Source: Cohaesibacter intestini (lineage in GTDB: Bacteria > Pseudomonadota > Alphaproteobacteria > Rhizobiales > Cohaesibacteraceae). From it: a DNA stretch of 64,000 nucleotides. Positions 1 through 64,000 of the stretch are shown here, piece by piece (position 1 is the stretch's first letter; each line of letters begins with the position of its first letter). A program made the position numbers and the translations under genes. Below the pieces are notes generated by a model. That model was not told where the DNA came from. It saw only the letters and a program-made list of their open reading frames with translations, and made no database searches. Location: assembly GCF_003324485.1 (NCBI RefSeq), contig NZ_QODK01000001.1, positions 620,001 to 684,000 of the forward strand, written 5' to 3'.

Positions 1-2153
1 AAAATCAGGGTTTTGCCCGCAGCCTTCAGGTCTGCAATCTGATTGCAGACATCCATATCTATGTCTGTCGTTCCGGCGTTGCCAAACGTGCGCGTCTGGC
101 GGAAATGCCCCTGGGGCAGCACCGAGAAGTTGCTTGTATCGGCCTTGAAATGCTCGACAAAGCGATCGCGAACAAAGTTTGCGGGCATGACGACCTGGTC
201 CAGCATAGGCAAAGCCGCAGCCACTTCCTTCTCGATCTGGATCGCCTCAATGGTTTCCGGCAGTTCGTGAACGAGGCAGATGGCCTTGTCCATGTAATGG
301 TAGATCAAGTGACCATAGATCAGCGGGACCGTGGTGTTGATGATGCATTTCTCAAATCCAAGTCGCTGTGCAAAGGCAAGAATACCCGCGAGCTTTGCAG
401 CATCATTGCCCAGCACGAAGGTTGGTGCGATGGCTTGGAAACGGCTCAAATCGGGTCCGTTGTCATGCAGAATGATCAAGATCTCATAGCCGAAAATCTC
501 GGTCAGAATCTTGGCCAGCGACAACAACAAAGTTTGTGCCCCACCTGTGCCCGCATTGTGGCCAAGCAAGACGATCTTGCGCTTCATCACCAGTTGGCCC
601 TTGGGTACAGCATGGACAATCTGTTTCTCATCATCAGCTTTGGGATAACGAGAGTTCATGTGTTCCTTGATCGCAAGAAGGCGCTTTTCATCAAACCATT
701 CGCCAATCTTGCTCAGCGGGTCACCCAGATGGTCGAGCAGATATTCTGCCTTGACGAACCTGAACCCAGCCGCGATCAGCTCTTCCGCGCTATGCAAGGT
801 GGGATTCACCTTTTCCTTGCCAGCGGCATAATGCCGTTCATCACAAAGGAAGCCCACCGAAAAACCCTGATCAATGAGTTTTTCCATCAGGGGCACTTCG
901 GCTGTGTCTATCACATCCTGCTTGTGCCTGATCTCTCCCGAAATCGTCAGCAGCTCACGCGCCTTGGAGCCGAGGACAGCAGGGTTGAAAGACATCAGGA
1001 AAGATTGCCCATGGTGTCTGATTTCATGATTGGCGGTTGAAAAACACCAATCTTCTTTGGCTTCAGTCAGTGCGGTAATCGTCTCTTCAATGCCGCCTGA
1101 GAGCGGAATCAGGCTGTCATTGGTCAGGATGATGCGAGGAAAGGCGCTCATGTCACCACAGAGTTCGAGAGCTCCGGTCCAAGCGCCGAAGTCAAACCCT
1201 GCATTCTTGCGCGTGACGACCCATTGCACTCCATCAGGCACTCGTGCATCGCTGGGTGAGATGGCCAGCGTTTGATTGAGGATCGCCACCACATTGACAC
1301 CAAGTGCCAGATATTCTTCGCAAATCTGTCTTTGAAGATTGGTCAATGCCGGTTTCTGACAGAAAAAGACAAGGAAAACAACGGGTTTGCCTTCGATCAA
1401 TGCCTTGCGTTTATGCAGCGTCGGTTCATCGGAAATGCCCGCATTTCGTGCCAGAAACTGATAAATGTCCAGCTCCGTGTCGACCTTCGCCTTGGATGAC
1501 GGGTTCGGAGTGCTGGCATCCGACTGGGCACTCCCCTTGCCATGCTCGCGCAACAGTTCCACGGCACGGTGGATGAGCGGATTCCCGCTCTGATTGGCAA
1601 GAGCATGTTGCTCAACATAGTGTTTGGTTGAAAAGACCGGTGAGGGATTGCGCATCTCATGCCAGCCATAATGCATGTAGTGACTGACTGGATCGACAGA
1701 GGCTTTCTGAACATCCTGATAGGTATTCAGGTAGAAGTCCTTGTCAAGCAAGGCTTCTGTTATCCGGTAGCTTATTTCACGCTGCAGCTTACCGGCTTGG
1801 CTCAGGGTATCCACGATGGAGGTGAACCGGGCGTCCAGTTTGGCGGAATTGGTCATCCGGCGCAAAGCAGCGTCAGCTAGAGGATTGAAGCCAAACTTGG
1901 ATTTACCGTGGGATGCCAGAAACGCCTTCGTGGAGAAAGCCCTGGATGGATCTCGCCCTTCTTTCCAACCAAATCGGATATAATGGTCCACGGCGTCAAA
2001 TTGGCTATCGACCACATCTGGATAGGTCAATCTGTAATATTCAGTGTCAAACAAACTATTGGTAATAATATATTCAACCTTTTTAATCCGCTCTTTTCTG
2101 GAGCCCCCTGACAGCGCAGACAAGAAAGAAGAAAAAAACCTATTGCCAGTCAT
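1..2153 (-). CDS. RgpF-type glycosyltransferase with N-terminal repeat modules (partial)
   Basis: The gene starts at ATG 2153 and runs off the left edge of the window, so its C-terminus is missing; about 717 codons are visible. Residues about 35-79 and 137-180 are two copies of a short module (FDTEYYRLTYPDV...HYIRFGWKEGR and DKDFYLNTYQDV...HYMHYGWHEMR). Residues about 250-470 look like the rhamnan synthesis protein F domain (VFLVFFCQKPALTNLQ; RKNAGFDFGAW; ILTNDSLIPL). From about residue 500 a GT4-like glycosyltransferase half begins (KIVLLGHNAGTGGAQTLLLS; CLVHELPETI). The family builds surface polysaccharides such as rhamnans and O-antigen. It lies downstream of, and in the same direction as, the cysDNCQ operon. 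An open frame on the opposite strand (105-1040) is its shadow. The donor sugar and product cannot be read from the sequence. Confidence 0.8.
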   Translation of the reverse strand, partial: MTGNRFFSSFLSALSGGSRKERIKKVEYIITNSLFDTEYYRLTYPDVVDSQFDAVDHYIRFGWKEGRDPSRAFSTKAFLASHGKSKFGFNPLADAALRRMTNSAKLDARFTSIVDTLSQAGKLQREISYRITEALLDKDFYLNTYQDVQKASVDPVSHYMHYGWHEMRNPSPVFSTKHYVEQHALANQSGNPLIHRAVELLREHGKGSAQSDASTPNPSSKAKVDTELDIYQFLARNAGISDEPTLHKRKALIEGKPVVFLVFFCQKPALTNLQRQICEEYLALGVNVVAILNQTLAISPSDARVPDGVQWVVTRKNAGFDFGAWTGALELCGDMSAFPRIILTNDSLIPLSGGIEETITALTEAKEDWCFSTANHEIRHHGQSFLMSFNPAVLGSKARELLTISGEIRHKQDVIDTAEVPLMEKLIDQGFSVGFLCDERHYAAGKEKVNPTLHSAEELIAAGFRFVKAEYLLDHLGDPLSKIGEWFDEKRLLAIKEHMNSRYPKADDEKQIVHAVPKGQLVMKRKIVLLGHNAGTGGAQTLLLSLAKILTEIFGYEILIILHDNGPDLSRFQAIAPTFVLGNDAAKLAGILAFAQRLGFEKCIINTTVPLIYGHLIYHYMDKAICLVHELPETIEAIQIEKEVAAALPMLDQVVMPANFVRDRFVEHFKADTSNFSVLPQGHFRQTRTFGNAGTTDIDMDVCNQIADLKAAGKTLI

Positions 2154-2273
2154 GTTGTATGTTCTTTCAGTTCCAAAAGATTGACGTCGCGATGACTTCA
2201 GCTTTCCGAGTAAATTACAATTAAATTCTGTTTAAAAATCAGATATTATAGAGTTTTTGCATTTCTTGTAGTG

Positions 2274-2293
2274 CGTTTTGATCAATCAAAACG
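2274..2293. repeat. Inverted repeat at the end of cysQ
   Basis: CGTTTTGAT at 2274-2282 and ATCAAAACG at 2285-2293 form a perfect 9-bp inverted repeat with a 2-base centre, overlapping the cysQ stop codon. No T run follows on the minus strand, so a rho-independent terminator is not well supported. It could be a protein-binding palindrome. Confidence 0.35.
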
Positions 2294-3074
2294 TCTTTGC
2301 AATGAAGAACGGGTTGGCAAACGGAGCGTCGTCCTGAATAACTTTGCCATAAAGCAACCGGCTGCCATCTTGCGTGACGACCGTGCCACCTGCCGCGCTC
2401 AGAATGGCGTCGCCTGCAGCGGTATCCCACTCCATGGTTCGGCCAAAACGCGGATAGAGGTCAGCGTCGCCTGCTGCCAACAGACAGAATTTGAGCGAAG
2501 AGCCGATCGATTTGTGCGCGCCAACCTGATAGGCGGCAAGATAGGCATCCGCTTCCGGGCTGTGGTGAGAACGCGACCCAATCACATCAAGCACGGCTCC
2601 TGCCTCACGCACGGAGATGGCGGTCCGCTTCTCCAACTCGCGACTGTTGCGCGGATCCGGAACGTCCGCCCGCCAAGCGCCTTTGCCCACTTCTCCGACA
2701 AACAACCAGCCCTTGACCGGGGTGAAAATTACCCCCAGCACCGGCACATTGTTGCGGATCAGGGCAATATTGACTGTGAACTCGCCGTTGCGATTGACGA
2801 ACTCCTTTGTGCCATCCAGCGGGTCCACCAGAAAAAAGGTCTGGTCGATGGCCGGAATGATTCCTGCTGCGACGGACTCCTCCGCTATGATCGGAATCTC
2901 CGGCGCAAGCTCTTTCAGCTTTTTGATGATGATCGCCTCGGCCTCTTGATCGGCCTTGGTCACGGGTGACGCATCCCCTTTGACTTCGACATCAAAATCG
3001 GAGTCGTAAATGTCGAGAATGACTTCAGCACCAAGCAACGCCGCTTCAATCAGGCCTTTTTGCAAATCAGTCAC
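2286..3074 (-). CDS. cysQ: 3'(2'),5'-bisphosphate nucleotidase CysQ
   Basis: A 262-residue protein of the inositol monophosphatase-like superfamily. It hydrolyses PAP (and PAPS) to AMP (APS), clearing the by-product of sulfotransfer and PAPS reduction. The metal and substrate motifs are visible: [10 protein letters not shown] (Glu), [16 protein letters not shown] (the DPxDGT signature) and [12 protein letters not shown] (the WDxAAG signature). The start is GTG at 3074, chosen because it overlaps the cysNC stop by four bases (GTGA), implying translational coupling. It is the last gene of cysD-cysNC-cysQ. Its pairing with PAPS synthesis fits a cell with active sulfotransferases, and two such genes lie 9-14 kb away. 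Confidence 0.93.
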
Positions 3075-4966
3075 GATCCGGTTTCCTGCAACAGAGTTTC
3101 AACGATCATTTGAGCGGCCTCTTCGGCCGACATGTCGTCGGTGTTGACCTGAATTTCCGGGTTTGTCGGCGCCTCATACGGGGCGTCGATCCCGGTGAAG
3201 TTGGGGATTTCTCCCGCGCGAGCCTTGGCATAAAGGCCTTTGATGTCGCGTTCCTCGCACACAGCGAGCGACGTGTTGACATAGACTTCTATAAACTCAC
3301 CATCCTCCAGCATATCACGAACCATGCGCCGCTCTGCTTCATATGGGGAAATAAATGCCGTCAGCACGATCAGGCCTGCATCGGCCATCAGCTTGGCAAC
3401 CTCGCCCACCCGGCGGATATTCTCCACCCGGTCAACGTCGGTAAAGCCCAGATCTCTATTCAAACCGTGGCGTACATTGTCGCCGTCGAGCAAGTAGGTG
3501 TGCCGACCTTCTGCGAACAGTTTCTTTTCCACCAGATTGGCGATGGTCGATTTGCCCGAGCCACTCAGACCGGTAAACCAGAGGACCTTCGGGGACTGAT
3601 GCTTCTGTTCGGCACGGGCGCTCTTGTCGACATCCACCGCTTGCCAATGGATATTCTCTGCCCGACGCAGCCCAAACCAGACAAGGCCGGCAGCAACCGT
3701 CTGATTGGACAGGCGGTCAATCAGAATGAAGGAACCGGTTTTGCGATTCTCCTCATAGGTATCCATCGCCATAGATTCTGCGAATGCCAAATTGCAGAAG
3801 CCAATCTCATTGAGTTCCAGTGCCTTGCCTGCCTGATGATGTGCGGCATCATTGACATCGACCTTGTGCTTGAGCTTGGTCACGGTGGCCTGAACCTGCT
3901 GGGCTCCCATTTTCAGAATGTAGGGGCGTCCAATCAGCAGATGCTCCTGCGCCATCCAGATCAGATGGGCGGAAATCTGGTCGGTGACCATGGGGCGGTG
4001 CTTGACCGGGGCCAGCAGGTCGCCACGGGAAATATCGATCTCGTCTTCCAGCGTGATGGTCACCGATTCGCCGGCTTCGACATCCTGCTGCTCCCCATCC
4101 ATCGTCACGATCGACTTGATGCGTGAGCTTTTGCCCGATCTGGCCACGACGATCTCATCGCCGACACGCGCCAAACCCGACGCCGCCGTGCCGGAAAAAC
4201 CGCGAAAATTGAGGTTCGGGCGGTTGACCCATTGGACGGGAAAGCGGAAAGGCAGAGAGCGCTCGGCACTTTCCACATCGATGGTTTCAAGATAGTGGAG
4301 CAAGGTCGGCCCGTCATACCAGGGCATATTATCAGACTTGGCCACCACATTGTCGCCGAAGCGCGCTGACATCGGTACCGCAGTGATGGTGTCAAACTCA
4401 AAACTCTGGGCAAAGGCCCGATAGTCCTCGACAATGCCCTCAAAAACCTCCTCACGAAAGTCCATCAGATCCATTTTGTTGACCGCCAGCACCACATGGC
4501 GCACGCCGATCAGGGAATTGATGAAACTGTGGCGGCGGGTCTGGGTCAGGATGCCTTTGCGGGCATCAATCAAAATGACGGCCAGATCGCAATTGGAGGC
4601 GCCGGTCGCCATGTTGCGGGTATATTGTTCGTGGCCGGGCGTGTCGGCGACGATGAATTTGCGCTTGTCGGTCGCAAAGAAACGATAGGCAACATCAATG
4701 GTGATGCCCTGTTCCTGCTCGGCCTGCAAACCATCGAGCAGCAAGGCCAGATCGACGTCATCGCCGGTGGTGCCATGCTTCTTACTGACCGCTTCCAGAG
4801 ATTTCAGCTGATCTTCAAAAATGGTCTTGGAATCATAAAGCAGGCGACCAATGAGGGTCGACTTGCCATCATCAACGGAGCCACAGGTCAGGAAGCGCAG
4901 AATATCGCGATTTTCTTCCTGTGCAATGGTCTTGCCAGTCAGAGAGGCTTCAGAAGCGATTGTCAT
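3071..4966 (-). CDS. cysNC: Bifunctional sulfate adenylyltransferase subunit 1 / APS kinase (CysN-CysC fusion)
   Basis: This 631-residue fusion makes PAPS. The N-terminal part is the GTPase subunit of ATP sulfurylase: G1 [15 protein letters not shown] near residue 29, G3 [12 protein letters not shown] and G4 VNKMDLMDF, followed by EF-Tu-like beta-barrel domains. The C-terminal part from about residue 440 is APS kinase, with P-loop [16 protein letters not shown] near residue 465 and [11 protein letters not shown]. The same architecture is seen in rhizobial NodQ, which supplies PAPS for sulfation. The ATG shares one base with the cysD stop (TGATG), and the 3' end overlaps cysQ by four bases, so the three genes are tightly coupled. 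No cysH, cysI or cysG is nearby. Confidence 0.96.
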
Positions 4967-5874
4967 CAGAAATAGCCCTCCCGCTTTTTCTTCTCCATCG
5001 AGGCGGTGTCGTCATGGTCGATCATCCGCCCTTCCCGCTCGGAGGTGCGGGCCACAAGCATCTCTTCGAAAATGGCTTCAAGACTATCGGCTCCGCTCTC
5101 AACGGCACCGGTCAGCGGGTAACAGCCAAGGGTGCGGAAGCGGACAATGCGTTCCTCGGGCACTTCATCGGGCTGGAGTGGCAGGCGCTCGTCATCGACC
5201 ATGATCCAGGTGCCATCGCGTTTGACGACGGGGCGTTTCTTGGCAAAGTAGAGCGGCACGATGGGGATATTTTCCAGCATGATATATTGCCAGATATCCT
5301 GCTCGGTCCAGTTGGAAAGCGGGAAGACACGAATGCTCTCACCCGGTTTGATGCGGGTGTTGAAGAGCTGCCACAACTCTGGCCGCTGGTTTTTCGGATC
5401 CCAGGCATGATTTTCATTGCGGAAGGAGAAAATGCGTTCCTTGGCGCGGGACTTTTCCTCGTCGCGGCGCGCGCCACCAAAGGCGGCGTCGAATTTATGC
5501 TCTGTCAAAGCCGCCTTCAGAGCGTCGGTTTTCATCACCTGGGTGTAGAGAGACGAGCCATGATCAAACGGGTTGATCTTGTCCGCAACCCCTTGCTGAT
5601 TGGTATGAACAATCAGATCGAGATCATAGTCGCGAACCATTTGGTCGCGAAAGGCAATCATCTCGCGAAACTTGAAGGTCGTGTCGACATGCATCAAGGG
5701 AAATGGCAGGCGCGAGGGATAAAAAGCCTTCCTTGCCAGATGCAGCATCACGGCGCTGTCCTTGCCGATGGAATAGAGCATCACCGGGTTTTTGAACTCG
5801 GCGGCCACCTCGCGCATGATCTGAATGCTTTCATGCTCCAATCGCTTGAGATGACTTCGGCGATCTAATTTCAT
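4966..5874 (-). CDS. cysD: Sulfate adenylyltransferase subunit 2 CysD
   Basis: This 302-residue protein is the catalytic, ATP pyrophosphatase-type subunit of ATP sulfurylase; with CysN it turns sulfate and ATP into APS. The PP-loop is visible as [18 protein letters not shown] near residue 35. Other family blocks are present: [32 protein letters not shown] and [12 protein letters not shown]. The length is normal for the family. ATG 5874 opens the cysD-cysNC-cysQ operon, and the promoter should lie in 5875-6160, which also serves the divergent glycosyltransferase gene. Confidence 0.96.
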
Positions 5875-6166
5875 AATAAAAACTCAATCAATTTTATGCG
5901 CAACTTGCCTCATCACGAGGCCTAAGATTCTATTGGGATACTTATATCGAACTTGCACATGTTGTCCATACAGTGAGGCGAGGTTTTGTTTACTTGCTAC
6001 TTTTAAGGGAATTCCATAAACAAACAGAACTGATTTATCTAAAACTGGCGTGTCGGGCTGCTTCCATAGAGAAGGTCTGGCCTATTGAAAGGCAAGATCC
6101 AATTGGGCAGAATTATGTCTTGGCAGGCGTTTTCGCCAACAAGGGCCCGTTGGAATAGAGACTTTG
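5875..6166. promoter_or_regulatory. Divergent intergenic region between cysD and the GT2 gene
   Basis: These 292 bases separate two divergent genes and must hold both promoters. The part next to cysD is AT-rich. I see no convincing sigma-70 pair or operator. Confidence 0.35.
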
Positions 6167-8068
6167 ATGAAAGAAACCATTTTTACTCATCTTTATCAAT
6201 CCACGCGGCTGCTCGGCAAGCTTTTGATGATCGGCATATGGCACATGATCGGCATGCGGGGGCGTGCGACCAATCGGTTTCGGACGCTGTTTCTGACCTG
6301 GCCAAATTTGAACAACAAAATTGATCCGCAGCAACTCAATTGCACCAATGCGCTCGCCCTGTGCACCCGTCTGACCACCATCACACCAACGGATCGCCTT
6401 GCCATGAGCAGGGATCTGGGCGACTGGCAAGATCCGCCGCTGATCTCTGTGGTGATACCAGTCTACAACACCGAGGCATCGCTTCTCAAAGACGCCATTG
6501 CCTCGATCCAGAATCAGGTTTACCCGCATTGGGAGCTCTGTGTTGCAGATGATGCGTCACCTCACGACCATGTACGGCCGATTCTGGAGGAGGCTGCGCG
6601 CGCCGACCCACGCATCAAGATCCTCTATCGCCAAGAGAATGGCCATATCTCGGAGGCATCCAACTCCGCTCTGTCTTTGGCCACAGGCGACTTCATTGCC
6701 TTGATAGATCACGACGACCAATTAACAGAGGATGCGCTCTATTGGGTTGCCAAGGAAATCGAGCAAAAACCGGATGTCGATCTGATCTATAGTGATGAAG
6801 ACAAGATCCGCGAGGATGGCCAGCTGGATGCGCCTCACTTCAAGCCTGACTGGAATGAAGAACTTTTCCTGACACAGAATTACATCAATCATCTCACGGT
6901 ACTGCGACGCAGCCTCGTTAAGGCCGTTGGTGGCTTTCGCCCCGGCTTTGAAGGCAGCCAGGACCATGATCTATTGTTCCGCGTGCTTCTTCACACGCAA
7001 CCGGAACGAATCATTCATATCCCACGTATCCTCTATCACTGGCGCGTCTTTCGTGGCTCAGGGTCTGTGTCGGATACAGACCTGCGTCAAGCCATTGATG
7101 CTCGGCAGCGTGCTGCGCGAGAATATTTGACACAAAAATACCCCGAGCGGCGCTTCCGGTTGACCAAGGCATCGAATGGGTGCAACCGCATCCACTATGG
7201 CCTTCCCGATCCGGCACCCCTGGTGTCGATCATCATTCCGACCCGCGACGGACTTGACCTTCTGCGCGCCTGTCTGTCCAGCCTTCTGGACAAAACCAAC
7301 TATCCGGCCTTTGAAATCCTGATCGTCGACAATGAAAGTCAGCACACTGAAACACATGCCTATTTCCAGCAGATTCAACAGTTGGAAAATGTGTCGGTCC
7401 TATCCTATCCCGGTGCCTTCAATTATTCGGCGATCAACAATTTTGCCGTCTCAAAAGCAAAAGGCTCGGTGGTTGCTCTGCTCAACAACGATATCGAGGT
7501 GATTGAAGCCTCTTGGCTCACGGAGATGGTGTCCAATGCTGTCCGGCCTGAAATCGGGGCCGTGGGAGCCAAATTGCTCTTTACGGATGGCTCCGTCCAG
7601 CATGCGGGCGTCCTGCTTGGCGGGCCGGCAATCGCCAACCATGCTTTTCAGGGCTATGCCCATTATCACGAAGGCTACCAGTCCCGCCTGCAGCTACCGC
7701 AATATTATCAGGCGGTGACCGGGGCGTGTTTGGTGGTGGAGAAGCACAAATATCTGTCCGTCGGCGGCATGGAAGACGAGGTGCTAAAGGTCGCGTTCAA
7801 CGATATCGACTTCTGTCTGCGGCTGGCCGAACAGGGCTATCACACCCTTTATACCCCTTACGCCGTGCTGCATCATCATGAATCGATGACCAGAGGTGCC
7901 GGGGGATCAGGAACAAGGAACAGGCTTCGCCAGGAAAGCGCCTATTTGAAGCGTCGTTGGCCATCAGCAATCGAGAAAGACAAATATTACAACCGGCATT
8001 TTTCCAACGAGAATGGCAAATTCGTATATGCTGGCGACTTCAAGTCGCCGCAGAAGCCCACCGACTAG
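6167..8068 (+). CDS. Tandem-domain family 2 glycosyltransferase
   Basis: The protein has about 633 residues and two GT-A (GT2) domains. The first, from about residue 90, has ISVVIPVYNTEASLL, the acidic motif IALIDHDDQLTEDAL and DLIYSDEDKI. The second, from about residue 350, has VSIIIPTRDGLDLLRACLSS, VVALLNNDIEV and VGAKLLFTDGSVQHAG. Such paired domains are common in enzymes that extend O-antigen, capsule or protein-linked glycans. No signal peptide is evident, so it probably acts on the cytoplasmic face. ATG 6167 is preferred over the TTG just upstream at 6164. The gene diverges from cysD and leads the plus-strand glycan cluster. The sugar specificity is unknown. Confidence 0.88.
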   Translation: MKETIFTHLYQSTRLLGKLLMIGIWHMIGMRGRATNRFRTLFLTWPNLNNKIDPQQLNCTNALALCTRLTTITPTDRLAMSRDLGDWQDPPLISVVIPVYNTEASLLKDAIASIQNQVYPHWELCVADDASPHDHVRPILEEAARADPRIKILYRQENGHISEASNSALSLATGDFIALIDHDDQLTEDALYWVAKEIEQKPDVDLIYSDEDKIREDGQLDAPHFKPDWNEELFLTQNYINHLTVLRRSLVKAVGGFRPGFEGSQDHDLLFRVLLHTQPERIIHIPRILYHWRVFRGSGSVSDTDLRQAIDARQRAAREYLTQKYPERRFRLTKASNGCNRIHYGLPDPAPLVSIIIPTRDGLDLLRACLSSLLDKTNYPAFEILIVDNESQHTETHAYFQQIQQLENVSVLSYPGAFNYSAINNFAVSKAKGSVVALLNNDIEVIEASWLTEMVSNAVRPEIGAVGAKLLFTDGSVQHAGVLLGGPAIANHAFQGYAHYHEGYQSRLQLPQYYQAVTGACLVVEKHKYLSVGGMEDEVLKVAFNDIDFCLRLAEQGYHTLYTPYAVLHHHESMTRGAGGSGTRNRLRQESAYLKRRWPSAIEKDKYYNRHFSNENGKFVYAGDFKSPQKPTD

Positions 8069-8333
8069 GATGCAAGCTTCATCGTAAAGGCCTTCCACGT
8101 TGCCTTGTCGGGCAGAAGTCTCCCTGCGTGGCGTTAACTCTCCGTCAAGCTAAATTGAATTCCGGTTGTGGCGAGGTGGCTTTTCCACTAAGCTTTTGTC
8201 AATTGCAGAATTTGCCTTTTGGGCGTTGATTTTATTGAATTGCATATATGTTTTCATGACCAAACAAGCTCGATATGTGCCCACAGCGAACAGGATTGCC
8301 GCTTCGGGATGAACATGAAAGGGACTTCACACT

Positions 8334-10049
8334 GTGTTGCGTAGCAATGGGAATGACGGACACTTGAAGACCGTCGGCTTCTTTCATCAGTTGGGTGGTG
8401 TCTGGTTCGGCATCGCCGTCATCAGTATCCTCATCAATCTCTTGATGCTCACGGGCCCGATTTTCATGCTTCAGATCTATGATCGGGTCTTGGGCAGTGG
8501 ATCCGTTCCCACCTTGGTAGTGCTTGGTGGACTCGCTCTGTGTCTCTACAGCTTCTTTGGCATTCTGGACATTCTGCGCAATCGTATCTTGCTGCGGGTT
8601 GGTCAGATGGTGGACTTGCGGCTGTCCAAGCGGGTGTATGAGTTGTCGAGTGTTGCTCCTTTGCTGTTTGGCAAAAAAGCAGCCAATCTGCGTCCTGTTC
8701 ATGATCTTGATACCGTGCGGCAGTTTCTGTCAGGGCCCGGGCCAAGTGCCATTTTTGACATGCCCTGGCTACCCTTCTATTTGCTGATTGTCTATCTGTT
8801 TCATCCTCTGCTGGGGGCTGTTGGCCTTGGTGGGGCTGTCGTCATTGCGATTCTGATCGGCCTGAATGAGTGGTTGTCACGCAAGCCGGCAAAAGAAGTG
8901 TCCGAGAAGGCCGCAGAGCGGTCCAATCTTGTGGAAACGGGTCGCAACAATGCAGATGTGATCCAAGCCATGGGCATGATGGGCGCTCTTGGCGCCCTCT
9001 GGTCAACAAGCAATGAGAGCTTTCTGTCCAAGCACCAGACCGCTTCAGACCGAACGGGGCTTTTTGCCTCCATCATCAAGACCATCCGCTTCATCCTGCA
9101 GTCCGCAATTTTGGGGGTTGGGGCATGGTTGGCGATCCAGCAGGAAATTACGCCCGGTGTGATGATTGCGGCTTCCATCATGGTGTCCAGAGCCCTGTCG
9201 CCGATCGAGATCGCCGTAGGTCAGTGGCGTGGCCTCGTCGCGGCCCGACAGGCGCGGAGCAGGCTGTCTGCGGCGCTGATGCAACTGCCTGACAATCATG
9301 ACGGGATGGAATTGCCGTTGCCGAAATCTGTGCTGAGCGTTGAACATATCAGCACCGCTCCGGTCGGCGAACCCAAACCCATCCTTCAAGGGGTAAACCT
9401 GCAGGCCGAAGCAGGCAGGGGAATCGGTGTGATCGGGCCATCGGGCTCAGGCAAGTCGACCTTTGCGAAAAGTCTGGTTGGCCTGTTGCCCATTGTCCAT
9501 GGTGCCGTGCGCTTTGATGGCTCGGAATTGCAACAATGGACCGAGGAACAACGCCGCAGCATCATCGGCTACTTGCCGCAAGACATTCAGATTTTTGATG
9601 GCACGGTTGCCCAGAATATTGCCCGCTTCAACAAAGATGCGTCGTCGGACGCCATCCTCGAGGCTGCTGACTTGGCAAACCTGCATGGTTTCATCAGCCA
9701 GTTGCCCGATGGCTATGACACGGTGATCGGTCGGTCCGGGATGATGCTGTCGGGTGGTCAGAAACAGCGGCTTGCGCTGGCACGGGCCTTATATGGCAAT
9801 CCGTTTCTTGTGGTTCTCGATGAACCCAACTCCAATCTCGACGGTGAAGGGGAAGCGGCGCTGGCCCATGCGATCCTTCAAATGAAAGCCAAGGGATCGA
9901 TTGTCGTTGCTATTGCCCATCGCCCCAGCGCTCTGGCTCAAATGGATTATGTGCTGTGTCTGGCGGAGGGCAAGATGCAGGCCTTTGGCCCGAAAAAGGA
10001 TGTGCTGGCCAAGGTTTTGGCGCCAGTGAATGCGCAGGGAGCCGCTTGA
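8334..10049 (+). CDS. Type I secretion ABC permease/ATPase (PrtD-like)
   Basis: A 571-residue half-transporter of the PrtD/HlyB class that powers one-step export of proteins with a C-terminal secretion signal, usually RTX proteins. The N-terminal half has membrane segments (ISILINLLMLTGPIFML; LVVLGGLALCLYSFFGIL; LLIVYLFHPLLGAVGLGG). The ATPase domain has Walker A GPSGSGKST near residue 368, signature LSGGQKQR near 471 and Walker B VVLDEPNSNLD near 492. It lacks the N-terminal C39-like domain of HlyB and bacteriocin exporters. The start is GTG 8334 with AAGGGA just upstream; nearby ATGs are out of frame and soon blocked. The stop overlaps the HlyD-family start (TGATG). No TolC gene or RTX substrate lies in the window. 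Confidence 0.93.
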   Translation: MLRSNGNDGHLKTVGFFHQLGGVWFGIAVISILINLLMLTGPIFMLQIYDRVLGSGSVPTLVVLGGLALCLYSFFGILDILRNRILLRVGQMVDLRLSKRVYELSSVAPLLFGKKAANLRPVHDLDTVRQFLSGPGPSAIFDMPWLPFYLLIVYLFHPLLGAVGLGGAVVIAILIGLNEWLSRKPAKEVSEKAAERSNLVETGRNNADVIQAMGMMGALGALWSTSNESFLSKHQTASDRTGLFASIIKTIRFILQSAILGVGAWLAIQQEITPGVMIAASIMVSRALSPIEIAVGQWRGLVAARQARSRLSAALMQLPDNHDGMELPLPKSVLSVEHISTAPVGEPKPILQGVNLQAEAGRGIGVIGPSGSGKSTFAKSLVGLLPIVHGAVRFDGSELQQWTEEQRRSIIGYLPQDIQIFDGTVAQNIARFNKDASSDAILEAADLANLHGFISQLPDGYDTVIGRSGMMLSGGQKQRLALARALYGNPFLVVLDEPNSNLDGEGEAALAHAILQMKAKGSIVVAIAHRPSALAQMDYVLCLAEGKMQAFGPKKDVLAKVLAPVNAQGAA

Positions 10050-11380
10050 TGACCCAGTCAGACGCAACGGCCTCCCGGATCAACCAGCTGGAACGCAGGC
10101 TGCGTCTGCATTTCTGGTTCACGGCGATCCTGTGCTTGTGTATTTTTGCCGGATTGATGGCATCGGCAACCATTTTCCAGATTTCAAGCGCTGTGGTCGC
10201 CAGTGGGATGGTGGTTGTGGATGGCAATACCAAACGCGTTCAGCACCGTGAAGGCGGCATTGTTGACACCATCTGGGTTTCTGATGGCATGGAAGTTGAG
10301 GCGGGAGATCCGCTGATCCGGCTTGATGATACCCTCGTTCAGGCCAATCTGGCGATTGTTCAGAAACAATTGCTTGAACAAAAGGCACAACTCGCCCGGT
10401 TGCGTGCCGAGCGGGATGATGCGCAGGCCATTGACTTTAGCGATATTCACAAGACCTTGCCTGATATGTGGCGCAAGGAATGGGACGATATTGAACAAAG
10501 CCAAACGCAGCTCTTTATCGCCAGACGCCAGTCCCTTGAGGGACGCACAAAACAGCTCGCAGAGCAAATCAACCAGCTCAAAAGCCAGACCATTGGCCTT
10601 GAGCGACAGGTAGCGGCAAAGGAGAAAGAGCTTTCTCTGATTCATCAGAATATCGAGGTGAATGAAGGGCTGCATGAGAAAAAGCTCTTCACGCGATCTG
10701 CCCTGAACTTGCTCAAACGAGAAGGCGCGGAACTGGAAGGGGAGCACGGGGTGCTCATATCCCAGATTGCGCAGGTGCAACAGGTTATCGGTGAGAAGGA
10801 AATCCTTGCGCTCCAAGTGCGGGAGGAATTCCGCTCACAGCTTCTTGAAAATTACCAGCAAACCCGATCAAAAATCGCCCAGTTGGAGGAGCAGGAAGTT
10901 TCCATCCGCGATGCATTGAGGCGGGTTGAAATTAAGGCTCCCCGCAAGGGGATCGTTCACCAGCTCAATATTCATACCATCGGTGCCGTGATTTCACCGG
11001 GTGAAGTCATCATGATGATCGTGCCCAAGGAAGAAGACCTGATCATCGAGGCCCGGGTTAATCCTCGCCAGATTGATCGCATCTCGCCCTTGCAGGAGGC
11101 GCGCATCCGGTTCCCCAGTTTTGATCAACGAACGACGCCAGAACTGAATGGCAAGCTGCAGACCGTTTCAGCGGATCTGGTGACCGATGAAAAAAGTGGC
11201 CTCTCTTTTTATCGCGTGAGACTGGGAATTGATGAAACAGAGGTTGGCAAACTGGAAGGCAAGAAGCTGATACCGGGTATGCCTGCGGAAGTCTATCTGC
11301 AGACAGGAGACCGATCGATCCTGTCCTACCTTGTCAAACCACTGACCGATCAGATCGCGCATGCTTTGCGAGAAAGATAG
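10049..11380 (+). CDS. HlyD/PrtE-family membrane fusion protein of type I secretion
   Basis: A 443-residue periplasmic adaptor that links the ABC exporter to an outer membrane channel. It has a short cytoplasmic N-terminus and one membrane anchor at about residues 24-48 (FTAILCLCIFAGLMASATIF). A barrel/lipoyl half follows (VQHREGGIVDTIWVSDGMEV), then a long alpha-helical hairpin rich in Q, E and L at about residues 95-290. The second lipoyl half (IKAPRKGIVHQLNIHTIG) and the C-terminal HlyD signature (GMPAEVYLQTGDRSILSYL) complete it. ATG 10049 is chosen because it overlaps the upstream stop (TGATG); an in-frame ATG at 9956 lies inside the exporter gene. It forms a two-gene operon with the exporter. 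Confidence 0.93.
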   Translation: MTQSDATASRINQLERRLRLHFWFTAILCLCIFAGLMASATIFQISSAVVASGMVVVDGNTKRVQHREGGIVDTIWVSDGMEVEAGDPLIRLDDTLVQANLAIVQKQLLEQKAQLARLRAERDDAQAIDFSDIHKTLPDMWRKEWDDIEQSQTQLFIARRQSLEGRTKQLAEQINQLKSQTIGLERQVAAKEKELSLIHQNIEVNEGLHEKKLFTRSALNLLKREGAELEGEHGVLISQIAQVQQVIGEKEILALQVREEFRSQLLENYQQTRSKIAQLEEQEVSIRDALRRVEIKAPRKGIVHQLNIHTIGAVISPGEVIMMIVPKEEDLIIEARVNPRQIDRISPLQEARIRFPSFDQRTTPELNGKLQTVSADLVTDEKSGLSFYRVRLGIDETEVGKLEGKKLIPGMPAEVYLQTGDRSILSYLVKPLTDQIAHALRER

Positions 11381-11669
11381 AATAGCGACCAGCCTCGTCT
11401 GCATACGCTCTGGATGCAACCGGCCTATAGGCACGCGCAAGACAGCGGAACACATTTTTCATCTGGAAGGGTGCTGCAGTAAATCGGCTAACAGAGAGAA
11501 AAACAAGAGGTAAGACCACACATCATACTTGTTGCGTACTTCCATCATGTGAATAAATCATAACAAAAAAAGTCGTTAAGCTTGAAACGCTTATTCCCGA
11601 TAAAAAAGGATTTAAACGCTCACCGGCATGTAGTAGACAACTTTAAGAATAGGAAATCGGGAAAGTACA

Positions 11670-12749
11670 ATGAGAACAGTCTTTTTGCATGTCGGGACCG
11701 GGAAAACGGGCACTTCATTCGTTCAGGAAACGCTCGCCGGAAACAAAGTCAAACTTGACAAGCACGGCATTCTTTACCCGATTACCGGTCGGGGCGCTAA
11801 CGCAGCAGCCCACCACCAGCTTTTGCCGGCACTGTCCAACACGCCGAAATGGTGGATGATGCCTTCGGAAGATGACGCCAGCGTTTTTGCAAGATTGCTC
11901 AGTGAAATCGATGAAAGCAAGGCCGAGATTGTCTACATTTCTCAGGAAGGGCTTGTCTGGATCGAAAGAAACATGATCGAGCGCCTCAAGGCTGTCTTCA
12001 AGGACTTTAACGTCAAGATCGTCATCGATTTCCGCCGACAGGATGACTATGTCGATTCCGCACTCAACCAGGTGGTCAAAACCGCGGGCTTTACCTACAG
12101 TTATGACAAATTGTGGAACTATGACGCGTCCTGGTTCGTGCCCAATTATCACCTTCAGGCGACAAAATGGGCGAGCGTGTTTGGCAACGACAATGTGATC
12201 ATCCGCCCCTATGAACGACAACAGTTCATCAATGGCAATATTGTCGACGACTTCTTCTCTCGCACCATTGGCACGATGATCGAGCTGGACCCGGTTTCCT
12301 CCAATGTGGCGGACAATGCCAAACTCAGTCAGGTCTCACTGGAATTCAAAAGGCTGTTGAACTGGATTTTTGCTGACTTGCCCCAGGAATCCTTGCGGTT
12401 TCTGAAGTGCCTGTTCGATTTTGACAAGGCGTTTAACCTGACCGAAGGCAACATTATCGGTGCGCAAGTGCGGATCGATCTGTATCGGGCCTGCATGCCC
12501 CAGAACATGCGGATCGCTCAGGAATTCTCACAAAACCAGACATTGCCGGACAAGCTGTTTGTCGAGGCGTTTTCTGTCAAGAACAAGCCCAAATTCGAAG
12601 GCATCACGGAAGATCAACTGATCAGTCTTTTATCCTTCATCAAGGCCCATAACGCTCCTCTCCTTCGCCTGATATCCAGCTATATTGACAAAGCGCAGTA
12701 TGACAGCAGCGACGAGGAGAGAATCGATATTATTAGAAAAAGGCTATAG
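11670..12749 (+). CDS. Sulfotransferase-fold protein (paralogue 1)
   Basis: The protein has 359 residues. Its N-terminus, FLHVGTGKTGTSFVQETL, matches the 5'-phosphosulfate loop of PAPS sulfotransferases. IVIDFRRQDDYVDSALNQV near residue 112 matches the 3'-phosphate block, with its conserved Arg and Ser. FGNDNVIIRPYER is shared in style with the second sulfotransferase at 16040 (FGRENVAFIPYDK), so the two are paralogues. The expected role is transfer of sulfate from PAPS to a glycan; the acceptor is unknown. No signal peptide is seen, so it is probably cytoplasmic. The gene follows the type I secretion pair after a 289-base gap that presumably carries its own promoter. Confidence 0.7.
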   Translation: MRTVFLHVGTGKTGTSFVQETLAGNKVKLDKHGILYPITGRGANAAAHHQLLPALSNTPKWWMMPSEDDASVFARLLSEIDESKAEIVYISQEGLVWIERNMIERLKAVFKDFNVKIVIDFRRQDDYVDSALNQVVKTAGFTYSYDKLWNYDASWFVPNYHLQATKWASVFGNDNVIIRPYERQQFINGNIVDDFFSRTIGTMIELDPVSSNVADNAKLSQVSLEFKRLLNWIFADLPQESLRFLKCLFDFDKAFNLTEGNIIGAQVRIDLYRACMPQNMRIAQEFSQNQTLPDKLFVEAFSVKNKPKFEGITEDQLISLLSFIKAHNAPLLRLISSYIDKAQYDSSDEERIDIIRKRL

Positions 12750-12794
12750 TTTATTCATTTAAAGGCTTATCGGTGAAACCTGATAAGAGATCAT

Positions 12795-13718
12795 ATGAAA
12801 ATACTGATCGCTGGTGGCAGCGGATTTATTGGATCTCATATTGTTGATGACCTTTCCGCAAAAGGACATGATTTGCATGTCATCAGCCGCAGGGAGACGA
12901 GCAAAGATTCCCTTTCTCCAAGAGTTCATCATCATCAGGGGTCTCTTGGAGACAAGGCGCTTCTGGTTGAGTTGTTGCCAGAGATCGATGCTGTCATACA
13001 CACAGCCAGTTCGACCGTCCCATCCACGTCCAACGAGAATCCGGTTGGTGATGTCGAGGATAACCTGATCTCCTGCTTGACCCTGCTCGAAGCAATGCGG
13101 TCAGCTGAGTGCAAGAAGCTGTTGTTCCTGTCCTCTGGCGGTACGGTCTATGGCATACCGGAACAGCTACCCGTGCCCGAGACACATCCCTTGCGTCCAA
13201 TCTGTTCTTATGGGGTCGTCAAGGTGGCGATTGAAAACTATCTGTTCCTTGAGCAGAAGCTGCATGGCTTGCAACCGGTCGTTATCCGTCCGTCCAATCC
13301 TTATGGCCCGCGGCAAAGCAAGGCTGGCCTGCAAGGGGTGATCACCGCATTTCTGCGCAATATTCTCGCTGGCAAACCGATCGAAATCTGGGGAGACGGC
13401 TCGGTCGTGCGGGACTATCTGTATATCGATGACTTGGTCGCACTGTGCGAAAAGGCAATCACCTCCAGTGAGACGGGTATTTTCAATGCCGGGTTTGGGC
13501 GCGGGCACTCTCTTCTCGAATTGATCACCGAGATCGAGGCTGTGCATGGTCAGTCGATCGACCCGATCTTCAAGGACAGTCGCAATTTCGACATTCCGCG
13601 CTCGGTTCTGGACATTGCAAAAACGCAAAAGACGTTCGACTGGTCGCCTCAAACCGAGTTGAGACGGGGCATCGAGCAGACCTACAGATACCTGCAATCA
13701 GGCGCCTCGTCTTGGTGA
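12795..13718 (+). CDS. NAD(P)-dependent nucleotide-sugar epimerase/dehydratase
   Basis: A 307-residue extended short-chain dehydrogenase. The Rossmann motif is MKILIAGGSGFIGSHIV. The active site has LLFLSSGGTVYG (Ser and nearby residues) and SYGVVKVAIENYL (YxxxK). VIRPSNPYGPRQ and VRDYLYIDDLVAL are typical of UDP-glucose 4-epimerases and dTDP-glucose dehydratase relatives. It probably prepares a nucleotide-activated sugar for the neighbouring glycosyltransferases. ATG 12795 has no strong ribosome site. Substrate and exact reaction cannot be decided by eye. Confidence 0.85.
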   Translation: MKILIAGGSGFIGSHIVDDLSAKGHDLHVISRRETSKDSLSPRVHHHQGSLGDKALLVELLPEIDAVIHTASSTVPSTSNENPVGDVEDNLISCLTLLEAMRSAECKKLLFLSSGGTVYGIPEQLPVPETHPLRPICSYGVVKVAIENYLFLEQKLHGLQPVVIRPSNPYGPRQSKAGLQGVITAFLRNILAGKPIEIWGDGSVVRDYLYIDDLVALCEKAITSSETGIFNAGFGRGHSLLELITEIEAVHGQSIDPIFKDSRNFDIPRSVLDIAKTQKTFDWSPQTELRRGIEQTYRYLQSGASSW

Positions 13719-13805
13719 CACGAAAAGGCATCCCTTTGTGGGCCTTGTTTGCGACCTCATTGTCGAGACATAGTGATAGGCATATCAAAGACTGGAGACA
13801 GTGAG

Positions 13806-14531
13806 TTGGGGTCAGAAACAAATATCATCCTGCCTGCTGCCGGAAAAGGTACCCGGCTGAACCTGCCCTATCCGAAGGAGCTGCACCGGGTGATCGAAGG
13901 GTCGAGCCTGATCGATTTCTCGCTTGCGCACATCCGGGCCCGTCGGGACAAGGTCGACCGTGTCAGCATCGTCATCGATCAGGGCAAGGAAGCCGTTTAC
14001 GACTATGTCTCGGCCCAATTGCCCGATATCGAGGTCCGGCACTGCCGCTTCAATCACGCCTACAGCGAATGGCCGGGCAGCATTCTGTCGGCCGAAGAGC
14101 TGTTTCTTGATCGCAATATTGTCTTCCTGCCCGATTCCGTTCTGACCCCCAAGTTACCCCATGAAGTACTTGCACAATTTGATGCGCAGTTTGCAGCCAA
14201 TCGCGAGATCGTCTTCTGGTATAAATCTGTCACCAAGGAGGATCCGATTCATGCCTTAGGGGCGTTGATGGTGCGCGGTGATCGCATTGAGGATTTTTGC
14301 GACAAGCCCGATCCCTCGATTGCGAACCACTTCAATGCCTTTTGGACCACCTTTGGCTTCTGCAAGGAAGCCGGACCGGATTTGCTGCGGATGATGATGA
14401 AGTCGGTTGCCCGCGAACGCGTCAACATCACGGCGCTGGATTGCACCATTGGCGCTTTTGAGGTTGAGGGCTACAAGGATCTGGGAACATGGCCGTCGAT
14501 ACGGGACTTTGTAGGGCGCCATGGCCGATGA
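13806..14531 (+). CDS. Sugar nucleotidyltransferase (NTP_transferase family)
   Basis: A roughly 241-residue protein. Its start, NIILPAAGKGTRLNLPYPKE, is the nucleotide-binding GxGxRL signature of glucose-1-phosphate thymidylyl/cytidylyltransferases, and the Lys in PKE is the usual second signature residue. IVFLPDSVL corresponds to the metal-binding Asp loop. The start is placed at TTG 13806 because GGAG lies about eight bases upstream; a longer TTG frame opens at 13749. The 3' end overlaps the DUF4422 gene by 11 bases, so they are likely co-transcribed. The product would be an activated sugar for the glycan cluster. Confidence 0.75.
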   Translation: MGSETNIILPAAGKGTRLNLPYPKELHRVIEGSSLIDFSLAHIRARRDKVDRVSIVIDQGKEAVYDYVSAQLPDIEVRHCRFNHAYSEWPGSILSAEELFLDRNIVFLPDSVLTPKLPHEVLAQFDAQFAANREIVFWYKSVTKEDPIHALGALMVRGDRIEDFCDKPDPSIANHFNAFWTTFGFCKEAGPDLLRMMMKSVARERVNITALDCTIGAFEVEGYKDLGTWPSIRDFVGRHGR

Positions 14532-15990
14532 TATTGCACTTTTCGTAGCCGACCATCTGGGAAGGTGTCGGTTGTCTTCCGACTTGTTTGAGCCAATCCA
14601 TATTGGTCAGGCGCTGTCCGATGCGAAGACTGACGCGGAGGGAGATGCTGGTTATGACGGGAGCCTCTCTCATCTGGTCTCTTATGCGGATATGCGGTGT
14701 TTGCATCATGTCTGGCGACGCAAGGCAGGCCAACATGCCATTATCGGCCTGCAGCAATATCGGCGCCTGTTCCTGTTTCCGCAACATGTCGGCCAACATT
14801 CAGAAACAACCCGACGCATCCTGAACTCCGCCAAGCGGTTGAATCATTATCAATATTGGGTGGATGAGCAGGACTTTGAAGCCTATGTGGCCTATTGTGA
14901 GACGATCCGGCCAGAAGATATCAAGGGCCTTCTGGCCAACCATGACATCATCGTCAATCAAGGCCAGTTCTTTCGCTCCCTTTCCATCGAAGAACAATAT
15001 CTGGAATCCATCAACGAAGCCTATCCAGATGACGGGCGTTATATTGACGCCTGGTTCGATTTCAAGCAGGTCTTGCAGAGCAAGCTCGGGGAGGCCTTCG
15101 TTGATGATGCGCTCAATGATACGGTCGGCCATTTCAACAATGTCTTCATTGCCCGATCCGAGCTGGCCTATGAATATGCTACCCTTGCCTTTGAGATCTT
15201 TGCCGCGCTCGATCAGTGGAAGGATCTCTTCAGGATCTACGGTTATCTGGCCGAGCGGTTGTTCACCGTCTTTGTCAAATATAAGCAAGTAAAAGATGCC
15301 GCCTTTCGGATCCTTGAACTGCCCATTCTGTGTGCCAATGACAAGATCATCCAACCGAGCTATCCGCGCAGTTTTATGGAAAAGGGACAGCTTCATTTCG
15401 TCGATGAAACCAATCGGCTGACCTTCGCCGCTCCTTTAAAGGGCAATCCAACCGGGGTGCACTTGTCGAGCAACATTGCTTGCCTGAAGGGGGTGGGGCG
15501 TGGCATCGATCCGTTTCCCTTGGCGATAACGCTTGAGGGCACTCTGGCCCGACAGATCCAGATCAGCGTCTGGAGCAACACGCCTTCACCGGTGACGCTG
15601 CTCATCAGGGACAAGGTCACCGATATCGTATGGCTGTGCAGGCTTTTGCCCCATCAAAGGCGTTTGCTGAGTTTGAATCTCGATCCGGGACAACAGATGG
15701 AATTCGGCCTTCGGCCAGAAAGCCTCAAGGACGATAGTCTGGAAGATCAACTGCATGACAAAGAGGCGCGGATCCTGTTCGATATGGTGCGGATGGTCCA
15801 TCCGCGTTCCTTTGGGCCGGGCGTCACCATTGCAACCCACCAAAACTGGACCAGCTCAGGCTATCTTGCAGCCAATCCAGATCTGGCCGGGGCCGGGCAA
15901 CCGCTTGATACCATTGATCCAGAGGCGCATTTCAAGCAGTTTGGTGTCTTTGTTGGACGGAAGGTTGCCATCCCGTCTGATGACGACTGA
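14521..15990 (+). CDS. DUF4422-type putative glycosyltransferase with C-terminal repeat module
   Basis: The protein has 489 residues. The first 250 resemble DUF4422, a capsule-associated putative glycosyltransferase domain: YADMRCLHHVWRRKAGQ followed by HAIIGLQQYRRLF (the family's IGLxHYRR block), then FNNVFIARSELAYEYA and IYGYLAERLFTVF. The middle (about 260-430) is unrecognised. Residues about 441-480 end in the module YLAANPDLAGAGQ...HFKQFGVFVGRKV seen elsewhere in this cluster. It overlaps the nucleotidyltransferase gene by 11 bases. No membrane segment is apparent. Confidence 0.7.
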   Translation: MADDIALFVADHLGRCRLSSDLFEPIHIGQALSDAKTDAEGDAGYDGSLSHLVSYADMRCLHHVWRRKAGQHAIIGLQQYRRLFLFPQHVGQHSETTRRILNSAKRLNHYQYWVDEQDFEAYVAYCETIRPEDIKGLLANHDIIVNQGQFFRSLSIEEQYLESINEAYPDDGRYIDAWFDFKQVLQSKLGEAFVDDALNDTVGHFNNVFIARSELAYEYATLAFEIFAALDQWKDLFRIYGYLAERLFTVFVKYKQVKDAAFRILELPILCANDKIIQPSYPRSFMEKGQLHFVDETNRLTFAAPLKGNPTGVHLSSNIACLKGVGRGIDPFPLAITLEGTLARQIQISVWSNTPSPVTLLIRDKVTDIVWLCRLLPHQRRLLSLNLDPGQQMEFGLRPESLKDDSLEDQLHDKEARILFDMVRMVHPRSFGPGVTIATHQNWTSSGYLAANPDLAGAGQPLDTIDPEAHFKQFGVFVGRKVAIPSDDD

Positions 15991-16039
15991 CGCTTTCTTT
16001 GTGTTCTAGAGACGGGCGAATGGGAGACATCAAAATCCA

Positions 16040-17185
16040 ATGAGAATTGTCTATGTTCATATCGGAATGCACAAAACCGGGACAACCGCCATACAAGCCT
16101 GCATGAAGGGCTTCGATGACGGGAAAACCCGCTATGCTGACGAACTGGGCCACGAAAATCACTCGCTGCCCCTGTATGCAGGCTATTCAGACAGGGAACA
16201 AACCTACTCCCAGTTTCTGTCACTCGGCATGAACAAAGAAGACATTGCCCGACAAAAAGACCAGTCCCTTGCCCGCATCAAACAGGCACTTGCCAGTAAC
16301 AAAACCGACAATCTCATCTTTTCAGGGGAAGATATTGCTCTCATCCAAAGAGATGGCCTGTTGGCCTTCAAGCAGGCACTGGCGACGGTCTTCGACAGGA
16401 TCATGATCGTCGCCTTTGTCAGATCGCCCGTTGATTATCTGGACAGCCAACTGCGTCAAGTGATCAAGTCAGGTTTCAATTCCCCGACCATCGCAAGGCC
16501 AAACTATCGCAACAGGTTCGAAAAGTTCATCGACCTGTTTGGACGCGAAAATGTCGCCTTTATACCCTACGATAAAAACACAGATGCCTATGACAGTTTT
16601 TGCAAGGTGATTGGCATTGAAAAAAGAGATCTGAGGGTTCAGAAAAACCAAAAGCTGGGACTGGAAGCAACGAAGCTCGTCTATTTGCTGAATAAAATTT
16701 CTTCGCGATTTGACAAAGATTCATCGATCCGAGCCGCCCGCAATCAATTTATCGACGCAGTCTCTCATATCCTGCAAGACCGAGAGGCCATTCCTGCTCC
16801 TCTGATCGAACCTTTGGTTGATCACGATGATCTGGCGTGGCTTTTGGCCAACACAGACATCGACTTTCCAATGCCACCCTATAGTCATTCGGCTCATTTC
16901 CGCATGGATTCGCTGGACCAGTTCTTGAGCAATCCACGTCAGGAAAGCGTGCAAAAGCTGGCGGACCTGTTGCCGCGCAACGAACCTGTTGAACCCTATC
17001 TTTGCGACCCTATGATTGCTGTCACACGAAGCTTCATCCATCTGCTTCAAAATAGAATGCGGATGATTGAGCAGTTTGACCCCACCCTGTATCTCGATGC
17101 CAATCCGGACTTGAAAGCAGCGGGCGTCAATCCTTATCACCATCTTTTGGCTCATGGGTTGAAAGAGGGGCGAAAACTGCAATAG
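16040..17185 (+). CDS. Sulfotransferase-fold protein with C-terminal repeat module (paralogue 2)
   Basis: The protein has 381 residues. YVHIGMHKTGTTAIQACM matches the 5'-phosphosulfate loop. MIVAFVRSPVDYLDSQLRQV near residue 117 matches the 3'-phosphate block with Arg and Ser. FGRENVAFIPYDK parallels the protein at 11670. The last 36 residues, FDPTLYLDANPDLKAAGVNP plus HHLLAHGLKEGRKLQ, are the module also present in the DUF4422 protein and the RgpF protein. The likely role is PAPS-dependent sulfation of a glycan, with PAPS coming from cysDNC at the other end of the cluster. The acceptor is unknown. Confidence 0.72.
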   Translation: MRIVYVHIGMHKTGTTAIQACMKGFDDGKTRYADELGHENHSLPLYAGYSDREQTYSQFLSLGMNKEDIARQKDQSLARIKQALASNKTDNLIFSGEDIALIQRDGLLAFKQALATVFDRIMIVAFVRSPVDYLDSQLRQVIKSGFNSPTIARPNYRNRFEKFIDLFGRENVAFIPYDKNTDAYDSFCKVIGIEKRDLRVQKNQKLGLEATKLVYLLNKISSRFDKDSSIRAARNQFIDAVSHILQDREAIPAPLIEPLVDHDDLAWLLANTDIDFPMPPYSHSAHFRMDSLDQFLSNPRQESVQKLADLLPRNEPVEPYLCDPMIAVTRSFIHLLQNRMRMIEQFDPTLYLDANPDLKAAGVNPYHHLLAHGLKEGRKLQ

Positions 17186-17297
17186 CTGCGTTGGATTGTG
17201 TGCTACAAAGCATGGCTATCAAACGGGACGGTCCGATGCGGTCCTGTCTCTTCGATGTCTCCCGCCAAGCAACATCTCCCAACCAGAGACCATTCCC

Positions 17298-18827
17298 ATG
17301 CCTATACAATCTGAGAGGACGGCCCCGCATTGGGGGGCTGCAGAAATGACCGCCGCCGAGATTACCCGCCAGTGGGCGGCCAAGGAACCGGGGGGCGTTG
17401 TGGTCGGTTTTGATCGCGGCGGGGTCCGCTTTGCTTCGGCAGGCGGCTTGGCTGATCTCAACCACCAGACATCTTTCTCAAAAGAGTTGGTCGGTCGGTT
17501 TGCTTCCAACACCAAGCATATTCTATGTGCCATGGTGCTGATGCATCCAGATCAGATCGACCTTGACGATCCACTGGGGCTGCATCTGGCAGAGCTGCAG
17601 CCGCCCCTCAGCGACGTCACCGTGGGACAGGCACTCGATATGACGGGTGGCCTGCCAGACATGCGCGAATGCTTGACGCTGTTGGGCCTGTCGGTCCATT
17701 CCGAAACCGACAAGGGGTCCAATTTCAACTTCATGGCGCGACAGACGCGGTTGAATTTTCCGGCGGGCAGCGAAATTTCCTATTCGAACACCGGCTATCG
17801 GTTGGTGGAAATGGTACTGGAGCGCCATGGACTAAGCCTCAGGTCCTTCATTGATGAACAGATCAACGAGCCATTTTCCCTCGCATTTGATGCGCCGGAG
17901 ATTTGGGCGGAACCGGTGGCCAACTTGACGCCGGGCTATTGGCATGACGGGAGCCAGTGGTTGTCGACCCATGCCGGACTGCAGATATCAGCCTCCGGCA
18001 GCCTGACGGCCAGCGCCGATGATCTGGCCCGGTGGCTGATCGCCCTGCTGCGCGGAGACAGTGCCCTGCATGGGTTGCTCGATCGGTTGGCGGCTCCGCG
18101 CTTTCTGGCTGACGGCCGGGCAACGGGTTATGGTCTGGGGCTGCGCCACGTGGCGCTTGAAGGGCATGATCTGGTTGGCCATGGAGGCTCGCATCCGGGC
18201 TATAGTTCGCATTTCCTGCTTGATCGTGCCAGTGGTTGCGGGGTGGTGATCCTGTCCAACAGGGACGATACGGACAGCTATGGCGCGGCTTTTGGCGTGA
18301 TGGCTTCGCTGCTCGGGGAAGACCTGCCGCGCCGCGCGCCAGATTCATTGACGGATGGGCTTTATGTGACAGAGCATGGCTTTCACTGGATCGAGGTTGC
18401 CGGAGATCAGCTGACATGGCTTGATGATTGCGTCACGCTTTATGAGGATGGCGACGGCTTTGTGTCCTCCCGGTCGGCCACAACGCCTGTGCGCATGAAA
18501 CAGGATGGCGAGGCGATTGTCGGTCAGGTTGGTCATGCGGAACGGCGCTTCCTGCCTGCGCGAGAGGAGCCGGTTCCAGCTGGAATGTCCGGCCTTTGGC
18601 AATCGCCTGAAGGCGCCTATCTCTCCCTTGAAGATGGAGCCGTGACACTTGGCATCGGTCCCTTGCAGCAAGTCATGCCGCTGACTGCATTGGGGTCAGA
18701 TCGGTATCTCTTTACTCTGAAAGACAGTCTCTGGACCAAGCGCATTTGCCTTCATCGGTCAGAGGATGAGACCATGGAGCTGGTCCTTAGCCGCGCACGC
18801 ATGATCCGCTATCATCGCCTTCGCTGA
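17298..18827 (+). CDS. Serine hydrolase of the D-aminopeptidase / class C beta-lactamase family
   Basis: About 509 residues from ATG 17298. Serine-hydrolase motifs are visible: FASNTKHILCAMVL (SxxK nucleophile), ISYSNTGYRLVEM (YSN) and LVGHGGSHPGYSSHF (HGG). The opening KEPGGVVVGFDRGGVRFASA and the two C-terminal beta-rich stretches (about 360-509) match the three-domain layout of Ochrobactrum D-aminopeptidase, as I recall it. A beta-lactamase-related esterase is the alternative. It has no signal peptide from this start. It converges on the LysR gene with 13 bases between the stops. Its link to the glycan cluster is uncertain. Confidence 0.75.
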   Translation: MPIQSERTAPHWGAAEMTAAEITRQWAAKEPGGVVVGFDRGGVRFASAGGLADLNHQTSFSKELVGRFASNTKHILCAMVLMHPDQIDLDDPLGLHLAELQPPLSDVTVGQALDMTGGLPDMRECLTLLGLSVHSETDKGSNFNFMARQTRLNFPAGSEISYSNTGYRLVEMVLERHGLSLRSFIDEQINEPFSLAFDAPEIWAEPVANLTPGYWHDGSQWLSTHAGLQISASGSLTASADDLARWLIALLRGDSALHGLLDRLAAPRFLADGRATGYGLGLRHVALEGHDLVGHGGSHPGYSSHFLLDRASGCGVVILSNRDDTDSYGAAFGVMASLLGEDLPRRAPDSLTDGLYVTEHGFHWIEVAGDQLTWLDDCVTLYEDGDGFVSSRSATTPVRMKQDGEAIVGQVGHAERRFLPAREEPVPAGMSGLWQSPEGAYLSLEDGAVTLGIGPLQQVMPLTALGSDRYLFTLKDSLWTKRICLHRSEDETMELVLSRARMIRYHRLR

Positions 18828-18840
18828 GACGTTCCCTGCT

Positions 18841-19743
18841 CTAGAGGTTCCGCTCCTCAAGACAGACGACGAGCTGCTCGACGAATTTTTGGGCCGCGAC
18901 GGACATCAGATTGTGGGTCGAGGCGACGATATTGACGTAACCGGTCAACAATTCACGCGATGACATCGGCACCAGCTTATAGCCGCGCAACTGAAAATCC
19001 TCCCAATCCTCGATAAAGGGCAGGCAGAAGGCAATGCGCGACTGCATGGTCGCGCTCAGATGCGGCAAGGGATCGGGGCATTCAAGCACCGAGCGCAGTT
19101 CAAACCCGTTCTTCTCGCACGCCCCGTCGAGCTTGCGGCGCAGTTCGGTGCTCTGAGCTGGCAAGATCACCGGATGGTCAATCAGCTCATGCAGGCGCAA
19201 GGCCTGCGGATCGCGAACCGGAGCCCCCACGGGCAGGGCCGCGTGGATCGGTGTTTCGATGGCGTGGATCACCTGAATATTGCGACTGAGATTGGGTTGG
19301 TAGAACAGCGCCAGATCGATCTGGTTGAACTCAAAGGCCTGATCGAGCCCCTCCTGTTCAATGATTTTCAGGCTGAAGGAAACCTGCGGGTGATCAGTCT
19401 GATAGGCAGCAATCTGACTATGGATGAATTTCTGCCCCAGATCGGCGCTCATGCCGATGCGCACGCGCCCGGTCCTTAGCCCCTTGATGTCGTTGATCTG
19501 GCTTTGCAGCTTTTCAAAGCCTGCCAGCTGCCGTTGGGCATAGCGGAAAAACAACTCTCCCTCGACCGACAGCCGTACCCCTTGGGTCAGGCGATCGAAA
19601 ATCTGGATGCCGAGATCCTGCTCCAGCGTCTGGATATGGCGATTGAGCGCCGATGGGGAAATGGCCAGATTCTCTGCTGCGCCGCGGATGGACCCCGCCT
19701 CTGTGATGGTTTTCACATATTTAAAAGATTGCAGATGACGCAT
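18841..19743 (-). CDS. LysR-family transcriptional regulator
   Basis: A 300-residue regulator. The N-terminal winged helix has FKYVKTITEAGSIRGAAENL followed by SPSALNRHIQTLEQDLGIQI and FDRLTQGVRLSVEGELFF, typical of LysR. The rest is the periplasmic-binding-like effector domain (VRIGMSADLGQKFIHSQIAA). ATG 19743 is 192 bases from the divergent urtA start, so regulation of the urea transporter or of itself is likely by position. The effector is unknown. Confidence 0.93.
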   Translation of the reverse strand: MRHLQSFKYVKTITEAGSIRGAAENLAISPSALNRHIQTLEQDLGIQIFDRLTQGVRLSVEGELFFRYAQRQLAGFEKLQSQINDIKGLRTGRVRIGMSADLGQKFIHSQIAAYQTDHPQVSFSLKIIEQEGLDQAFEFNQIDLALFYQPNLSRNIQVIHAIETPIHAALPVGAPVRDPQALRLHELIDHPVILPAQSTELRRKLDGACEKNGFELRSVLECPDPLPHLSATMQSRIAFCLPFIEDWEDFQLRGYKLVPMSSRELLTGYVNIVASTHNLMSVAAQKFVEQLVVCLEERNL

Positions 19744-19935
19744 GGAAATCCCCTATTTCCGCAGAAAATGCCTTGATGGTGCAAAAAACGCAACAGCCTT
19801 CTGAGAAGTTTGAGGCAGACCGCACCATCTTTTTGCTTCTAGCCTTGCCCATCATTATCCGAGCTTCCTTCCAATGCTCACCAGCTTTTAGCCAACTGGC
19901 GCAGCTTTGCCGCCACTTTTCAGGGGAACGTCACA

Positions 19936-21198
19936 ATGAAAAAACTGCTTCTAGCCACTGCTCTCACCACAGTCATGTCCACCGCAGCGTGGGCCGATAT
20001 CAAGGTCGGTATCCTTCACTCCCTGTCCGGCACGATGGCCATTTCCGAAACCACCCTGAAAGACACCATGCTGATGCTGATCGAGCAGCAGAATGCCAAA
20101 GGGGGGCTGTTGGGCGAAAAGCTGGTGCCGGTCGTTGTTGACCCTGCCTCCGACTGGCCGCTGTTTGCGGAAAAAGCCCGCGAGTTGCTGACCGTTGAAA
20201 AAGTCGATGTGATTTTCGGCAACTGGACGTCTGTGTCGCGCAAATCCGTTCTGCCGGTCATCGAAGAATTGAACGGTCTGCTCTTCTACCCGGTTCAGTA
20301 TGAAGGCGAAGAAAGCTCGAAAAACGTCTTCTACACTGGTGCGGCACCAAACCAGCAGGCCATTCCGGCCACCGATTATTATCTCGAAGAGCTGGGCGTT
20401 GAGAAATTTGCTCTGCTGGGCACCGACTATGTCTATCCGCGCACGACCAACAAAATTCTGGAGCAATATCTCAAAGACAAAGGCATTGCTGAAGAGGATA
20501 TCTTCGTCAACTACACCCCGTTCGGTCATTCCGACTGGTCCAAGATCGTGGCAGACGTTGTCGCCCTTGGCGCTGACGGCAAAAAGGTCGGCGTGATTTC
20601 CACCATCAACGGCGACGCCAATATCGGCTTTTACAAAGAACTGGCCGCAGCTGGCGTATCGGCTGACGATATCCCGGTTGTTGCTTTCTCGGTGGGTGAA
20701 GAAGAACTGGCGGGCCTCGACACCAAGAACCTCGTGGGCCACCTCGCTGCCTGGAACTATTTCCAGTCTGCCGAGAGCGAAGCCAACGCCGGGTTCATCA
20801 AGACCTGGAAAGCCAAAATGGGTGAAGAGCGCGTCACCAACGATCCGATGGAAGCGCACTATATCGGCTTCAACATGTGGGTGAATGCCGTCACCGAAGC
20901 GGGCACCACCGATGTCGACAAGGTGCGTGAGAAAATGTATGGCCAGAAATTCCCGAACCTGACGGGCGGCACCGCAGAAATGCTGGTCAACCACCATCTC
21001 TCCAAGCCGGTGCTGATCGGCGAGATTCAGGAAGACGGCCAGTTTGACATCATCAGCCAGACCGAAGAAGTGCCGGGCGATGCCTGGACCGACTTCCTGC
21101 CTGAATCCAAGGTGCTGAAGTCTGATTGGAAAGATCTCGGTTGCGGCATGTACAACACCGAAACCAAGACCTGCGTCCAGCTGAAATCCAACTACTAA
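19936..21198 (+). CDS. urtA: Urea ABC transporter substrate-binding protein UrtA
   Basis: A 420-residue periplasmic binding protein (Leu/Ile/Val-type fold) that captures urea or short amides. It has a Sec signal peptide (MKKLLLATALTTVMSTAAWA). Family blocks are IKVGILHSLSGTMAISET, GNWTSVSRKSVLPVIEE, FYPVQYEGEESSKNVFYTGA and GTDYVYPRTTNKILE, all characteristic of UrtA rather than amino-acid binding proteins. ATG 19936 follows AGGGGA. It is the first gene of urtABCDE. No urease genes are in the window. Confidence 0.95.
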   Translation: MKKLLLATALTTVMSTAAWADIKVGILHSLSGTMAISETTLKDTMLMLIEQQNAKGGLLGEKLVPVVVDPASDWPLFAEKARELLTVEKVDVIFGNWTSVSRKSVLPVIEELNGLLFYPVQYEGEESSKNVFYTGAAPNQQAIPATDYYLEELGVEKFALLGTDYVYPRTTNKILEQYLKDKGIAEEDIFVNYTPFGHSDWSKIVADVVALGADGKKVGVISTINGDANIGFYKELAAAGVSADDIPVVAFSVGEEELAGLDTKNLVGHLAAWNYFQSAESEANAGFIKTWKAKMGEERVTNDPMEAHYIGFNMWVNAVTEAGTTDVDKVREKMYGQKFPNLTGGTAEMLVNHHLSKPVLIGEIQEDGQFDIISQTEEVPGDAWTDFLPESKVLKSDWKDLGCGMYNTETKTCVQLKSNY

Positions 21199-21264
21199 GC
21201 TTATCCTTTCGCCAACATGTGCAGGGGCCCTTTGCGGCCCCTGCATCAATGAAAGTATATCTTG

Positions 21265-23280
21265 ATGATCCGCATACTCGCAGCCTTACTGGTGGCCTTC
21301 CTCACATTCTCCGGTCTTGCCACCACGTCCCTATCCGCACAGACTGCGGCGGATCAGCCCGTTTCAGACTCCCAGCCAGCCTCGACCATGTCAAAGCTGC
21401 AATCGGTGGTGCAGGCCCATTTTTCGAAAATCAAGAAAGGGTCGGTCAAGACCGCCCAACCGGTCATTGATGCGATACAGGAAACCGGAGACCCTGCCGC
21501 CAGTCGGTTTCTGGTCAATTGGCAATCCAAGGACCTGTGGTATCGGAAATCAGATGATCTGATCGTCACGGTCAAGCGGGAAAGCGGCAAAAACTACACC
21601 CTTATGGACATCACGACTGGTGAGCCGATTGGCAAGGCGGTCAAGAAAGAGATCAAGCAGATCAAGCCCAACTCCGGTGTGCGCGCCTTACTGGGCGCGG
21701 CTTTGGTTGCGTCGCAACTGGTCAGCGACGATCTGGCAACGCGCAAGGACAGCCTTGATAGTCTGGCGCGTGATCCCAAACCAGATCATCTGGGTCCTCT
21801 GCGCAAGGCAATCGCCAGAGAGAGCGATGCAGGCCTTAAGGCGGACATGGTCCGTCTGGAGCGTCTGCTGACCATGCAATATGACAAGGATACGGCAGCC
21901 CGCGTCGCCGCGATTGAGAGTTTTTCGAGCGATCTAGGCCTTGATGTGCGGGCGCGTCTCAATCCGATGCTGGACACCAGACTGATGGTCGCCCAGACCG
22001 CGCCGAAGAAAGGCACATTTGCCCGGATCCTCAAACTCGGCAGTGATGAAACACTGGGCCGGGACGAGGCCTATGCCATGCTGGTTGCCAAAGGCTGGGC
22101 TCCAGAGGATATCAAGGCCGATGCCAAGACCAAGGCCCTGATCACCCATATAGCAGATGGCAAGGTCGGCTCCATCGCTGTCAGCGCGTTGGGCACCCAA
22201 GAGGCGCGCGACAAAGCCTATGCGCAGTTGGTCGAAAGAGGTCTTGCCCCCGCCGACCCAAGCGCTGAAGCGATAACAGAGACACTCAAACAGGCCTCTT
22301 TCTACGAAGTCTATCTCGAACCATCGCCTGAGGTGGTGGCTGCCACCAAGGCGACCTTGTCGAGCATTGAGACCAAGGTCGCCTGGTCCGAGGTTGCCGA
22401 CCTGTTTCTTGACGGCCTGTCGCTGGCCTCGATCTTCTTTCTTGCAGCCATTGGTCTTGCCATTACCTTCGGGGTGATGGGCGTGATCAATATGGCGCAT
22501 GGGGAGTTCATCATGATGGGGGCCTATACGGGCTATGTCATCCAGCAATTCGTCACCAATTACACCTTGTCGATCCTGCTCGCCATTCCGGCGGCCTTTG
22601 CAGTGACCTTCCTTGCTGGTGTGGCGATGGAACGACTGATCATCCGCCATCTCTATCACCGCCCGCTCGAAACCCTGCTGGCAACCTTTGGCGTGTCGAT
22701 TGCCCTGCAACAGTTGGCCAAAAATATCTTTGGCACGCAGGCCCGGCCGCTGACTTCGCCCGATTGGCTCGATGGCGCGCTGGTGATCAATGACGTGATT
22801 TCGATCAGCTGGATCCGGGTGGCGATCTTTGGCCTGTCGGTTTTGTTCTTTGCCATGCTGTGGTTCACCCTCAACAAGACCCGGCTGGGGCTTGAAACCC
22901 GGGCGGTGACGCAGAATCCGCGCATGGCGGCCTCGATGGGCATCAATCCGGACCGGATCAACATGCTGACCTTCGGGCTTGGTTCGGGCATTGCGGGAAT
23001 CGCCGGGGTGGCGATCGGCCTGTTCGCCAAGGTGACATCGGAATTGGGGGCGGACTATATCGTTCAGTCCTTCATGACGGTGGTTGTCGGCGGGGTTGGC
23101 AACATTTGGGGCACGCTGGCCGGGGCTGCGATGATTGGCTTCCTGCAAAAGGGCATTGAATGGTTCAACCCATCCAACACGCTGGCCGCCCAGACCTTCA
23201 TGATCATCTTCATCATTATTTTCATTCAGTTCAGACCACGCGGCATCATTGCCCTCAAGGGTCGGGCAGCAGGAGACTAA
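21265..23280 (+). CDS. urtB: Urea ABC transporter permease UrtB with long periplasmic N-terminus
   Basis: About 671 residues from ATG 21265. A signal-like segment (ILAALLVAFLTFSGLATTSL) is followed by a roughly 360-residue helical, repeat-like extracytoplasmic region. The LivH-type permease then starts near residue 385 (IFFLAAIGLAITFGVMGVIN; MAHGEFIMMGAYTGYVIQQF) and ends with FIIIFIQFRPRGIIALKGRA. The permease part is normal. The N-terminal extension is known for proteobacterial UrtB, but here it looks longer than usual. It lies in the urt operon, four bases ahead of urtC. Confidence 0.93.
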   Translation: MIRILAALLVAFLTFSGLATTSLSAQTAADQPVSDSQPASTMSKLQSVVQAHFSKIKKGSVKTAQPVIDAIQETGDPAASRFLVNWQSKDLWYRKSDDLIVTVKRESGKNYTLMDITTGEPIGKAVKKEIKQIKPNSGVRALLGAALVASQLVSDDLATRKDSLDSLARDPKPDHLGPLRKAIARESDAGLKADMVRLERLLTMQYDKDTAARVAAIESFSSDLGLDVRARLNPMLDTRLMVAQTAPKKGTFARILKLGSDETLGRDEAYAMLVAKGWAPEDIKADAKTKALITHIADGKVGSIAVSALGTQEARDKAYAQLVERGLAPADPSAEAITETLKQASFYEVYLEPSPEVVAATKATLSSIETKVAWSEVADLFLDGLSLASIFFLAAIGLAITFGVMGVINMAHGEFIMMGAYTGYVIQQFVTNYTLSILLAIPAAFAVTFLAGVAMERLIIRHLYHRPLETLLATFGVSIALQQLAKNIFGTQARPLTSPDWLDGALVINDVISISWIRVAIFGLSVLFFAMLWFTLNKTRLGLETRAVTQNPRMAASMGINPDRINMLTFGLGSGIAGIAGVAIGLFAKVTSELGADYIVQSFMTVVVGGVGNIWGTLAGAAMIGFLQKGIEWFNPSNTLAAQTFMIIFIIIFIQFRPRGIIALKGRAAGD

Positions 23281-23283
23281 GCC

Positions 23284-24462
23284 ATGGGTGGACCACTGAC
23301 GAAATTCCTGCTCAAGCATCCCAGTGCGCTGGTGTTTCTGGGCCTCATCGCCGCCTTCACACTCTTTGTCACCATTGGCAGCGAAGCCCTTGGCTATGGC
23401 TTCATTTCAACCTCCTTCGTCAAGACCCTGGGCAAGACTTTGTGCTTCTGCCTGATTGCCATCGCGATGGATCTGGTCTGGGGTTATTGCGGCATTCTCA
23501 GCCTTGGCCATTTCGCCTTTTTCGGCCTTGGCGGCTATATGATCGGCATGTGGCTGATGTATGAGCGCACCCGGTTGATCGTGGTGGAAGCGGCCCGCAA
23601 TGCGCCATTGCCGCCGACCCAACAGGAAATCCAAGATGCCATCGGCACGCAGATTTTCGGCGTGGTGGGGGGATCCGATTTCCCCGTTATCTGGGCTTTC
23701 TCAAATTTCCTCTCGGTGCAGCTGCTGCTGGTGGTGCTGGTGCCGGGCCTGTTGGCCTTGGTCTTTGGCTGGCTGGCTTTCCGCTCACGGGTGACAGGGG
23801 TTTATCTGTCGATCCTGACCCAAGCCATGACGCTGGCTTTGTCGCTCTATCTGTTCCAGAATGATTCTGGCCTGCGCGGCAACAATGGCCTGTCGGGCTT
23901 GCAAAATCTGCCCGGCCTTGAAAGCACCCCGCAAGCGCTGATTTCGATCTGGTTCTTCTGGGCCTCGGCCTTTGCGTTGATGATGGGCTATCTGCTGCTC
24001 AAACTGATTGTCGAGAGCAAGCTGGGCAATGTCATTCGCGGCATTCGCGACGATGAGGCGCGCGTCCGCTTCCTTGGCTACAATGTGGAAGTCTACAAAC
24101 TGTTTGTTTTCACTCTGACGGCCATCATCGCGGCAATTGCCGGGGCGCTTTATTATCCGCAGGCTGGCATCATCAATCCGGCGGAGATTGCCCCGATTGC
24201 CTCGATCTATCTGGCGGTTTGGGTAGCGATTGGCGGCCGTGGGCGGCTGTATGGCGCTGCCATTGGAGCGGCTGTGGTCTCACTTCTTTCAAGTTGGTTC
24301 ACCGGCGGGCAGGCCCCGGATATCAATCTTGGCATCTATGTCATCAAATGGGTCGACTGGTGGCTGGTGCTGCTGGGCTTGAGCTTTGTGGCCGTCACGC
24401 TGTATGCACCCAAGGGCATTGGCGGACTGGTTGATCACTTCTCCAAGGGAGCAAAATCATGA
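23284..24462 (+). CDS. urtC: Urea ABC transporter permease UrtC
   Basis: A 392-residue LivM-type inner membrane permease. Visible signatures are FCLIAIAMDLVWGYCGILSL followed by GHFAFFGLGGYMIGMWL, RSRVTGVYLSILTQAMTLAL and AIGGRGRLYGAAIGAAVVSL. It pairs with UrtB to form the channel. ATG 23284 is directly behind urtB, and the stop overlaps the urtD start by four bases (ATGA). Confidence 0.95.
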   Translation: MGGPLTKFLLKHPSALVFLGLIAAFTLFVTIGSEALGYGFISTSFVKTLGKTLCFCLIAIAMDLVWGYCGILSLGHFAFFGLGGYMIGMWLMYERTRLIVVEAARNAPLPPTQQEIQDAIGTQIFGVVGGSDFPVIWAFSNFLSVQLLLVVLVPGLLALVFGWLAFRSRVTGVYLSILTQAMTLALSLYLFQNDSGLRGNNGLSGLQNLPGLESTPQALISIWFFWASAFALMMGYLLLKLIVESKLGNVIRGIRDDEARVRFLGYNVEVYKLFVFTLTAIIAAIAGALYYPQAGIINPAEIAPIASIYLAVWVAIGGRGRLYGAAIGAAVVSLLSSWFTGGQAPDINLGIYVIKWVDWWLVLLGLSFVAVTLYAPKGIGGLVDHFSKGAKS

Positions 24463-25205
24463 CCGCAGGGGCGTTGCTGGAAGTGGATTGCGTGTCGGTG
24501 TCGTTTGACGGTTTCAAGGCGATCAATGACTTGTCCTTCAATATCGATGCCGGGGAAATGCGAGCGATCATCGGCCCCAACGGGGCAGGCAAGACCACCT
24601 TCATGGATATCATCACCGGCAAGACCCGGCCCGACAGTGGCAAGGTTCTGTGGGGCGCAGATGTGATCAACCTGATCGGCAGATCCGAAAGTGACATTGC
24701 CCGGCTTGGCATTGGCCGGAAATTCCAAAAGCCCACCGTGTTTGAAGACCAGTCGGTCAGTGACAATCTTACCATGGCGCTGAAAAACAAACGCGGTCCC
24801 TTTGCGGTTCTGTTCCACAAAAAGAGCGACGCCGAAGGCGAGAAGGTGCTGGCCTTGGCCACTGAGATCGGTCTGGCGGATCAATTGGCGCGCCGGGCGG
24901 GCGACCTCAGCCATGGGCAAAAGCAATGGCTGGAAATTGGCATGCTGTTGGCGCAAGACCCGCAATTGTTGCTCGTCGATGAGCCAGCCGCCGGGATGAC
25001 GGTGGAAGAGCGCAATCACACGGTCGAGCTGCTGCGCGAAGCGGCCAAGACCCGCGCAGTGGTGGTGGTCGAGCATGATATGGAATTCATCCGCAATCTC
25101 GATTGCAAGGTCACCGTGCTGCATGAAGGCTCGGTGCTGGCCGAGGGCAGCCTTGATCATGTGACCAAGGACCAGAATGTTGTCGATGTATATTTGGGAC
25201 GATAG
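24459..25205 (+). CDS. urtD: Urea ABC transporter ATPase UrtD
   Basis: A 248-residue LivG-type ATPase. Walker A is IIGPNGAGKTTFMD near residue 38, the signature is DLSHGQKQWLEIGMLLA and Walker B is LLLVDEPAAGM. The signature reads LSHGQ rather than LSGGQ, which is normal for UrtD. It is translationally coupled to urtC and followed three bases later by urtE. Confidence 0.95.
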   Translation: MTAGALLEVDCVSVSFDGFKAINDLSFNIDAGEMRAIIGPNGAGKTTFMDIITGKTRPDSGKVLWGADVINLIGRSESDIARLGIGRKFQKPTVFEDQSVSDNLTMALKNKRGPFAVLFHKKSDAEGEKVLALATEIGLADQLARRAGDLSHGQKQWLEIGMLLAQDPQLLLVDEPAAGMTVEERNHTVELLREAAKTRAVVVVEHDMEFIRNLDCKVTVLHEGSVLAEGSLDHVTKDQNVVDVYLGR

Positions 25206-25208
25206 AGC

Positions 25209-25904
25209 ATGCTGAATCTAGAAGGCATTACGCTGCATTATGACCAGAGCCAGATTCTGCATGGGGTCGATCTGGTGGCCGAACAGGGCAAGATCACCTG
25301 CCTGATGGGCACCAATGGGGTGGGCAAGACGAGCCTGTTGAAAGTGATTTCCGGCACGCATAATCACTCCGGCGGCAGCTATCACCTTGATGGCGTCGAA
25401 CAGGGCAAGCAACCAGCCCATGTGCTGGCCAAGCGCGGGGTCGGCTATGTACCGCAGGGGCGCGATATCTTCCCGCTTTTGACCGTGCGGGAGAATATGG
25501 AAATCGGCTATGCCTGTCTCGACAAAAGCGAGCATAAGCTGCCCGAAGAAATGTTTGAATTGTTCCCGGTCTTGAAGGAAATGCAAAATCGGCGCGGCGG
25601 TGACCTGTCCGGTGGCCAGCAACAGCAATTGGCCATTGCGCGGGCCTTGATCACCAAACCGAAACTGCTGTTGCTTGACGAGCCGACCGAAGGCATTCAG
25701 CCCAACATCATCCAGCAGATTGGCCGGGTCATTTCCTTCCTGAAGGATCAGGGCGAGATGGCGATCCTGCTGGTCGAGCAATATTTTGAATTTGCCTATT
25801 CCCTTGCCGATCACTTCTATTCGATGCGCCGCGGCGAGATCATTCTCGATGGCGCCAAAGAACGGATAGCGAAAAAGGAATTGCTGGAAACGCTCAAGGT
25901 TTAA
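25209..25904 (+). CDS. urtE: Urea ABC transporter ATPase UrtE
   Basis: A 231-residue LivF-type ATPase. Walker A is LMGTNGVGKTSLLKVISG, the signature is DLSGGQQQQLAIARALI and Walker B is LLLLDEPTEGIQPNII. It is the last gene of urtABCDE and runs convergent to the GMC oxidoreductase, with an inverted repeat between the two stops. Confidence 0.95.
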   Translation: MLNLEGITLHYDQSQILHGVDLVAEQGKITCLMGTNGVGKTSLLKVISGTHNHSGGSYHLDGVEQGKQPAHVLAKRGVGYVPQGRDIFPLLTVRENMEIGYACLDKSEHKLPEEMFELFPVLKEMQNRRGGDLSGGQQQQLAIARALITKPKLLLLDEPTEGIQPNIIQQIGRVISFLKDQGEMAILLVEQYFEFAYSLADHFYSMRRGEIILDGAKERIAKKELLETLKV

Positions 25905-25916
25905 ACTTTGATCGTC

Positions 25917-25951
25917 GCATTGAGGCCGACCTCCAAAGCCTGCCTCAATGC
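25917..25951. terminator. Inverted repeat between convergent urtE and GMC genes
   Basis: GCATTGAGGC (25917-25926) and GCCTCAATGC (25942-25951) are a perfect 10-bp inverted repeat with a 15-base loop, sitting between convergent stop codons. No T run follows on either side, so termination is suggested by position only. The right arm enters the 3' end of the GMC gene. Confidence 0.45.
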
Positions 25952-27555
25952 TGCCGCAGCATGTCGGCGGCTTTCTCGGCGATCATCACCACCGGGGATG
26001 CGGTGTTGCCGGAGACGATTTTCGGCATGATCGACGCATCAATCACCCGCAAGCCCTCCAATCCACGGACACGCAGTTGCGGATCGACGACGCTTTTGTC
26101 ATCTGTCCCCATGGCACAGGTGCCGACGGGGTGGAAGATCGTGGTAGCGATGTCACCGATCTTGGTGATCAGGTCGGCATCGCTGTCGACCGCCGGGCCG
26201 GGCAGGATTTCTTCGGGCTGATAAGGCGCGAGCGCCTTAGCCGTGAGGATGGAGCGGGCTTGGCGGACGGATTTGACCGCCACATCGCGGTCTTTCTCGG
26301 TCGAGAGATAGTTGAGATTGATCTGTGGCTGAACGGACAGATCCCGTGTTGCAATATGGCAGGTGCCTTTGCTTTCGGGCCGCAGATTGCAGACCGATAC
26401 GGTGATGGCCTCAAAGGGATGCAATGGATCACCAAGCTTGTCGGTGGAGAGCGGCTGGACGTGATATTCCAGATCCGGGGTTGCCATAGAAGGATCCGAC
26501 TTGGTGAATATGCCAAACTGACTTGGGGCCATCGACATCGGGCCGGATCGGGTCAGGGCATATTGCAGCGCAATCTGGGCCTTCCCGATGAGGCTGTTGG
26601 CTTTTTTATTGAGTGTTTTGGTGTTTTGCACCTTGAAGACCGTGCGGATTTGCAAATGGTCCTGCAAATTGGCGCCGATATTGGCATTTTCATGGGCGAC
26701 CTTGATGCCCATCGAAGCGAGCAAGGCGGCATCGCCAATGCCGGACAATTCGAGGATTTTCGGGCTGTTGATGGCGCCGGCGGCCAGCAAAACCTCGCGG
26801 CCTGCCTTGGCGATATGGGTCTCGCCCTTCCAGCGGAATTGCACCCCGGTGACGCGCTTGCCTTCCAGCAGGAGGCTTTCGGTTTCGGCCTTGGTGATCA
26901 GCCGCAGATTGGGGCGTTTCAGCGCCGGGCGCAAAAAGGCCTTGGCGGCACTCCAGCGCCAGCCCTTCCTTTGATTGACCTCGAAGAAGCCGCTGCCTTC
27001 ATTGTTGCCATCGTTGAAATCCTCACGCGGATGGATGCCGAATTCCTTCGCGCCTTCCTGCACAGCCTTCAAAATGTCCCATTCGAGCCGCTGGCGGGAG
27101 ACCTTCCATTCGCCACCGCTGCCATGGAGCCGGGAGCCACCCGCATGATGGTCTTCGGATTTGAGAAAAAAGGGCAGCACATCGTCCCAGCCCCAGCCGA
27201 CATTGCCCAATTGCCGCCAATGTTCATAGTCGGCGGCCTGTCCGCGCATATAGATCATGCCATTGACAGACGTACAGCCACCCAACAGCTTGCCGCGTGG
27301 GTAGACCAGTGAGCGACCATTCAACCCGGCCTCCGGGGCGGTCTTCATCATCCAGTCGGTGCGCGGATTGCCGATGCAATAGAGATAGCCGACCGGGATA
27401 TGGACCCAGTGATAATTGTCAGAGCCGCCCGCTTCGAGCAACAAGACCTTGGTGGCCGGGTCTTCGGTCAAGCGGTTGGCGAGCACGCAGCCCGCGGTGC
27501 CTGCCCCGACAATGATATAATCATAGTCACCCTCAAGGTTCTTGCATGTGGTCAT
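25945..27555 (-). CDS. GMC-family FAD-dependent oxidoreductase (choline/alcohol dehydrogenase-like)
   Basis: About 536 residues from ATG 27555, which has AAGAGAG just upstream; a longer frame opens at 27612. The FAD-binding motif is YDYIIVGAGTAGCVLANRL. GMC signature 1 is GKLLGGCTSVNGMIYMRG, signature 2 is LLAAGAINSPKILELSGIG, and the C-terminal block is VIDASIMPKIVSGNTASP with the catalytic His/Asn region (IFHPVGTCAMG). The family oxidises alcohols such as choline, glucose or alkanols. No betaine aldehyde dehydrogenase or betI gene is adjacent, so choline is not assured as substrate. Confidence 0.88.
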   Translation of the reverse strand: MTTCKNLEGDYDYIIVGAGTAGCVLANRLTEDPATKVLLLEAGGSDNYHWVHIPVGYLYCIGNPRTDWMMKTAPEAGLNGRSLVYPRGKLLGGCTSVNGMIYMRGQAADYEHWRQLGNVGWGWDDVLPFFLKSEDHHAGGSRLHGSGGEWKVSRQRLEWDILKAVQEGAKEFGIHPREDFNDGNNEGSGFFEVNQRKGWRWSAAKAFLRPALKRPNLRLITKAETESLLLEGKRVTGVQFRWKGETHIAKAGREVLLAAGAINSPKILELSGIGDAALLASMGIKVAHENANIGANLQDHLQIRTVFKVQNTKTLNKKANSLIGKAQIALQYALTRSGPMSMAPSQFGIFTKSDPSMATPDLEYHVQPLSTDKLGDPLHPFEAITVSVCNLRPESKGTCHIATRDLSVQPQINLNYLSTEKDRDVAVKSVRQARSILTAKALAPYQPEEILPGPAVDSDADLITKIGDIATTIFHPVGTCAMGTDDKSVVDPQLRVRGLEGLRVIDASIMPKIVSGNTASPVVMIAEKAADMLRQH

Positions 27556-27633
27556 GTTGCTCTCTTCTTGACTGGAGGCGTTGATACGATCCTTGCTATG
27601 AAGCGTCGACATTCGACAGGTTCATGCAAAGAC

Positions 27634-27981
27634 CTATTCAGTGCGAACCAAAAGGACGACACCTGCCGGGTCAGACGTCCAGTGGCCGTTCACATCATCC
27701 AGGGGTTCGAGTTCGTCACGGACCGGGCTTTGAAGGGTCTCGATTGCCTTGTCCGGATCGTCAGTGAAGAGCTCGAGCCATATATCAGACTGGCTTTGCG
27801 TCTCCACCTTGTCGATCCATAAGGTCATCGGTCCGAACGCGAAGGCGATGCTGTTTTCAAATTCTTTCGTGACAGTGAGGCCTGCCCTGTCGCGGTAGAA
27901 GGCGACAGTATCTTCCCATCTGTGAAGCGGCACCTTAATCGCAATATTCTTTCCAGCTTCGATCATGTCATCAGCTTCCAT
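27634..27981 (-). CDS. VOC (glyoxalase/dioxygenase fold) family protein
   Basis: A 115-residue single-module protein with the beta-alpha-beta-beta-beta pattern of the vicinal oxygen chelate superfamily: IAIKVPLHRWEDTVAFYRDR, FAFGPMTLWID and GHWTSDPAGVVLLVRTE near the end. Another start is ATG 27966. Its substrate is unknown. It is 78 bases upstream of the GMC gene, in the same direction. Confidence 0.75.
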   Translation of the reverse strand: MEADDMIEAGKNIAIKVPLHRWEDTVAFYRDRAGLTVTKEFENSIAFAFGPMTLWIDKVETQSQSDIWLELFTDDPDKAIETLQSPVRDELEPLDDVNGHWTSDPAGVVLLVRTE

Positions 27982-28360
27982 TCCATAAAGCGTCTATGCA
28001 TTTCTATTATGCTCGCTCGATATCCGACAATTTGAAGGATAGGCATTGCCATCCGCACCAGATCGCGCTGTTGGCGCGGGTGTAGGTTGGACAGGCGCCA
28101 AGCCAAGAGGGCGGTTGCGTCGGCTTGATTGTCACAATCAAATTGCACAAGGGAAGCATATCAGGGGAATTGCGGATCACAATTATCCTTACAACCAATG
28201 AGATGCCGAGTAAGGCCCAGCCGGAGAACGGACTGTTGCGATCCGCAATAACGGACAGGAACGGCTGCAAAATGGGGTTGCCGAAGCTGTTTCTGCCTCT
28301 GTAGAACCCGCATCGCAAGACCAAGCGATCCCTTGACCTCGTGACGCGGGCATCGGCGGT
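27982..28360. other. Intergenic region without a supported gene
   Basis: These 379 bases contain minus-strand open frames (28007-28324 and 27963-28148), but neither shows a recognisable domain or ribosome site. I read the stretch as noncoding or as worn remnants. Confidence 0.5.
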
Positions 28361-29137
28361 TCAGATCGTTATCTTCATGCCGCCGTCAACATAATAGGAC
28401 GCGCCGACGCAATAGCTGGCACGATCCGAGCAAAGAAAAACGAAGAAATCTGCCAACTCTGCCGGTGAGCAAAAGCGCTTGATCGGGGCGAGTTCGTCAG
28501 CAACCCCTTGCAAATAGCCTTCCCAGTCGCCGCCGCTATCCTTGGTGAGTTCGCGCGCGGTATTCTCCCAGTCCGGTGTTTGCACCAGCCCCGGATTGAC
28601 GCAGTTGACCCGAATATTCTTTGGAATGAACTCTGTCGCCATAGTGCGCGACAGCATCATCAAGGCTGCCTTGGTGACATTATAAATTGGCTCATACCAG
28701 AGCGGTTGGACGGCGCAAATGGAGGCATTGTTGAGGATCACTCCCGCTCCCCTCTCCTCCATATAAGGCGCTACCCCGCGGCACAGACGCACCGCCGCCA
28801 TGACATGCAGGTTCCAGTAATCCATCCATTTGTCGTCGGGGGCCTCCATGATGGTCTCGTTTGACCCGGTCCCCGCATTGTTGATCAGAATATCGACGCC
28901 GCCAACCTCACGCACGACGGCAAGCACCGCATCGACGCCTTCCATCGATGAGACATCACCGACCGCCGGCACCGCCTGCTCCCCAATCTGGCGGCACGCC
29001 GCCTCGACCTTGTCGGCATTGCGGCCATTGATCAACACACGCACCCCTTCGGCAGCAAGCCCCTTGGCCACCGCCAGCCCGATACCATCGGAACTGCCGG
29101 TCACCAGTGCCGTTTTGTTGGAAAGATTGAGCTCCAT
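28361..29137 (-). CDS. Short-chain dehydrogenase/reductase (SDR)
   Basis: About 258 residues from ATG 29137, which has a strong AAGGAGGAG site immediately upstream. The cofactor motif TALVTGSSDGIGLAVAKGLA (TGxxxGIG), the NNAG block (VDILINNAGTGSN) and YEPIYNVTKAALMML (YxxxK) are all present. The C-terminus, SYCVGASYYVDGGMKI, is typical of classical SDRs. The physiological substrate is unknown. There is no operon partner: 379 bases follow it and 625 precede it. Confidence 0.9.
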   Translation of the reverse strand: MELNLSNKTALVTGSSDGIGLAVAKGLAAEGVRVLINGRNADKVEAACRQIGEQAVPAVGDVSSMEGVDAVLAVVREVGGVDILINNAGTGSNETIMEAPDDKWMDYWNLHVMAAVRLCRGVAPYMEERGAGVILNNASICAVQPLWYEPIYNVTKAALMMLSRTMATEFIPKNIRVNCVNPGLVQTPDWENTARELTKDSGGDWEGYLQGVADELAPIKRFCSPAELADFFVFLCSDRASYCVGASYYVDGGMKITI

Positions 29138-29762
29138 TTTCTCCTCCTTGAGCCAGAAAGACAGGCACCTGTCCACGCCTTCCATCCCCCGATCTAGCCA
29201 GACCAGACTAGATCAGATCGCAGACCCTGTCATCAGCGCAGGGTTGAAAAGGAAGGGCTGCGCAAGGAGAAGGTGGTGAACAAGCCGAGAAGGGATTGCT
29301 TTCGAAAGACAGTTGGGAGGACATATCCCGTTTCGGTGTCATGCAGGGCCAGTGAGGCACCCTCGCAACCAGACAATCAGCGTCTGGCACGTCATATCCG
29401 ATTGAAGCAATTGGGATCTTTCAATGAGACAGCTTGACACATGCACGCCCCAACCCAATTTTCCAACTTACCCTCGGCGAGCCGCTCACCGAGAAGGGGA
29501 GCTGATAAATCTATAGGGAAGATCCCTAACGCTTGGTGCCTCGAAGCGTTCTTGGTATGGCGGAGAGACAGGGAAAGCCCTCTCAGGCCGATTTTATCAA
29601 TATTTTCAATGCCGTATGATCAACCGGCGGACTTCCTGTATCGCAGGTCTGTAACCCAGTGTCAAGCATCTGTGAGTCTAGCCTAATCTCAGTTGCAGCT
29701 CTTTCTCGGCCTGTGCAGAATTCGCTCCCTACGTTCCTTATAGATAAAGGTGGAAATTTCGT
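29138..29762. other. Intergenic region spanning the left island boundary
   Basis: 625 bases upstream of the SDR gene and upstream of the zinc-ribbon gene, with no supported coding region. It contains the 18-bp attachment-site copy at 29557-29574. Bases beyond 29574 belong to the island. Confidence 0.6.
29557..29574. repeat. Left attachment site (tRNA-Ser 3'-end duplication)
   Basis: The 18 bases ATGGCGGAGAGACAGGGA are identical to 41991-42008, the complement of the tRNA-Ser 3' terminus (acceptor stem, CCA and part of the T arm). Identity stops on both sides (t/g before, a/t after). Confidence 0.85.
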
Positions 29763-30485
29763 ATGACCGAGGCGCAATCCAAATGTATCGAATGCAAAAG
29801 TGACCTGCCTGAAGGAGCTCGAAAATGTCTCAAGTGTGGATCTCGCCAGGATTGGAGAAGATTTCTGGACTTTGGGAATACATCGGCATCATTGCTCATT
29901 GCAACAATATCGGTAATGGCACTCGGAGCCCAAAATTTAATTGATCTAACGAACTGGTTTTCCGATCCCGAGCGCGGTGGGTTAACGGTCAAAATTACTT
30001 CGTTAGGACCAGAGCGTATTTCTCTTTACATCGACAACGACGGGCCAGGAAGTGTCGTATTCAACCAAACAGCCTTGTGTTCAATCTGGCCGACTGAAAA
30101 ATCCTCCACATTGTGGGTAGGGGTTGATGGTGAACCTAACAAATATTTTGATTCTCGTTACCCCACAGCAAAAGAAGTTGTTGGGCGATATATCTATTCA
30201 TACGGCGATAGAAGTCCAATTATTGTTAAATCAGGTCAAGAGTTTTTGCACGATTTAAATAGAAGAGAGCTTCTAATACAAAATAAAGACGGAATAAATT
30301 CCAATGAAAATGAAGTTAAAAGCTACTGCTTCTTCGATTTTATACATGAAAACACATCTCAAGACGCGATTATTGATATTGTAGACAGCTTGGAAGTCAG
30401 TTTTTTTGCCACTGAGAGAGACGTTGTCAAACAGGCAATAGAAGAATACGAAAATATTCGGAAGAAGAGGGCGTTAAAAGACTGA
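29763..30485 (+). CDS. Zinc-ribbon membrane protein of unknown function
   Basis: The protein has 240 residues. An N-terminal zinc ribbon has two CxxC knuckles (CIECKSDLPEGARKCLKCG). One hydrophobic segment follows at about residues 42-60 (ASLLIATISVMALGAQNLI). The remaining roughly 175 residues appear to be a beta-rich domain on the other side of the membrane (ISLYIDNDGPGSVVFNQTAL). The gene is visibly AT-richer than its neighbours, which suits recent acquisition. It is the first gene inside the left island end. I do not recognise a family beyond the zinc ribbon. Confidence 0.75.
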   Translation: MTEAQSKCIECKSDLPEGARKCLKCGSRQDWRRFLDFGNTSASLLIATISVMALGAQNLIDLTNWFSDPERGGLTVKITSLGPERISLYIDNDGPGSVVFNQTALCSIWPTEKSSTLWVGVDGEPNKYFDSRYPTAKEVVGRYIYSYGDRSPIIVKSGQEFLHDLNRRELLIQNKDGINSNENEVKSYCFFDFIHENTSQDAIIDIVDSLEVSFFATERDVVKQAIEEYENIRKKRALKD

Positions 30486-30649
30486 TCTCCCTTATTCAAG
30501 GTTGGTTTTCGGCGCAATTTTGTCAGCCCCCATCTTGCAGATCTAGCCACGACAAACACCCCCCATAGGGCCTTACAAGGGTGCGCTCACGTCCTGCAAT
30601 CGGCAAGGCAAAAGCAACCCCTGAGGCTAAACACTCCAGTTCACAGCCG

Positions 30650-31282
30650 TCACATTCTCCACAGATGCAACGCCTTCTCGCATTCTTCAGGCTGGTCCTT
30701 GATCCTGTAGATGGTTGGGCGCGTGAGGCCCGTCGCCTTGGCTATGGCTGAGATGGTATCGGAGTTGGTCAACATGGCCGTCACCTGTGCCATTTGCTCC
30801 CGGCTGTAGGATGGCTTGCGCCCCCTGTACTTCCCCGGCCTCTGCTTGGCTGCTGCAATGCCTGCCTTCTGTGCTTCTCTTCTGGCTTCCGTCTCTGCCT
30901 GTGCCATTGCTGCCATGAAGCCGATTAGCGCATCCCGCACCGCCTTGGCCATGGGATCTGACTTTGAACCGTCAAAGGTCAAGCCGTTGATGACGGTTTT
31001 GATGGTGACACCTGCGCTGAGCAACTCACGCATGACTTCAGTGACATCATCATAGTTGCGGCCTAGGCGGTCCACCCAGCGGACAACAAGTGTGTCACCT
31101 TCTCTGAGCAGGTCAAACAGGCGTTTCCCCTCTGGTCGTTCCCTCAAGCGAGTAGACACACCGGACACGCCATGATCCGCGACAACCTCGTTGATCTGAA
31201 AGCCTGCCTCTTCGGCTTGTGTCTTCTGATGATCCAAGGTCTGATCCATCGTGGACACACGAGCATATAGAACGGTCTTCAT
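30650..31282 (-). CDS. Serine recombinase (resolvase/invertase family)
   Basis: About 210 residues from ATG 31282, preceded by GGAGG. The catalytic serine motif is TVLYARVSTMDQTLDHQK. The family blocks LVVRWVDRLGRNYDDV and GFMAAMAQAETEARREA are present, and the C-terminal helix-turn-helix (TISAIAKATGLTRPTIYRIK) is Hin/Tn3-resolvase-like. It probably catalyses local inversion or resolution, or is a transposon remnant. No partner transposase is adjacent. It lies inside the island. Confidence 0.92.
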   Translation of the reverse strand: MKTVLYARVSTMDQTLDHQKTQAEEAGFQINEVVADHGVSGVSTRLRERPEGKRLFDLLREGDTLVVRWVDRLGRNYDDVTEVMRELLSAGVTIKTVINGLTFDGSKSDPMAKAVRDALIGFMAAMAQAETEARREAQKAGIAAAKQRPGKYRGRKPSYSREQMAQVTAMLTNSDTISAIAKATGLTRPTIYRIKDQPEECEKALHLWRM

Positions 31283-31318
31283 ATCCTGCCTCCATATGAA
31301 TTTTAGGATAGCGCCCAT

Positions 31319-31729
31319 TTAAAAACCGTCCGCAGATCAAAATCAACCCTAGTGAACACACTTTTGAAGCCCCTTGTGCATATCCGTTGTGGCTTACCCT
31401 AGAATTCATTCGCACCGCAGCATGCCTGCTGATTGCCCTCCAAGATAGTGCCCCAACGCATAGGGTCAGGATCGCGTCAGGAGAGTCTGCAGGCAGCCGC
31501 GTCAACAAATGAGCCACTGCATCAAAGCGATATCCAACGCCTCTGCGAGCGCATTCTGAGGTCATCCAAAGCAGCTTCAAAGCGGGTTTCTAGAGCACAA
31601 TCACGTGGCTGACGCATTCGGCATGCCGCTTAGCCTGAACCAACGTTGACTATGGACAACAGCACGACGGAGCATCATATTTGATGCAAAAGCAATGAAT
31701 ACAACCAACCAAACCAAGGCTCGTGAATT
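31319..31729. other. Intergenic region in the island without a supported gene
   Basis: 411 bases between the recombinase and the next small gene. A minus-strand open frame covers part of it, but its extension into the recombinase gene is in another frame and it shows no domain I can name. It may hold degraded genes. Confidence 0.45.
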
Positions 31730-32068
31730 GTGTCTAAGATCCGATTTGAACGACGTGAGGTGATGGCGTTCCTCAATGAGCACTATCCAAGCTGCAGCTC
31801 CTACTACAAGCAAAAAATTGCGTTCAGAACGAGCAGAAGGCGTTGGAACGACGTCACGATAGGGAAAGCCGTCGGTATCACTGTCACGAACTATGTCCGG
31901 CATCATATGACGCAATATGAATATCTGATGGGAGCGCTGAAGCTGACACGTGAAGAGGCTCGGATTGTTGTTGCAGAGGAAGTCAAGGATATCTGGCAGA
32001 GCTGGCAACAGCCGAGGCTTGACACGACACCTGCAGACGATGCATCGGCAGCGCCCACCGACCAGTGA
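31730..32068 (+). CDS. Small hypothetical island protein
   Basis: This 112-residue frame starts at GTG 31730. The translation looks protein-like: REVMAFLNEHYPSCSSYYKQ, then TIGKAVGITVTNYVRHHM and LKLTREEARIVVAEEV, ending in a loose acidic tail. It is mostly helical by eye, basic at the N-terminus and without membrane segments. The N-terminal part faintly recalls RNA-binding ProQ/FinO proteins, but the rest does not fit, and I do not assign it. A minus-strand frame covers the same DNA and looks like a shadow. Confidence 0.45.
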   Translation: MSKIRFERREVMAFLNEHYPSCSSYYKQKIAFRTSRRRWNDVTIGKAVGITVTNYVRHHMTQYEYLMGALKLTREEARIVVAEEVKDIWQSWQQPRLDTTPADDASAAPTDQ

Positions 32069-32643
32069 CCCTCCAGCAGTGCAAACGCAGAGCCCTGCCA
32101 AGACCTCCATACCAAGGAAACCCAACAAACGTTGTCACGTCAGTGGCCCCTAGCAGCCCATCGGTCCTTTCTGGGAGGTGGGGACCGGCCACTAGAGCTG
32201 ACCACCAAAGGCTCCCAATAATTAGGTTCCCCTATAGAGGCAAGCCTCCGTAGGTAACTAGAGGGGTATAGAGAGAGGGTATAGGTATGGATGTATTAGG
32301 TTAGATATCTATAGATAGGTAGGAGGAAGCAGGAGACATAGGGTGTAGACATCAGGGACATCTGGAGGGAAGACATCCATAGGGAACACATCCTCCTCCC
32401 ACCCATAAAGGGGAGGGCTAAGAGATGAAGGGGGAACAGAGGCAGTCATAACGAAGGGAGAGATCGTTGTAGTGGGGTCTATAGGGGAACCCAATCAACC
32501 TGCCTAGGCCTTCTCAACTGCAACCCATGCCTGTGAACACACCATTCCTTTCGCCTTCCCCTCCGCCTCAGGGGCGTCTACTGTGCCGACCAAAGTTTCG
32601 TATCGGTTTGTTTTTGCTGATGCCCCAAGGACAAGGAAGCAGG
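32069..32643. other. Purine-rich intergenic region upstream of hsdM
   Basis: 575 bases without a supported gene. From about 32240 to 32480 the plus strand is strongly purine-biased, with recurring TATAGA/TATAGG and GACATC words. The stretch is bounded by an imperfect inverted repeat (listed separately). It must contain or adjoin the promoter of the hsd operon. Confidence 0.55.
32221..32495. repeat. 18-bp imperfect inverted repeats bounding about 240 bp of noncoding DNA
   Basis: ATTAGGTTCCCCTATAGA (32221-32238) and TCTATAGGGGAACCCAAT (32478-32495) are reverse complements with one mismatch. The ends are 275 bases apart overall. No transposase and no clear target-site duplication is visible. 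It could be a miniature inverted-repeat element, a recombination substrate or a long-range regulatory pair. Confidence 0.55.
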
Positions 32644-34158
32644 ATGCCACAATCAGTCGTCACCCAGGATCAGATCAACAAGGCCGCCTGGGCGGTGTGT
32701 GACACCTTTCGGGGGGTCGTGGATGCAGCGGACTACAAGAACTATGTCCTCACCATGCTGTTCCTCAAATATATCTCCGATGTCTGGAGCGATCACTATG
32801 CGGGCTACAAGGCGGAACATGGCGATGCACCTGAGTTGATCGAGGCGATGATGGCGAAGGAAAACTTTGTCCTGCCGCCGCAGTCGAGCTTTGACTACCT
32901 CTATGAACACCGGCATGAGCCTAAGAATGGCGAGCGCATCGACAAGGCCCTTCATGCCATCGAAGACGCCAACGGCACCAAGCTGCGCGACGTGTTCCAG
33001 GACATCAGTTTCAACTCCAACAAGCTCGGCGATGAAAAGCAGAAGAACGATACCCTGCGTATGCTGCTCGAGGATTTCGCCAGAGACGAGCTTGACCTGC
33101 GCCCGAGCCGTGTGGGGGCGCTGGATGTCATCGGTGGGGCATATGAATATCTCATCTCCCGCTTTGCGTCTGAGGCTGGTAAGTCGGCGGGGGAGTTCTA
33201 CACCCCGGCAGAAGTGTCGACCCTCATGTCCCATTTGGTCGAGCCGAAGGAAGGGGATCTGATCTGCGATCCGACCTGTGGCTCTGGCTCGCTTTTGATG
33301 AAATGCGGTCGGCGCATTCTGGAGGGGACAGGCAAGCGCATCTATTCGCTGTTTGGTCAGGAGGCCATCGGGTCGACCTGGGCGCTGGCCAAGATGAATA
33401 TGTTCCTGCATGGCGAGACCAACCATCGCATCGAGTGGGGCGACACCATCCGCAACCCCAAGCTCCAGGATGGCAATGGCAACCTGTTGCATTTCGACGT
33501 GGTGGTGGCCAACCCGCCCTTCAGTCTCGACAAGTGGGGCATTGGCAGCGCCGAGAAGGACCCTCACAAGCGTTTCTGGCGCGGTCTGCCACCCAAGACA
33601 AAGGGCGACTATGCTTTCATCTCCCACATGGTAGAGACCCTGAAGCCCGACACGGGTCGCATGGCGGTGGTGGTGCCCCATGGGGTACTGTTCCGTGCCT
33701 CATCGGAAGGCAAGATCCGCAAGGCGCTGATCGAGGAGAACCTGCTGGACGCTGTCATTGGTCTGCCCGAGAAGCTGTTCTTCGGCACAGGCATCCCGGC
33801 GGCAATCCTCATCTTCAAACACAATAAGCCAGACAGCTCGGTGCTGTTCATCGATGCCAGCCGGGACTATGTCGATGGCAAGAACCAGAACAAGCTGGGC
33901 GAGGCGCAGATCACCAAGATCATCGAGACCTATCGCGCCCGTGAGACGCTCGACAAATATGCCTATCGCGCCAGCCTTGAGGAGATCGCCGAGAACGACT
34001 TCAACCTCAACATCCCGCGCTATGTCGACACCTTCGAGGAAGAAGAGGAGATCGACCTCGTCGCCGTCCGCACGGAACGCAAGGCCCTGAACGAGGAAAT
34101 GGCCGAGCTGGAAGCCAAGATGGACGCCTATCTCAAGGAGCTCGGTTATGGTGCCTGA
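32644..34158 (+). CDS. hsdM: Type I restriction-modification DNA methyltransferase HsdM
   Basis: About 504 residues from ATG 32644 (AAGGA upstream; a longer frame opens at 32527). The N-terminal helical domain has KNYVLTMLFLKYISDVWSDH. The SAM-binding motif is CDPTCGSGSLLM, preceded by GEFYTPAEVSTLM. The catalytic motif is VVANPPFSLDKWG (NPPF, N6-adenine methylation). With HsdS it methylates the bipartite target; with HsdR it forms the nuclease. The 3' end overlaps hsdS by 11 bases. Confidence 0.96.
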   Translation: MPQSVVTQDQINKAAWAVCDTFRGVVDAADYKNYVLTMLFLKYISDVWSDHYAGYKAEHGDAPELIEAMMAKENFVLPPQSSFDYLYEHRHEPKNGERIDKALHAIEDANGTKLRDVFQDISFNSNKLGDEKQKNDTLRMLLEDFARDELDLRPSRVGALDVIGGAYEYLISRFASEAGKSAGEFYTPAEVSTLMSHLVEPKEGDLICDPTCGSGSLLMKCGRRILEGTGKRIYSLFGQEAIGSTWALAKMNMFLHGETNHRIEWGDTIRNPKLQDGNGNLLHFDVVVANPPFSLDKWGIGSAEKDPHKRFWRGLPPKTKGDYAFISHMVETLKPDTGRMAVVVPHGVLFRASSEGKIRKALIEENLLDAVIGLPEKLFFGTGIPAAILIFKHNKPDSSVLFIDASRDYVDGKNQNKLGEAQITKIIETYRARETLDKYAYRASLEEIAENDFNLNIPRYVDTFEEEEEIDLVAVRTERKALNEEMAELEAKMDAYLKELGYGA

Positions 34159-35377
34159 GGGTTGGGTGAAGCTGGCTTTGTCAAGCGTCGCAGACGTGCG
34201 TACCGGCATTGCAAAAGGCAAAAAGGACATTTCTGATCCCATCTCTATGCCTTATCTCAGGGTCGCGAATGTGCAAGACGGTTACCTAGATCTCAGCGAG
34301 ATTAAAGAGATTGAAGTCAGCAGGAACATGGTTGAGCGATACCGTCTGCAAGATGGTGACGTTCTTATGACCGAGGGAGGAGACTTCGATAAATTGGGGC
34401 GGGGCACTATTTGGCGCGGACAAGTACCCAACTGTTTACACCAAAATCATGTGTTTGCGGTGAGAGTTCATGAAGGCAAGCTCTTGCCATTTTTCTTCGC
34501 AATGCTGAGTGGAGGGGCCTACGGAAAGCGATATTTCCTTAAAGCGGCCAAACGCAGCACTAACTTGGCAAGCATCAACTCAACCCAGCTCAAGGCATTT
34601 CCCGTCCTCCTCCCCCCTCTCTCCGAACAGAAGAAGATCGCCGAGATCCTGTCGACGTGGGACCGGGCGATTGAGGTGGCGGAGCGGCAGCTAGAGACTG
34701 CACGGCTTCAGAAAAAGGCCCTGATGCAACAGCTCCTAACCGGCACCCGCCGCCTCCCCGGATTTGATGGCGAGTGGAAGACCGTGAAGTTGGGGGATAT
34801 TGCTGACACTTATTCAGGCCTATCTGGTAAGTCAAAAACAGATTTTGGCTCAGGGGCCCCGTATATTCCATACAAAAATGTCTTTGATAATGCCGAGACT
34901 GACGCTTCATTTCTTGAGCTAGTTCAACTGTCTCGGGGAGAAGAGCAAAACAGAGTTCGAAAAGGTGATGTAATATTCACCACGTCTTCCGAAGTTCCTA
35001 AAGAAGTTGGGATGAGTTCTGTTGTTTTATTCGAAATGGAAGAATTGTATTTAAATAGTTTCTGTTTTGGATTGCGAATGCATGAAATGGGCGTTCTGCT
35101 GCCCGTTTTTGGAAAGCATTTTTTCAGATCGGGGCATGTACGACGAAAAATTGTAGTCCTAGCTCAAGGATCAACGCGCTATAATCTGTCCAAAAAGGAA
35201 TTTATGAAAATCGAGATCGATCTTCCCTGCCCTCAAGAGCAGGAGGCAATAGCGGAATATCTAGAAAAGGCTGCCCAACAGGTTGTTAGTTTGAAGCACT
35301 CTATATCCCACCTCCGCACCGAAAAACGCGCTTTGATGCAGCAGTTGCTGACTGGCAAGAAGAGGGTGACGGTCTGA
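34148..35377 (+). CDS. hsdS: Type I restriction-modification specificity subunit HsdS
   Basis: A 409-residue DNA-recognition subunit. It has two target-recognition domains (about residues 1-150 and 205-350), each followed by a conserved coiled-coil spacer. The first spacer reads PPLSEQKKIAEILSTWDRA and KKALMQQLLTGTRRLPGF. The second reads PQEQEAIAEYLEKAAQQV and EKRALMQQLLTGKKR. The two spacers are similar, giving the usual pseudo-dimeric layout. The recognition domains are more AT-rich than the rest of the operon, as expected for exchanged specificity domains. The stop overlaps the next start (TGATG). Confidence 0.95.
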   Translation: MVPEGWVKLALSSVADVRTGIAKGKKDISDPISMPYLRVANVQDGYLDLSEIKEIEVSRNMVERYRLQDGDVLMTEGGDFDKLGRGTIWRGQVPNCLHQNHVFAVRVHEGKLLPFFFAMLSGGAYGKRYFLKAAKRSTNLASINSTQLKAFPVLLPPLSEQKKIAEILSTWDRAIEVAERQLETARLQKKALMQQLLTGTRRLPGFDGEWKTVKLGDIADTYSGLSGKSKTDFGSGAPYIPYKNVFDNAETDASFLELVQLSRGEEQNRVRKGDVIFTTSSEVPKEVGMSSVVLFEMEELYLNSFCFGLRMHEMGVLLPVFGKHFFRSGHVRRKIVVLAQGSTRYNLSKKEFMKIEIDLPCPQEQEAIAEYLEKAAQQVVSLKHSISHLRTEKRALMQQLLTGKKRVTV

Positions 35378-35652
35378 TGAAGGATGTAAATGCCCCATGG
35401 AGTGACTACCAGCAAGTTATCGTCGAGACCTATGAGGCAAGCCGACACGGCAGGGGCAAGGCGATCCATGTCCGCCCCGTTGAGGGCGAAGCCTTTCCCG
35501 TTACCATGGATGTGGAATGCTCCCGCTCCATGCGCAAGGCGCATCCGGTTGGCACCCGTTTCCGCATCTATGCCAAGGAGACAAGCCGAGCAGGCAGCAA
35601 GCCCTTCCTCTACTCCCATTTCAACTGGCCCTATGAGGTGGTGAGCAGCTGA
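35377..35652 (+). CDS. Small hypothetical protein between hsdS and hsdR
   Basis: A 91-residue protein whose ATG shares one base with the hsdS stop (TGATG), so it is translated as part of the operon. The sequence is basic and compact: YEASRHGRGKAIHVRPVEGE, then CSRSMRKAHPVGTRFRIYAK and a final HFNWPYEVVSS. No domain is recognised. Its place inside the restriction operon suggests a role in controlling or assisting the complex, but this is inference from position. A second frame over the same bases is a shadow. Confidence 0.7.
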   Translation: MKDVNAPWSDYQQVIVETYEASRHGRGKAIHVRPVEGEAFPVTMDVECSRSMRKAHPVGTRFRIYAKETSRAGSKPFLYSHFNWPYEVVSS

Positions 35653-35787
35653 CCTTTTCGGTGGCAAAAGGTCTTTTTCTTCAACCACACCTTGCTCCTT
35701 GCCGCGCTGTTGTGCTGACATGACAACAACTTGAGGTCGCTCTGCCGTCCTGCTTTCGCAAAGCCCAGTTTCTTGCCCGAGGCCACC

Positions 35788-38700
35788 ATGCTCGATCAAT
35801 CCGCGCCGATCACTTCCGAAGATGTCGCCTCCAAGATCCCGGCGCTGGCGCTGATGATCAATATGGGCTGGATCTACATCTCCGTTGAGGACTGCCTCGC
35901 CCGTCGTGGCTCCAATCGTGCGGTGCTGCTCGAGGATAGTCTGCGCCTGTGGCTTGATGCCTATCGCTTTGACTATCGCGGCAGGCTCTATCCTTTGTCC
36001 GAGGATGGCAAGGCGCAGGTGATGAAGGGCGTCACCCATTTGGGGCTGGTGCAAGGGCTGGCCAAGGCCAACGAGACCCTACACACCATCCTCTCCCTTG
36101 GCATCACCGTCACTGAATTCATGCCCGACGGCCACAAGCAGCCCGTCACCGTGTCATTGGTTGATTGGAAGGATATCAGTGCCAACCGGTTCGAGGTGAC
36201 AGAGGAGATGAGCGTTGAGCGGCAGGGCCAGACAACGACCTATCGCCCCGACATTGTCGGCTTTGTCAATGGGTTGCCGCTGCTGATCATCGAAGCCAAG
36301 AAGGCGGTGTCAGCCCACAAGGACAAGATGGTGGAAGAGGCCATCTCGCAGCATCTCCGCAACCAGTTGCCCGATGGCATCCAGAGCCTTTACGCCTATG
36401 GGCAGGTTCTGATGGCGCTGGCCGAAAGTCAGGCGCGATATGGGACCATTGAGACACCATTGAAATTCTGGGCAGCCTGGCATGAGGAAGAAGTCTCCGA
36501 GGCCGACATGCTGGTGATCAAGAATATGCCGCTCGATGGGGCTCAGCGGGACAATCTGATGTCGGGGCTCTCGGCCAAGGTGAAGGCGCACCTGCTGACG
36601 CTCTGGTCTGCAGAGATGGCCCTAACCGAGCAGGACCGGCTGTTGATCGGCATCGCCCGACCGGACCGGCTGCTGGAGTTCGTCCGTTACTTCCTGCTGT
36701 TTGACAGCAAGGTGGGCAAGATCGCCGCCCGATATCAGCAGTTCTTCGGTGTACGTGCCATGCTGGCCCAGGTGCAGCAGCGCGACGAGACAAGCAGCTC
36801 AGGCAAGAAGCGCAAGGGCGGGATCGTCTGGCACACCACCGGCTCAGGTAAGAGCTACACCATGGTGTTCCTCTGCCGTGCCCTGTTGCACAATCCAGAT
36901 CTGGCCAAATGCCGATTGCTCATCGTGCTCGACCGTATAGACCTTGAGAAGCAACTTGCCGCCACCTTCCGCACCGGTGGGGCCTTCGGCTCTGCTATTG
37001 CGACCAAGAAGGAAGGTGAGAAAGCCAGGGCAGAGAGCGGCCAGGATCTTGCCAAACGGATAGGCCTTGGCACCGACCGGATCATTTTCACCCTGCTGCA
37101 GAAGTTCAACTCCGCCACCAAATATCCCGAATGCAAGAATGACAGTGAGGATATGATCGTGCTGGTGGATGAAGGCCACCGCAGTCAGGGAGGGGAGAAC
37201 CACGAGCGGATGCAGCTTGCCCTGCCCAATGCCGCCTTCATTGCCTTCACCGGGACGCCGTTGCTGAAAGAGCGCAAGACCGAGAACAAGTTCGGCAAGA
37301 TCCTCCATGCCTACACCATGCGCGAGGCGGTAGACGACGGCACGGTCACACCTCTGCTTTACGAAGAGCGTCAGCCGATGCTTGATGTCAACGACAAGGC
37401 CATCGACAACTGGTTCGAGAAGATCACCACGGGCCTGACCGATGAGCAGAAGGCGGACCTCAAGCGCAAATTCTCGTCCAAGGGGCAGGTCTATGGCGCG
37501 GAGCAACGCATCCGTCTGATTGCCTATGACATCGCCACCCACTTCCGTGACAACTTCAAGGATATCGGCCTCAAGGGCCAATTGGCGACCGATAGCAAAC
37601 TCTCGGCCATCCGCTACAAGAAAGCGCTGGATGAGACGGCGCTAGTCACCTCCGCCGTTATCATTTCCCCCCCAGACACCCGCGAAGGTCACGAAGACAC
37701 CAACGCCGCCAACGCACCCGAGGTGCAGACATGGTGGGCGCAAACCGTTGGCAATGATGCCGATGCCTATGAGGAAAATGTCATTTCAGGCTTCTCGCTG
37801 GTCGGCCCACCTGACATCCTGATCGTGGTTGACAAGCTGCTGACCGGTTTTGATGAGCCGCGCAATGCGGTGCTCTATATCGACAAGGACCTCAAGCAGC
37901 ATAACCTGCTCCAGGCCATAGCCCGTGTGAACCGGCTGCATGAGGACAAAAAGTTCGGCTATCTGGTCGATTATCGCGGCATCCTGAAGGAGCTGGACAC
38001 CTCCCTGCAGGACTACCAGAAGCTGGCAGAGGAAACACGCGAGGGATACGACCCTGAAGATCTGGAGGGCATCTATGCCAGTGTCAGCACGGAATATCTC
38101 CAGTTGCCGAAGCTGCATCGTGAGCTCTGGGCTTTGTTCTCCGGCGTAAAGAACAAGGCCGACAAGGAGCAGTTCCGCCGCCTTCTGGTGCCGAAGATGG
38201 TGACCGAAGAGGGGATGTCCTACGACGCAAACCTCAAATTCCGCGAGGACTTCTATGCGGCACTGACCAACTTCGGCATGTGCCTTAAGCTGGCGACTTC
38301 CACCCGCGCCTTCTTTGAAGATCCTGGCTTTGATGAGGAGAAGCTGAACCGCTACAAGGCCGACCTCAAATTCTTCATGGGGATCCGACAACAGGCACGA
38401 GCCGACGCGATGGAGACAGTGGACTTCTCTCAATATGAAAAGCAGATCCGCAACCTGCTCGATCATCAGGTGACTGGGGTGGATATTCGGGAGCCGAAGG
38501 GCCTGATCCAGGTCGGTGGCAACAAGGACGGTGATAGCTCAGAAGATCCAGAAGAGTGGAGCGACGAGAAGAAGAAGAATGAGGCCGACCTCATCCGAAC
38601 ACGCCTGACGCAATCCATCGAGGTGGATCTGGCAGAGGACCCCTATGCCCAGGCTGTCTTCTCGGAATTGTTGCGCGAGGCCATCGCCGAAGCAGAGGCC

Positions 38701-39087
38701 ATGTTCGACTTCCCTGGCAAACAATATGACCTGTTCAAAGACCTCGAAGCACAAATGAAAGAGGGGGCAACGGCGGACATCCCCAATGCAATCAGAGAGA
38801 ACCGCCACGTCCGGGCCTACTATGGTATTTTCAAACAGCAGATCGATCCGGTTCGCTTTGAGGAGCTGGGCGAGGAACATTTCATTGCGGAGGCGCAACT
38901 GGTAGATCGGGTGGTTATGGATGCTGTCGCCGCCAACTCACTCAGCCAGGAAGCAATCATGAATGAAATCAGCCGAAGCCTTCTGCCGACCTTCTTCAAG
39001 ACCTACGGCGATATCACGATTGCCCAGAGTCTGATCTCGGCGATCCAAGACAAAGTAAGGGCCGGGACCACCAATGGCAGCTTCTGA
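35788..39087 (+). CDS. hsdR: Type I restriction endonuclease subunit HsdR
   Basis: About 1099 residues from ATG 35788; a longer frame opens at 35731. The N-terminal PD-(D/E)xK nuclease region contains FVNGLPLLIIEAKKA. The SF2 translocase motor has Walker A IVWHTTGSGKSYTMVFL, the DEAD-like box MIVLVDEGHRSQGG and motif III AFIAFTGTPL. Motif VI-like residues occur in LLQAIARVNRLHEDKKFG. It cleaves unmethylated DNA after translocation, in complex with HsdM and HsdS. The frame is intact throughout. The 3' end overlaps the next gene by 14 bases. Confidence 0.96.
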   Translation: MLDQSAPITSEDVASKIPALALMINMGWIYISVEDCLARRGSNRAVLLEDSLRLWLDAYRFDYRGRLYPLSEDGKAQVMKGVTHLGLVQGLAKANETLHTILSLGITVTEFMPDGHKQPVTVSLVDWKDISANRFEVTEEMSVERQGQTTTYRPDIVGFVNGLPLLIIEAKKAVSAHKDKMVEEAISQHLRNQLPDGIQSLYAYGQVLMALAESQARYGTIETPLKFWAAWHEEEVSEADMLVIKNMPLDGAQRDNLMSGLSAKVKAHLLTLWSAEMALTEQDRLLIGIARPDRLLEFVRYFLLFDSKVGKIAARYQQFFGVRAMLAQVQQRDETSSSGKKRKGGIVWHTTGSGKSYTMVFLCRALLHNPDLAKCRLLIVLDRIDLEKQLAATFRTGGAFGSAIATKKEGEKARAESGQDLAKRIGLGTDRIIFTLLQKFNSATKYPECKNDSEDMIVLVDEGHRSQGGENHERMQLALPNAAFIAFTGTPLLKERKTENKFGKILHAYTMREAVDDGTVTPLLYEERQPMLDVNDKAIDNWFEKITTGLTDEQKADLKRKFSSKGQVYGAEQRIRLIAYDIATHFRDNFKDIGLKGQLATDSKLSAIRYKKALDETALVTSAVIISPPDTREGHEDTNAANAPEVQTWWAQTVGNDADAYEENVISGFSLVGPPDILIVVDKLLTGFDEPRNAVLYIDKDLKQHNLLQAIARVNRLHEDKKFGYLVDYRGILKELDTSLQDYQKLAEETREGYDPEDLEGIYASVSTEYLQLPKLHRELWALFSGVKNKADKEQFRRLLVPKMVTEEGMSYDANLKFREDFYAALTNFGMCLKLATSTRAFFEDPGFDEEKLNRYKADLKFFMGIRQQARADAMETVDFSQYEKQIRNLLDHQVTGVDIREPKGLIQVGGNKDGDSSEDPEEWSDEKKKNEADLIRTRLTQSIEVDLAEDPYAQAVFSELLREAIAEAEAMFDFPGKQYDLFKDLEAQMKEGATADIPNAIRENRHVRAYYGIFKQQIDPVRFEELGEEHFIAEAQLVDRVVMDAVAANSLSQEAIMNEISRSLLPTFFKTYGDITIAQSLISAIQDKVRAGTTNGSF

Positions 39088-39826
39088 TCAAACTGAGCCT
39101 GAGAACCGCCTGTTGGTCTACGGAGATATGCGGCTGCCTTATGTCGTCGTCAGGGAAGAGCGACCATCCGGCAAGATCGCCATCAATGTTGAACCCGATG
39201 GGACTGTACTAGTGCAGGCTCCTGTTGCAGCGAATGCCTCAGCCATTCATCAATCGGTTCACGCGAAGGCTAGGTGGATCTTCCAGCATGTGGTCAATGC
39301 GCAATCTCGTTTTCACAACGTGCTGAACCGTGAGTATGTCAATGGTGAAGAGGTCATGTATTTGGGCCGACGCCATCAGCTCAAGTTGATCGATGTTCCC
39401 CGCTCTGAGCGACGTGTTCGACTATTTCGTGGGAGAGTGGAAGTCCTTACGGAAACCAGAGACCCAGATGCCATTCGTCTCAAACTCCGTGCTTGGTACA
39501 AGTTTCGTGCTCAAGACATCTTCAAGGGATGCATCCGAGAATGGACACAAACGCTTCCGTGGATCAACACACCCCCAAAGTTTGAACTTCTCGAAATGCA
39601 GAAAAGGTGGGGAAGTTGTGCCACCGATGGAGTGCTGCGCATCAATCCGTTTTTGGTCAAAGCCCCCCGAGTTTGCATCGAGCACGTGCTCTTACATGAG
39701 CTCTGTCATCTCAAGGAGCACAACCACAGCAAAGCCTTCTATGAGCTTCTCGACCGTTTCCAACCTGGCTGGCAGACCACAAAGACGAAACTGGATGAGT
39801 GGGTCGAAGAGTTGCTGAACGAATGA
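39074..39826 (+). CDS. YgjP-like (DUF45) metal-dependent hydrolase
   Basis: A 250-residue protein with the zinc-peptidase motif HVLLHELCHLKEHNHSKAF (HExxH plus a downstream His) near residue 205. KRWGSCATDGVLRINPFLVK ahead of it is typical of the YgjP/DUF45 (M48-like) family, and so is the basic N-terminal half. It is cytoplasmic. It overlaps hsdR by 14 bases, so it is the last gene of the restriction operon. Such genes are often found with type I systems, but their contribution is not established as far as I know. Confidence 0.9.
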   Translation: MAASDQTEPENRLLVYGDMRLPYVVVREERPSGKIAINVEPDGTVLVQAPVAANASAIHQSVHAKARWIFQHVVNAQSRFHNVLNREYVNGEEVMYLGRRHQLKLIDVPRSERRVRLFRGRVEVLTETRDPDAIRLKLRAWYKFRAQDIFKGCIREWTQTLPWINTPPKFELLEMQKRWGSCATDGVLRINPFLVKAPRVCIEHVLLHELCHLKEHNHSKAFYELLDRFQPGWQTTKTKLDEWVEELLNE

Positions 39827-39988
39827 TGCACTGAGCAAAGCGCTGAGTTTCCCGACCAACCACTCCAACTATTTCAATGCGGCTTCGATTAACTCAGGCT
39901 CTCTATCTTGACTATCCCCTCATGTTCAAAATCAAAAGATTGTCCCGCAGATGACACTCTAGTCTCTTTCTGATGCATCATCTGTAAG

Positions 39989-41937
39989 CTAATTTCCTTC
40001 GCGACAACTCGGCATTTTCAAACCGTCATAGGCAATCTTCTCGATCTGCTCCTTAAGGAAAGCCGGGCTGAGGTTGCCGCCATATTGATCTGACGTGTCA
40101 CCCGAAGACCACCCACCTAGCGCTAGTACGACATCGTGGTTCAACTCAGCTTGCCGCATAGCATCACGATAGTTGTGTCGGAAGCTGTGAAAGGATGCCC
40201 CGTTGCCCGCAAGACCAAGCTTGCCAAGGAAGCGCGATTTGTCGTTGAACCACTTCGAGAAGTTGTTCGATAGGTATCCATCTGCGGAAGGCTTCAACTC
40301 AGGGAACAAGCGGACATGTTTTGCTTGCTTTTGCTGAAGGGCAAAATTGATGAAGCCGAGCCTCTCCAAAGCCGAGTGAATTGGCACGAAACGTTCTCCT
40401 GAAGAGGTTTTCACCCGCTTCTTGTCCGCTTCGTCCAATCCCTCACCGTCTTTGGTTTCCTGAATAATGATGCACCAGACCCCATCAATTTGTTTGATGT
40501 CATCGCAATGAAGCTGACAGCATTCTCCAAGGCGCATGCCAGTCCACAGAGAGAGCAAAGGCACCCAATAGCGCCCCTTCTTGATGATCTGACTTCCGGG
40601 AAGATGGTATTTGAACTCGCTTTGACAACCTGAATAGAGCGGTGCCGAAAAGATGATTTGTAGCTCTTCCTCAGTGAATGGCCGCCTTTTGTCTCTTGCT
40701 TTCACCGGGTCATTAACTCCCAGACCCTCAGCATAGTTCTTCACCATGTAGTCTTCTCGCACAGCCCATTTGAACAGGGCAGACATGTTCCTCAAGCGAT
40801 TGTTGATGGTGGGAGGGCTGAGGAGTTTGGCTCCGGTTTCTTCTGCAAGCTTGATAACCTCGAAAGTATCCTTGCCCGGAAACCTCTGCAGGGCATTCAC
40901 AGGCGTTTTCTGGAGAGCGTCTCTAACCTTCTTGCAATCTTCCCGATTAATGGTGCTGACATCCCGGTCTGCCCCATAACGTCCTTCAGCGTCCTGTAGA
41001 CAACATCATAGCCCTTGTTCGTCCGATCAGATGCCGATCTAGCAGGATCTTCGATATAGAGCTGAACTAGCTTCTCAAGGGTGATAGCACCACCTTTTGA
41101 AACCGAGTGTCCTACAGGCATTGACGTTTGTGTGGAGGTTTCGCCTTCAGTGATTGACGGAGGGGAGAGGTCAAATTCGTCTGGCTCGCCATTGTTTCGA
41201 CGCTCGAGGGCATCGATATATCGAACCCACATGGCCAAAACTTCTCGAGCCAGGTTTCGCCAGCCTTCCGACCCGCGATGCAAACGAAGATGATGCTCCT
41301 CAGCCAGTTCTTCAATGTCCTCTTCGGCAGCAGATAGATCTTGCCGAGCCAATGCATCCCGATAGTGAGGCTTTAAGAAGCCTACCGTTTCATGAGACTT
41401 AAACAGATCTCTTCTGCTGAGCCCAAACTCCGAGAATGAAGCGCTGAGTGAAAAAGTAGGGGCAATTGGCTTAAACTTCTGATCCGCTTTGTCGGTGCCT
41501 TCAGCTTGTTTTTCACTAAGATCGCGCTGCTCGAGTTGCGTTTTGTTGAAACTGGCCCACATTTCGCCGTAAGCTTGCTGAGACGCTCTGTCACCCTCAT
41601 CACGGATCTGCATATCCTCCACAAGCATATCCTTGAGACGGCCATCAACGATTGTCTTAGCCTCGGAGGGCGAAAGCGTTTCTTTCAGATCTGCTTTGGC
41701 TTGCGCAAATTCCTCATCAAGCGCAACCAGCTCTTGGTGCAACTTAACCTTGGCTTCAGACAGATCTTTTGTCCTCAGCGATTTCCTGATGAATTTGCGA
41801 TTGTCGAACGCCTCTAGCAATCCCTGAGGGACACGCTTGTAGAGGTAATATGTTCCTTCACGGCGGTGAAGATTTGGGTATCCTGGCACAGCTTCCATGG
41901 CTCCCATGTAACACAGTGTTGTATCACAGTCGACCAC
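39989..41937 (-). pseudogene. Tyrosine recombinase integrase with internal frameshift
   Basis: Two overlapping minus-strand frames (40897-41937 and 39989-40900) together make one integrase of about 640 residues. The first half carries the N-terminal arm-binding and core-binding regions (GTYYLYKRVPQGLLEAF; ITLEKLVQLYIEDP). The second carries the catalytic domain: WTGMRLGECCQLH (Arg), KTSSGERFVPIHSALE (Lys), FHSFRHNYRDAM (HxxR) and GGWSSGDTSDQYGG (His/Trp position and Tyr). The reading jumps frame at the four-G run at 40972-40975. Past it, the second frame reads ADRDVSTINREDCKKVRDAL before joining the catalytic part, which fits one missing base (or a two-base gain). The start is ATG 41937, 41907 or 41898. 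It lies beside tRNA-Ser and presumably inserted the island. A homopolymer sequencing error is possible. Confidence 0.85.
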
Positions 41938-41990
41938 GCTAGAGCATTGAAATGTAAGGAAATACCATATTTCTGCCGGTCAAAGGGCAG

Positions 41991-42008
41991 ATGGCGGAGA
42001 GACAGGGA
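41991..42008. repeat. Right attachment site within tRNA-Ser 3' end
   Basis: ATGGCGGAGAGACAGGGA is identical to 29557-29574. It covers the tRNA CCA end, the 3' acceptor strand and the start of the T arm. Confidence 0.85.
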
Positions 42009-42081
42009 TTCGAACCCTGGAGACGGTTACCCGCCTACACGCGTTCCAGGCGTGCGCCTTCGACCACTCGGCCACCTCTCC
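41992..42081 (-). tRNA. tRNA-Ser (anticodon GGA)
   Basis: The minus strand reads GGAGAGGTGGCCGAGTGG at the 5' end (acceptor and D arm). The anticodon arm is CACGC-CTGGAAC-GCGTG with anticodon GGA. A long class II variable arm follows, then the T arm (GGTTCGAATCC) and the 3' acceptor strand TCTCTCC with discriminator G and encoded CCA. The 90-base length suits tRNA-Ser. It is intact and serves as the island attachment site. Confidence 0.95.
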
Positions 42082-42464
42082 GTACCAAAGTGTGGGCGCA
42101 ATATAGCCAAATAGAACGGGAACGCAAGCCCTCTTGACCCTATCTGTCAACAGAAAGTCAGACTCTTGTGATATTGCACCCTCCCCTGTGCATATCACCA
42201 GCCAAAAATCAGGCCTCATGCGCCTTATGGTCATGTTCGCATGTCTGCTAACCCCATGGCGCACCATAAAAATCCACACTGGACATCAAATCATAACTTG
42301 CTGTTGTCGGCGTGACGTGGGACGCTTTTTGGATCTCATTTTGGCCTTTTATCTTGTGATAGACTTGAATGACGGATTGGGGAGCGACAAGTGTGTTGCG
42401 TCGGGCAGCAAGTTTTTCTATTGCCTGAACCATCACGTGTGTCAGCGTTTGAAAGGATAGAGTC
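42082..42464. other. Intergenic region upstream of a small membrane protein gene
   Basis: 383 bases holding the tRNA-Ser promoter side (minus) and the leader of the gene at 42465. No further gene or clear motif is seen. Confidence 0.5.
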
Positions 42465-42785
42465 ATGCGTCTTTTGCGTTTCTTCAGTTCCATGCTTGGT
42501 CTGTGGACCTGTGCGCTTGCGCTTCTGGCTCTGGTGCTGGACGGGGTGCGCTCGATCGCCGCCAATGAAGTGGTGATGAAATCGCTCGGAGCCACCTGGT
42601 TCGAAATCGACAATGCCAGCCTAAATTTGGCGCAGGCGGTGATCCAGCGCAACGTCCATCCGTTGATCTGGGATCCTGTGGTGCAGTGGATCTTGATGAT
42701 GCCAGCCTGGTTGGCCGCGGGGCTGGTTGGTGCCCTTTTCATCTATCTGGGCCGCAAGCGTCGCCCAAAAGTGATCCGGATTTGA
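42465..42785 (+). CDS. Conserved hypothetical inner membrane protein
   Basis: A 106-residue protein with two hydrophobic segments, at about residues 10-28 (MLGLWTCALALLALVLDGV) and 77-97 (WILMMPAWLAAGLVGALFIY), and a basic C-terminus (GRKRRPKVIRI). The central loop holds NLAQAVIQRNVHPLIWDPVV. Small proteins of this layout occur across rhizobia and relatives, as I recall, without a known function. ATG 42465 follows AAGGA. msrA follows after 142 bases. Confidence 0.75.
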   Translation: MRLLRFFSSMLGLWTCALALLALVLDGVRSIAANEVVMKSLGATWFEIDNASLNLAQAVIQRNVHPLIWDPVVQWILMMPAWLAAGLVGALFIYLGRKRRPKVIRI

Positions 42786-42927
42786 TTTCTTCGAACGGGC
42801 CATGTGACCTAGAACTGACAGTCTGCCGTACCGATATAGATGACTGGTCTTTAGAAACCCTGCCCTTCGACACGCAACCCGGGCAATGGCTGCGCGGGCG
42901 GGGGCTTGTTTCATGTGAGGAGCGACG

Positions 42928-43575
42928 ATGTTTGGATTGACACGCAAGAAGCTTGACATGCCGACCAAGGAAAGTGCGCTGCCGGGGCGAGCAACCCCGA
43001 TTGAAACTGCCAGCACCCATTATGTGCTGGGCAGCCCACTCAAAGGCCCCTTTCCAGAGGGTTTGGAAATGGCGATGATTGGAATGGGCTGTTTCTGGGG
43101 AGCTGAGCGGGCCTTTTGGCAACTGGATGGAGTATATACCACCGCAGTCGGCTACAGCGCGGGGCTCACGCCCAATCCCACCTATGAAGAAGTCTGCACC
43201 GGTGGAACCGGACATAATGAGGTGGTTCTGGTGGTGTTTGACCCGGCCAGGCTTTCCTATCGCAGCTTGCTGAAGACCTTCTGGGAACAGCATGACCCGA
43301 CTCAAGGGATGCGGCAGGGCAATGATGTTGGCACCCAGTATCGCTCCGGCATCTATACGTTCGGCGATGATCAGGCGAAAGTTGCCACCGGATTGCGGCG
43401 AGAGTATCAGACGGCTCTGAAGGAACGGGGCCATGGCACCATTTCAACCGAAATTATCGCTGCCGAGCCATTCTATTATGCAGAAAGCTATCACCAGCAG
43501 TATCTGGCGAAAAATCCTGGTGGCTATTGCGGCCTTGGGGGCACAGGGGTGTCCTGTCCGATGCCGTTGGCCTGA
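42928..43575 (+). CDS. msrA: Peptide methionine sulfoxide reductase MsrA
   Basis: A 215-residue enzyme reducing the S form of methionine sulfoxide. The catalytic motif [18 protein letters not shown] is near residue 52 (the Cys nucleophile in GCFWG). [33 protein letters not shown] and [11 protein letters not shown] are family blocks. The C-terminal [13 protein letters not shown] holds the recycling cysteines. There is no signal peptide. ATG 42928 follows GAGGAG. A strong terminator follows. Confidence 0.96.
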
Positions 43576-43600
43576 ATGCATCAAGAGACTACCGTCAGAA

Positions 43601-43634
43601 AAAGCCTCGCTCGATGGGAGCGAGGCTTTTTTTG
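43601..43634. terminator. Bidirectional rho-independent terminator (msrA / mepA)
   Basis: GCCTCGCTC and GAGCGAGGC form a 9-bp stem with a short loop. A-rich DNA lies on the left and seven T on the right, between convergent msrA and mepA. Confidence 0.9.
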
Positions 43635-43652
43635 ATTTTTCGCCTCACTGCC

Positions 43653-44717
43653 TCAGTTTGGCAATGGACGCGGTTTGGGCAGGGCCTGCAATGGCAGGAT
43701 ATTGTCTGGTGCAACAGCCGACCTCGCCGCACTGGCGGTTTGCAGCGGCGCGGCATCGAGTACCGCACTGCAGGCACTTGGCAAATCGCTCAACGTGACC
43801 TGACGGCGTTTGACGGGCTTCTTGTTGGGGTCTTTCTTGACCGGCTTTTTCGGCTTCCAGGGTTCGTCGGAGAGCCACCAGGCCAGTTCCTTGCCGCACC
43901 CATCCCCTACTGGAGGAGGTGCCTGATTCTTGCAGCCGGGATTGCCTGGCGGGCAACTCATCCGCACATGGAAATGATAGTGATGGCCATACCATGGGCG
44001 GACCTGACGCAACCAAGCTCGGTCATCGCCCGCACGATCACAAAGGGCTTTCTTGATACCCGGATGAACAAAAATGCGGGCCACACCGGGGGTTGAGGCA
44101 GCGCGTTTGATCAGGCGAAGATGGGCCATAGTGAATTTGTTGGCATCCACCGTCCGGGTGCCTGTCTTGAGCATGGAAATGGCCGAGACCTTCTCGCGCT
44201 CGGAGCGGGTGAACCGGCGCTCAGGCATCGGCCGAAGCCAGATATCGGCATCCAGTCCAATCTGGTGGGAGGCATGACCGGTCAGCATCGGCCCACCACG
44301 CGGCTGGGCCAGATCGCCGACCAGCAGACCGTTCCAGCCATCATAGGCTTGTGCATCAACAGCCAGCTTCTCCAGAAAGGCAACCAGCACCGGATGACCC
44401 CAATTGCGATTGCGCGACAGGCGCATGGCCTGCCAGGCCGGACCATCGATCGACAAGGCGCGACCACCAGCCAGACACCCTTTGGCATAGGAGCCAATGG
44501 CACGGGATTGCAAATCGGCAGGCGCTCTCTTCTTGCCGAACAATTGCTTGGCAGGCGTCTGTGCCCATGCCGCATCGCCCGGCAAGGCTGCTAAAGTCAA
44601 TGGCAGGAGCGCCAAGGCAGAAAGATAGACAGCAACCACGCGCCCCGGCAGGAGGGTGCGGCGGCTGTGGGTAGGGTGACAGGGATGCGCCAACAGGGGC
44701 ATCTTGGGCAGCGGCAT
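43653..44717 (-). CDS. mepA: Penicillin-insensitive murein endopeptidase MepA
   Basis: A 354-residue M74 peptidase that cleaves D-Ala-mDAP cross-links in peptidoglycan. The metal ligands lie in GHASHQIGLDADIWLRP near residue 152 and in WYGHHYHFHVRMSCP near 250. Paired cysteines (KGCLAGG; SCPPGNPGC) are as in the family. The N-terminus has a signal-like hydrophobic segment (VVAVYLSALALLPLTLAALP), placing it in the periplasm. The Lys/Pro-rich C-terminal tail from about residue 285 exceeds the core enzyme. ATG 44717 is used. Confidence 0.94.
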   Translation of the reverse strand: MPLPKMPLLAHPCHPTHSRRTLLPGRVVAVYLSALALLPLTLAALPGDAAWAQTPAKQLFGKKRAPADLQSRAIGSYAKGCLAGGRALSIDGPAWQAMRLSRNRNWGHPVLVAFLEKLAVDAQAYDGWNGLLVGDLAQPRGGPMLTGHASHQIGLDADIWLRPMPERRFTRSEREKVSAISMLKTGTRTVDANKFTMAHLRLIKRAASTPGVARIFVHPGIKKALCDRAGDDRAWLRQVRPWYGHHYHFHVRMSCPPGNPGCKNQAPPPVGDGCGKELAWWLSDEPWKPKKPVKKDPNKKPVKRRQVTLSDLPSACSAVLDAAPLQTASAARSAVAPDNILPLQALPKPRPLPN

Positions 44718-44829
44718 GGCCTTTGCTCCACTTTATCGCAGTTTGAATGCTTGCGACTCTATGCACGAATTGTTAACCATACGTGGATGACGTCCATATT
44801 TCCATCCCTCTCGCCATGAAGTTCCTGCC

Positions 44830-45432
44830 ATGCGTCCCTTCATTCCTGTCCTGCTCCTCTCGGGTCTGCTTGTTGGCTGTGCCAGCCTGACCGAGGATGA
44901 ATGCCATATCGGCAATTGGCAATCGATTGGTCTCAATGATGCCGTTCAGGGACGAACCACTGCGCGTTTCAACGAACACATCAAAGCCTGTCAACGCTAT
45001 GGGGTGCTGCCGGACAAGGGGCTGTATGACAAGGGGTATCATGAGGGACTGGTGCGCTATTGCACTCCGTCGAACGGCTTCAATGTCGGGCGAAATGGCT
45101 ATCAATATCATGGCATTTGTCCCGCGGGTGCGGAGGCTTCCTTCCTCAGGGGCTATGAGCGGGGGCATGATCTGCACGAGATCGAAAAGCAGATTGCCGA
45201 AGCGCGGAACAGTCTGGGCGACGTGCGGAGCAAGATTGCGTCCTTGCGCAGCCACAAGGCAGCTCCGGGGAAAAAGGACAAGGTGAGCGAACGGGAAAGA
45301 AGAGCCTCGTTGCGGCGCTTGTTCCGCGAAGCCGACCGTCTGGAAGACGAGATCCATCGACTCAATCGTCAACGGGATCGGGCGCTGTTGGCAGCCGATG
45401 ACTTTCTGGCTTCGGTCAGCCCGGATATCTGA
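44830..45432 (+). CDS. DUF2799 lipoprotein
   Basis: A 200-residue protein with a lipoprotein signal peptide ending in the lipobox LLVGC (FIPVLLLSGLLVGCASLTED). The body matches DUF2799: WQSIGLNDAVQGRTTARFNE, YDKGYHEGLVRYC and FLRGYERG. The C-terminal 80 residues are charged and helical, with coiled-coil character (RLFREADRLEDEIHRLNRQR). It is probably anchored to a membrane facing the periplasm. The function is unknown. It diverges from mepA with 112 bases between. Confidence 0.88.
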   Translation: MRPFIPVLLLSGLLVGCASLTEDECHIGNWQSIGLNDAVQGRTTARFNEHIKACQRYGVLPDKGLYDKGYHEGLVRYCTPSNGFNVGRNGYQYHGICPAGAEASFLRGYERGHDLHEIEKQIAEARNSLGDVRSKIASLRSHKAAPGKKDKVSERERRASLRRLFREADRLEDEIHRLNRQRDRALLAADDFLASVSPDI

Positions 45433-45839
45433 ACCGCGCGCTGCAATCCTTAATGGAGCATCCGGAATTTTATAGAATCAAATTGAGACTATCCACACGA
45501 CTGCAAGGGATGGACTATCAAAAGGCATTCGGACACCAAGGATTCGACCCTTTTGTATATCCCTTTAATAATTTGAAACTATTACATATTGTCTTGTGTC
45601 TAGCGCAGAATCTTCCATCAGATCAGGCTCACTCTATTCACTGATACCAAAAATTAACTTTGTTGCATGATGGACATCAAGACGTGCATTTTTGGCTGTG
45701 GTCGTATTAGTACGTTAAGGCTCATGACCTAGGATGCCCATCAGTTACAACACAAGGCCGGCGCCATGAATGCTGTTTGACATGCATTCACTTGGGGGCA
45801 AGGGCAGTTTGCCTTGTGTAAAAAAGACCCGGGGGCAAA
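45433..45839. other. AT-rich intergenic region upstream of the GGDEF gene
   Basis: 407 bases without a supported gene. It must hold the promoter for the regulator at 45840, whose ribosome site is the GGGGGC just before ATG. I see no clear operator. Confidence 0.5.
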
Positions 45840-46778
45840 ATGAAGATCGTTCTAGTGGAAGCCAAAGGCGCTGAGCGTAGCGCCATACGCTCAATGCTCG
45901 AAAAGCGACAGGAGACGGTGTATGCCTTCTCCAAGGGGCAGGATGCGTGGTCTTTCATCGAGCAGACACCCGACATCAACATCATTATCGTTTCGCTCAA
46001 TGACGAAGGCATGTCCGGTCTGGAGATATGCTGGAATGCGCGCATTCTTGCCGAGCAACGCAAGGGCATGTATGTGATCGCCATTTCTGGCGAAGACAAT
46101 GACGACATGCTGGTCGAAGCACTCGACAGTGGTGCAGACGATTATCTGCAAAGGCCACTCCAGGAAGAAATCCTTCTGGCGCGCCTGCGAGTAGCAGAGC
46201 GGATGATTGTGCTGCAGCAGCAGCTGGTGCAATTGGCAAACCATGATTCCCTGACAGAGCTGCTCAATCGTCGCGCCTTTTTCGAGCATGCGGATCTGGA
46301 ACTCTCCGACCCGGAAAAAAGCCCATCGATCCATGCCATCATGTTCGATATCGACCATTTCAAGCGGGTCAATGACAGCTTTGGCCATGATGCCGGTGAT
46401 CAGGTGATCCGTACGGTCGCCAAGATTGCACAGGCTGAGGGCGATCTGATCGGGCGTCTGGGCGGGGAAGAGTTCGCGATGATTCTCAGCGACCAGTCGA
46501 TGCTGGGGGCAGCGCGCAGCGCCGAACGGATGCGCGAGACCATCGAGAATACACCGATCCTGATCAATGGCCACCGGATCGAGATCACATCAAGCTTTGG
46601 CGTTGCCAGCTATCAGGACGGCGACAGTGTGGACGCACTGCTCAAACGCGCCGACATTGCGCTTTACCGCTCGAAGAATGAGGGGCGAAACCGGGTTTCG
46701 GTGGACAGACCGCATAAATCGGTGATCGAGGATGATTACAAAGCCGCCTGCAATATCAGACAGAAAAGCAGGGCCTGA
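45840..46778 (+). CDS. Diguanylate cyclase with degenerate receiver domain
   Basis: A 312-residue protein with a receiver-like domain (1-120) and a GGDEF domain (130-290). The cyclase site is intact: GRLGGEEFAMIL near residue 208 and IMFDIDHFKRVNDSFGHDAG. The receiver lacks the usual chemistry. The phospho-acceptor position reads IIIVSLNDEGMSG, with Ser where Asp is expected. The N-terminal acidic pair is reduced (VLVEAKG), and the conserved Lys is Arg (DDYLQRP). The product-inhibition RxxD site is also absent (AEGD before LIGRLGGEEF). It probably makes c-di-GMP under control that does not need phosphorylation. A terminator overlaps the stop codon. Confidence 0.88.
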   Translation: MKIVLVEAKGAERSAIRSMLEKRQETVYAFSKGQDAWSFIEQTPDINIIIVSLNDEGMSGLEICWNARILAEQRKGMYVIAISGEDNDDMLVEALDSGADDYLQRPLQEEILLARLRVAERMIVLQQQLVQLANHDSLTELLNRRAFFEHADLELSDPEKSPSIHAIMFDIDHFKRVNDSFGHDAGDQVIRTVAKIAQAEGDLIGRLGGEEFAMILSDQSMLGAARSAERMRETIENTPILINGHRIEITSSFGVASYQDGDSVDALLKRADIALYRSKNEGRNRVSVDRPHKSVIEDDYKAACNIRQKSRA

Positions 46779-46794
46779 GAGCCCTGCTTTTCTT
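46762..46794. terminator. Bidirectional terminator (GGDEF gene / lepA)
   Basis: AGAAAAGCAGGGC and GCCCTGCTTTTCT form a perfect 13-bp stem with a short loop. It lies between the convergent GGDEF gene and lepA, and the GGDEF stop codon sits in the loop. T-rich arms serve both strands. Confidence 0.9.
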
Positions 46795-46844
46795 TGGTCT
46801 TTCTGGCGCAGCCCGTCTTCAGGGCCGACTATCGGCAGAATGCA

Positions 46845-48650
46845 TCAATTGTCCATCTTCAGTGCGGCGATGAAGGCTTCCTGCGGGATCTCCACCTTGC
46901 CGAACTGGCGCATTTTCTTCTTGCCGGCCTTCTGTTTGTCCAACAGCTTGCGCTTGCGGGTGGCGTCACCACCATAGCATTTCGCGGTCACGTCCTTACG
47001 CATGGCCGAAATGGTCTCACGCGCGATCACGCGCCCGCCAAGCGCCGCCTGAATCGGGATCTTGAACATGTGGCGCGGGATCAGCTCCTTGAGCTTTTCG
47101 CACATGGAACGGCCGCGAATGTCGGCCTGCGAACGGTGCACCAGTACGGACAGGGCGTCCACGGGTTCCTCATTGACAAGGATCGACATTTTCACCAAGT
47201 CACCCGCGCGATAGTCGGCCAACTGATAGTCAAAGCTGGCATAACCCTTGGAGATCGATTTCAGGCGATCATAGAAGTCGAACACCACTTCATTGAGCGG
47301 CAGATCATATTGCACCATGGCGCGACTGCCGACATAAGAAAGATCGGTCTGGATCCCGCGTCGCTCCTGACACAGGGTCAGGATCGGGCCGAGATATTCA
47401 TCCGGCGTCATGATCGATGCCTTGATCCAGGGCTCGCGGATTTCGCGGATCTTGACCACGTCGGGCATGTCGGCCGGATTGTGCAGGCTGATGTCGGAGC
47501 CGTCAGTCAGTTCCATCTCATAGACCACACTTGGAGCGGTGGCGATGAGATCGAGATTGAATTCGCGGCTGAGGCGCTCCTGAATGATTTCCAGATGCAG
47601 GAGACCGAGGAAGCCACAGCGGAAGCCGAAGCCCAATGCGGCAGAGGTTTCCATCTCGAAGGAGAAGCTGGCATCATTCAAACGCAGCTTGCCCATGGCA
47701 GCGCGCAAATCTTCAAAGTCGTTGGCATCGACCGGGAAAAGGCCGCAAAACACCACCGGCTGGGCCGGACGAAAGCCTGGCAGGGGCGTTTCGCACGGTT
47801 TGCGAACATGGGTGATGGTATCCCCCACACGGGTATCGGCCACTTCCTTGATCGAGGCGATCAGGAAACCAACCTCACCGGGCGCCAACTCCTGAACCTC
47901 GGTCATTTTTGGACGGAAGACGCCAATGCGGTCGACGTCATAGGCGGCACCGGTGCCGACCATCCGGATCTTGTCGCCCTTCCTCAGAACACCATCGACG
48001 ATGCGGACAATCACCACAACGCCGAGATAGACGTCATAGTAGCTGTCAACCAGCATGGCTTTGAGCGGCGCATCCAAATCCCCTTCCGGGGCAGGCAGGC
48101 GCTGGACGATGGCTTCGAGTGTTTCCTTGATGCCGATGCCGGACTTGGCGCTGGCTTCAATCGCGTCAGACGCGTCAATGCCGATTACATCCTCGATCTG
48201 GGCGCGGACACGGTCGGGCTCAGCCGCTGGCAGATCGATCTTGTTGAGGATCGGGACAATCTCGTGATCATTCTCGATTGCCTGATAGACGTTGGCCAGC
48301 GTCTGGGCTTCCACCCCTTGTGAGGCATCGACCACAAGGATCGACCCTTCGCAGGCGGCCAGCGACCGGCTGACTTCATAGGCAAAGTCGACGTGACCCG
48401 GCGTATCCATCAGGTTGAGCGTATAGGTTTCCCCATCATCCGCCGGATAGGTCAGGGACACGGTCTGTGCCTTGATGGTGATGCCGCGTTCTTTTTCGAT
48501 GTCCATGCTGTCGAGGACCTGCTCGGACATCTCGCGATCGCTCAAGCCACCGGTCAACTGAATGAGCCGGTCGGCGAGCGTCGACTTCCCGTGATCAATA
48601 TGGGCAATGATCGAGAAGTTGCGGATTTTATCAAATGTCTGTTTTGTCAT
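46845..48650 (-). CDS. lepA: Elongation factor 4 (LepA) GTPase
   Basis: A 601-residue ribosome-associated GTPase, the usual length. The G motifs are [18 protein letters not shown] (G1), [16 protein letters not shown] (G3) and [13 protein letters not shown] (G4). The C-terminus has the LepA-specific domain: [20 protein letters not shown] and [17 protein letters not shown] 48650. An open frame of more than 500 codons on the opposite strand is only its shadow. Confidence 0.98.
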
Positions 48651-48840
48651 GGCGCGCTTATACCCTTAGCTCTCTCAAGTGAGAAGAGGCTTTTTTCCGG
48701 CCGATATGCTTTTTCTTGGCTATCTCATGAACAGAGAGAATGTTCCAGCAGGAATTGCGCGATTGAGCCGATTTACGCGCATATTCGTGCATTGAACTGG
48801 CCCGCTGAGGGGGAAAGCAGGATAGAAGCGGGCAAAGACG

Positions 48841-48871
48841 AGAAAACCCGGCCTTAAAAGACCGGGTTTTC
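48841..48871 (-). terminator. Rho-independent terminator after the TRAP binding protein gene
   Basis: AGAAAACCCGG and CCGGGTTTTCT form an 11-bp stem about 25 bases past the minus-strand stop, giving a T-rich tail on the minus transcript. Confidence 0.85.
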
Positions 48872-48895
48872 TGACTTTGCAAACCGCTGGCCGTC

Positions 48896-49999
48896 TCAGA
48901 GATCGAGCGCCAATTTCCGGGTTCTGGTGGCTTCCCATTCGGAAATCATCACATAATCGGACGCAATCTTGCGGAAATCGACAAAGCTCTTGTAGATCTC
49001 GCCTGCCAGTGGCGAAGTATCTGCAATTTCCTTGGTAACGATGGCCGACTCTTTGGCCAGAGCCATGGTGATGTCATCGGGCAGGCTGCGCAGTTTGACG
49101 CCTTCCTTGGCCAGCAATGGTCCCAAGGTCATCATGTTGTGATAGGCAAAGTCCGCCATGGTGTCCATCGAGGTCGCCAAGGCTGCTTCACGGACGATGG
49201 CCTGCAGATGGTCTGGCAGGGCGTTGAATTTCTCGGTGTTGACGATCACTTCGAGCGATGGCCCCAATTCATGGAAGGCCGGCATGTAATAGTTGCCAAC
49301 CACCTTATAGAGACCGAAGGCCAGATCGTTCCACGGGCCAACCCACTCGGCGGCATCAATGGTGCCTGCCTGCAACGCGGAAAAAATGTCGGTTGGCGGC
49401 AGCATGACGACAGACGCGCCCAGGCGACGCAGCACCTCGCCACCAAGGCCTGCAATGCGCATCTTCAAGCCCTTCAAGTCATCAAGGGTTTTGATTTCCT
49501 TGGCAAACCAGCCACCAGCCTGGGTGCCTGAAGAGCCAGCATAAAGCGGCGTGACGCCAAATGGTTCATAGGCGCGCTCCCACAGAGCTTGCCCTCCCCC
49601 ATATTGCAACCAAGCAATATGCTCGATCTGTGTCAGGCCAAATGGCACACCGGTGAAGAAATGGAACGACTGATCCTTGCCTTGCCAGTAGTAGGGGGTG
49701 GCGTGGCCACATTCGGCAGCGCCATTGGAGACCGCATCAAACACTTCGAGCGGTGGCACCAATTCGCCCGCGCCAAAGACCTTGATCTCCAGCTCCCCGG
49801 CCGACATCTTGTTGACGCGCTCGGCAAAACGGACACCGTTGACACCAACGCCCGGCACCTGCTTTGGCCAGGACATCGGCATTTTCCATGTGATGGTCTC
49901 ATTCGCCTTGACAATCGCCGGGCTTGCCAAACTGGCTGCCCCGCCTGCCGCCAACCCCGTCAGGACCGAGCGGCGATTGATCGAACCATTCTTCGACAT
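48896..49999 (-). CDS. TRAP transporter solute-binding protein (DctP/TakP family), Tat-exported
   Basis: A 367-residue periplasmic binding protein. The N-terminus has a twin-arginine signal (NRRSVLTGLAAGGAASLASP), so it is likely exported folded. WPKQVPGVGVNGVRFAERVN, MRIAGLGGEVLRRLGASVVM and GTIDAAEWVGPWNDLAFGLY are DctP blocks. The last, with Trp and Asp near residue 215, is typical of the alpha-keto acid/lactate-binding branch. No DctQ or DctM membrane genes are adjacent, so it is an orphan here. It diverges from an Lrp-family regulator. Confidence 0.93.
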   Translation of the reverse strand: MSKNGSINRRSVLTGLAAGGAASLASPAIVKANETITWKMPMSWPKQVPGVGVNGVRFAERVNKMSAGELEIKVFGAGELVPPLEVFDAVSNGAAECGHATPYYWQGKDQSFHFFTGVPFGLTQIEHIAWLQYGGGQALWERAYEPFGVTPLYAGSSGTQAGGWFAKEIKTLDDLKGLKMRIAGLGGEVLRRLGASVVMLPPTDIFSALQAGTIDAAEWVGPWNDLAFGLYKVVGNYYMPAFHELGPSLEVIVNTEKFNALPDHLQAIVREAALATSMDTMADFAYHNMMTLGPLLAKEGVKLRSLPDDITMALAKESAIVTKEIADTSPLAGEIYKSFVDFRKIASDYVMISEWEATRTRKLALDL

Positions 50000-50248
50000 T
50001 GTTATTCTTCCTCTGGCTATTATTGAACTTTCTTATTGGATAGACCGTAGGTTGGCACGAGGATGCCAGTGGTGCAATAGGCACAAGACCGGTGCGACAT
50101 CACTATCCTCAATCCATCCCGAAGACGTGCCAGCCCGCACAAAGCCAAAGAGCCGCGGAATGCAGAAACTGGTGGAGAACCCAATTTCATGCGCCCTTTT
50201 AGGCACCTGAATTGACTTGCATAATACGCAGCATCCTGTAAAAACCCT

Positions 50249-50794
50249 ATGAAACGCAACATATTGTTTCGTTTAAATGCCTCGAACCGAAGGATCCCAG
50301 CCTTGCCGCGCAAAAGCTCAAAACTCGATCGGATTGACCTGCGTATTCTTGATGAGCTGCAAAAAGATGCCCGCATCACCAACAAAGCGCTCTCGGAGAA
50401 AGTCGGATTGTCGCCGAGCCCCTGCCTGCAGCGGGTCAAGCGGTTGGAGGATATTGGCCTGATCAGTGGCTATCTTGGCCTGATCAATCTGGAGCAGCTT
50501 TGCCGCCATGTCACCGTGATGGCGACCATCACCATCCGTGACCATGATCATTCCATCTTCTCCACCTTTGAGGAATCGATTGCCGATCTTCCAGACGTGG
50601 CGGAGTGCCTCAAACTGAGCGGCTCGTTCGATTATCTGGTGCGGTTTGTCTGCACCGACATCCAGCGCTATCACTCGGTCACCGAGGATCTCTTGGTCAA
50701 GATTGGCGGCAAAATGCAGATTGCCAGCCATGTTGTGTTGGATCAGACCAAGCAATATCGTGGCGTGGCGCTGGATGAACTGGTCAATGGCTAG
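50249..50794 (+). CDS. Lrp/AsnC-family transcriptional regulator
   Basis: 181 residues from ATG 50249. The helix-turn-helix is LDRIDLRILDELQKDARITN with KVGLSPSPCLQRVKRLEDIG, and the C-terminal RAM domain has VAECLKLSGSFDYLVRFVCT. A good AAGGA site precedes TTG 50303, which would give a 163-residue protein starting near the conserved KLDRIDLRIL; this shorter form fits the family length better. It may control the divergent TRAP binding protein gene. Confidence 0.92.
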   Translation: MKRNILFRLNASNRRIPALPRKSSKLDRIDLRILDELQKDARITNKALSEKVGLSPSPCLQRVKRLEDIGLISGYLGLINLEQLCRHVTVMATITIRDHDHSIFSTFEESIADLPDVAECLKLSGSFDYLVRFVCTDIQRYHSVTEDLLVKIGGKMQIASHVVLDQTKQYRGVALDELVNG

Positions 50795-50849
50795 ACCCTG
50801 ATCGGACGCCCAGCCCCATTTCAAGCCCGCTTCTGTCAGAGCAGGTCTG

Positions 50850-51507
50850 TCACAACTGATCTGGCCGGACCGGCTCTTCTGTTTCCCAGTCAAGGATCCG
50901 CAAGTGCGGCCAGTGGCGTGCCATGCGTTTGGCTTTTTCAGCATAATGGGTGCGGTTGGTCGGTAGCTTGCGACAAGGGCGAATGGTCAGGGCGAAAATG
51001 TCTTCCAGCCCAAAGGGCGCGGCAATGGACAGGCTGTCATCTTCTTCCAGCCGGACCGCCACCGCATGGGTGGTGCACATATAATTTTCCAAACTCTCGT
51101 CGGTGTCTTTCAACTCCGGATAAGAACCGCCAAAGCGCTCGGGATACCACAGATGGACGCGGGCCTGATTGCGCAGCTCTATGCGCCCCTGCCAGTGCGG
51201 CATTGCCGCCTCCACCCGTTTGATCATCGCATCTTCAGCCTCATAGGAGCAATCAGACGCGTCAAAATAGGCGACGTCATAATCCTTGATGCCGTGGCCC
51301 TGTGGCTGGCCGGTCAGGCGGTTCCAAACCGTTTGATAGATCGCGCCAGAGACCAGCCGCCAGTCGGGCAAATCGAGCGCGCAAACCTGTAAGGATCTCC
51401 ATCAGGTCATCGTCTTCTGAGACGAATTGCGCCAGCAGAAAGCGGCGTTCCTGCTCGTCGAGCTGATTGTCTTGAGCGTTGGCCTTGATCAGATGCGGGC
51501 TTTCCAT
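50850..51507 (-). pseudogene. Nucleotidyltransferase family protein (COG3575-like), frameshifted
   Basis: Two overlapping minus-strand frames form one protein. The N-terminal part (51507 downwards) reads LDEQERRFLLAQFVSEDDDL and MEILTGLRA. The C-terminal part (50850-51371) reads PDWRLVSGAIYQTVWNRLTG, then KDYDVAYFDASDCSYEAEDA (metal-binding DxxYFD region) and HLWYPERFGG. The frames meet at GCGCGC (51377-51382). Adding two bases there restores LRALDLPDW, so a dinucleotide slip is likely. The family is a putative nucleotidyltransferase of unknown substrate. Real decay or a sequencing error are both possible. Confidence 0.75.
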
Positions 51508-51594
51508 CCTTGGATCTCCGTGAGGGACTCTCCTGTCGCTTCGTGGGCAGGGTCGGCGATTCTGGCAACCATCTCAACCGCACATGAGAGATCT

Positions 51595-51630
51595 GAACAA
51601 AAAAGGCGGAGCCGATGGCCCCGCCTTTTC
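51595..51630 (-). terminator. Rho-independent terminator after pheT
   Basis: AAAAGGCGG and CCGCCTTTT form a 9-bp stem extended by GCC/GGC. On the minus strand it is followed by a run of six T. It sits 20 bases past the pheT stop. Confidence 0.9.
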
Positions 51631-51649
51631 AATCCGCATTGGATCAAGA

Positions 51650-54070
51650 TCAACCGCGCAATTCGCCGCCGGTTGACTTGGCGACCGCATCAACGATTTT
51701 CTTCGAGATGGCCTCGATGTCTTCGTCGGTCAGGGTCTTGTCCTTTGGCTGCAAGGTCACTTCGAACGCAACCGACTTTTTGCCCGGCTCCAGACGGTCG
51801 CCTTCGTAAAGGTCGAACAGATTGACGCCGGTGATCAGCCTTTTGTCCGCGCCATTGGCGGCCCGCAGGATGGTGGTTGCGGTGACGTCCTTGTCGACAA
51901 GGAAGGCAAAGTCGCGACGCACCGGCTGCAAGTCTGACAGGGTCAGAGCGGGACGGGACTTGGACGGCTTTTTCTTCGGCGCAGGGACCGCTTCGATGGT
52001 GATTTCGAAAGCATAGACCGGACCGTCAACCTTCAGATCATCAAGGACCTTTGGATGCAATTCACCGAAGGTGCCGATGACATTTTTCGGGCCCAACTGG
52101 ATTTTGCCGGATCGACCCGGATGATACCAGTCAGGACCACCAGCGACGATTTGCAGCTTGGTGCTATCAAGGCCCATGGCATCGAGCACGCTCAACGCAT
52201 CGGCGCGGATGTCAAAGACATCAACCGCCTTGGCGGGCTCGCGCCAGTGGCGGCCATTGCCGACCAGCTGGGTCGCGCCGCGACGGATGCCGGAGGCGTG
52301 GGTGAATTGCTCTTCGGGCTGATCGCCAAGGAAGATCTGCCCCACTTCGAACAGAGCCAGATCATTGAAACCGCGGTCGACATTGCGCTGGGCTGCTTGC
52401 AGCAGACCCGGCAACAGGCTCGGGCGCATATCGGACAGGTCGGCAGAGATCGGGTTGGTCAGGGCCAATTCCGGTTTGCCGCCGCCGAACAGGTCGGCCA
52501 GTTGCTTCTCGGTGAAGGACCATGTGACCGCTTCGACCATGCCACGGGCCGCCAGTTGGCGACGGGATGCGCGGATGCGCTTTTGACGCTCGGTCAGCGG
52601 TGGCTGGGTCACGGCATGGAGGCGCGGCAACGGGGTGTTTGGCACCCGGTCAACGCCAACAATACGCGCGACTTCTTCCACGATATCCGCCTTGCCGTGA
52701 ATGTCCGGGCGGAAGCTTGGCACCGCGATCTTGACGTCGTGGCCATGGCCAGACACCCAGAAGCCCAGACGGGTCAGCACGGTCTTGATTTCCACTTCCG
52801 GCACATCGAGACCAACCAGACGCTTCACTTCCGACATCGGGAAGTCGATGATTTTCTCGCTGACCGGGGCCTGACCGGCAACGACCATGTTGGATGGTTC
52901 GCCACCACACAGGTCAAGCACCATCTGAACGGCCGCATTCTGACCGGGAATGACGAATTCGGGATCACAGGTGCGCTCGAAGCGATAGCGGGCATCGGAC
53001 TGGATTCCCAAGCGACGTCCCGCGCGGGCCGTCAGGATCGGATCGAACCAGGCACATTCGATGAAGACATTGGTGGTTTCGGGTTGGGAGCCGGTTTCCT
53101 CGCCCCCCATGATCCCACCGAAACCAACAAGGCCCTTGTCGTCGGCAATGACACAAATGTCTTCACCCTCGGTGATTTCATAGTCCTTGCCGTCAAGCGC
53201 CTTCATGCTCTCCCCCGGCTTGCCAAGGCGCACATGGATGTCACCGGTCAGCTTGTCCGCATCATAGACATGAAGCGGGCGGCCGCGGTCGTAGGTGATA
53301 TAATTGGTGATGTCGACCAGCGCGTTGATCGGACGAAGACCGATGGCCCGCAGACGCTGCTGCAGCCAATCGGGGCTTGGGCCATTTTTGACGCCTTTGA
53401 CATAGACACCGGTGAAGATCGGGCAGATCGGATTGTCGCCCTCTTCCTTCAGCAACACGTTGATCGGGCTGTCGAAAGAGCCATCCACCGCTTTGGGATG
53501 CTTTTCTTTCAGCACGCCTACGCCAGCGCCGGCCAGATCACGGGCAACGCCATAGACACCCAGCGCATCGCCTCGGTTTGGCGTGATGGCAATGTCGATG
53601 ACCGGATCGTCAAGGCCCAGCAACGGCGCAAAAGGCTCACCGATTGGCGCGTCTTCTGGCAGTTCCATAATGCCGTTATGCTCATCGGACAGGCCCATTT
53701 CGCGCTCGGAGCACATCATGCCGTTCGATTCCACACCGCGGATCTTGGTTGGTTTCAAAACCATGCCGTTGGACGGGATGACAGAGCCATTCTGAGCCAA
53801 AACGACCTTGATGCCAGCGCGGGCATTGGGGGCGCCACAGACGATTTGCAGCACTTCCTTGCCGGTATTGACCTTGCAGACCCGCAGGCGGTCTGCGTCT
53901 GGATGCTGAACCGCTTCCTCGACATGGGCGACCGTGAAGGCCTTCAAAGCCGCAGCCGTGTCGATGACTTCCTCGACTTCAAGGCCGATGACGGTGAGTT
54001 TTTCGAGGATTTCTTCGAGCGACGCGTCGGTGTCGAGATAATCCTTCAACCACGAGAGGGTGAATTTCAT
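51650..54070 (-). CDS. pheT: Phenylalanyl-tRNA synthetase beta subunit
   Basis: 806 residues, the usual bacterial length. The start [20 protein letters not shown] is followed by the tRNA-binding EMAP-like domain ([20 protein letters not shown]). The B3/B4 editing and B5 domains come next, then the catalytic-like core ([12 protein letters not shown]). The C-terminal anticodon-binding fold ends in [23 protein letters not shown] 54070 overlaps the pheS stop by four bases. Confidence 0.98.
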
Positions 54071-55149
54071 GAGGAGAGCCCTCCTACCAGTCCGGGAATA
54101 TCAAGGGGGCGGAAGCCATAATGGTCGAGCCAGCGCTTGTCGCCATTGAAGAAGGCGCGCAGGTCCGGCATGCCATATTTCAGCATGGCGATGCGGTCGA
54201 TGCCCATGCCCCAGGCAAAGCCGGTATATTTGTCCGGATCAAGGTTGCAATTGCGCAGCACATTGGGATGGACCATGCCGCAGCCCAGAATTTCCAGCCA
54301 ATCGTCGCCTTCGCCAATGCGCAGTTCGTTGCCGACGCGCTGGCAGCCGATATCCACTTCCATGGATGGCTCGGTGAAGGGGAAGTGCGAGGCGCGGAAC
54401 CGCATTTTGACTTTGTCCACCTCGAAGAAAGCCTTGCAGAATTCTTCCAGAACCCATTTGAGGTGCCCCATATGGGCGCCTTCTTCAATGACGAGGCCTT
54501 CGACCTGATGGAACATCGGGGTGTGGGTCTGGTCACTGTCGCAGCGATAGGTGCGGCCCGGACAGATGACGCGGATCGGTGGTTCCTGATTGACCATGGT
54601 GCGGATCTGAACCGGCGAGGTGTGGGTCCGCAGCACCATCTGGCTGCCATCTTCTTTCTCAGGCAGGAAGAAGGTGTCATGTTCCAGACGCGCCGGATGG
54701 TCGGGCGGGAAGTTGAGCGCAGTGAAATTGTAAAAGTCGGTCTCGATGTCCGGGCCTTCTGCGACCGCAAATCCCATGTCGGCGAAGATTGCGGTCAATT
54801 CGTCCGTCACCTGAGCGATCGGATGCACGCGGCCATCAAAGGTCGCGCCCTGACGGGTGGGCAGGGACACATCGACGGTCTCGCTCTTCAGGCGGGCATT
54901 GAGGGCTTCTTCCTTCAGAATCTCTTTGCGCGCTGCCAGCAAATCACCGACGCGGGTCTTCAGGCCATTAAGGGCCGGGCCCATTTCCTTGCGTTCTTCC
55001 GGGCTCATCTTGCCGAGCGTTTTCATCAGCTCCGAAATCTTGCCCTTCTTGCCAAGGGCGGAGACGCGGACATCTTCCAGTGCAGTCTCGTCACCGGCGG
55101 CATCAATGGCGACGGCGATTTCCTGCTCAAGTGTTTCAAGTTCCGACAT
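54067..55149 (-). CDS. pheS: Phenylalanyl-tRNA synthetase alpha subunit
   Basis: 360 residues from ATG 55149 ([20 protein letters not shown]); a longer frame reaches 55371 but reads through noncoding leader. The N-terminal coiled coil is followed by the class II core: motif 2 [20 protein letters not shown] and motif 3 [33 protein letters not shown] binds phenylalanine. It forms an operon with pheT. A terminator-like hairpin lies upstream. Confidence 0.98.
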
Positions 55150-55282
55150 AACTATTCCGTTGGGACAGGTTTGGCCGGGCGAAGACCCGACACGGGGTGC
55201 GATTGCTGCGGTTTTAGCAGATTGCATGCGGCTTGCCAGTGGCTTTGTGGCAAAAAGATGAGGCAAATCTGATAGAACCAAG

Positions 55283-55316
55283 AAAAAACCCGCTTCGATT
55301 GCTCGACGCGGGTTTT
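55283..55316 (-). terminator. Hairpin between rplT and pheS (terminator or attenuator)
   Basis: On the minus strand AAAACCCGC pairs with GCGGGTTTT, followed by TT and a short T-rich tail, 135-165 bases upstream of the pheS ATG. The 3' arm, on the plus strand AAACCCGCTTCG (55286-55297), is repeated exactly at 55370-55381. The shared complement GCGGGTTT (55308-55315) could pair with either copy. It may simply end rplT transcripts or may attenuate pheST. Confidence 0.7.
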
Positions 55317-55447
55317 CAAATCGTGAAATCTGTGTGTGCGCCGATATGAGACCATCCTGCGAAACGGACAAACCCGCTTCGCAACAGTTAGAGCCTCAAC
55401 AGCAATCCCAGACCCAAAAAGCGCCAAGCGCCTTTACGGGAAGAGAT

Positions 55448-55807
55448 TTAGGCAGCAGCAGTAGATTTGGCCTTTTCAACCAGAGAAGCGAAAGCTTCTG
55501 GCTGATGAATGGCCATATCGGACAGAACCTTACGGTCAATTTCGATGCCAGCCTTGTTGAGGCCGTCGATAAATCGACCATAGGTCAGGCCCTGTTCGCG
55601 AACAGCGGCGTTGATGCGCTGGATCCAGAGCGAACGGAAGTTGCGCTTCTTGGCCTTACGGTCGCGATAAGCGTACTGACCGGCTTTTTCAACCGCCTGT
55701 TTGGCGACGCGAATGGTGCTCTTGCGGCGGCCATAATAACCTTTGGCAGCCTTCAGAACTTTTTTGTGGCGGGCATGAGCGGTTACACCGCGTTTTACAC
55801 GTGACAT
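55448..55807 (-). CDS. rplT: 50S ribosomal protein L20
   Basis: 119 residues and highly basic. [40 protein letters not shown] and [20 protein letters not shown] are the L20 blocks. It binds 23S rRNA early in large-subunit assembly. It follows rpmI after 45 bases and is co-transcribed with it; in some bacteria L20 also represses the rpmI-rplT mRNA. Confidence 0.98.
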
Positions 55808-55852
55808 ATTTTGATCTCCTTATAATCGGAATGCTGTTCTCAAGGTCTGCGC

Positions 55853-56050
55853 TTATTTGTAAGGCAGGAACTGCTTGACAATTTTTGCATCCTGATCGCT
55901 CAGAGTGGTCGTGCCACGGGCTTTGCGGATGAACTTGGTGGTGCGCTTGATCATACCATGCTGTTTGCCAGCCTGTGCTGATACGATCTTGCCGGTACCG
56001 GTCACTTTGAAACGCTTCTTGGCGCCGGACTTGGTCTTCAGCTTGGGCAT
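55853..56050 (-). CDS. rpmI: 50S ribosomal protein L35
   Basis: 65 residues from ATG 56050, preceded by GGAG; a longer upstream frame is not real coding. [20 protein letters not shown] and [20 protein letters not shown] are diagnostic. It heads the rpmI-rplT pair. Confidence 0.97.
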
Positions 56051-56507
56051 TTTGCTCTCCTGAAACTGTATCTTGGCCCGAATTCCCTTGATCGATTGAA
56101 GACAATCAATCGGAACGCGTGCTCGGATCGTTGTTTTTTTGAAACTGCTCGAAGGCGGATTGGCATCTCCGAAAAAATGGGGTCTGCAGCACCGTCTCGG
56201 ATTGAGCATTCGAGACCCACCACGGCAGCCCTTACGATAGCCGGATGAGTCGAGACTGGCGGGTTATAGCGATGTGGGTGCAGAGAATCAAGGGCAAAGG
56301 GGGAAGATTCTGACAGGGGGATGACGGGAAGGGGGCTGTTCGGACGTTTTGAACATTCGGTGCCGAGCAATGCTTTTCTTAGAAAGAATGCAGCAACTGG
56401 TAATCGGGCGAAGAGCGGACATTAGCTCAAGAAGCGCGATATAAAGATTGGACACGCAAAAGCTGACATGAATTGAGCATCGAATCCAATTGCGCTACAC
56501 TCTAACC
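56051..56507. promoter_or_regulatory. Intergenic region with rpmI-rplT promoter
   Basis: 457 bases upstream of rpmI and of the PIN-like gene. It must hold the ribosomal operon promoter and any L20-binding leader. I see no additional gene. Confidence 0.45.
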
Positions 56508-57440
56508 ATGGCTGAAACTCTATATCTCGACCAGAATGCGTGGGTGTCTCTGGCGCGAGGCGCTTGGGACAAGGCTAGCTATCCGAAGGACCATAAACGA
56601 CTGGTGAAGGTAGTCGAGGCGCTTCAGCAGAACCGCTTTGTCGTCCCATTAAGCTTCGCCAATATCTACGAAACCTCGAAGATAAACGACCCGGCCCGTC
56701 GAGCCAACATGGCGCGAACCCAGGTTACAATCAGCCAGGGGCAGGTCTTTCGTGGCAGGCGTCGAATCTTGGGTGAGACACTCGCTTTATATTTGGCCGA
56801 CAAATTTTCGATCGTGCATGCACCGCCGGAAGAGCACTGGTTCCTGTCTGACCTATGGTTCGAAGCGCTCGCTGAGTATTCGCCAGAGACATTCGGCTTC
56901 TCGCTATCGGACGCAGCGCTTGACCATATGCATTCCTACCCTGCAAGGGTGCTGTTCGACTATCTTACCTCCAACGATGAGGATGTTAGGCTCGAAGGTG
57001 TTAGGCGCTTTAGCGCTAGCTCGGCCGATCTTGTCATGGGAATCGAAGCACGACGGGCTATTGTAGCTTCCGAACCGTTGGCGCTGCGCAAACGTGTTTA
57101 TGGCGCGCGGCTGATTATCGATGAGCTAGATTTCGTCCTTGCAACTGGCCGAAGTCTTGGGTTGGATTGGAATGGCTTTACCGATATTGGATCTTCATTG
57201 GTCCGAAGTATACTAGGTGACGTACCGATCCTAGCTACAGAGAGGGAACTGGCTATCCGACTCGAGGATCTGGCGAGGCCCATCGAAGAAAATGACCTAC
57301 GAGACATGTCGGCCTTCACTACAGTGTTGTCGCTTGCCGATGTCGTCATCGGCGAAAAGACGTTTGTCAATCTCGCCCGTCAGGCACGTCTGGACAAAGC
57401 TTATGGCACACGGCTTCTAACATCTATTGACGAACTTTGA
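56508..57440 (+). CDS. PIN-like domain protein (putative nuclease)
   Basis: 310 residues from ATG 56508. The N-terminal LYLDQNAWVSLARG resembles the first acidic strand of PIN nucleases. VVPLSFANIYETSKIND near residue 50 supplies a Glu, and SLADVVIGEKTFVNLARQAR near residue 280 supplies the C-terminal acidic strand, ending GTRLLTSIDEL. The roughly 200-residue helical insert between them is not typical of small VapC toxins. No antitoxin-like gene is adjacent. I recall DQNxW-type PIN-like proteins from defence and accessory regions; a nuclease role is inference. Confidence 0.6.
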   Translation: MAETLYLDQNAWVSLARGAWDKASYPKDHKRLVKVVEALQQNRFVVPLSFANIYETSKINDPARRANMARTQVTISQGQVFRGRRRILGETLALYLADKFSIVHAPPEEHWFLSDLWFEALAEYSPETFGFSLSDAALDHMHSYPARVLFDYLTSNDEDVRLEGVRRFSASSADLVMGIEARRAIVASEPLALRKRVYGARLIIDELDFVLATGRSLGLDWNGFTDIGSSLVRSILGDVPILATERELAIRLEDLARPIEENDLRDMSAFTTVLSLADVVIGEKTFVNLARQARLDKAYGTRLLTSIDEL

Positions 57441-57776
57441 TCGCGGAGTGTGGGCTGAGGGCCGGCTTTTCTTGCCACCCTTTGTTGCATTGGCAATTAA
57501 TTCTTCATTTTGAAGACCAAAAAAGAACTCAAAGCATCCCTCCCCATTTCTCACCTAAGGCCAGCCTGACAATCAGGCCAGCCAGTTGCTCTTCTCACCA
57601 CTGTCGCTCACCCGCACTCAGGCAATCACCTGTTCGAGGTGCCAGATTTTGGAGACGATTTGCCAGCCTTCTTTGCCCAAATCAAAGCCCAGATGGTCGA
57701 CAAAGACATTTGCATGAGCGCGGATGCGGATTTTGACCGTGGCGTTGAGGGACGAGAGGAATTTGATCAGCAGCCC
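57441..57776. other. Intergenic region without a supported gene
   Basis: 336 bases between the convergent PIN-like and tspO genes. A weak, mismatched hairpin occurs near 57558-57586; no open frame is convincing. Confidence 0.5.
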
Positions 57777-58235
57777 TCAATTCAGCGCCACCAAACCTGC
57801 ATTGAGATAAGCGGCGAAGGTGACCCATAGGGCATAAGGGGCAAACAGCCATGCGGCGAGACGCTGCCGGTGCCATGTGGCGCGGATGAAGGCGGCGATG
57901 GTTGCAAGAAGGGCGAGGATCACCAAAAGCCCCAGCAGCAATTGATTGAGCGTGAAGACAATCGGGCTCCACGCGAAATTCAGGCCCATTTGCAGAATCC
58001 AGAGCATCATCGGGCCGCGCGGACCGGGCAAATCGAGCACATGCGTGCCGGCAACCGCAATGAGAATGTAAAGCAGGGTCCAGGCTGGCGCGAAGAGCCA
58101 GTTGGGCGGGGTGAAGGCTGGCTTCTCCAGCCCTGCATACCATGGGCCGGGAATATTGGTCGCCCCGATCAGCAGGCCGCCACCATCGGAAATAGCCAGA
58201 AAGATCAACAAAGCAATCCAGTATCCTCGGGTCAT
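57777..58235 (-). CDS. tspO: TspO/MBR family protein
   Basis: A 152-residue protein with five membrane helices. WYAGLEKPAFTPPNWLFAPA and WTLLYILIAVAGTHVL form the family signature, and LWILQMGLNFAWSPIVF and FAPYALWVTFAAYLNAGLV complete it. TspO proteins bind tetrapyrroles and act in outer or cytoplasmic membranes. It lies 161 bases from the Amt fusion gene, on the same strand downstream of it. Confidence 0.94.
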   Translation of the reverse strand: MTRGYWIALLIFLAISDGGGLLIGATNIPGPWYAGLEKPAFTPPNWLFAPAWTLLYILIAVAGTHVLDLPGPRGPMMLWILQMGLNFAWSPIVFTLNQLLLGLLVILALLATIAAFIRATWHRQRLAAWLFAPYALWVTFAAYLNAGLVALN

Positions 58236-58396
58236 ACACGCTCCTCAACCAATAGAAATGACAAAGCCCACTCACGCGTTCTGCCATAAGTCTGGAGCGC
58301 AAGAAAGCCTTTTGCAATGGGTCGATCGTGGGATGGGGAAAGGGCGCTGCCGCCCTGATCCGACGGAGCGTCCGGGGACGGAGCGCTTGTTTGTTG

Positions 58397-61300
58397 TCAG
58401 GCCGTGCGCTGGGCAAGATCTGACAATGGAGGCCGGTCCGCCTGATCCAGAACACGATCCTCTGCCGCGGCCTTGGCTCTGGCAAGGGCTCGCAAGGCTG
58501 CGACATGCGCATCGGTTTCCTGCAAGTCGGCCTGCTCCGTCATGAAATGGGTCAGATCGGCCGGAGCAGAGGTGATGGCCTGTTCGATCGGCACCGGTTT
58601 TCCGATCAGATAGCCCTGAAACTGGTCGCATTTCTGGTTTCGAAGGAACAGGATCTCTTCCTTGGTCTCCACCCCTTCGGCGACGACTTTCATGCCCAGA
58701 CCAGCCCCAAGACTGATGATGGCCTTCATGATGGCGACCGCATTGTCTTCCTGTCCCAGTGCGGCAACAAAGCTGCGGTCGATCTTGATCGTGTCAAAGG
58801 GATATTTCGACAAATAGGACAGAGACGAATAGCCGGTGCCAAAATCATCAAGCGCCAGAGACAGCCCGATGGACTTGAGCAGTTTCATGATGGACAGACC
58901 ACGGGCGTCATCCTCGATCAGCATGCTTTCGGTCAGTTCCAGTTCCAGTTGGGATGGTTCGGCCCCTGTCTGGGCCAGAATGGCCTCAATCTTGGCGACG
59001 AAATCCTTTTGCTGGAATTGCAATGGGCTGATATTGACGCTGATATGCTTGCCCGCAAACGGCCCCTTGGAGGCGAGACAGGCCTGATGGAAGACCCAGC
59101 TGTCGATGTCGATGATCTTGCCACAGGCTTCGGCAACGGGAATGAACTCGGCCGGACTGACAAGGCCGCGCACCGGATGGTTCCAGCGCAGCAAGGCTTC
59201 ATAGGAGTTGATTTCCAGATTGTCAGCCTCTGCCCGTGGTTGGTAATAGACCTCGAACTCGCCCGCTTCAAGTGCGGTTTCCAGATCCGCTTGCAGCAGC
59301 CTGCGCTTCTCCATCAACTCATTGAGACCCTGACGATACATGGTGGCCATGCTCCGCCCGGAATTCTTCGAATGGTAGAGCGCAATGTCCGCATTGCCGA
59401 AGACATCTTCCTTGTCGCGGGCATGTTCGGGACAAAGGGCTACCCCGACACTGGCACCGATCATTGCGGAGCTGCTGTCGCCCAGCGAAATGGGTTTGGC
59501 CATTTCTGCAACGATGCGGTGGCCGGTATCTTCTGCCTGATTGGCAAAACTGATGTTGGGCTGAATGATTGCAAATTCATCGCCGCCCAACCGGGCAACC
59601 GTACCATCGGGCCCGACGATGGATTGCAACCGGCTGGCTGCCTCCTTGAGGACCAGATCGCCCGCCTGATGGCCATGCACATCATTGACATTCTTGAAGC
59701 GATCCAGATCCACCAGAATGAGCGCGGTGCTCCTGCCGTTGCTTGCTGATTTGACGGCATTGTCCAGCTTGTCATTGAACAAAGAGCGGTTGGCTAGCCC
59801 CGTCAACGCATCGCTTTGGGCCAGAATCCGCATGTTCCGCTCGGCCGCCTTGCGCTCGCGCAGATCGACCAGACAGACGATTCGAACATTGTCGCCCCTG
59901 AAATTGATGACCCGGCCCTTGACCGCAACCGGGATATGCTCGCCGGACTTGGCTGCCAGATTGACCTCGTAGAAGCCGCGATTGCCTCTATGCATGGCGT
60001 CGGAGGCGTCTCTTCGTTTGTCCTTGACGCGAAACCGCATGACGGATTTGCCGACCATTTCGTCCAGACTGTATCCCAACAGCTCAACCAGACGCTGGTT
60101 GCCATCGATGATGATGCCATTCTTGAGCATGGCGATGCCTTCAAAGGTCGCGTTGGAGAGCGCCGTGATCCGCTCGGCTTCCTCTGATTGCGCCTTCAGG
60201 GCATCAAGCTCGCTGAGTTTGCGATGCTCATGTTCCATATTGATCATCAGCTGGTTGAACAGATCAGTCAGCTTCTCGGCCTCATCGCCGGGCACCGTCG
60301 GGAGGCGCTGGCTGAAGCCACGCTGACCGGAGACCAGATTTTCCATGGCCTCCTCGACATGGCCGACACCGATGCGGGTGGCATGTTCTGCCACATTGAG
60401 CCCGATCAGCTCCTGCTTTTGATTGACGCGCAAGCCGACAACCCGGTTCAAAGTCCAGAAGAATGCATAACCAAGGAAGAAGCAGAAGCAGAAATTGAGC
60501 AACGCCCCGCCGGTCTGCACATAGATCTGATGCAAGCGGCTGCCCGACAATTGATCAGCCGGAGCGAGAAAGGCCAGCCCGACCGTGCCCACCACGCCAG
60601 CAAAGCCATGGGTGCCAATGGCCCCAACGGCATCGTCAATCTTGTAGTTCTGCTCAAGAAAGTCATTGGCATAGATGGCGACGGCGCCGCCGACGGCCCC
60701 AATGATGATGGCCCCTGCAGGGGTGAGAACCGCGCAGCCAGCGGTGACCGCGACCAAACCACCCAGCATGCCGTTGACGGATTTTTCGGGCAGATAGCAG
60801 CCATCCTTCAAATAACCGAGGATGTGCCCTGCCACGGCCCCAAAGCCACCCGCCAAAATCGTGTTGAGAATGATGAAGGCCACACCCTCGCCCGCCTTCA
60901 AGGTGGATCCGCCATTGAAACCAAGCCAGCCGATAAAGAGAAGCAGCCCCCCTGCGGCCGTCAGTACCGGGCTGTGGCCCGCCAGCCGGATCGGCCTGCC
61001 TTGTTCGTCGAACCGCCCCTCTCGTGCCCCGAGCACCAGACAGGCCGCCAGCGCCACCCAGGCCCCTGTGGCATGAACAACGGTCGATCCAGCAAAATCG
61101 ATAAAGCCCAGATTGGCCAGAAAGGCACCGGGATTGTCCTGCAGGGCATTGCCCCAGACCCAATGGACAAAAACCGGATAGATGAGGACAGACAGAAAAA
61201 TGGACCCGATCACATAGGCAGACAGCCGCATACGCTCGGCAACGGCACCGGAAACAATGGTGGCCGCCGTGCCACAAAACATCACCTGAAAGACAAAGAA

Positions 61301-61654
61301 ACCCGCTTCATAGGTTGTGATCTTCTGGAGGCCCAGATACTTCCAGTCAAATCCAATCAAGCCATAGTGGCTGGAGCCGAATGCGATGGTGAAGCCGGCA
61401 ATGGCGAAGGCCGCGACTGAGAAGGTGAAGTCGAGCAGGTTCTTCTGGGCGACATTGATGCTGTTCTTGGAGCGGACCATGCCGGCCTCCAGAAGCAGGA
61501 AGCCGACTTGCATGAACATGATCAACGCACTGGCTGCCATTATCCATGTCATGTTCAGTCCGGATTCGACATCCCTGACATTCAGCGCCGAGGCCTCGGC
61601 AGTCACGATGGACGAACCAAATGCGAGGGTTGAAATTGCCAGAATACGTCTCAT
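58397..61654 (-). CDS. Ammonium transporter fused to PAS-GGDEF-EAL (ammonium-linked c-di-GMP enzyme)
   Basis: A 1085-residue fusion. Residues about 30-430 are a complete Amt/MEP/Rh channel: MQVGFLLLEAGMVRSKNSIN, FCGTAATIVSGAVAERM, and the twin histidines in VVHATGAWVAL (about 193) and IGTHGFAGVVGT (about 346). A helical linker, possibly HAMP-like, follows. Then come a PAS domain (500-610), a GGDEF domain with intact RLGGDEFAII (about 688), and an EAL domain with intact EALLRWNHP (about 818), LELELTESMLIEDD, ALDDFGTGYSSLSYL, IKIDRSFV and VVAEGVET. The N-terminus looks like a signal peptide. It could sense or transport ammonium and set c-di-GMP. No glnK is beside it. The frame is continuous, so this is a true fusion. 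Confidence 0.93.
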   Translation of the reverse strand: MRRILAISTLAFGSSIVTAEASALNVRDVESGLNMTWIMAASALIMFMQVGFLLLEAGMVRSKNSINVAQKNLLDFTFSVAAFAIAGFTIAFGSSHYGLIGFDWKYLGLQKITTYEAGFFVFQVMFCGTAATIVSGAVAERMRLSAYVIGSIFLSVLIYPVFVHWVWGNALQDNPGAFLANLGFIDFAGSTVVHATGAWVALAACLVLGAREGRFDEQGRPIRLAGHSPVLTAAGGLLLFIGWLGFNGGSTLKAGEGVAFIILNTILAGGFGAVAGHILGYLKDGCYLPEKSVNGMLGGLVAVTAGCAVLTPAGAIIIGAVGGAVAIYANDFLEQNYKIDDAVGAIGTHGFAGVVGTVGLAFLAPADQLSGSRLHQIYVQTGGALLNFCFCFFLGYAFFWTLNRVVGLRVNQKQELIGLNVAEHATRIGVGHVEEAMENLVSGQRGFSQRLPTVPGDEAEKLTDLFNQLMINMEHEHRKLSELDALKAQSEEAERITALSNATFEGIAMLKNGIIIDGNQRLVELLGYSLDEMVGKSVMRFRVKDKRRDASDAMHRGNRGFYEVNLAAKSGEHIPVAVKGRVINFRGDNVRIVCLVDLRERKAAERNMRILAQSDALTGLANRSLFNDKLDNAVKSASNGRSTALILVDLDRFKNVNDVHGHQAGDLVLKEAASRLQSIVGPDGTVARLGGDEFAIIQPNISFANQAEDTGHRIVAEMAKPISLGDSSSAMIGASVGVALCPEHARDKEDVFGNADIALYHSKNSGRSMATMYRQGLNELMEKRRLLQADLETALEAGEFEVYYQPRAEADNLEINSYEALLRWNHPVRGLVSPAEFIPVAEACGKIIDIDSWVFHQACLASKGPFAGKHISVNISPLQFQQKDFVAKIEAILAQTGAEPSQLELELTESMLIEDDARGLSIMKLLKSIGLSLALDDFGTGYSSLSYLSKYPFDTIKIDRSFVAALGQEDNAVAIMKAIISLGAGLGMKVVAEGVETKEEILFLRNQKCDQFQGYLIGKPVPIEQAITSAPADLTHFMTEQADLQETDAHVAALRALARAKAAAEDRVLDQADRPPLSDLAQRTA

Positions 61655-62012
61655 CAGTTTTAGCTTCCCATAACCATTTCCTGAAATTTGATAGCAGAGC
61701 GTTAATTTTGTGTATGCAATTTCAATGATTTACCGTCAACCGAGCGCTCAAATAGAGTGCAACTGCCGCGATTTTGATCAAACCAGACCAACCGGTCCCC
61801 TTTGGACGGGCAAACGCGAGGCCGCTAAAGGACAAAGTCCTATTCAGACGGATCCAGGCAGCTATTTGCTGTTGCTCTTTATAATTTTCAGGGACGCAGC
61901 CGCGATGGCTTGGGCATGCAACTGCTACAGGCTACTCAGGGGGCAATCTGCATACAAAAAAGCCCGGCTCTGTTGAACCGGGCTTCTTAACTTCTGACTA
62001 TATCGCTCGCGC
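61655..62012. other. Intergenic region between Amt fusion and infC
   Basis: 358 bases holding the Amt-fusion promoter and the infC terminator. No gene is supported. Confidence 0.5.
61956..61986 (-). terminator. Rho-independent terminator after infC
   Basis: AAGCCCGG and CCGGGCTT form the stem, with a run of T on the minus strand, about 27 bases past the infC stop. Confidence 0.9.
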
Positions 62013-62549
62013 TTATTTCGGAGCGAGGATCATGATCATCTGGCGACCTTCGAGTTTTGGCTCCAGTTCAACCTTGGTGCGCTCGACAAGCTCACCTTTG
62101 ACCTTCCTGAGCAGCTCCATGCCAAGATTCTGGTGGGCCATTTCGCGACCGCGAAACCGCAGGGTGAACTTCACCTTGTCACCAGCATCGAGGAAGCGGT
62201 TGGCGCTGCGCATCTTGACCTCATAGTCATGGGTGTCGATGTTCGGGCGCATCTTGACTTCCTTGACGTCGACAACCTTCTGCTTCTTGCGCGCTTCTGC
62301 CGCTTTCTTTTGGGCCTGATACTTGTATCGACCATAGTCCATGATCTTGCAGACAGGCGGTTTGGCATTGGGTGAAATTTCCACCAGATCCAGCCCGGCT
62401 TCGGCGGCCATGTCCATGGCCTGACGTGCAGGCACGGACCCGTGGTTGGTGCCTTCATCATCGATCAGCTGGACTTCGTCTACACGGATTTGATTGTTGA
62501 TGCGCGGTCCCGTCTCACGGGTTGGTTGCGCTCGATATGGACGGCGAAT
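62013..62549 (-). CDS. infC: Translation initiation factor IF-3
   Basis: About 178 residues, close to the usual 180. The N-domain reads [20 protein letters not shown] and the C-domain ends [34 protein letters not shown] is the linker block. There is no ATG, GTG or TTG at the right place: the only upstream frame start near AGGAG (nine bases away) is ATT 62549, giving [16 protein letters not shown]. An AUU start is a known feature of infC in several bacteria and lets IF-3 repress its own mRNA. The next standard start (GTG 62435) would remove most of the N-domain. Confidence 0.92.
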
Positions 62550-62925
62550 GGTCGTAGTCTCCTGTAAAGTTGCAATAAATGCGTTCCCCTACATATGCCG
62601 CAGCTTGCCCGTCCTTTCAAGTCACCAGACCGCTCAAAGGGCGCTTAATTGATAGAAACGACAACGCTTTGCACAATCTATCGGTCAATTCTCGGCGGAA
62701 ATACGCATTTCAGGCTTCACCGCCTATCACCAAAGGGCGGCAGTCATGCGTGAAAAGCATGGCAAAAGATGACCAAGATCAAGATCAGCAGCAAGGGATC
62801 TGCTATGAGCGAGCCAACAAGAGTTCAATCGTTGCAAATGCTGTATAGCATCCGTACCTCCCCCGCTTGGTGACCATATCCCCCGATGCGTCAACAAGTC
62901 AGACGGACCAATCAAGGGCTTTTTC
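62550..62925. promoter_or_regulatory. Divergent intergenic region infC / FNT gene
   Basis: 376 bases that must hold both promoters. I see no clear operator and no small gene. Confidence 0.4.
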
Positions 62926-63780
62926 ATGCCACAAGAGCAGTTTGACGCACTCCTTCCCGCAGCCATGGCCCAGAAGGCGGAAGATGTCGGCGTTACCAAG
63001 GCGACCCGCCATCCCAAACAGACCTTCATGCTGGCCATCATGGCCGGGGCCTTTATCGGCATTGCCTTTATCTTCTATACCGTGGTGACCACAGGCAATA
63101 GCGGTGTCGGATGGGGCGCCAACAAGTTCTTGGGCGGGCTGGCTTTCAGCCTCGGGCTGATGCTGGTGGTGGTCAATGGGGGCGAGCTCTTCACCTCGAC
63201 GGTGCTGACGGTGGTGGCGAAAGCCAGCGGCAAGATATCGTGGGGCCAGTTGGCGCGCAACTGGGCTCTGGTCTATGTCGGAAACTTCATTGGTGCCATT
63301 CTGCTGGTGGTCATCATGCAGATTGCCCGGCATTATGAGCAAGGCAACGGGGCGCTTGGTATCAGTTACATGTCGATTGCCCAGCACAAACTGCATCACG
63401 GCTTCTTTCAGGCGGTGGCGCTGGGTATCATGTGCAACGTGATGGTCTGTCTGGGGGTCTGGATGACCTTTTCCGCCCGCTCGTTGACCGACAAGCTGCT
63501 CGCCGTCACCCTGCCGGTTGCGATGTTTGTGGCCGCAGGCTTCGAGCACTGCGTGGCAAACATGTTTCAGATCCCGATGGGAATCCTGACCGCAGCTGCG
63601 GCAGATGCAGACTTCTGGGCGACGACGGGCCGGTCCGCAGCAGACTTTGCGGATCTCACTTGGGGCCACTTTGTGATCAACAACCTCATTCCGGTCACCA
63701 TCGGCAACATCATTGGCGGCGGCTTCTGTGTCGGGCTGGTCTACTGGTTTATTTATTTGCGCCCCGGCAAAGAAGCTTGA
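62926..63780 (+). CDS. Formate/nitrite transporter (FNT family)
   Basis: A 284-residue integral membrane protein, with six helices expected. Signatures: MAGAFIGIAFIFYTVVTTG, GGELFTSTVLTVVAKASG, NWALVYVGNFIGA and GFEHCVANMFQIPMG (the conserved His region). The family moves formate, nitrite or hydrosulfide. Substrate cannot be decided: FocA, NirC and HSC all fit. No formate or nitrite enzyme gene is adjacent. Confidence 0.93.
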   Translation: MPQEQFDALLPAAMAQKAEDVGVTKATRHPKQTFMLAIMAGAFIGIAFIFYTVVTTGNSGVGWGANKFLGGLAFSLGLMLVVVNGGELFTSTVLTVVAKASGKISWGQLARNWALVYVGNFIGAILLVVIMQIARHYEQGNGALGISYMSIAQHKLHHGFFQAVALGIMCNVMVCLGVWMTFSARSLTDKLLAVTLPVAMFVAAGFEHCVANMFQIPMGILTAAAADADFWATTGRSAADFADLTWGHFVINNLIPVTIGNIIGGGFCVGLVYWFIYLRPGKEA

Positions 63781-63849
63781 GCGCATAGATCCACCCAAAC
63801 AGGTTTATTCAATGTGTCGGGGCGATTGCCCCGCGTCGTTGTCGACTGC

Positions 63850-64000
63850 TTAAAAGCGAACCAGCATCGGTGCGATACTGGCGATCAGCAACAGTGCCAT
63901 CGCCCGGTTGAACCATAGGAGCCGATCGCCTTTGGAAAGGTTTCGGCGCAGCGCTGCTCCCGATATGGCCCAAACGGAAATCGAGGGTATGTTGACAAGG
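63850..64000 (-). CDS. LysE/RhtB family exporter, C-terminal fragment
   Basis: Only about 49 C-terminal residues are in the window: LVNIPSISVWAISGAALRRN and FNRAMALLLIASIAPMLVRF. These match the last helix of LysE-family amino-acid exporters. The stop is TAA at 63850-63852; the gene continues past the right edge. Confidence 0.8.
   Translation of the reverse strand, partial: LVNIPSISVWAISGAALRRNLSKGDRLLWFNRAMALLLIASIAPMLVRF

Follow-up and report, generated by a model that had tools for sequence, protein, structure and literature searches.

The interval 29557-42008 of the window (the whole 64-kb stretch of DNA analysed) is, with high confidence, a non-autonomous tRNA island that carries a DUF6538-type integrase, a resolvase and an exchangeable defence cargo. 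Directly observed are an exact repeat, its tRNA gene, an integrase, ends conserved in related elements, att copies that track the tRNA used and a cargo that differs between those elements. The substrate would have been a circular attP that contained a copy of the 3' end of tRNA-Ser; a DUF6538-type tyrosine integrase would have joined it by recombination to the chromosomal tRNA-Ser(GGA) gene, restoring the tRNA at the integrase end and leaving the displaced 18-bp 3' end at the far end. Passage between cells would presumably be mediated by a helper.

Island Boundaries and tRNA Target

The direct repeat ATGGCGGAGAGACAGGGA is identical at 18 of 18 positions between 29557-29574 and 41991-42008 (both plus strand), with a start-to-start distance of 12,434 bp, which is the island unit (12,452 bp counting both repeats). 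The right copy lies inside the restored target, tRNA-Ser(GGA) (41992-42081, minus strand), and consists of the last 17 nt of that gene plus one base, whereas the left copy is the displaced, distal 3' end of the tRNA, found at the same position in the elements of three relatives, G012, G014 and G015. Both claims made in the initial annotation, an exact 18-bp repeat and a copy of it forming the 3' end of tRNA-Ser(GGA), were thus borne out, and the island, its target, its att repeat and its two edges gain further support from the homologous elements. The assertion that the edges are set to the base was too strong; the crossover can have taken place anywhere within the repeat, and the edges are fixed to that 18-bp precision.

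Short repeats can arise by chance, and the enclosed genes might then be old chromosomal residents. This explanation retains practically no likelihood and is already contradicted by the evidence: the repeat has just two matches within the 64-kb window, even when three mismatches are allowed, shuffled sequences averaged 0.06 matches and never contained two (0 of 100 shuffles), and the repeat tracks the tRNA isoacceptor in relatives. Against old residence also stands the distribution of hsdR, found at E 1e-150 or better in 5 of 18 genomes of the genus (own included).

According to the Islander description (PMC4383910), tRNA islands of 2-200 kb have an intact tRNA gene, followed downstream by a 3' fragment of like orientation, and a tyrosine integrase inside, and tandem arrays are known. 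The present island agrees with that definition: the intact tRNA gene and the displaced 3' fragment share one orientation, and a tyrosine-family integrase (PF00589 above cut-off) lies within the interval. The sole departure seen is the broken frame of this integrase.

Related Elements and Integrase

Three further species of the genus carry homologous elements. The G012 element occupies the same tRNA locus (7.75 kb, att at 2441243 and 2448993), the G014 element tRNA-Ser(CGA) (5.1 kb) and the G015 element tRNA-Ser(GCT) (13.5 kb). The att pairs are identical within G014 and within G015, and their sequence changes with the tRNA isoacceptor; of the G012 pair, the outer copy is exact and the inner one differs at a single position. 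The three elements share the integrase end as well as about 110 bp just inward of the left repeat, and differ in cargo. Identity to the conserved left end (29557-29666) was 81% in G012 (110 bp, E 3.7e-21), 74% in G014 (110 columns, E 1e-13) and 65% in G015 (127 columns, E 2.8e-7); this stretch is probably the distal integrase arm region. G012 also shows the same order of parts (left end, resolvase, purine-rich segment, integrase) within one att-bounded unit. In the G014 element, a scan of the two other genes (a 127-aa protein and the resolvase) found no defence family.

The integrase adjoins the right repeat, as initially annotated; what that annotation missed is that the frame is broken. The two open reading frames on the minus strand, 39989-40900 (catalytic half, PF00589) and 40897-41937 (N-terminal half, DUF6538, PF20172), form a single gene, of which an intact copy, 96.5% identical, is found in the G012 element. 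The break, near 40.97 kb, could come from a sequencing error. Tyrosine-recombinase motifs are conserved in the integrase alignment. In the integrase tree, the nearest integrases (six rows, of which five are distinct) formed one clade with an SH-aLRT value of 100, every member being located at a tRNA-Ser; the position of the G012 row was assigned manually on the basis of its array. The phage and plasmid collections contained distant relatives only (all below 60% identity). The literature search returned no paper on DUF6538, which does not prove its absence from print.

A close relative of the integrase, at tRNA-Ser(GCT) in G011, is surrounded by prophage-like DNA in which terminase, portal, capsid and tail families were recognised but no resolvase hit was obtained; the integrase clade is therefore not confined to defence islands. 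Together with a Rha-type phage regulatory protein encoded in the G012 element, this relative lends some weight to the idea that the present element is a phage satellite or prophage remnant and not a plain island. Such an origin is regarded as unlikely, since no structural or packaging genes, capsid, terminase and tail families included, were recognised among ten island proteins in Pfam or seven in PHROGs, and the viral contigs yielded only two integrase relatives, both distant (38% and 41%).

Restriction Cassette and Other Cargo

The cargo of the island includes a restriction cassette (32630-39822, plus strand), whose near-identical edges recur in four more species of the genus. It comprises hsdM (32641-34158; PF02384, PF12161 and TIGR00497 above cut-off), hsdS (34148-35377; PF01420), a 91-aa protein (35377-35652; phrog_38296, with no function annotated), hsdR (35788-39087; PF18766, PF04313, with TIGR00348 above cut-off) and, as last gene, a YgjP-like metallopeptidase (39074-39826; PF01863), all on the plus strand. 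HsdM, HsdS and HsdR thus occur together, as in other type I restriction-modification systems, and the high variability of hsdS is also shared with these (35-39% amino acid identity at the best local match with the copies in the four cassette relatives). What differs here is the YgjP-like peptidase gene after hsdR, present in all six homologous loci read (G011, G009, G002, G013, G071 and G026), and the 91-aa reading frame between hsdS and hsdR, which is interrupted by a stop in G009 and is shorter in G011. No paper title showed an association of type I restriction with a metalloprotease/DUF45 or YgjP, although this leaves absence from print unproven. Since the island carries a full type I operon followed by the YgjP-like peptidase gene, its service to the host is likely to be the restriction of foreign DNA.

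In the four other species, the cassette lies within other elements at tRNA-Ser or tRNA-Ala; the cassette-bearing islands are found at tRNA-Ser(GGA), tRNA-Ser(CGA) and tRNA-Ala(GGC), with differing integrases, and all five contain a small serine resolvase. A sister cassette in G011 is carried by an att-bounded element at the same tRNA (3173279-3186903). Judged from these placements, the restriction genes do not belong to this particular island alone. The initial annotation had correctly placed restriction genes inside the island but missed their recurrence in elements with other integrases. It had also named the presence of the same interior genes in close relatives, either without the island or with other boundaries, as grounds for abandoning the island, and the recurrence of the cassette comes close to that situation, yet the edges stand. 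A tentative extension, to which we give rather less than even credence, is that the tRNA islands of the genus are interchangeable vehicles, among which a bounded cassette (from the hsdM start to the YgjP stop, with variable hsdS) would move between islands with different DUF6538 integrases and tRNA genes; the resolvase may help the swap, and cargo, element and site would evolve separately.

The remaining genes lie to the left of the cassette. A 240-aa protein (29763-30485, plus strand), whose sequence shows on reading a single hydrophobic stretch and, close to the N-terminus, two CxxC pairs, matched no family of Pfam, PADLOC, NCBIfam or PHROGs (E 0.001). It is followed by the small serine resolvase (30650-31318, minus strand, 222 aa; PF00239 and PF02796), the DNA of which is 81% identical to its counterpart in the G012 element, and by a DUF2293 protein of 112 aa (31730-32068, plus strand). 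A purine-rich non-coding segment (32220-32417) is 94% identical to the G012 element and is present in 2 of 61 genomes (own included); the plasmid collection gave no match to it (E 0.01), nor did the viral contigs contain a 25-base piece of it searched for exactly. Its minus strand folds better than all 200 shuffles (z -3.7); the plus strand gave a z of -1.6, equalled by 12 shuffles. Neither a relaxase nor conjugation genes, which would mark an ICE or IME, were found among the ten island proteins in Pfam and NCBIfam. As no conjugation or virion family was recognised and the integrase frame is broken, the island is probably stuck in this strain unless another integrase acts.

Comparison with Integrase-Only Defence Islands

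A survey of E. coli (PMC10121019) describes islands with an integrase or recombinase and defence genes, no other mobility genes known and a transfer route that is unknown. The present island shares these features. It differs from the E. coli islands in its bacterial order, in the att sites and conserved ends that can be read here, and in a cassette that can be followed across several vehicles. The island is an ordinary kind of element with unusually clear relatives. Within a single genus, one integrase subfamily occupies genes for three serine tRNA isoacceptors, its elements keeping their ends and varying in cargo. The reverse is also seen, a single restriction cassette being found across islands at different tRNA genes with differing integrases. 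These two series open the way to asking by what route defence genes change vehicle and by what means integrase-only islands are moved, a question that the E. coli survey left open.

Flanking DNA

Each flank was searched in 41 genomes (own included), and joined flanks were found in none; the proposed check, that position 29556 would join the sequence past 42008 in an island-free relative, gave no support. G003, G006, G007 and G013 were considered as empty sites and withdrawn when the approximately 290 bp that they have in common with G011 and G004, at the outer flanks in those two, proved to be dispersed. The left flank of the island (17.3-27.6 kb) lies at 1.521-1.531 Mb in G012, about 940 kb from the tRNA at 2.472 Mb, and therefore indicates a rearrangement at the left side of the island. 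Among 17 relatives (up to 20 kb each), no left neighbour of the tRNA was common with the window, and weak protein-level matches only, at other distances, were seen in five. Matches between the G012 DNA left of the tRNA (L050) and contig C10 of the window genome were considered as a sign of a displaced native flank; this was rejected, the genes showing mobile DNA in G012.

Several observations count against the reading as a tRNA island with defence cargo: the lack of an empty site in the genomes searched, with about 940 kb between the flanks in G012, the differing left neighbours of the tRNA in the 17 relatives, the mismatch in the inner att of G012, the prophage-like relative of the integrase in G011 and the negative defence scan of the two other G014 genes. 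The interval could instead be a composite of two insertions, the 29557 copy deriving from a second, decayed island or from a rearranged junction. Tandem elements do occur at the same tRNA in G012 and G011, an integrase remnant abuts the att copy outside the G012 element and the window differs from G012 by a rearrangement at its left flank. Nevertheless, two insertions are considered very improbable, given that in G012 a single att-bounded unit of 7.75 kb holds the same parts in unchanged order, that the window contains just two att matches, and that the 371 bp left of 29557 had no nucleotide or translated match (E 0.01) in 155 loci, integrase loci included. A single island remains the preferred reading.

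Near the tRNA, three genes with dehydrogenase and kinase families, perhaps of sugar metabolism to judge by these families, were found whole or in part in G001 (at about 0.4 kb) and G003 (at about 10.7 kb), and also outside the G011 islands. The best matches to these genes in G000 (69-73%) were on contig C9, and their placement suggests a rearrangement, undated.

Island Structure and Boundaries

The window (G000:C1:620001–684000) comes from a genome of 27 contigs and 4.79 Mb. The 18-bp direct repeat, the tRNA gene and the gene content of the island (29557–42008) agreed with the initial annotation when the sequence was re-read and its genes and families were searched, and a chance origin of the repeat is excluded. 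From the left, the att copy at 29557–29574 is followed by a conserved end of about 110 bp, the genes for a 240-aa protein without family, a small serine resolvase and a DUF2293 protein, a purine-rich non-coding segment, a cassette of hsdM, hsdS, a 91-aa ORF, hsdR and a YgjP-like peptidase gene, all in one orientation, and finally the integrase, which is split over two ORFs and reads inward from tRNA-Ser(GGA) (41992–42081, minus strand; att copy at 41991–42008). The G+C content of the island was 53.1%, against 56.8% and 56.1% in the flanks (17200–29556 and 42100–60000, respectively). This is a genuine tRNA island of an ordinary kind that carries restriction genes, and its use lies in its membership of a clear comparative series.

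A junction of 29556 with the sequence past 42008, as expected in an island-free relative, was seen in none of the genomes examined. The edges, fixed to within the 18-bp repeat, were supported by homologous elements with conserved left ends in three relatives. In G012, the closest relative judged by the right flank (81% over 1.56 kb), the same tRNA locus holds an element that spans 7.75 kb between its att copies and is separated from the tRNA by another 23 kb. Identity between this element and the island is 81% across the 110-bp left end and likewise for the resolvase, 94% in the purine-rich segment and 96.5% in the integrase DNA. The hsd and YgjP genes are absent from the G012 element; a Rha-type regulator is encoded there instead, as is a GmrSD_N/Schlafen-domain protein. 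Elements of the same kind occupy tRNA-Ser(CGA) in G014 and tRNA-Ser(GCT) in G015, a member of the window's genus, with left ends recognisable at 74% and 65% identity to the window, respectively; in each, both att copies are identical and match the element's own tRNA. The inner att copy of G012 has one mismatch. Judged from these sequences, the repeat follows its tRNA target in G012, G014 and G015, with that single mismatch in one copy, and the island edges are therefore supported without an empty site.

The purine-rich segment (32220–32417), in which ACATC is repeated, was present in two of 61 genomes and is better conserved in G012 than the adjoining resolvase; its inverted-repeat arms lie at 32221–32238 and 32478–32495, the right one being absent from G012. 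Next to the outermost att copy of G012, a 78-aa DUF6538 remnant (L056, 6969–7205) hints at a third, decayed element in the array.

Integrase and tRNA Targets

Aligned with the G012 gene over 1,950 columns, the window integrase (39989–40900 and 40897–41937, minus strand) shows 72 mismatches and two gaps, one not a multiple of three, and is probably dead; full-length open frames occur in G012, G014 and G015. The broken frame reflects either recent immobilisation of the island or an error in the draft sequence. Of 55 integrases tried, one (L131) was too short and was left out, giving a quick tree of 54 rows (51 different sequences) with SH-aLRT support only. A correctly placed and oriented tRNA gene was found for 41/54 rows, for 40/53 by scan alone, the G012 label having been assigned by hand from its array, and for 39/51 by distinct sequence, since three row pairs were the same sequence fetched twice. 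The clade around the window integrase (six rows, five distinct, support 100) lies at tRNA-Ser GGA, CGA or GCT, and the targets of farther integrases were Ser, Ala, Met, Thr, Glu, Gln, His, Lys and Gly tRNAs.

Restriction Cassette and Other Cargo

Among 397 genomes of the order, 17 have relatives of hsdR (E 1e-150 or better), as do five of the 18 in the genus; both figures include the window's own genome. In the other four members of the genus, matching DNA extended from 32626–32630, just ahead of hsdM, to 39822, in the last YgjP codons, interrupted within hsdS; identities were 93–94% for HsdM, 90–91% for HsdR and 70–72% for YgjP, with best HsdS matches of 35–39%. All four cassettes sit between att copies in elements with integrases other than that of the window, so the same cassette is present in several vehicles. 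Those at tRNA-Ser(GGA) in G011 and tRNA-Ser(CGA) in G009 have integrases of 574–575 aa, the G011 enzyme being 38% identical to that of the window; those at tRNA-Ala(GGC) in G002 and G013 have 484–490-aa integrases and att copies differing in one of 18 bases. The integrases of G009, G002 and G013 gave matches to both DUF6538 and Phage_integrase. A 188-aa resolvase (PF00239) was present in all four elements, and that it moves the cassette is only a guess. The 91-aa ORF between hsdS and hsdR (35377–35652), with a stop in G009 and a shortened frame in G011, may be dispensable.

Across the integrase family, a resolvase match was found in at least nine of 27 genome-contig loci, a lower bound because the loci differ in flank length, and the resolvase may not be universal. 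The G015 element carries a different type I restriction system, and no defence family was found in the two other genes scanned in the G014 element, one of them a resolvase. At tRNA-Ser(TGA), Methylobacterium tarhaniae (L113) has a type I system and a repeat with up to one mismatch, and M. brachythecii (L116) an MmeI-like system and a repeat, both with the resolvase. The DNA of G011 at tRNA-Ser(GCT) resembles a prophage and contains terminase, portal, capsid and tail families.

The tRNA-Ser(GGA) Locus and Its Surroundings

The exact 18 bases at tRNA-Ser(GGA) are kept in 17/17 relatives, with a second exact copy in at least four (G002, G011, G004 and G012), a lower bound because no more than 20 kb was covered in most others. 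To the left of the tRNA, most of these relatives differ from one another, save for short common stretches beside the repeat. The left flank of the window maps to 1.521–1.531 Mb of G012 (86% identity) and the right flank to 2.472 Mb, which places a rearrangement in the interval from about 28.2 kb to the island. The 1.3 kb at this synteny breakpoint (28220–29556) hold a short-chain dehydrogenase gene that was not found at that place in G012.

Other DNA was also observed beside tRNA-Ser genes. The Islander paper (PMC4383910) describes tyrosine integrases as the sole kind known to target tRNA genes. In two genera (L067 of G009 and L072 of G018), a large serine recombinase with Resolvase, Recombinase and zinc-ribbon domains adjoins tRNA-Ser(GGA), its frame continuing antisense through the tRNA gene. 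In the stretch adjoining the same tRNA in G012 (L050, 4300–18741), the gene for a UG9-type reverse transcriptase (PADLOC E 9.8e-241) precedes one of the DNA polymerase A family; a helicase-methylase cluster in this stretch is similar to parts of BREX, DISARM and Hma. A sequence of up to about 290 bp (L073, 7985–8273), with matches in ten of 16 genomes searched, several of them beside tRNA-Ser genes, and another in the window's own genome (G000:C3:871363–871506), is perhaps the end of another element family.
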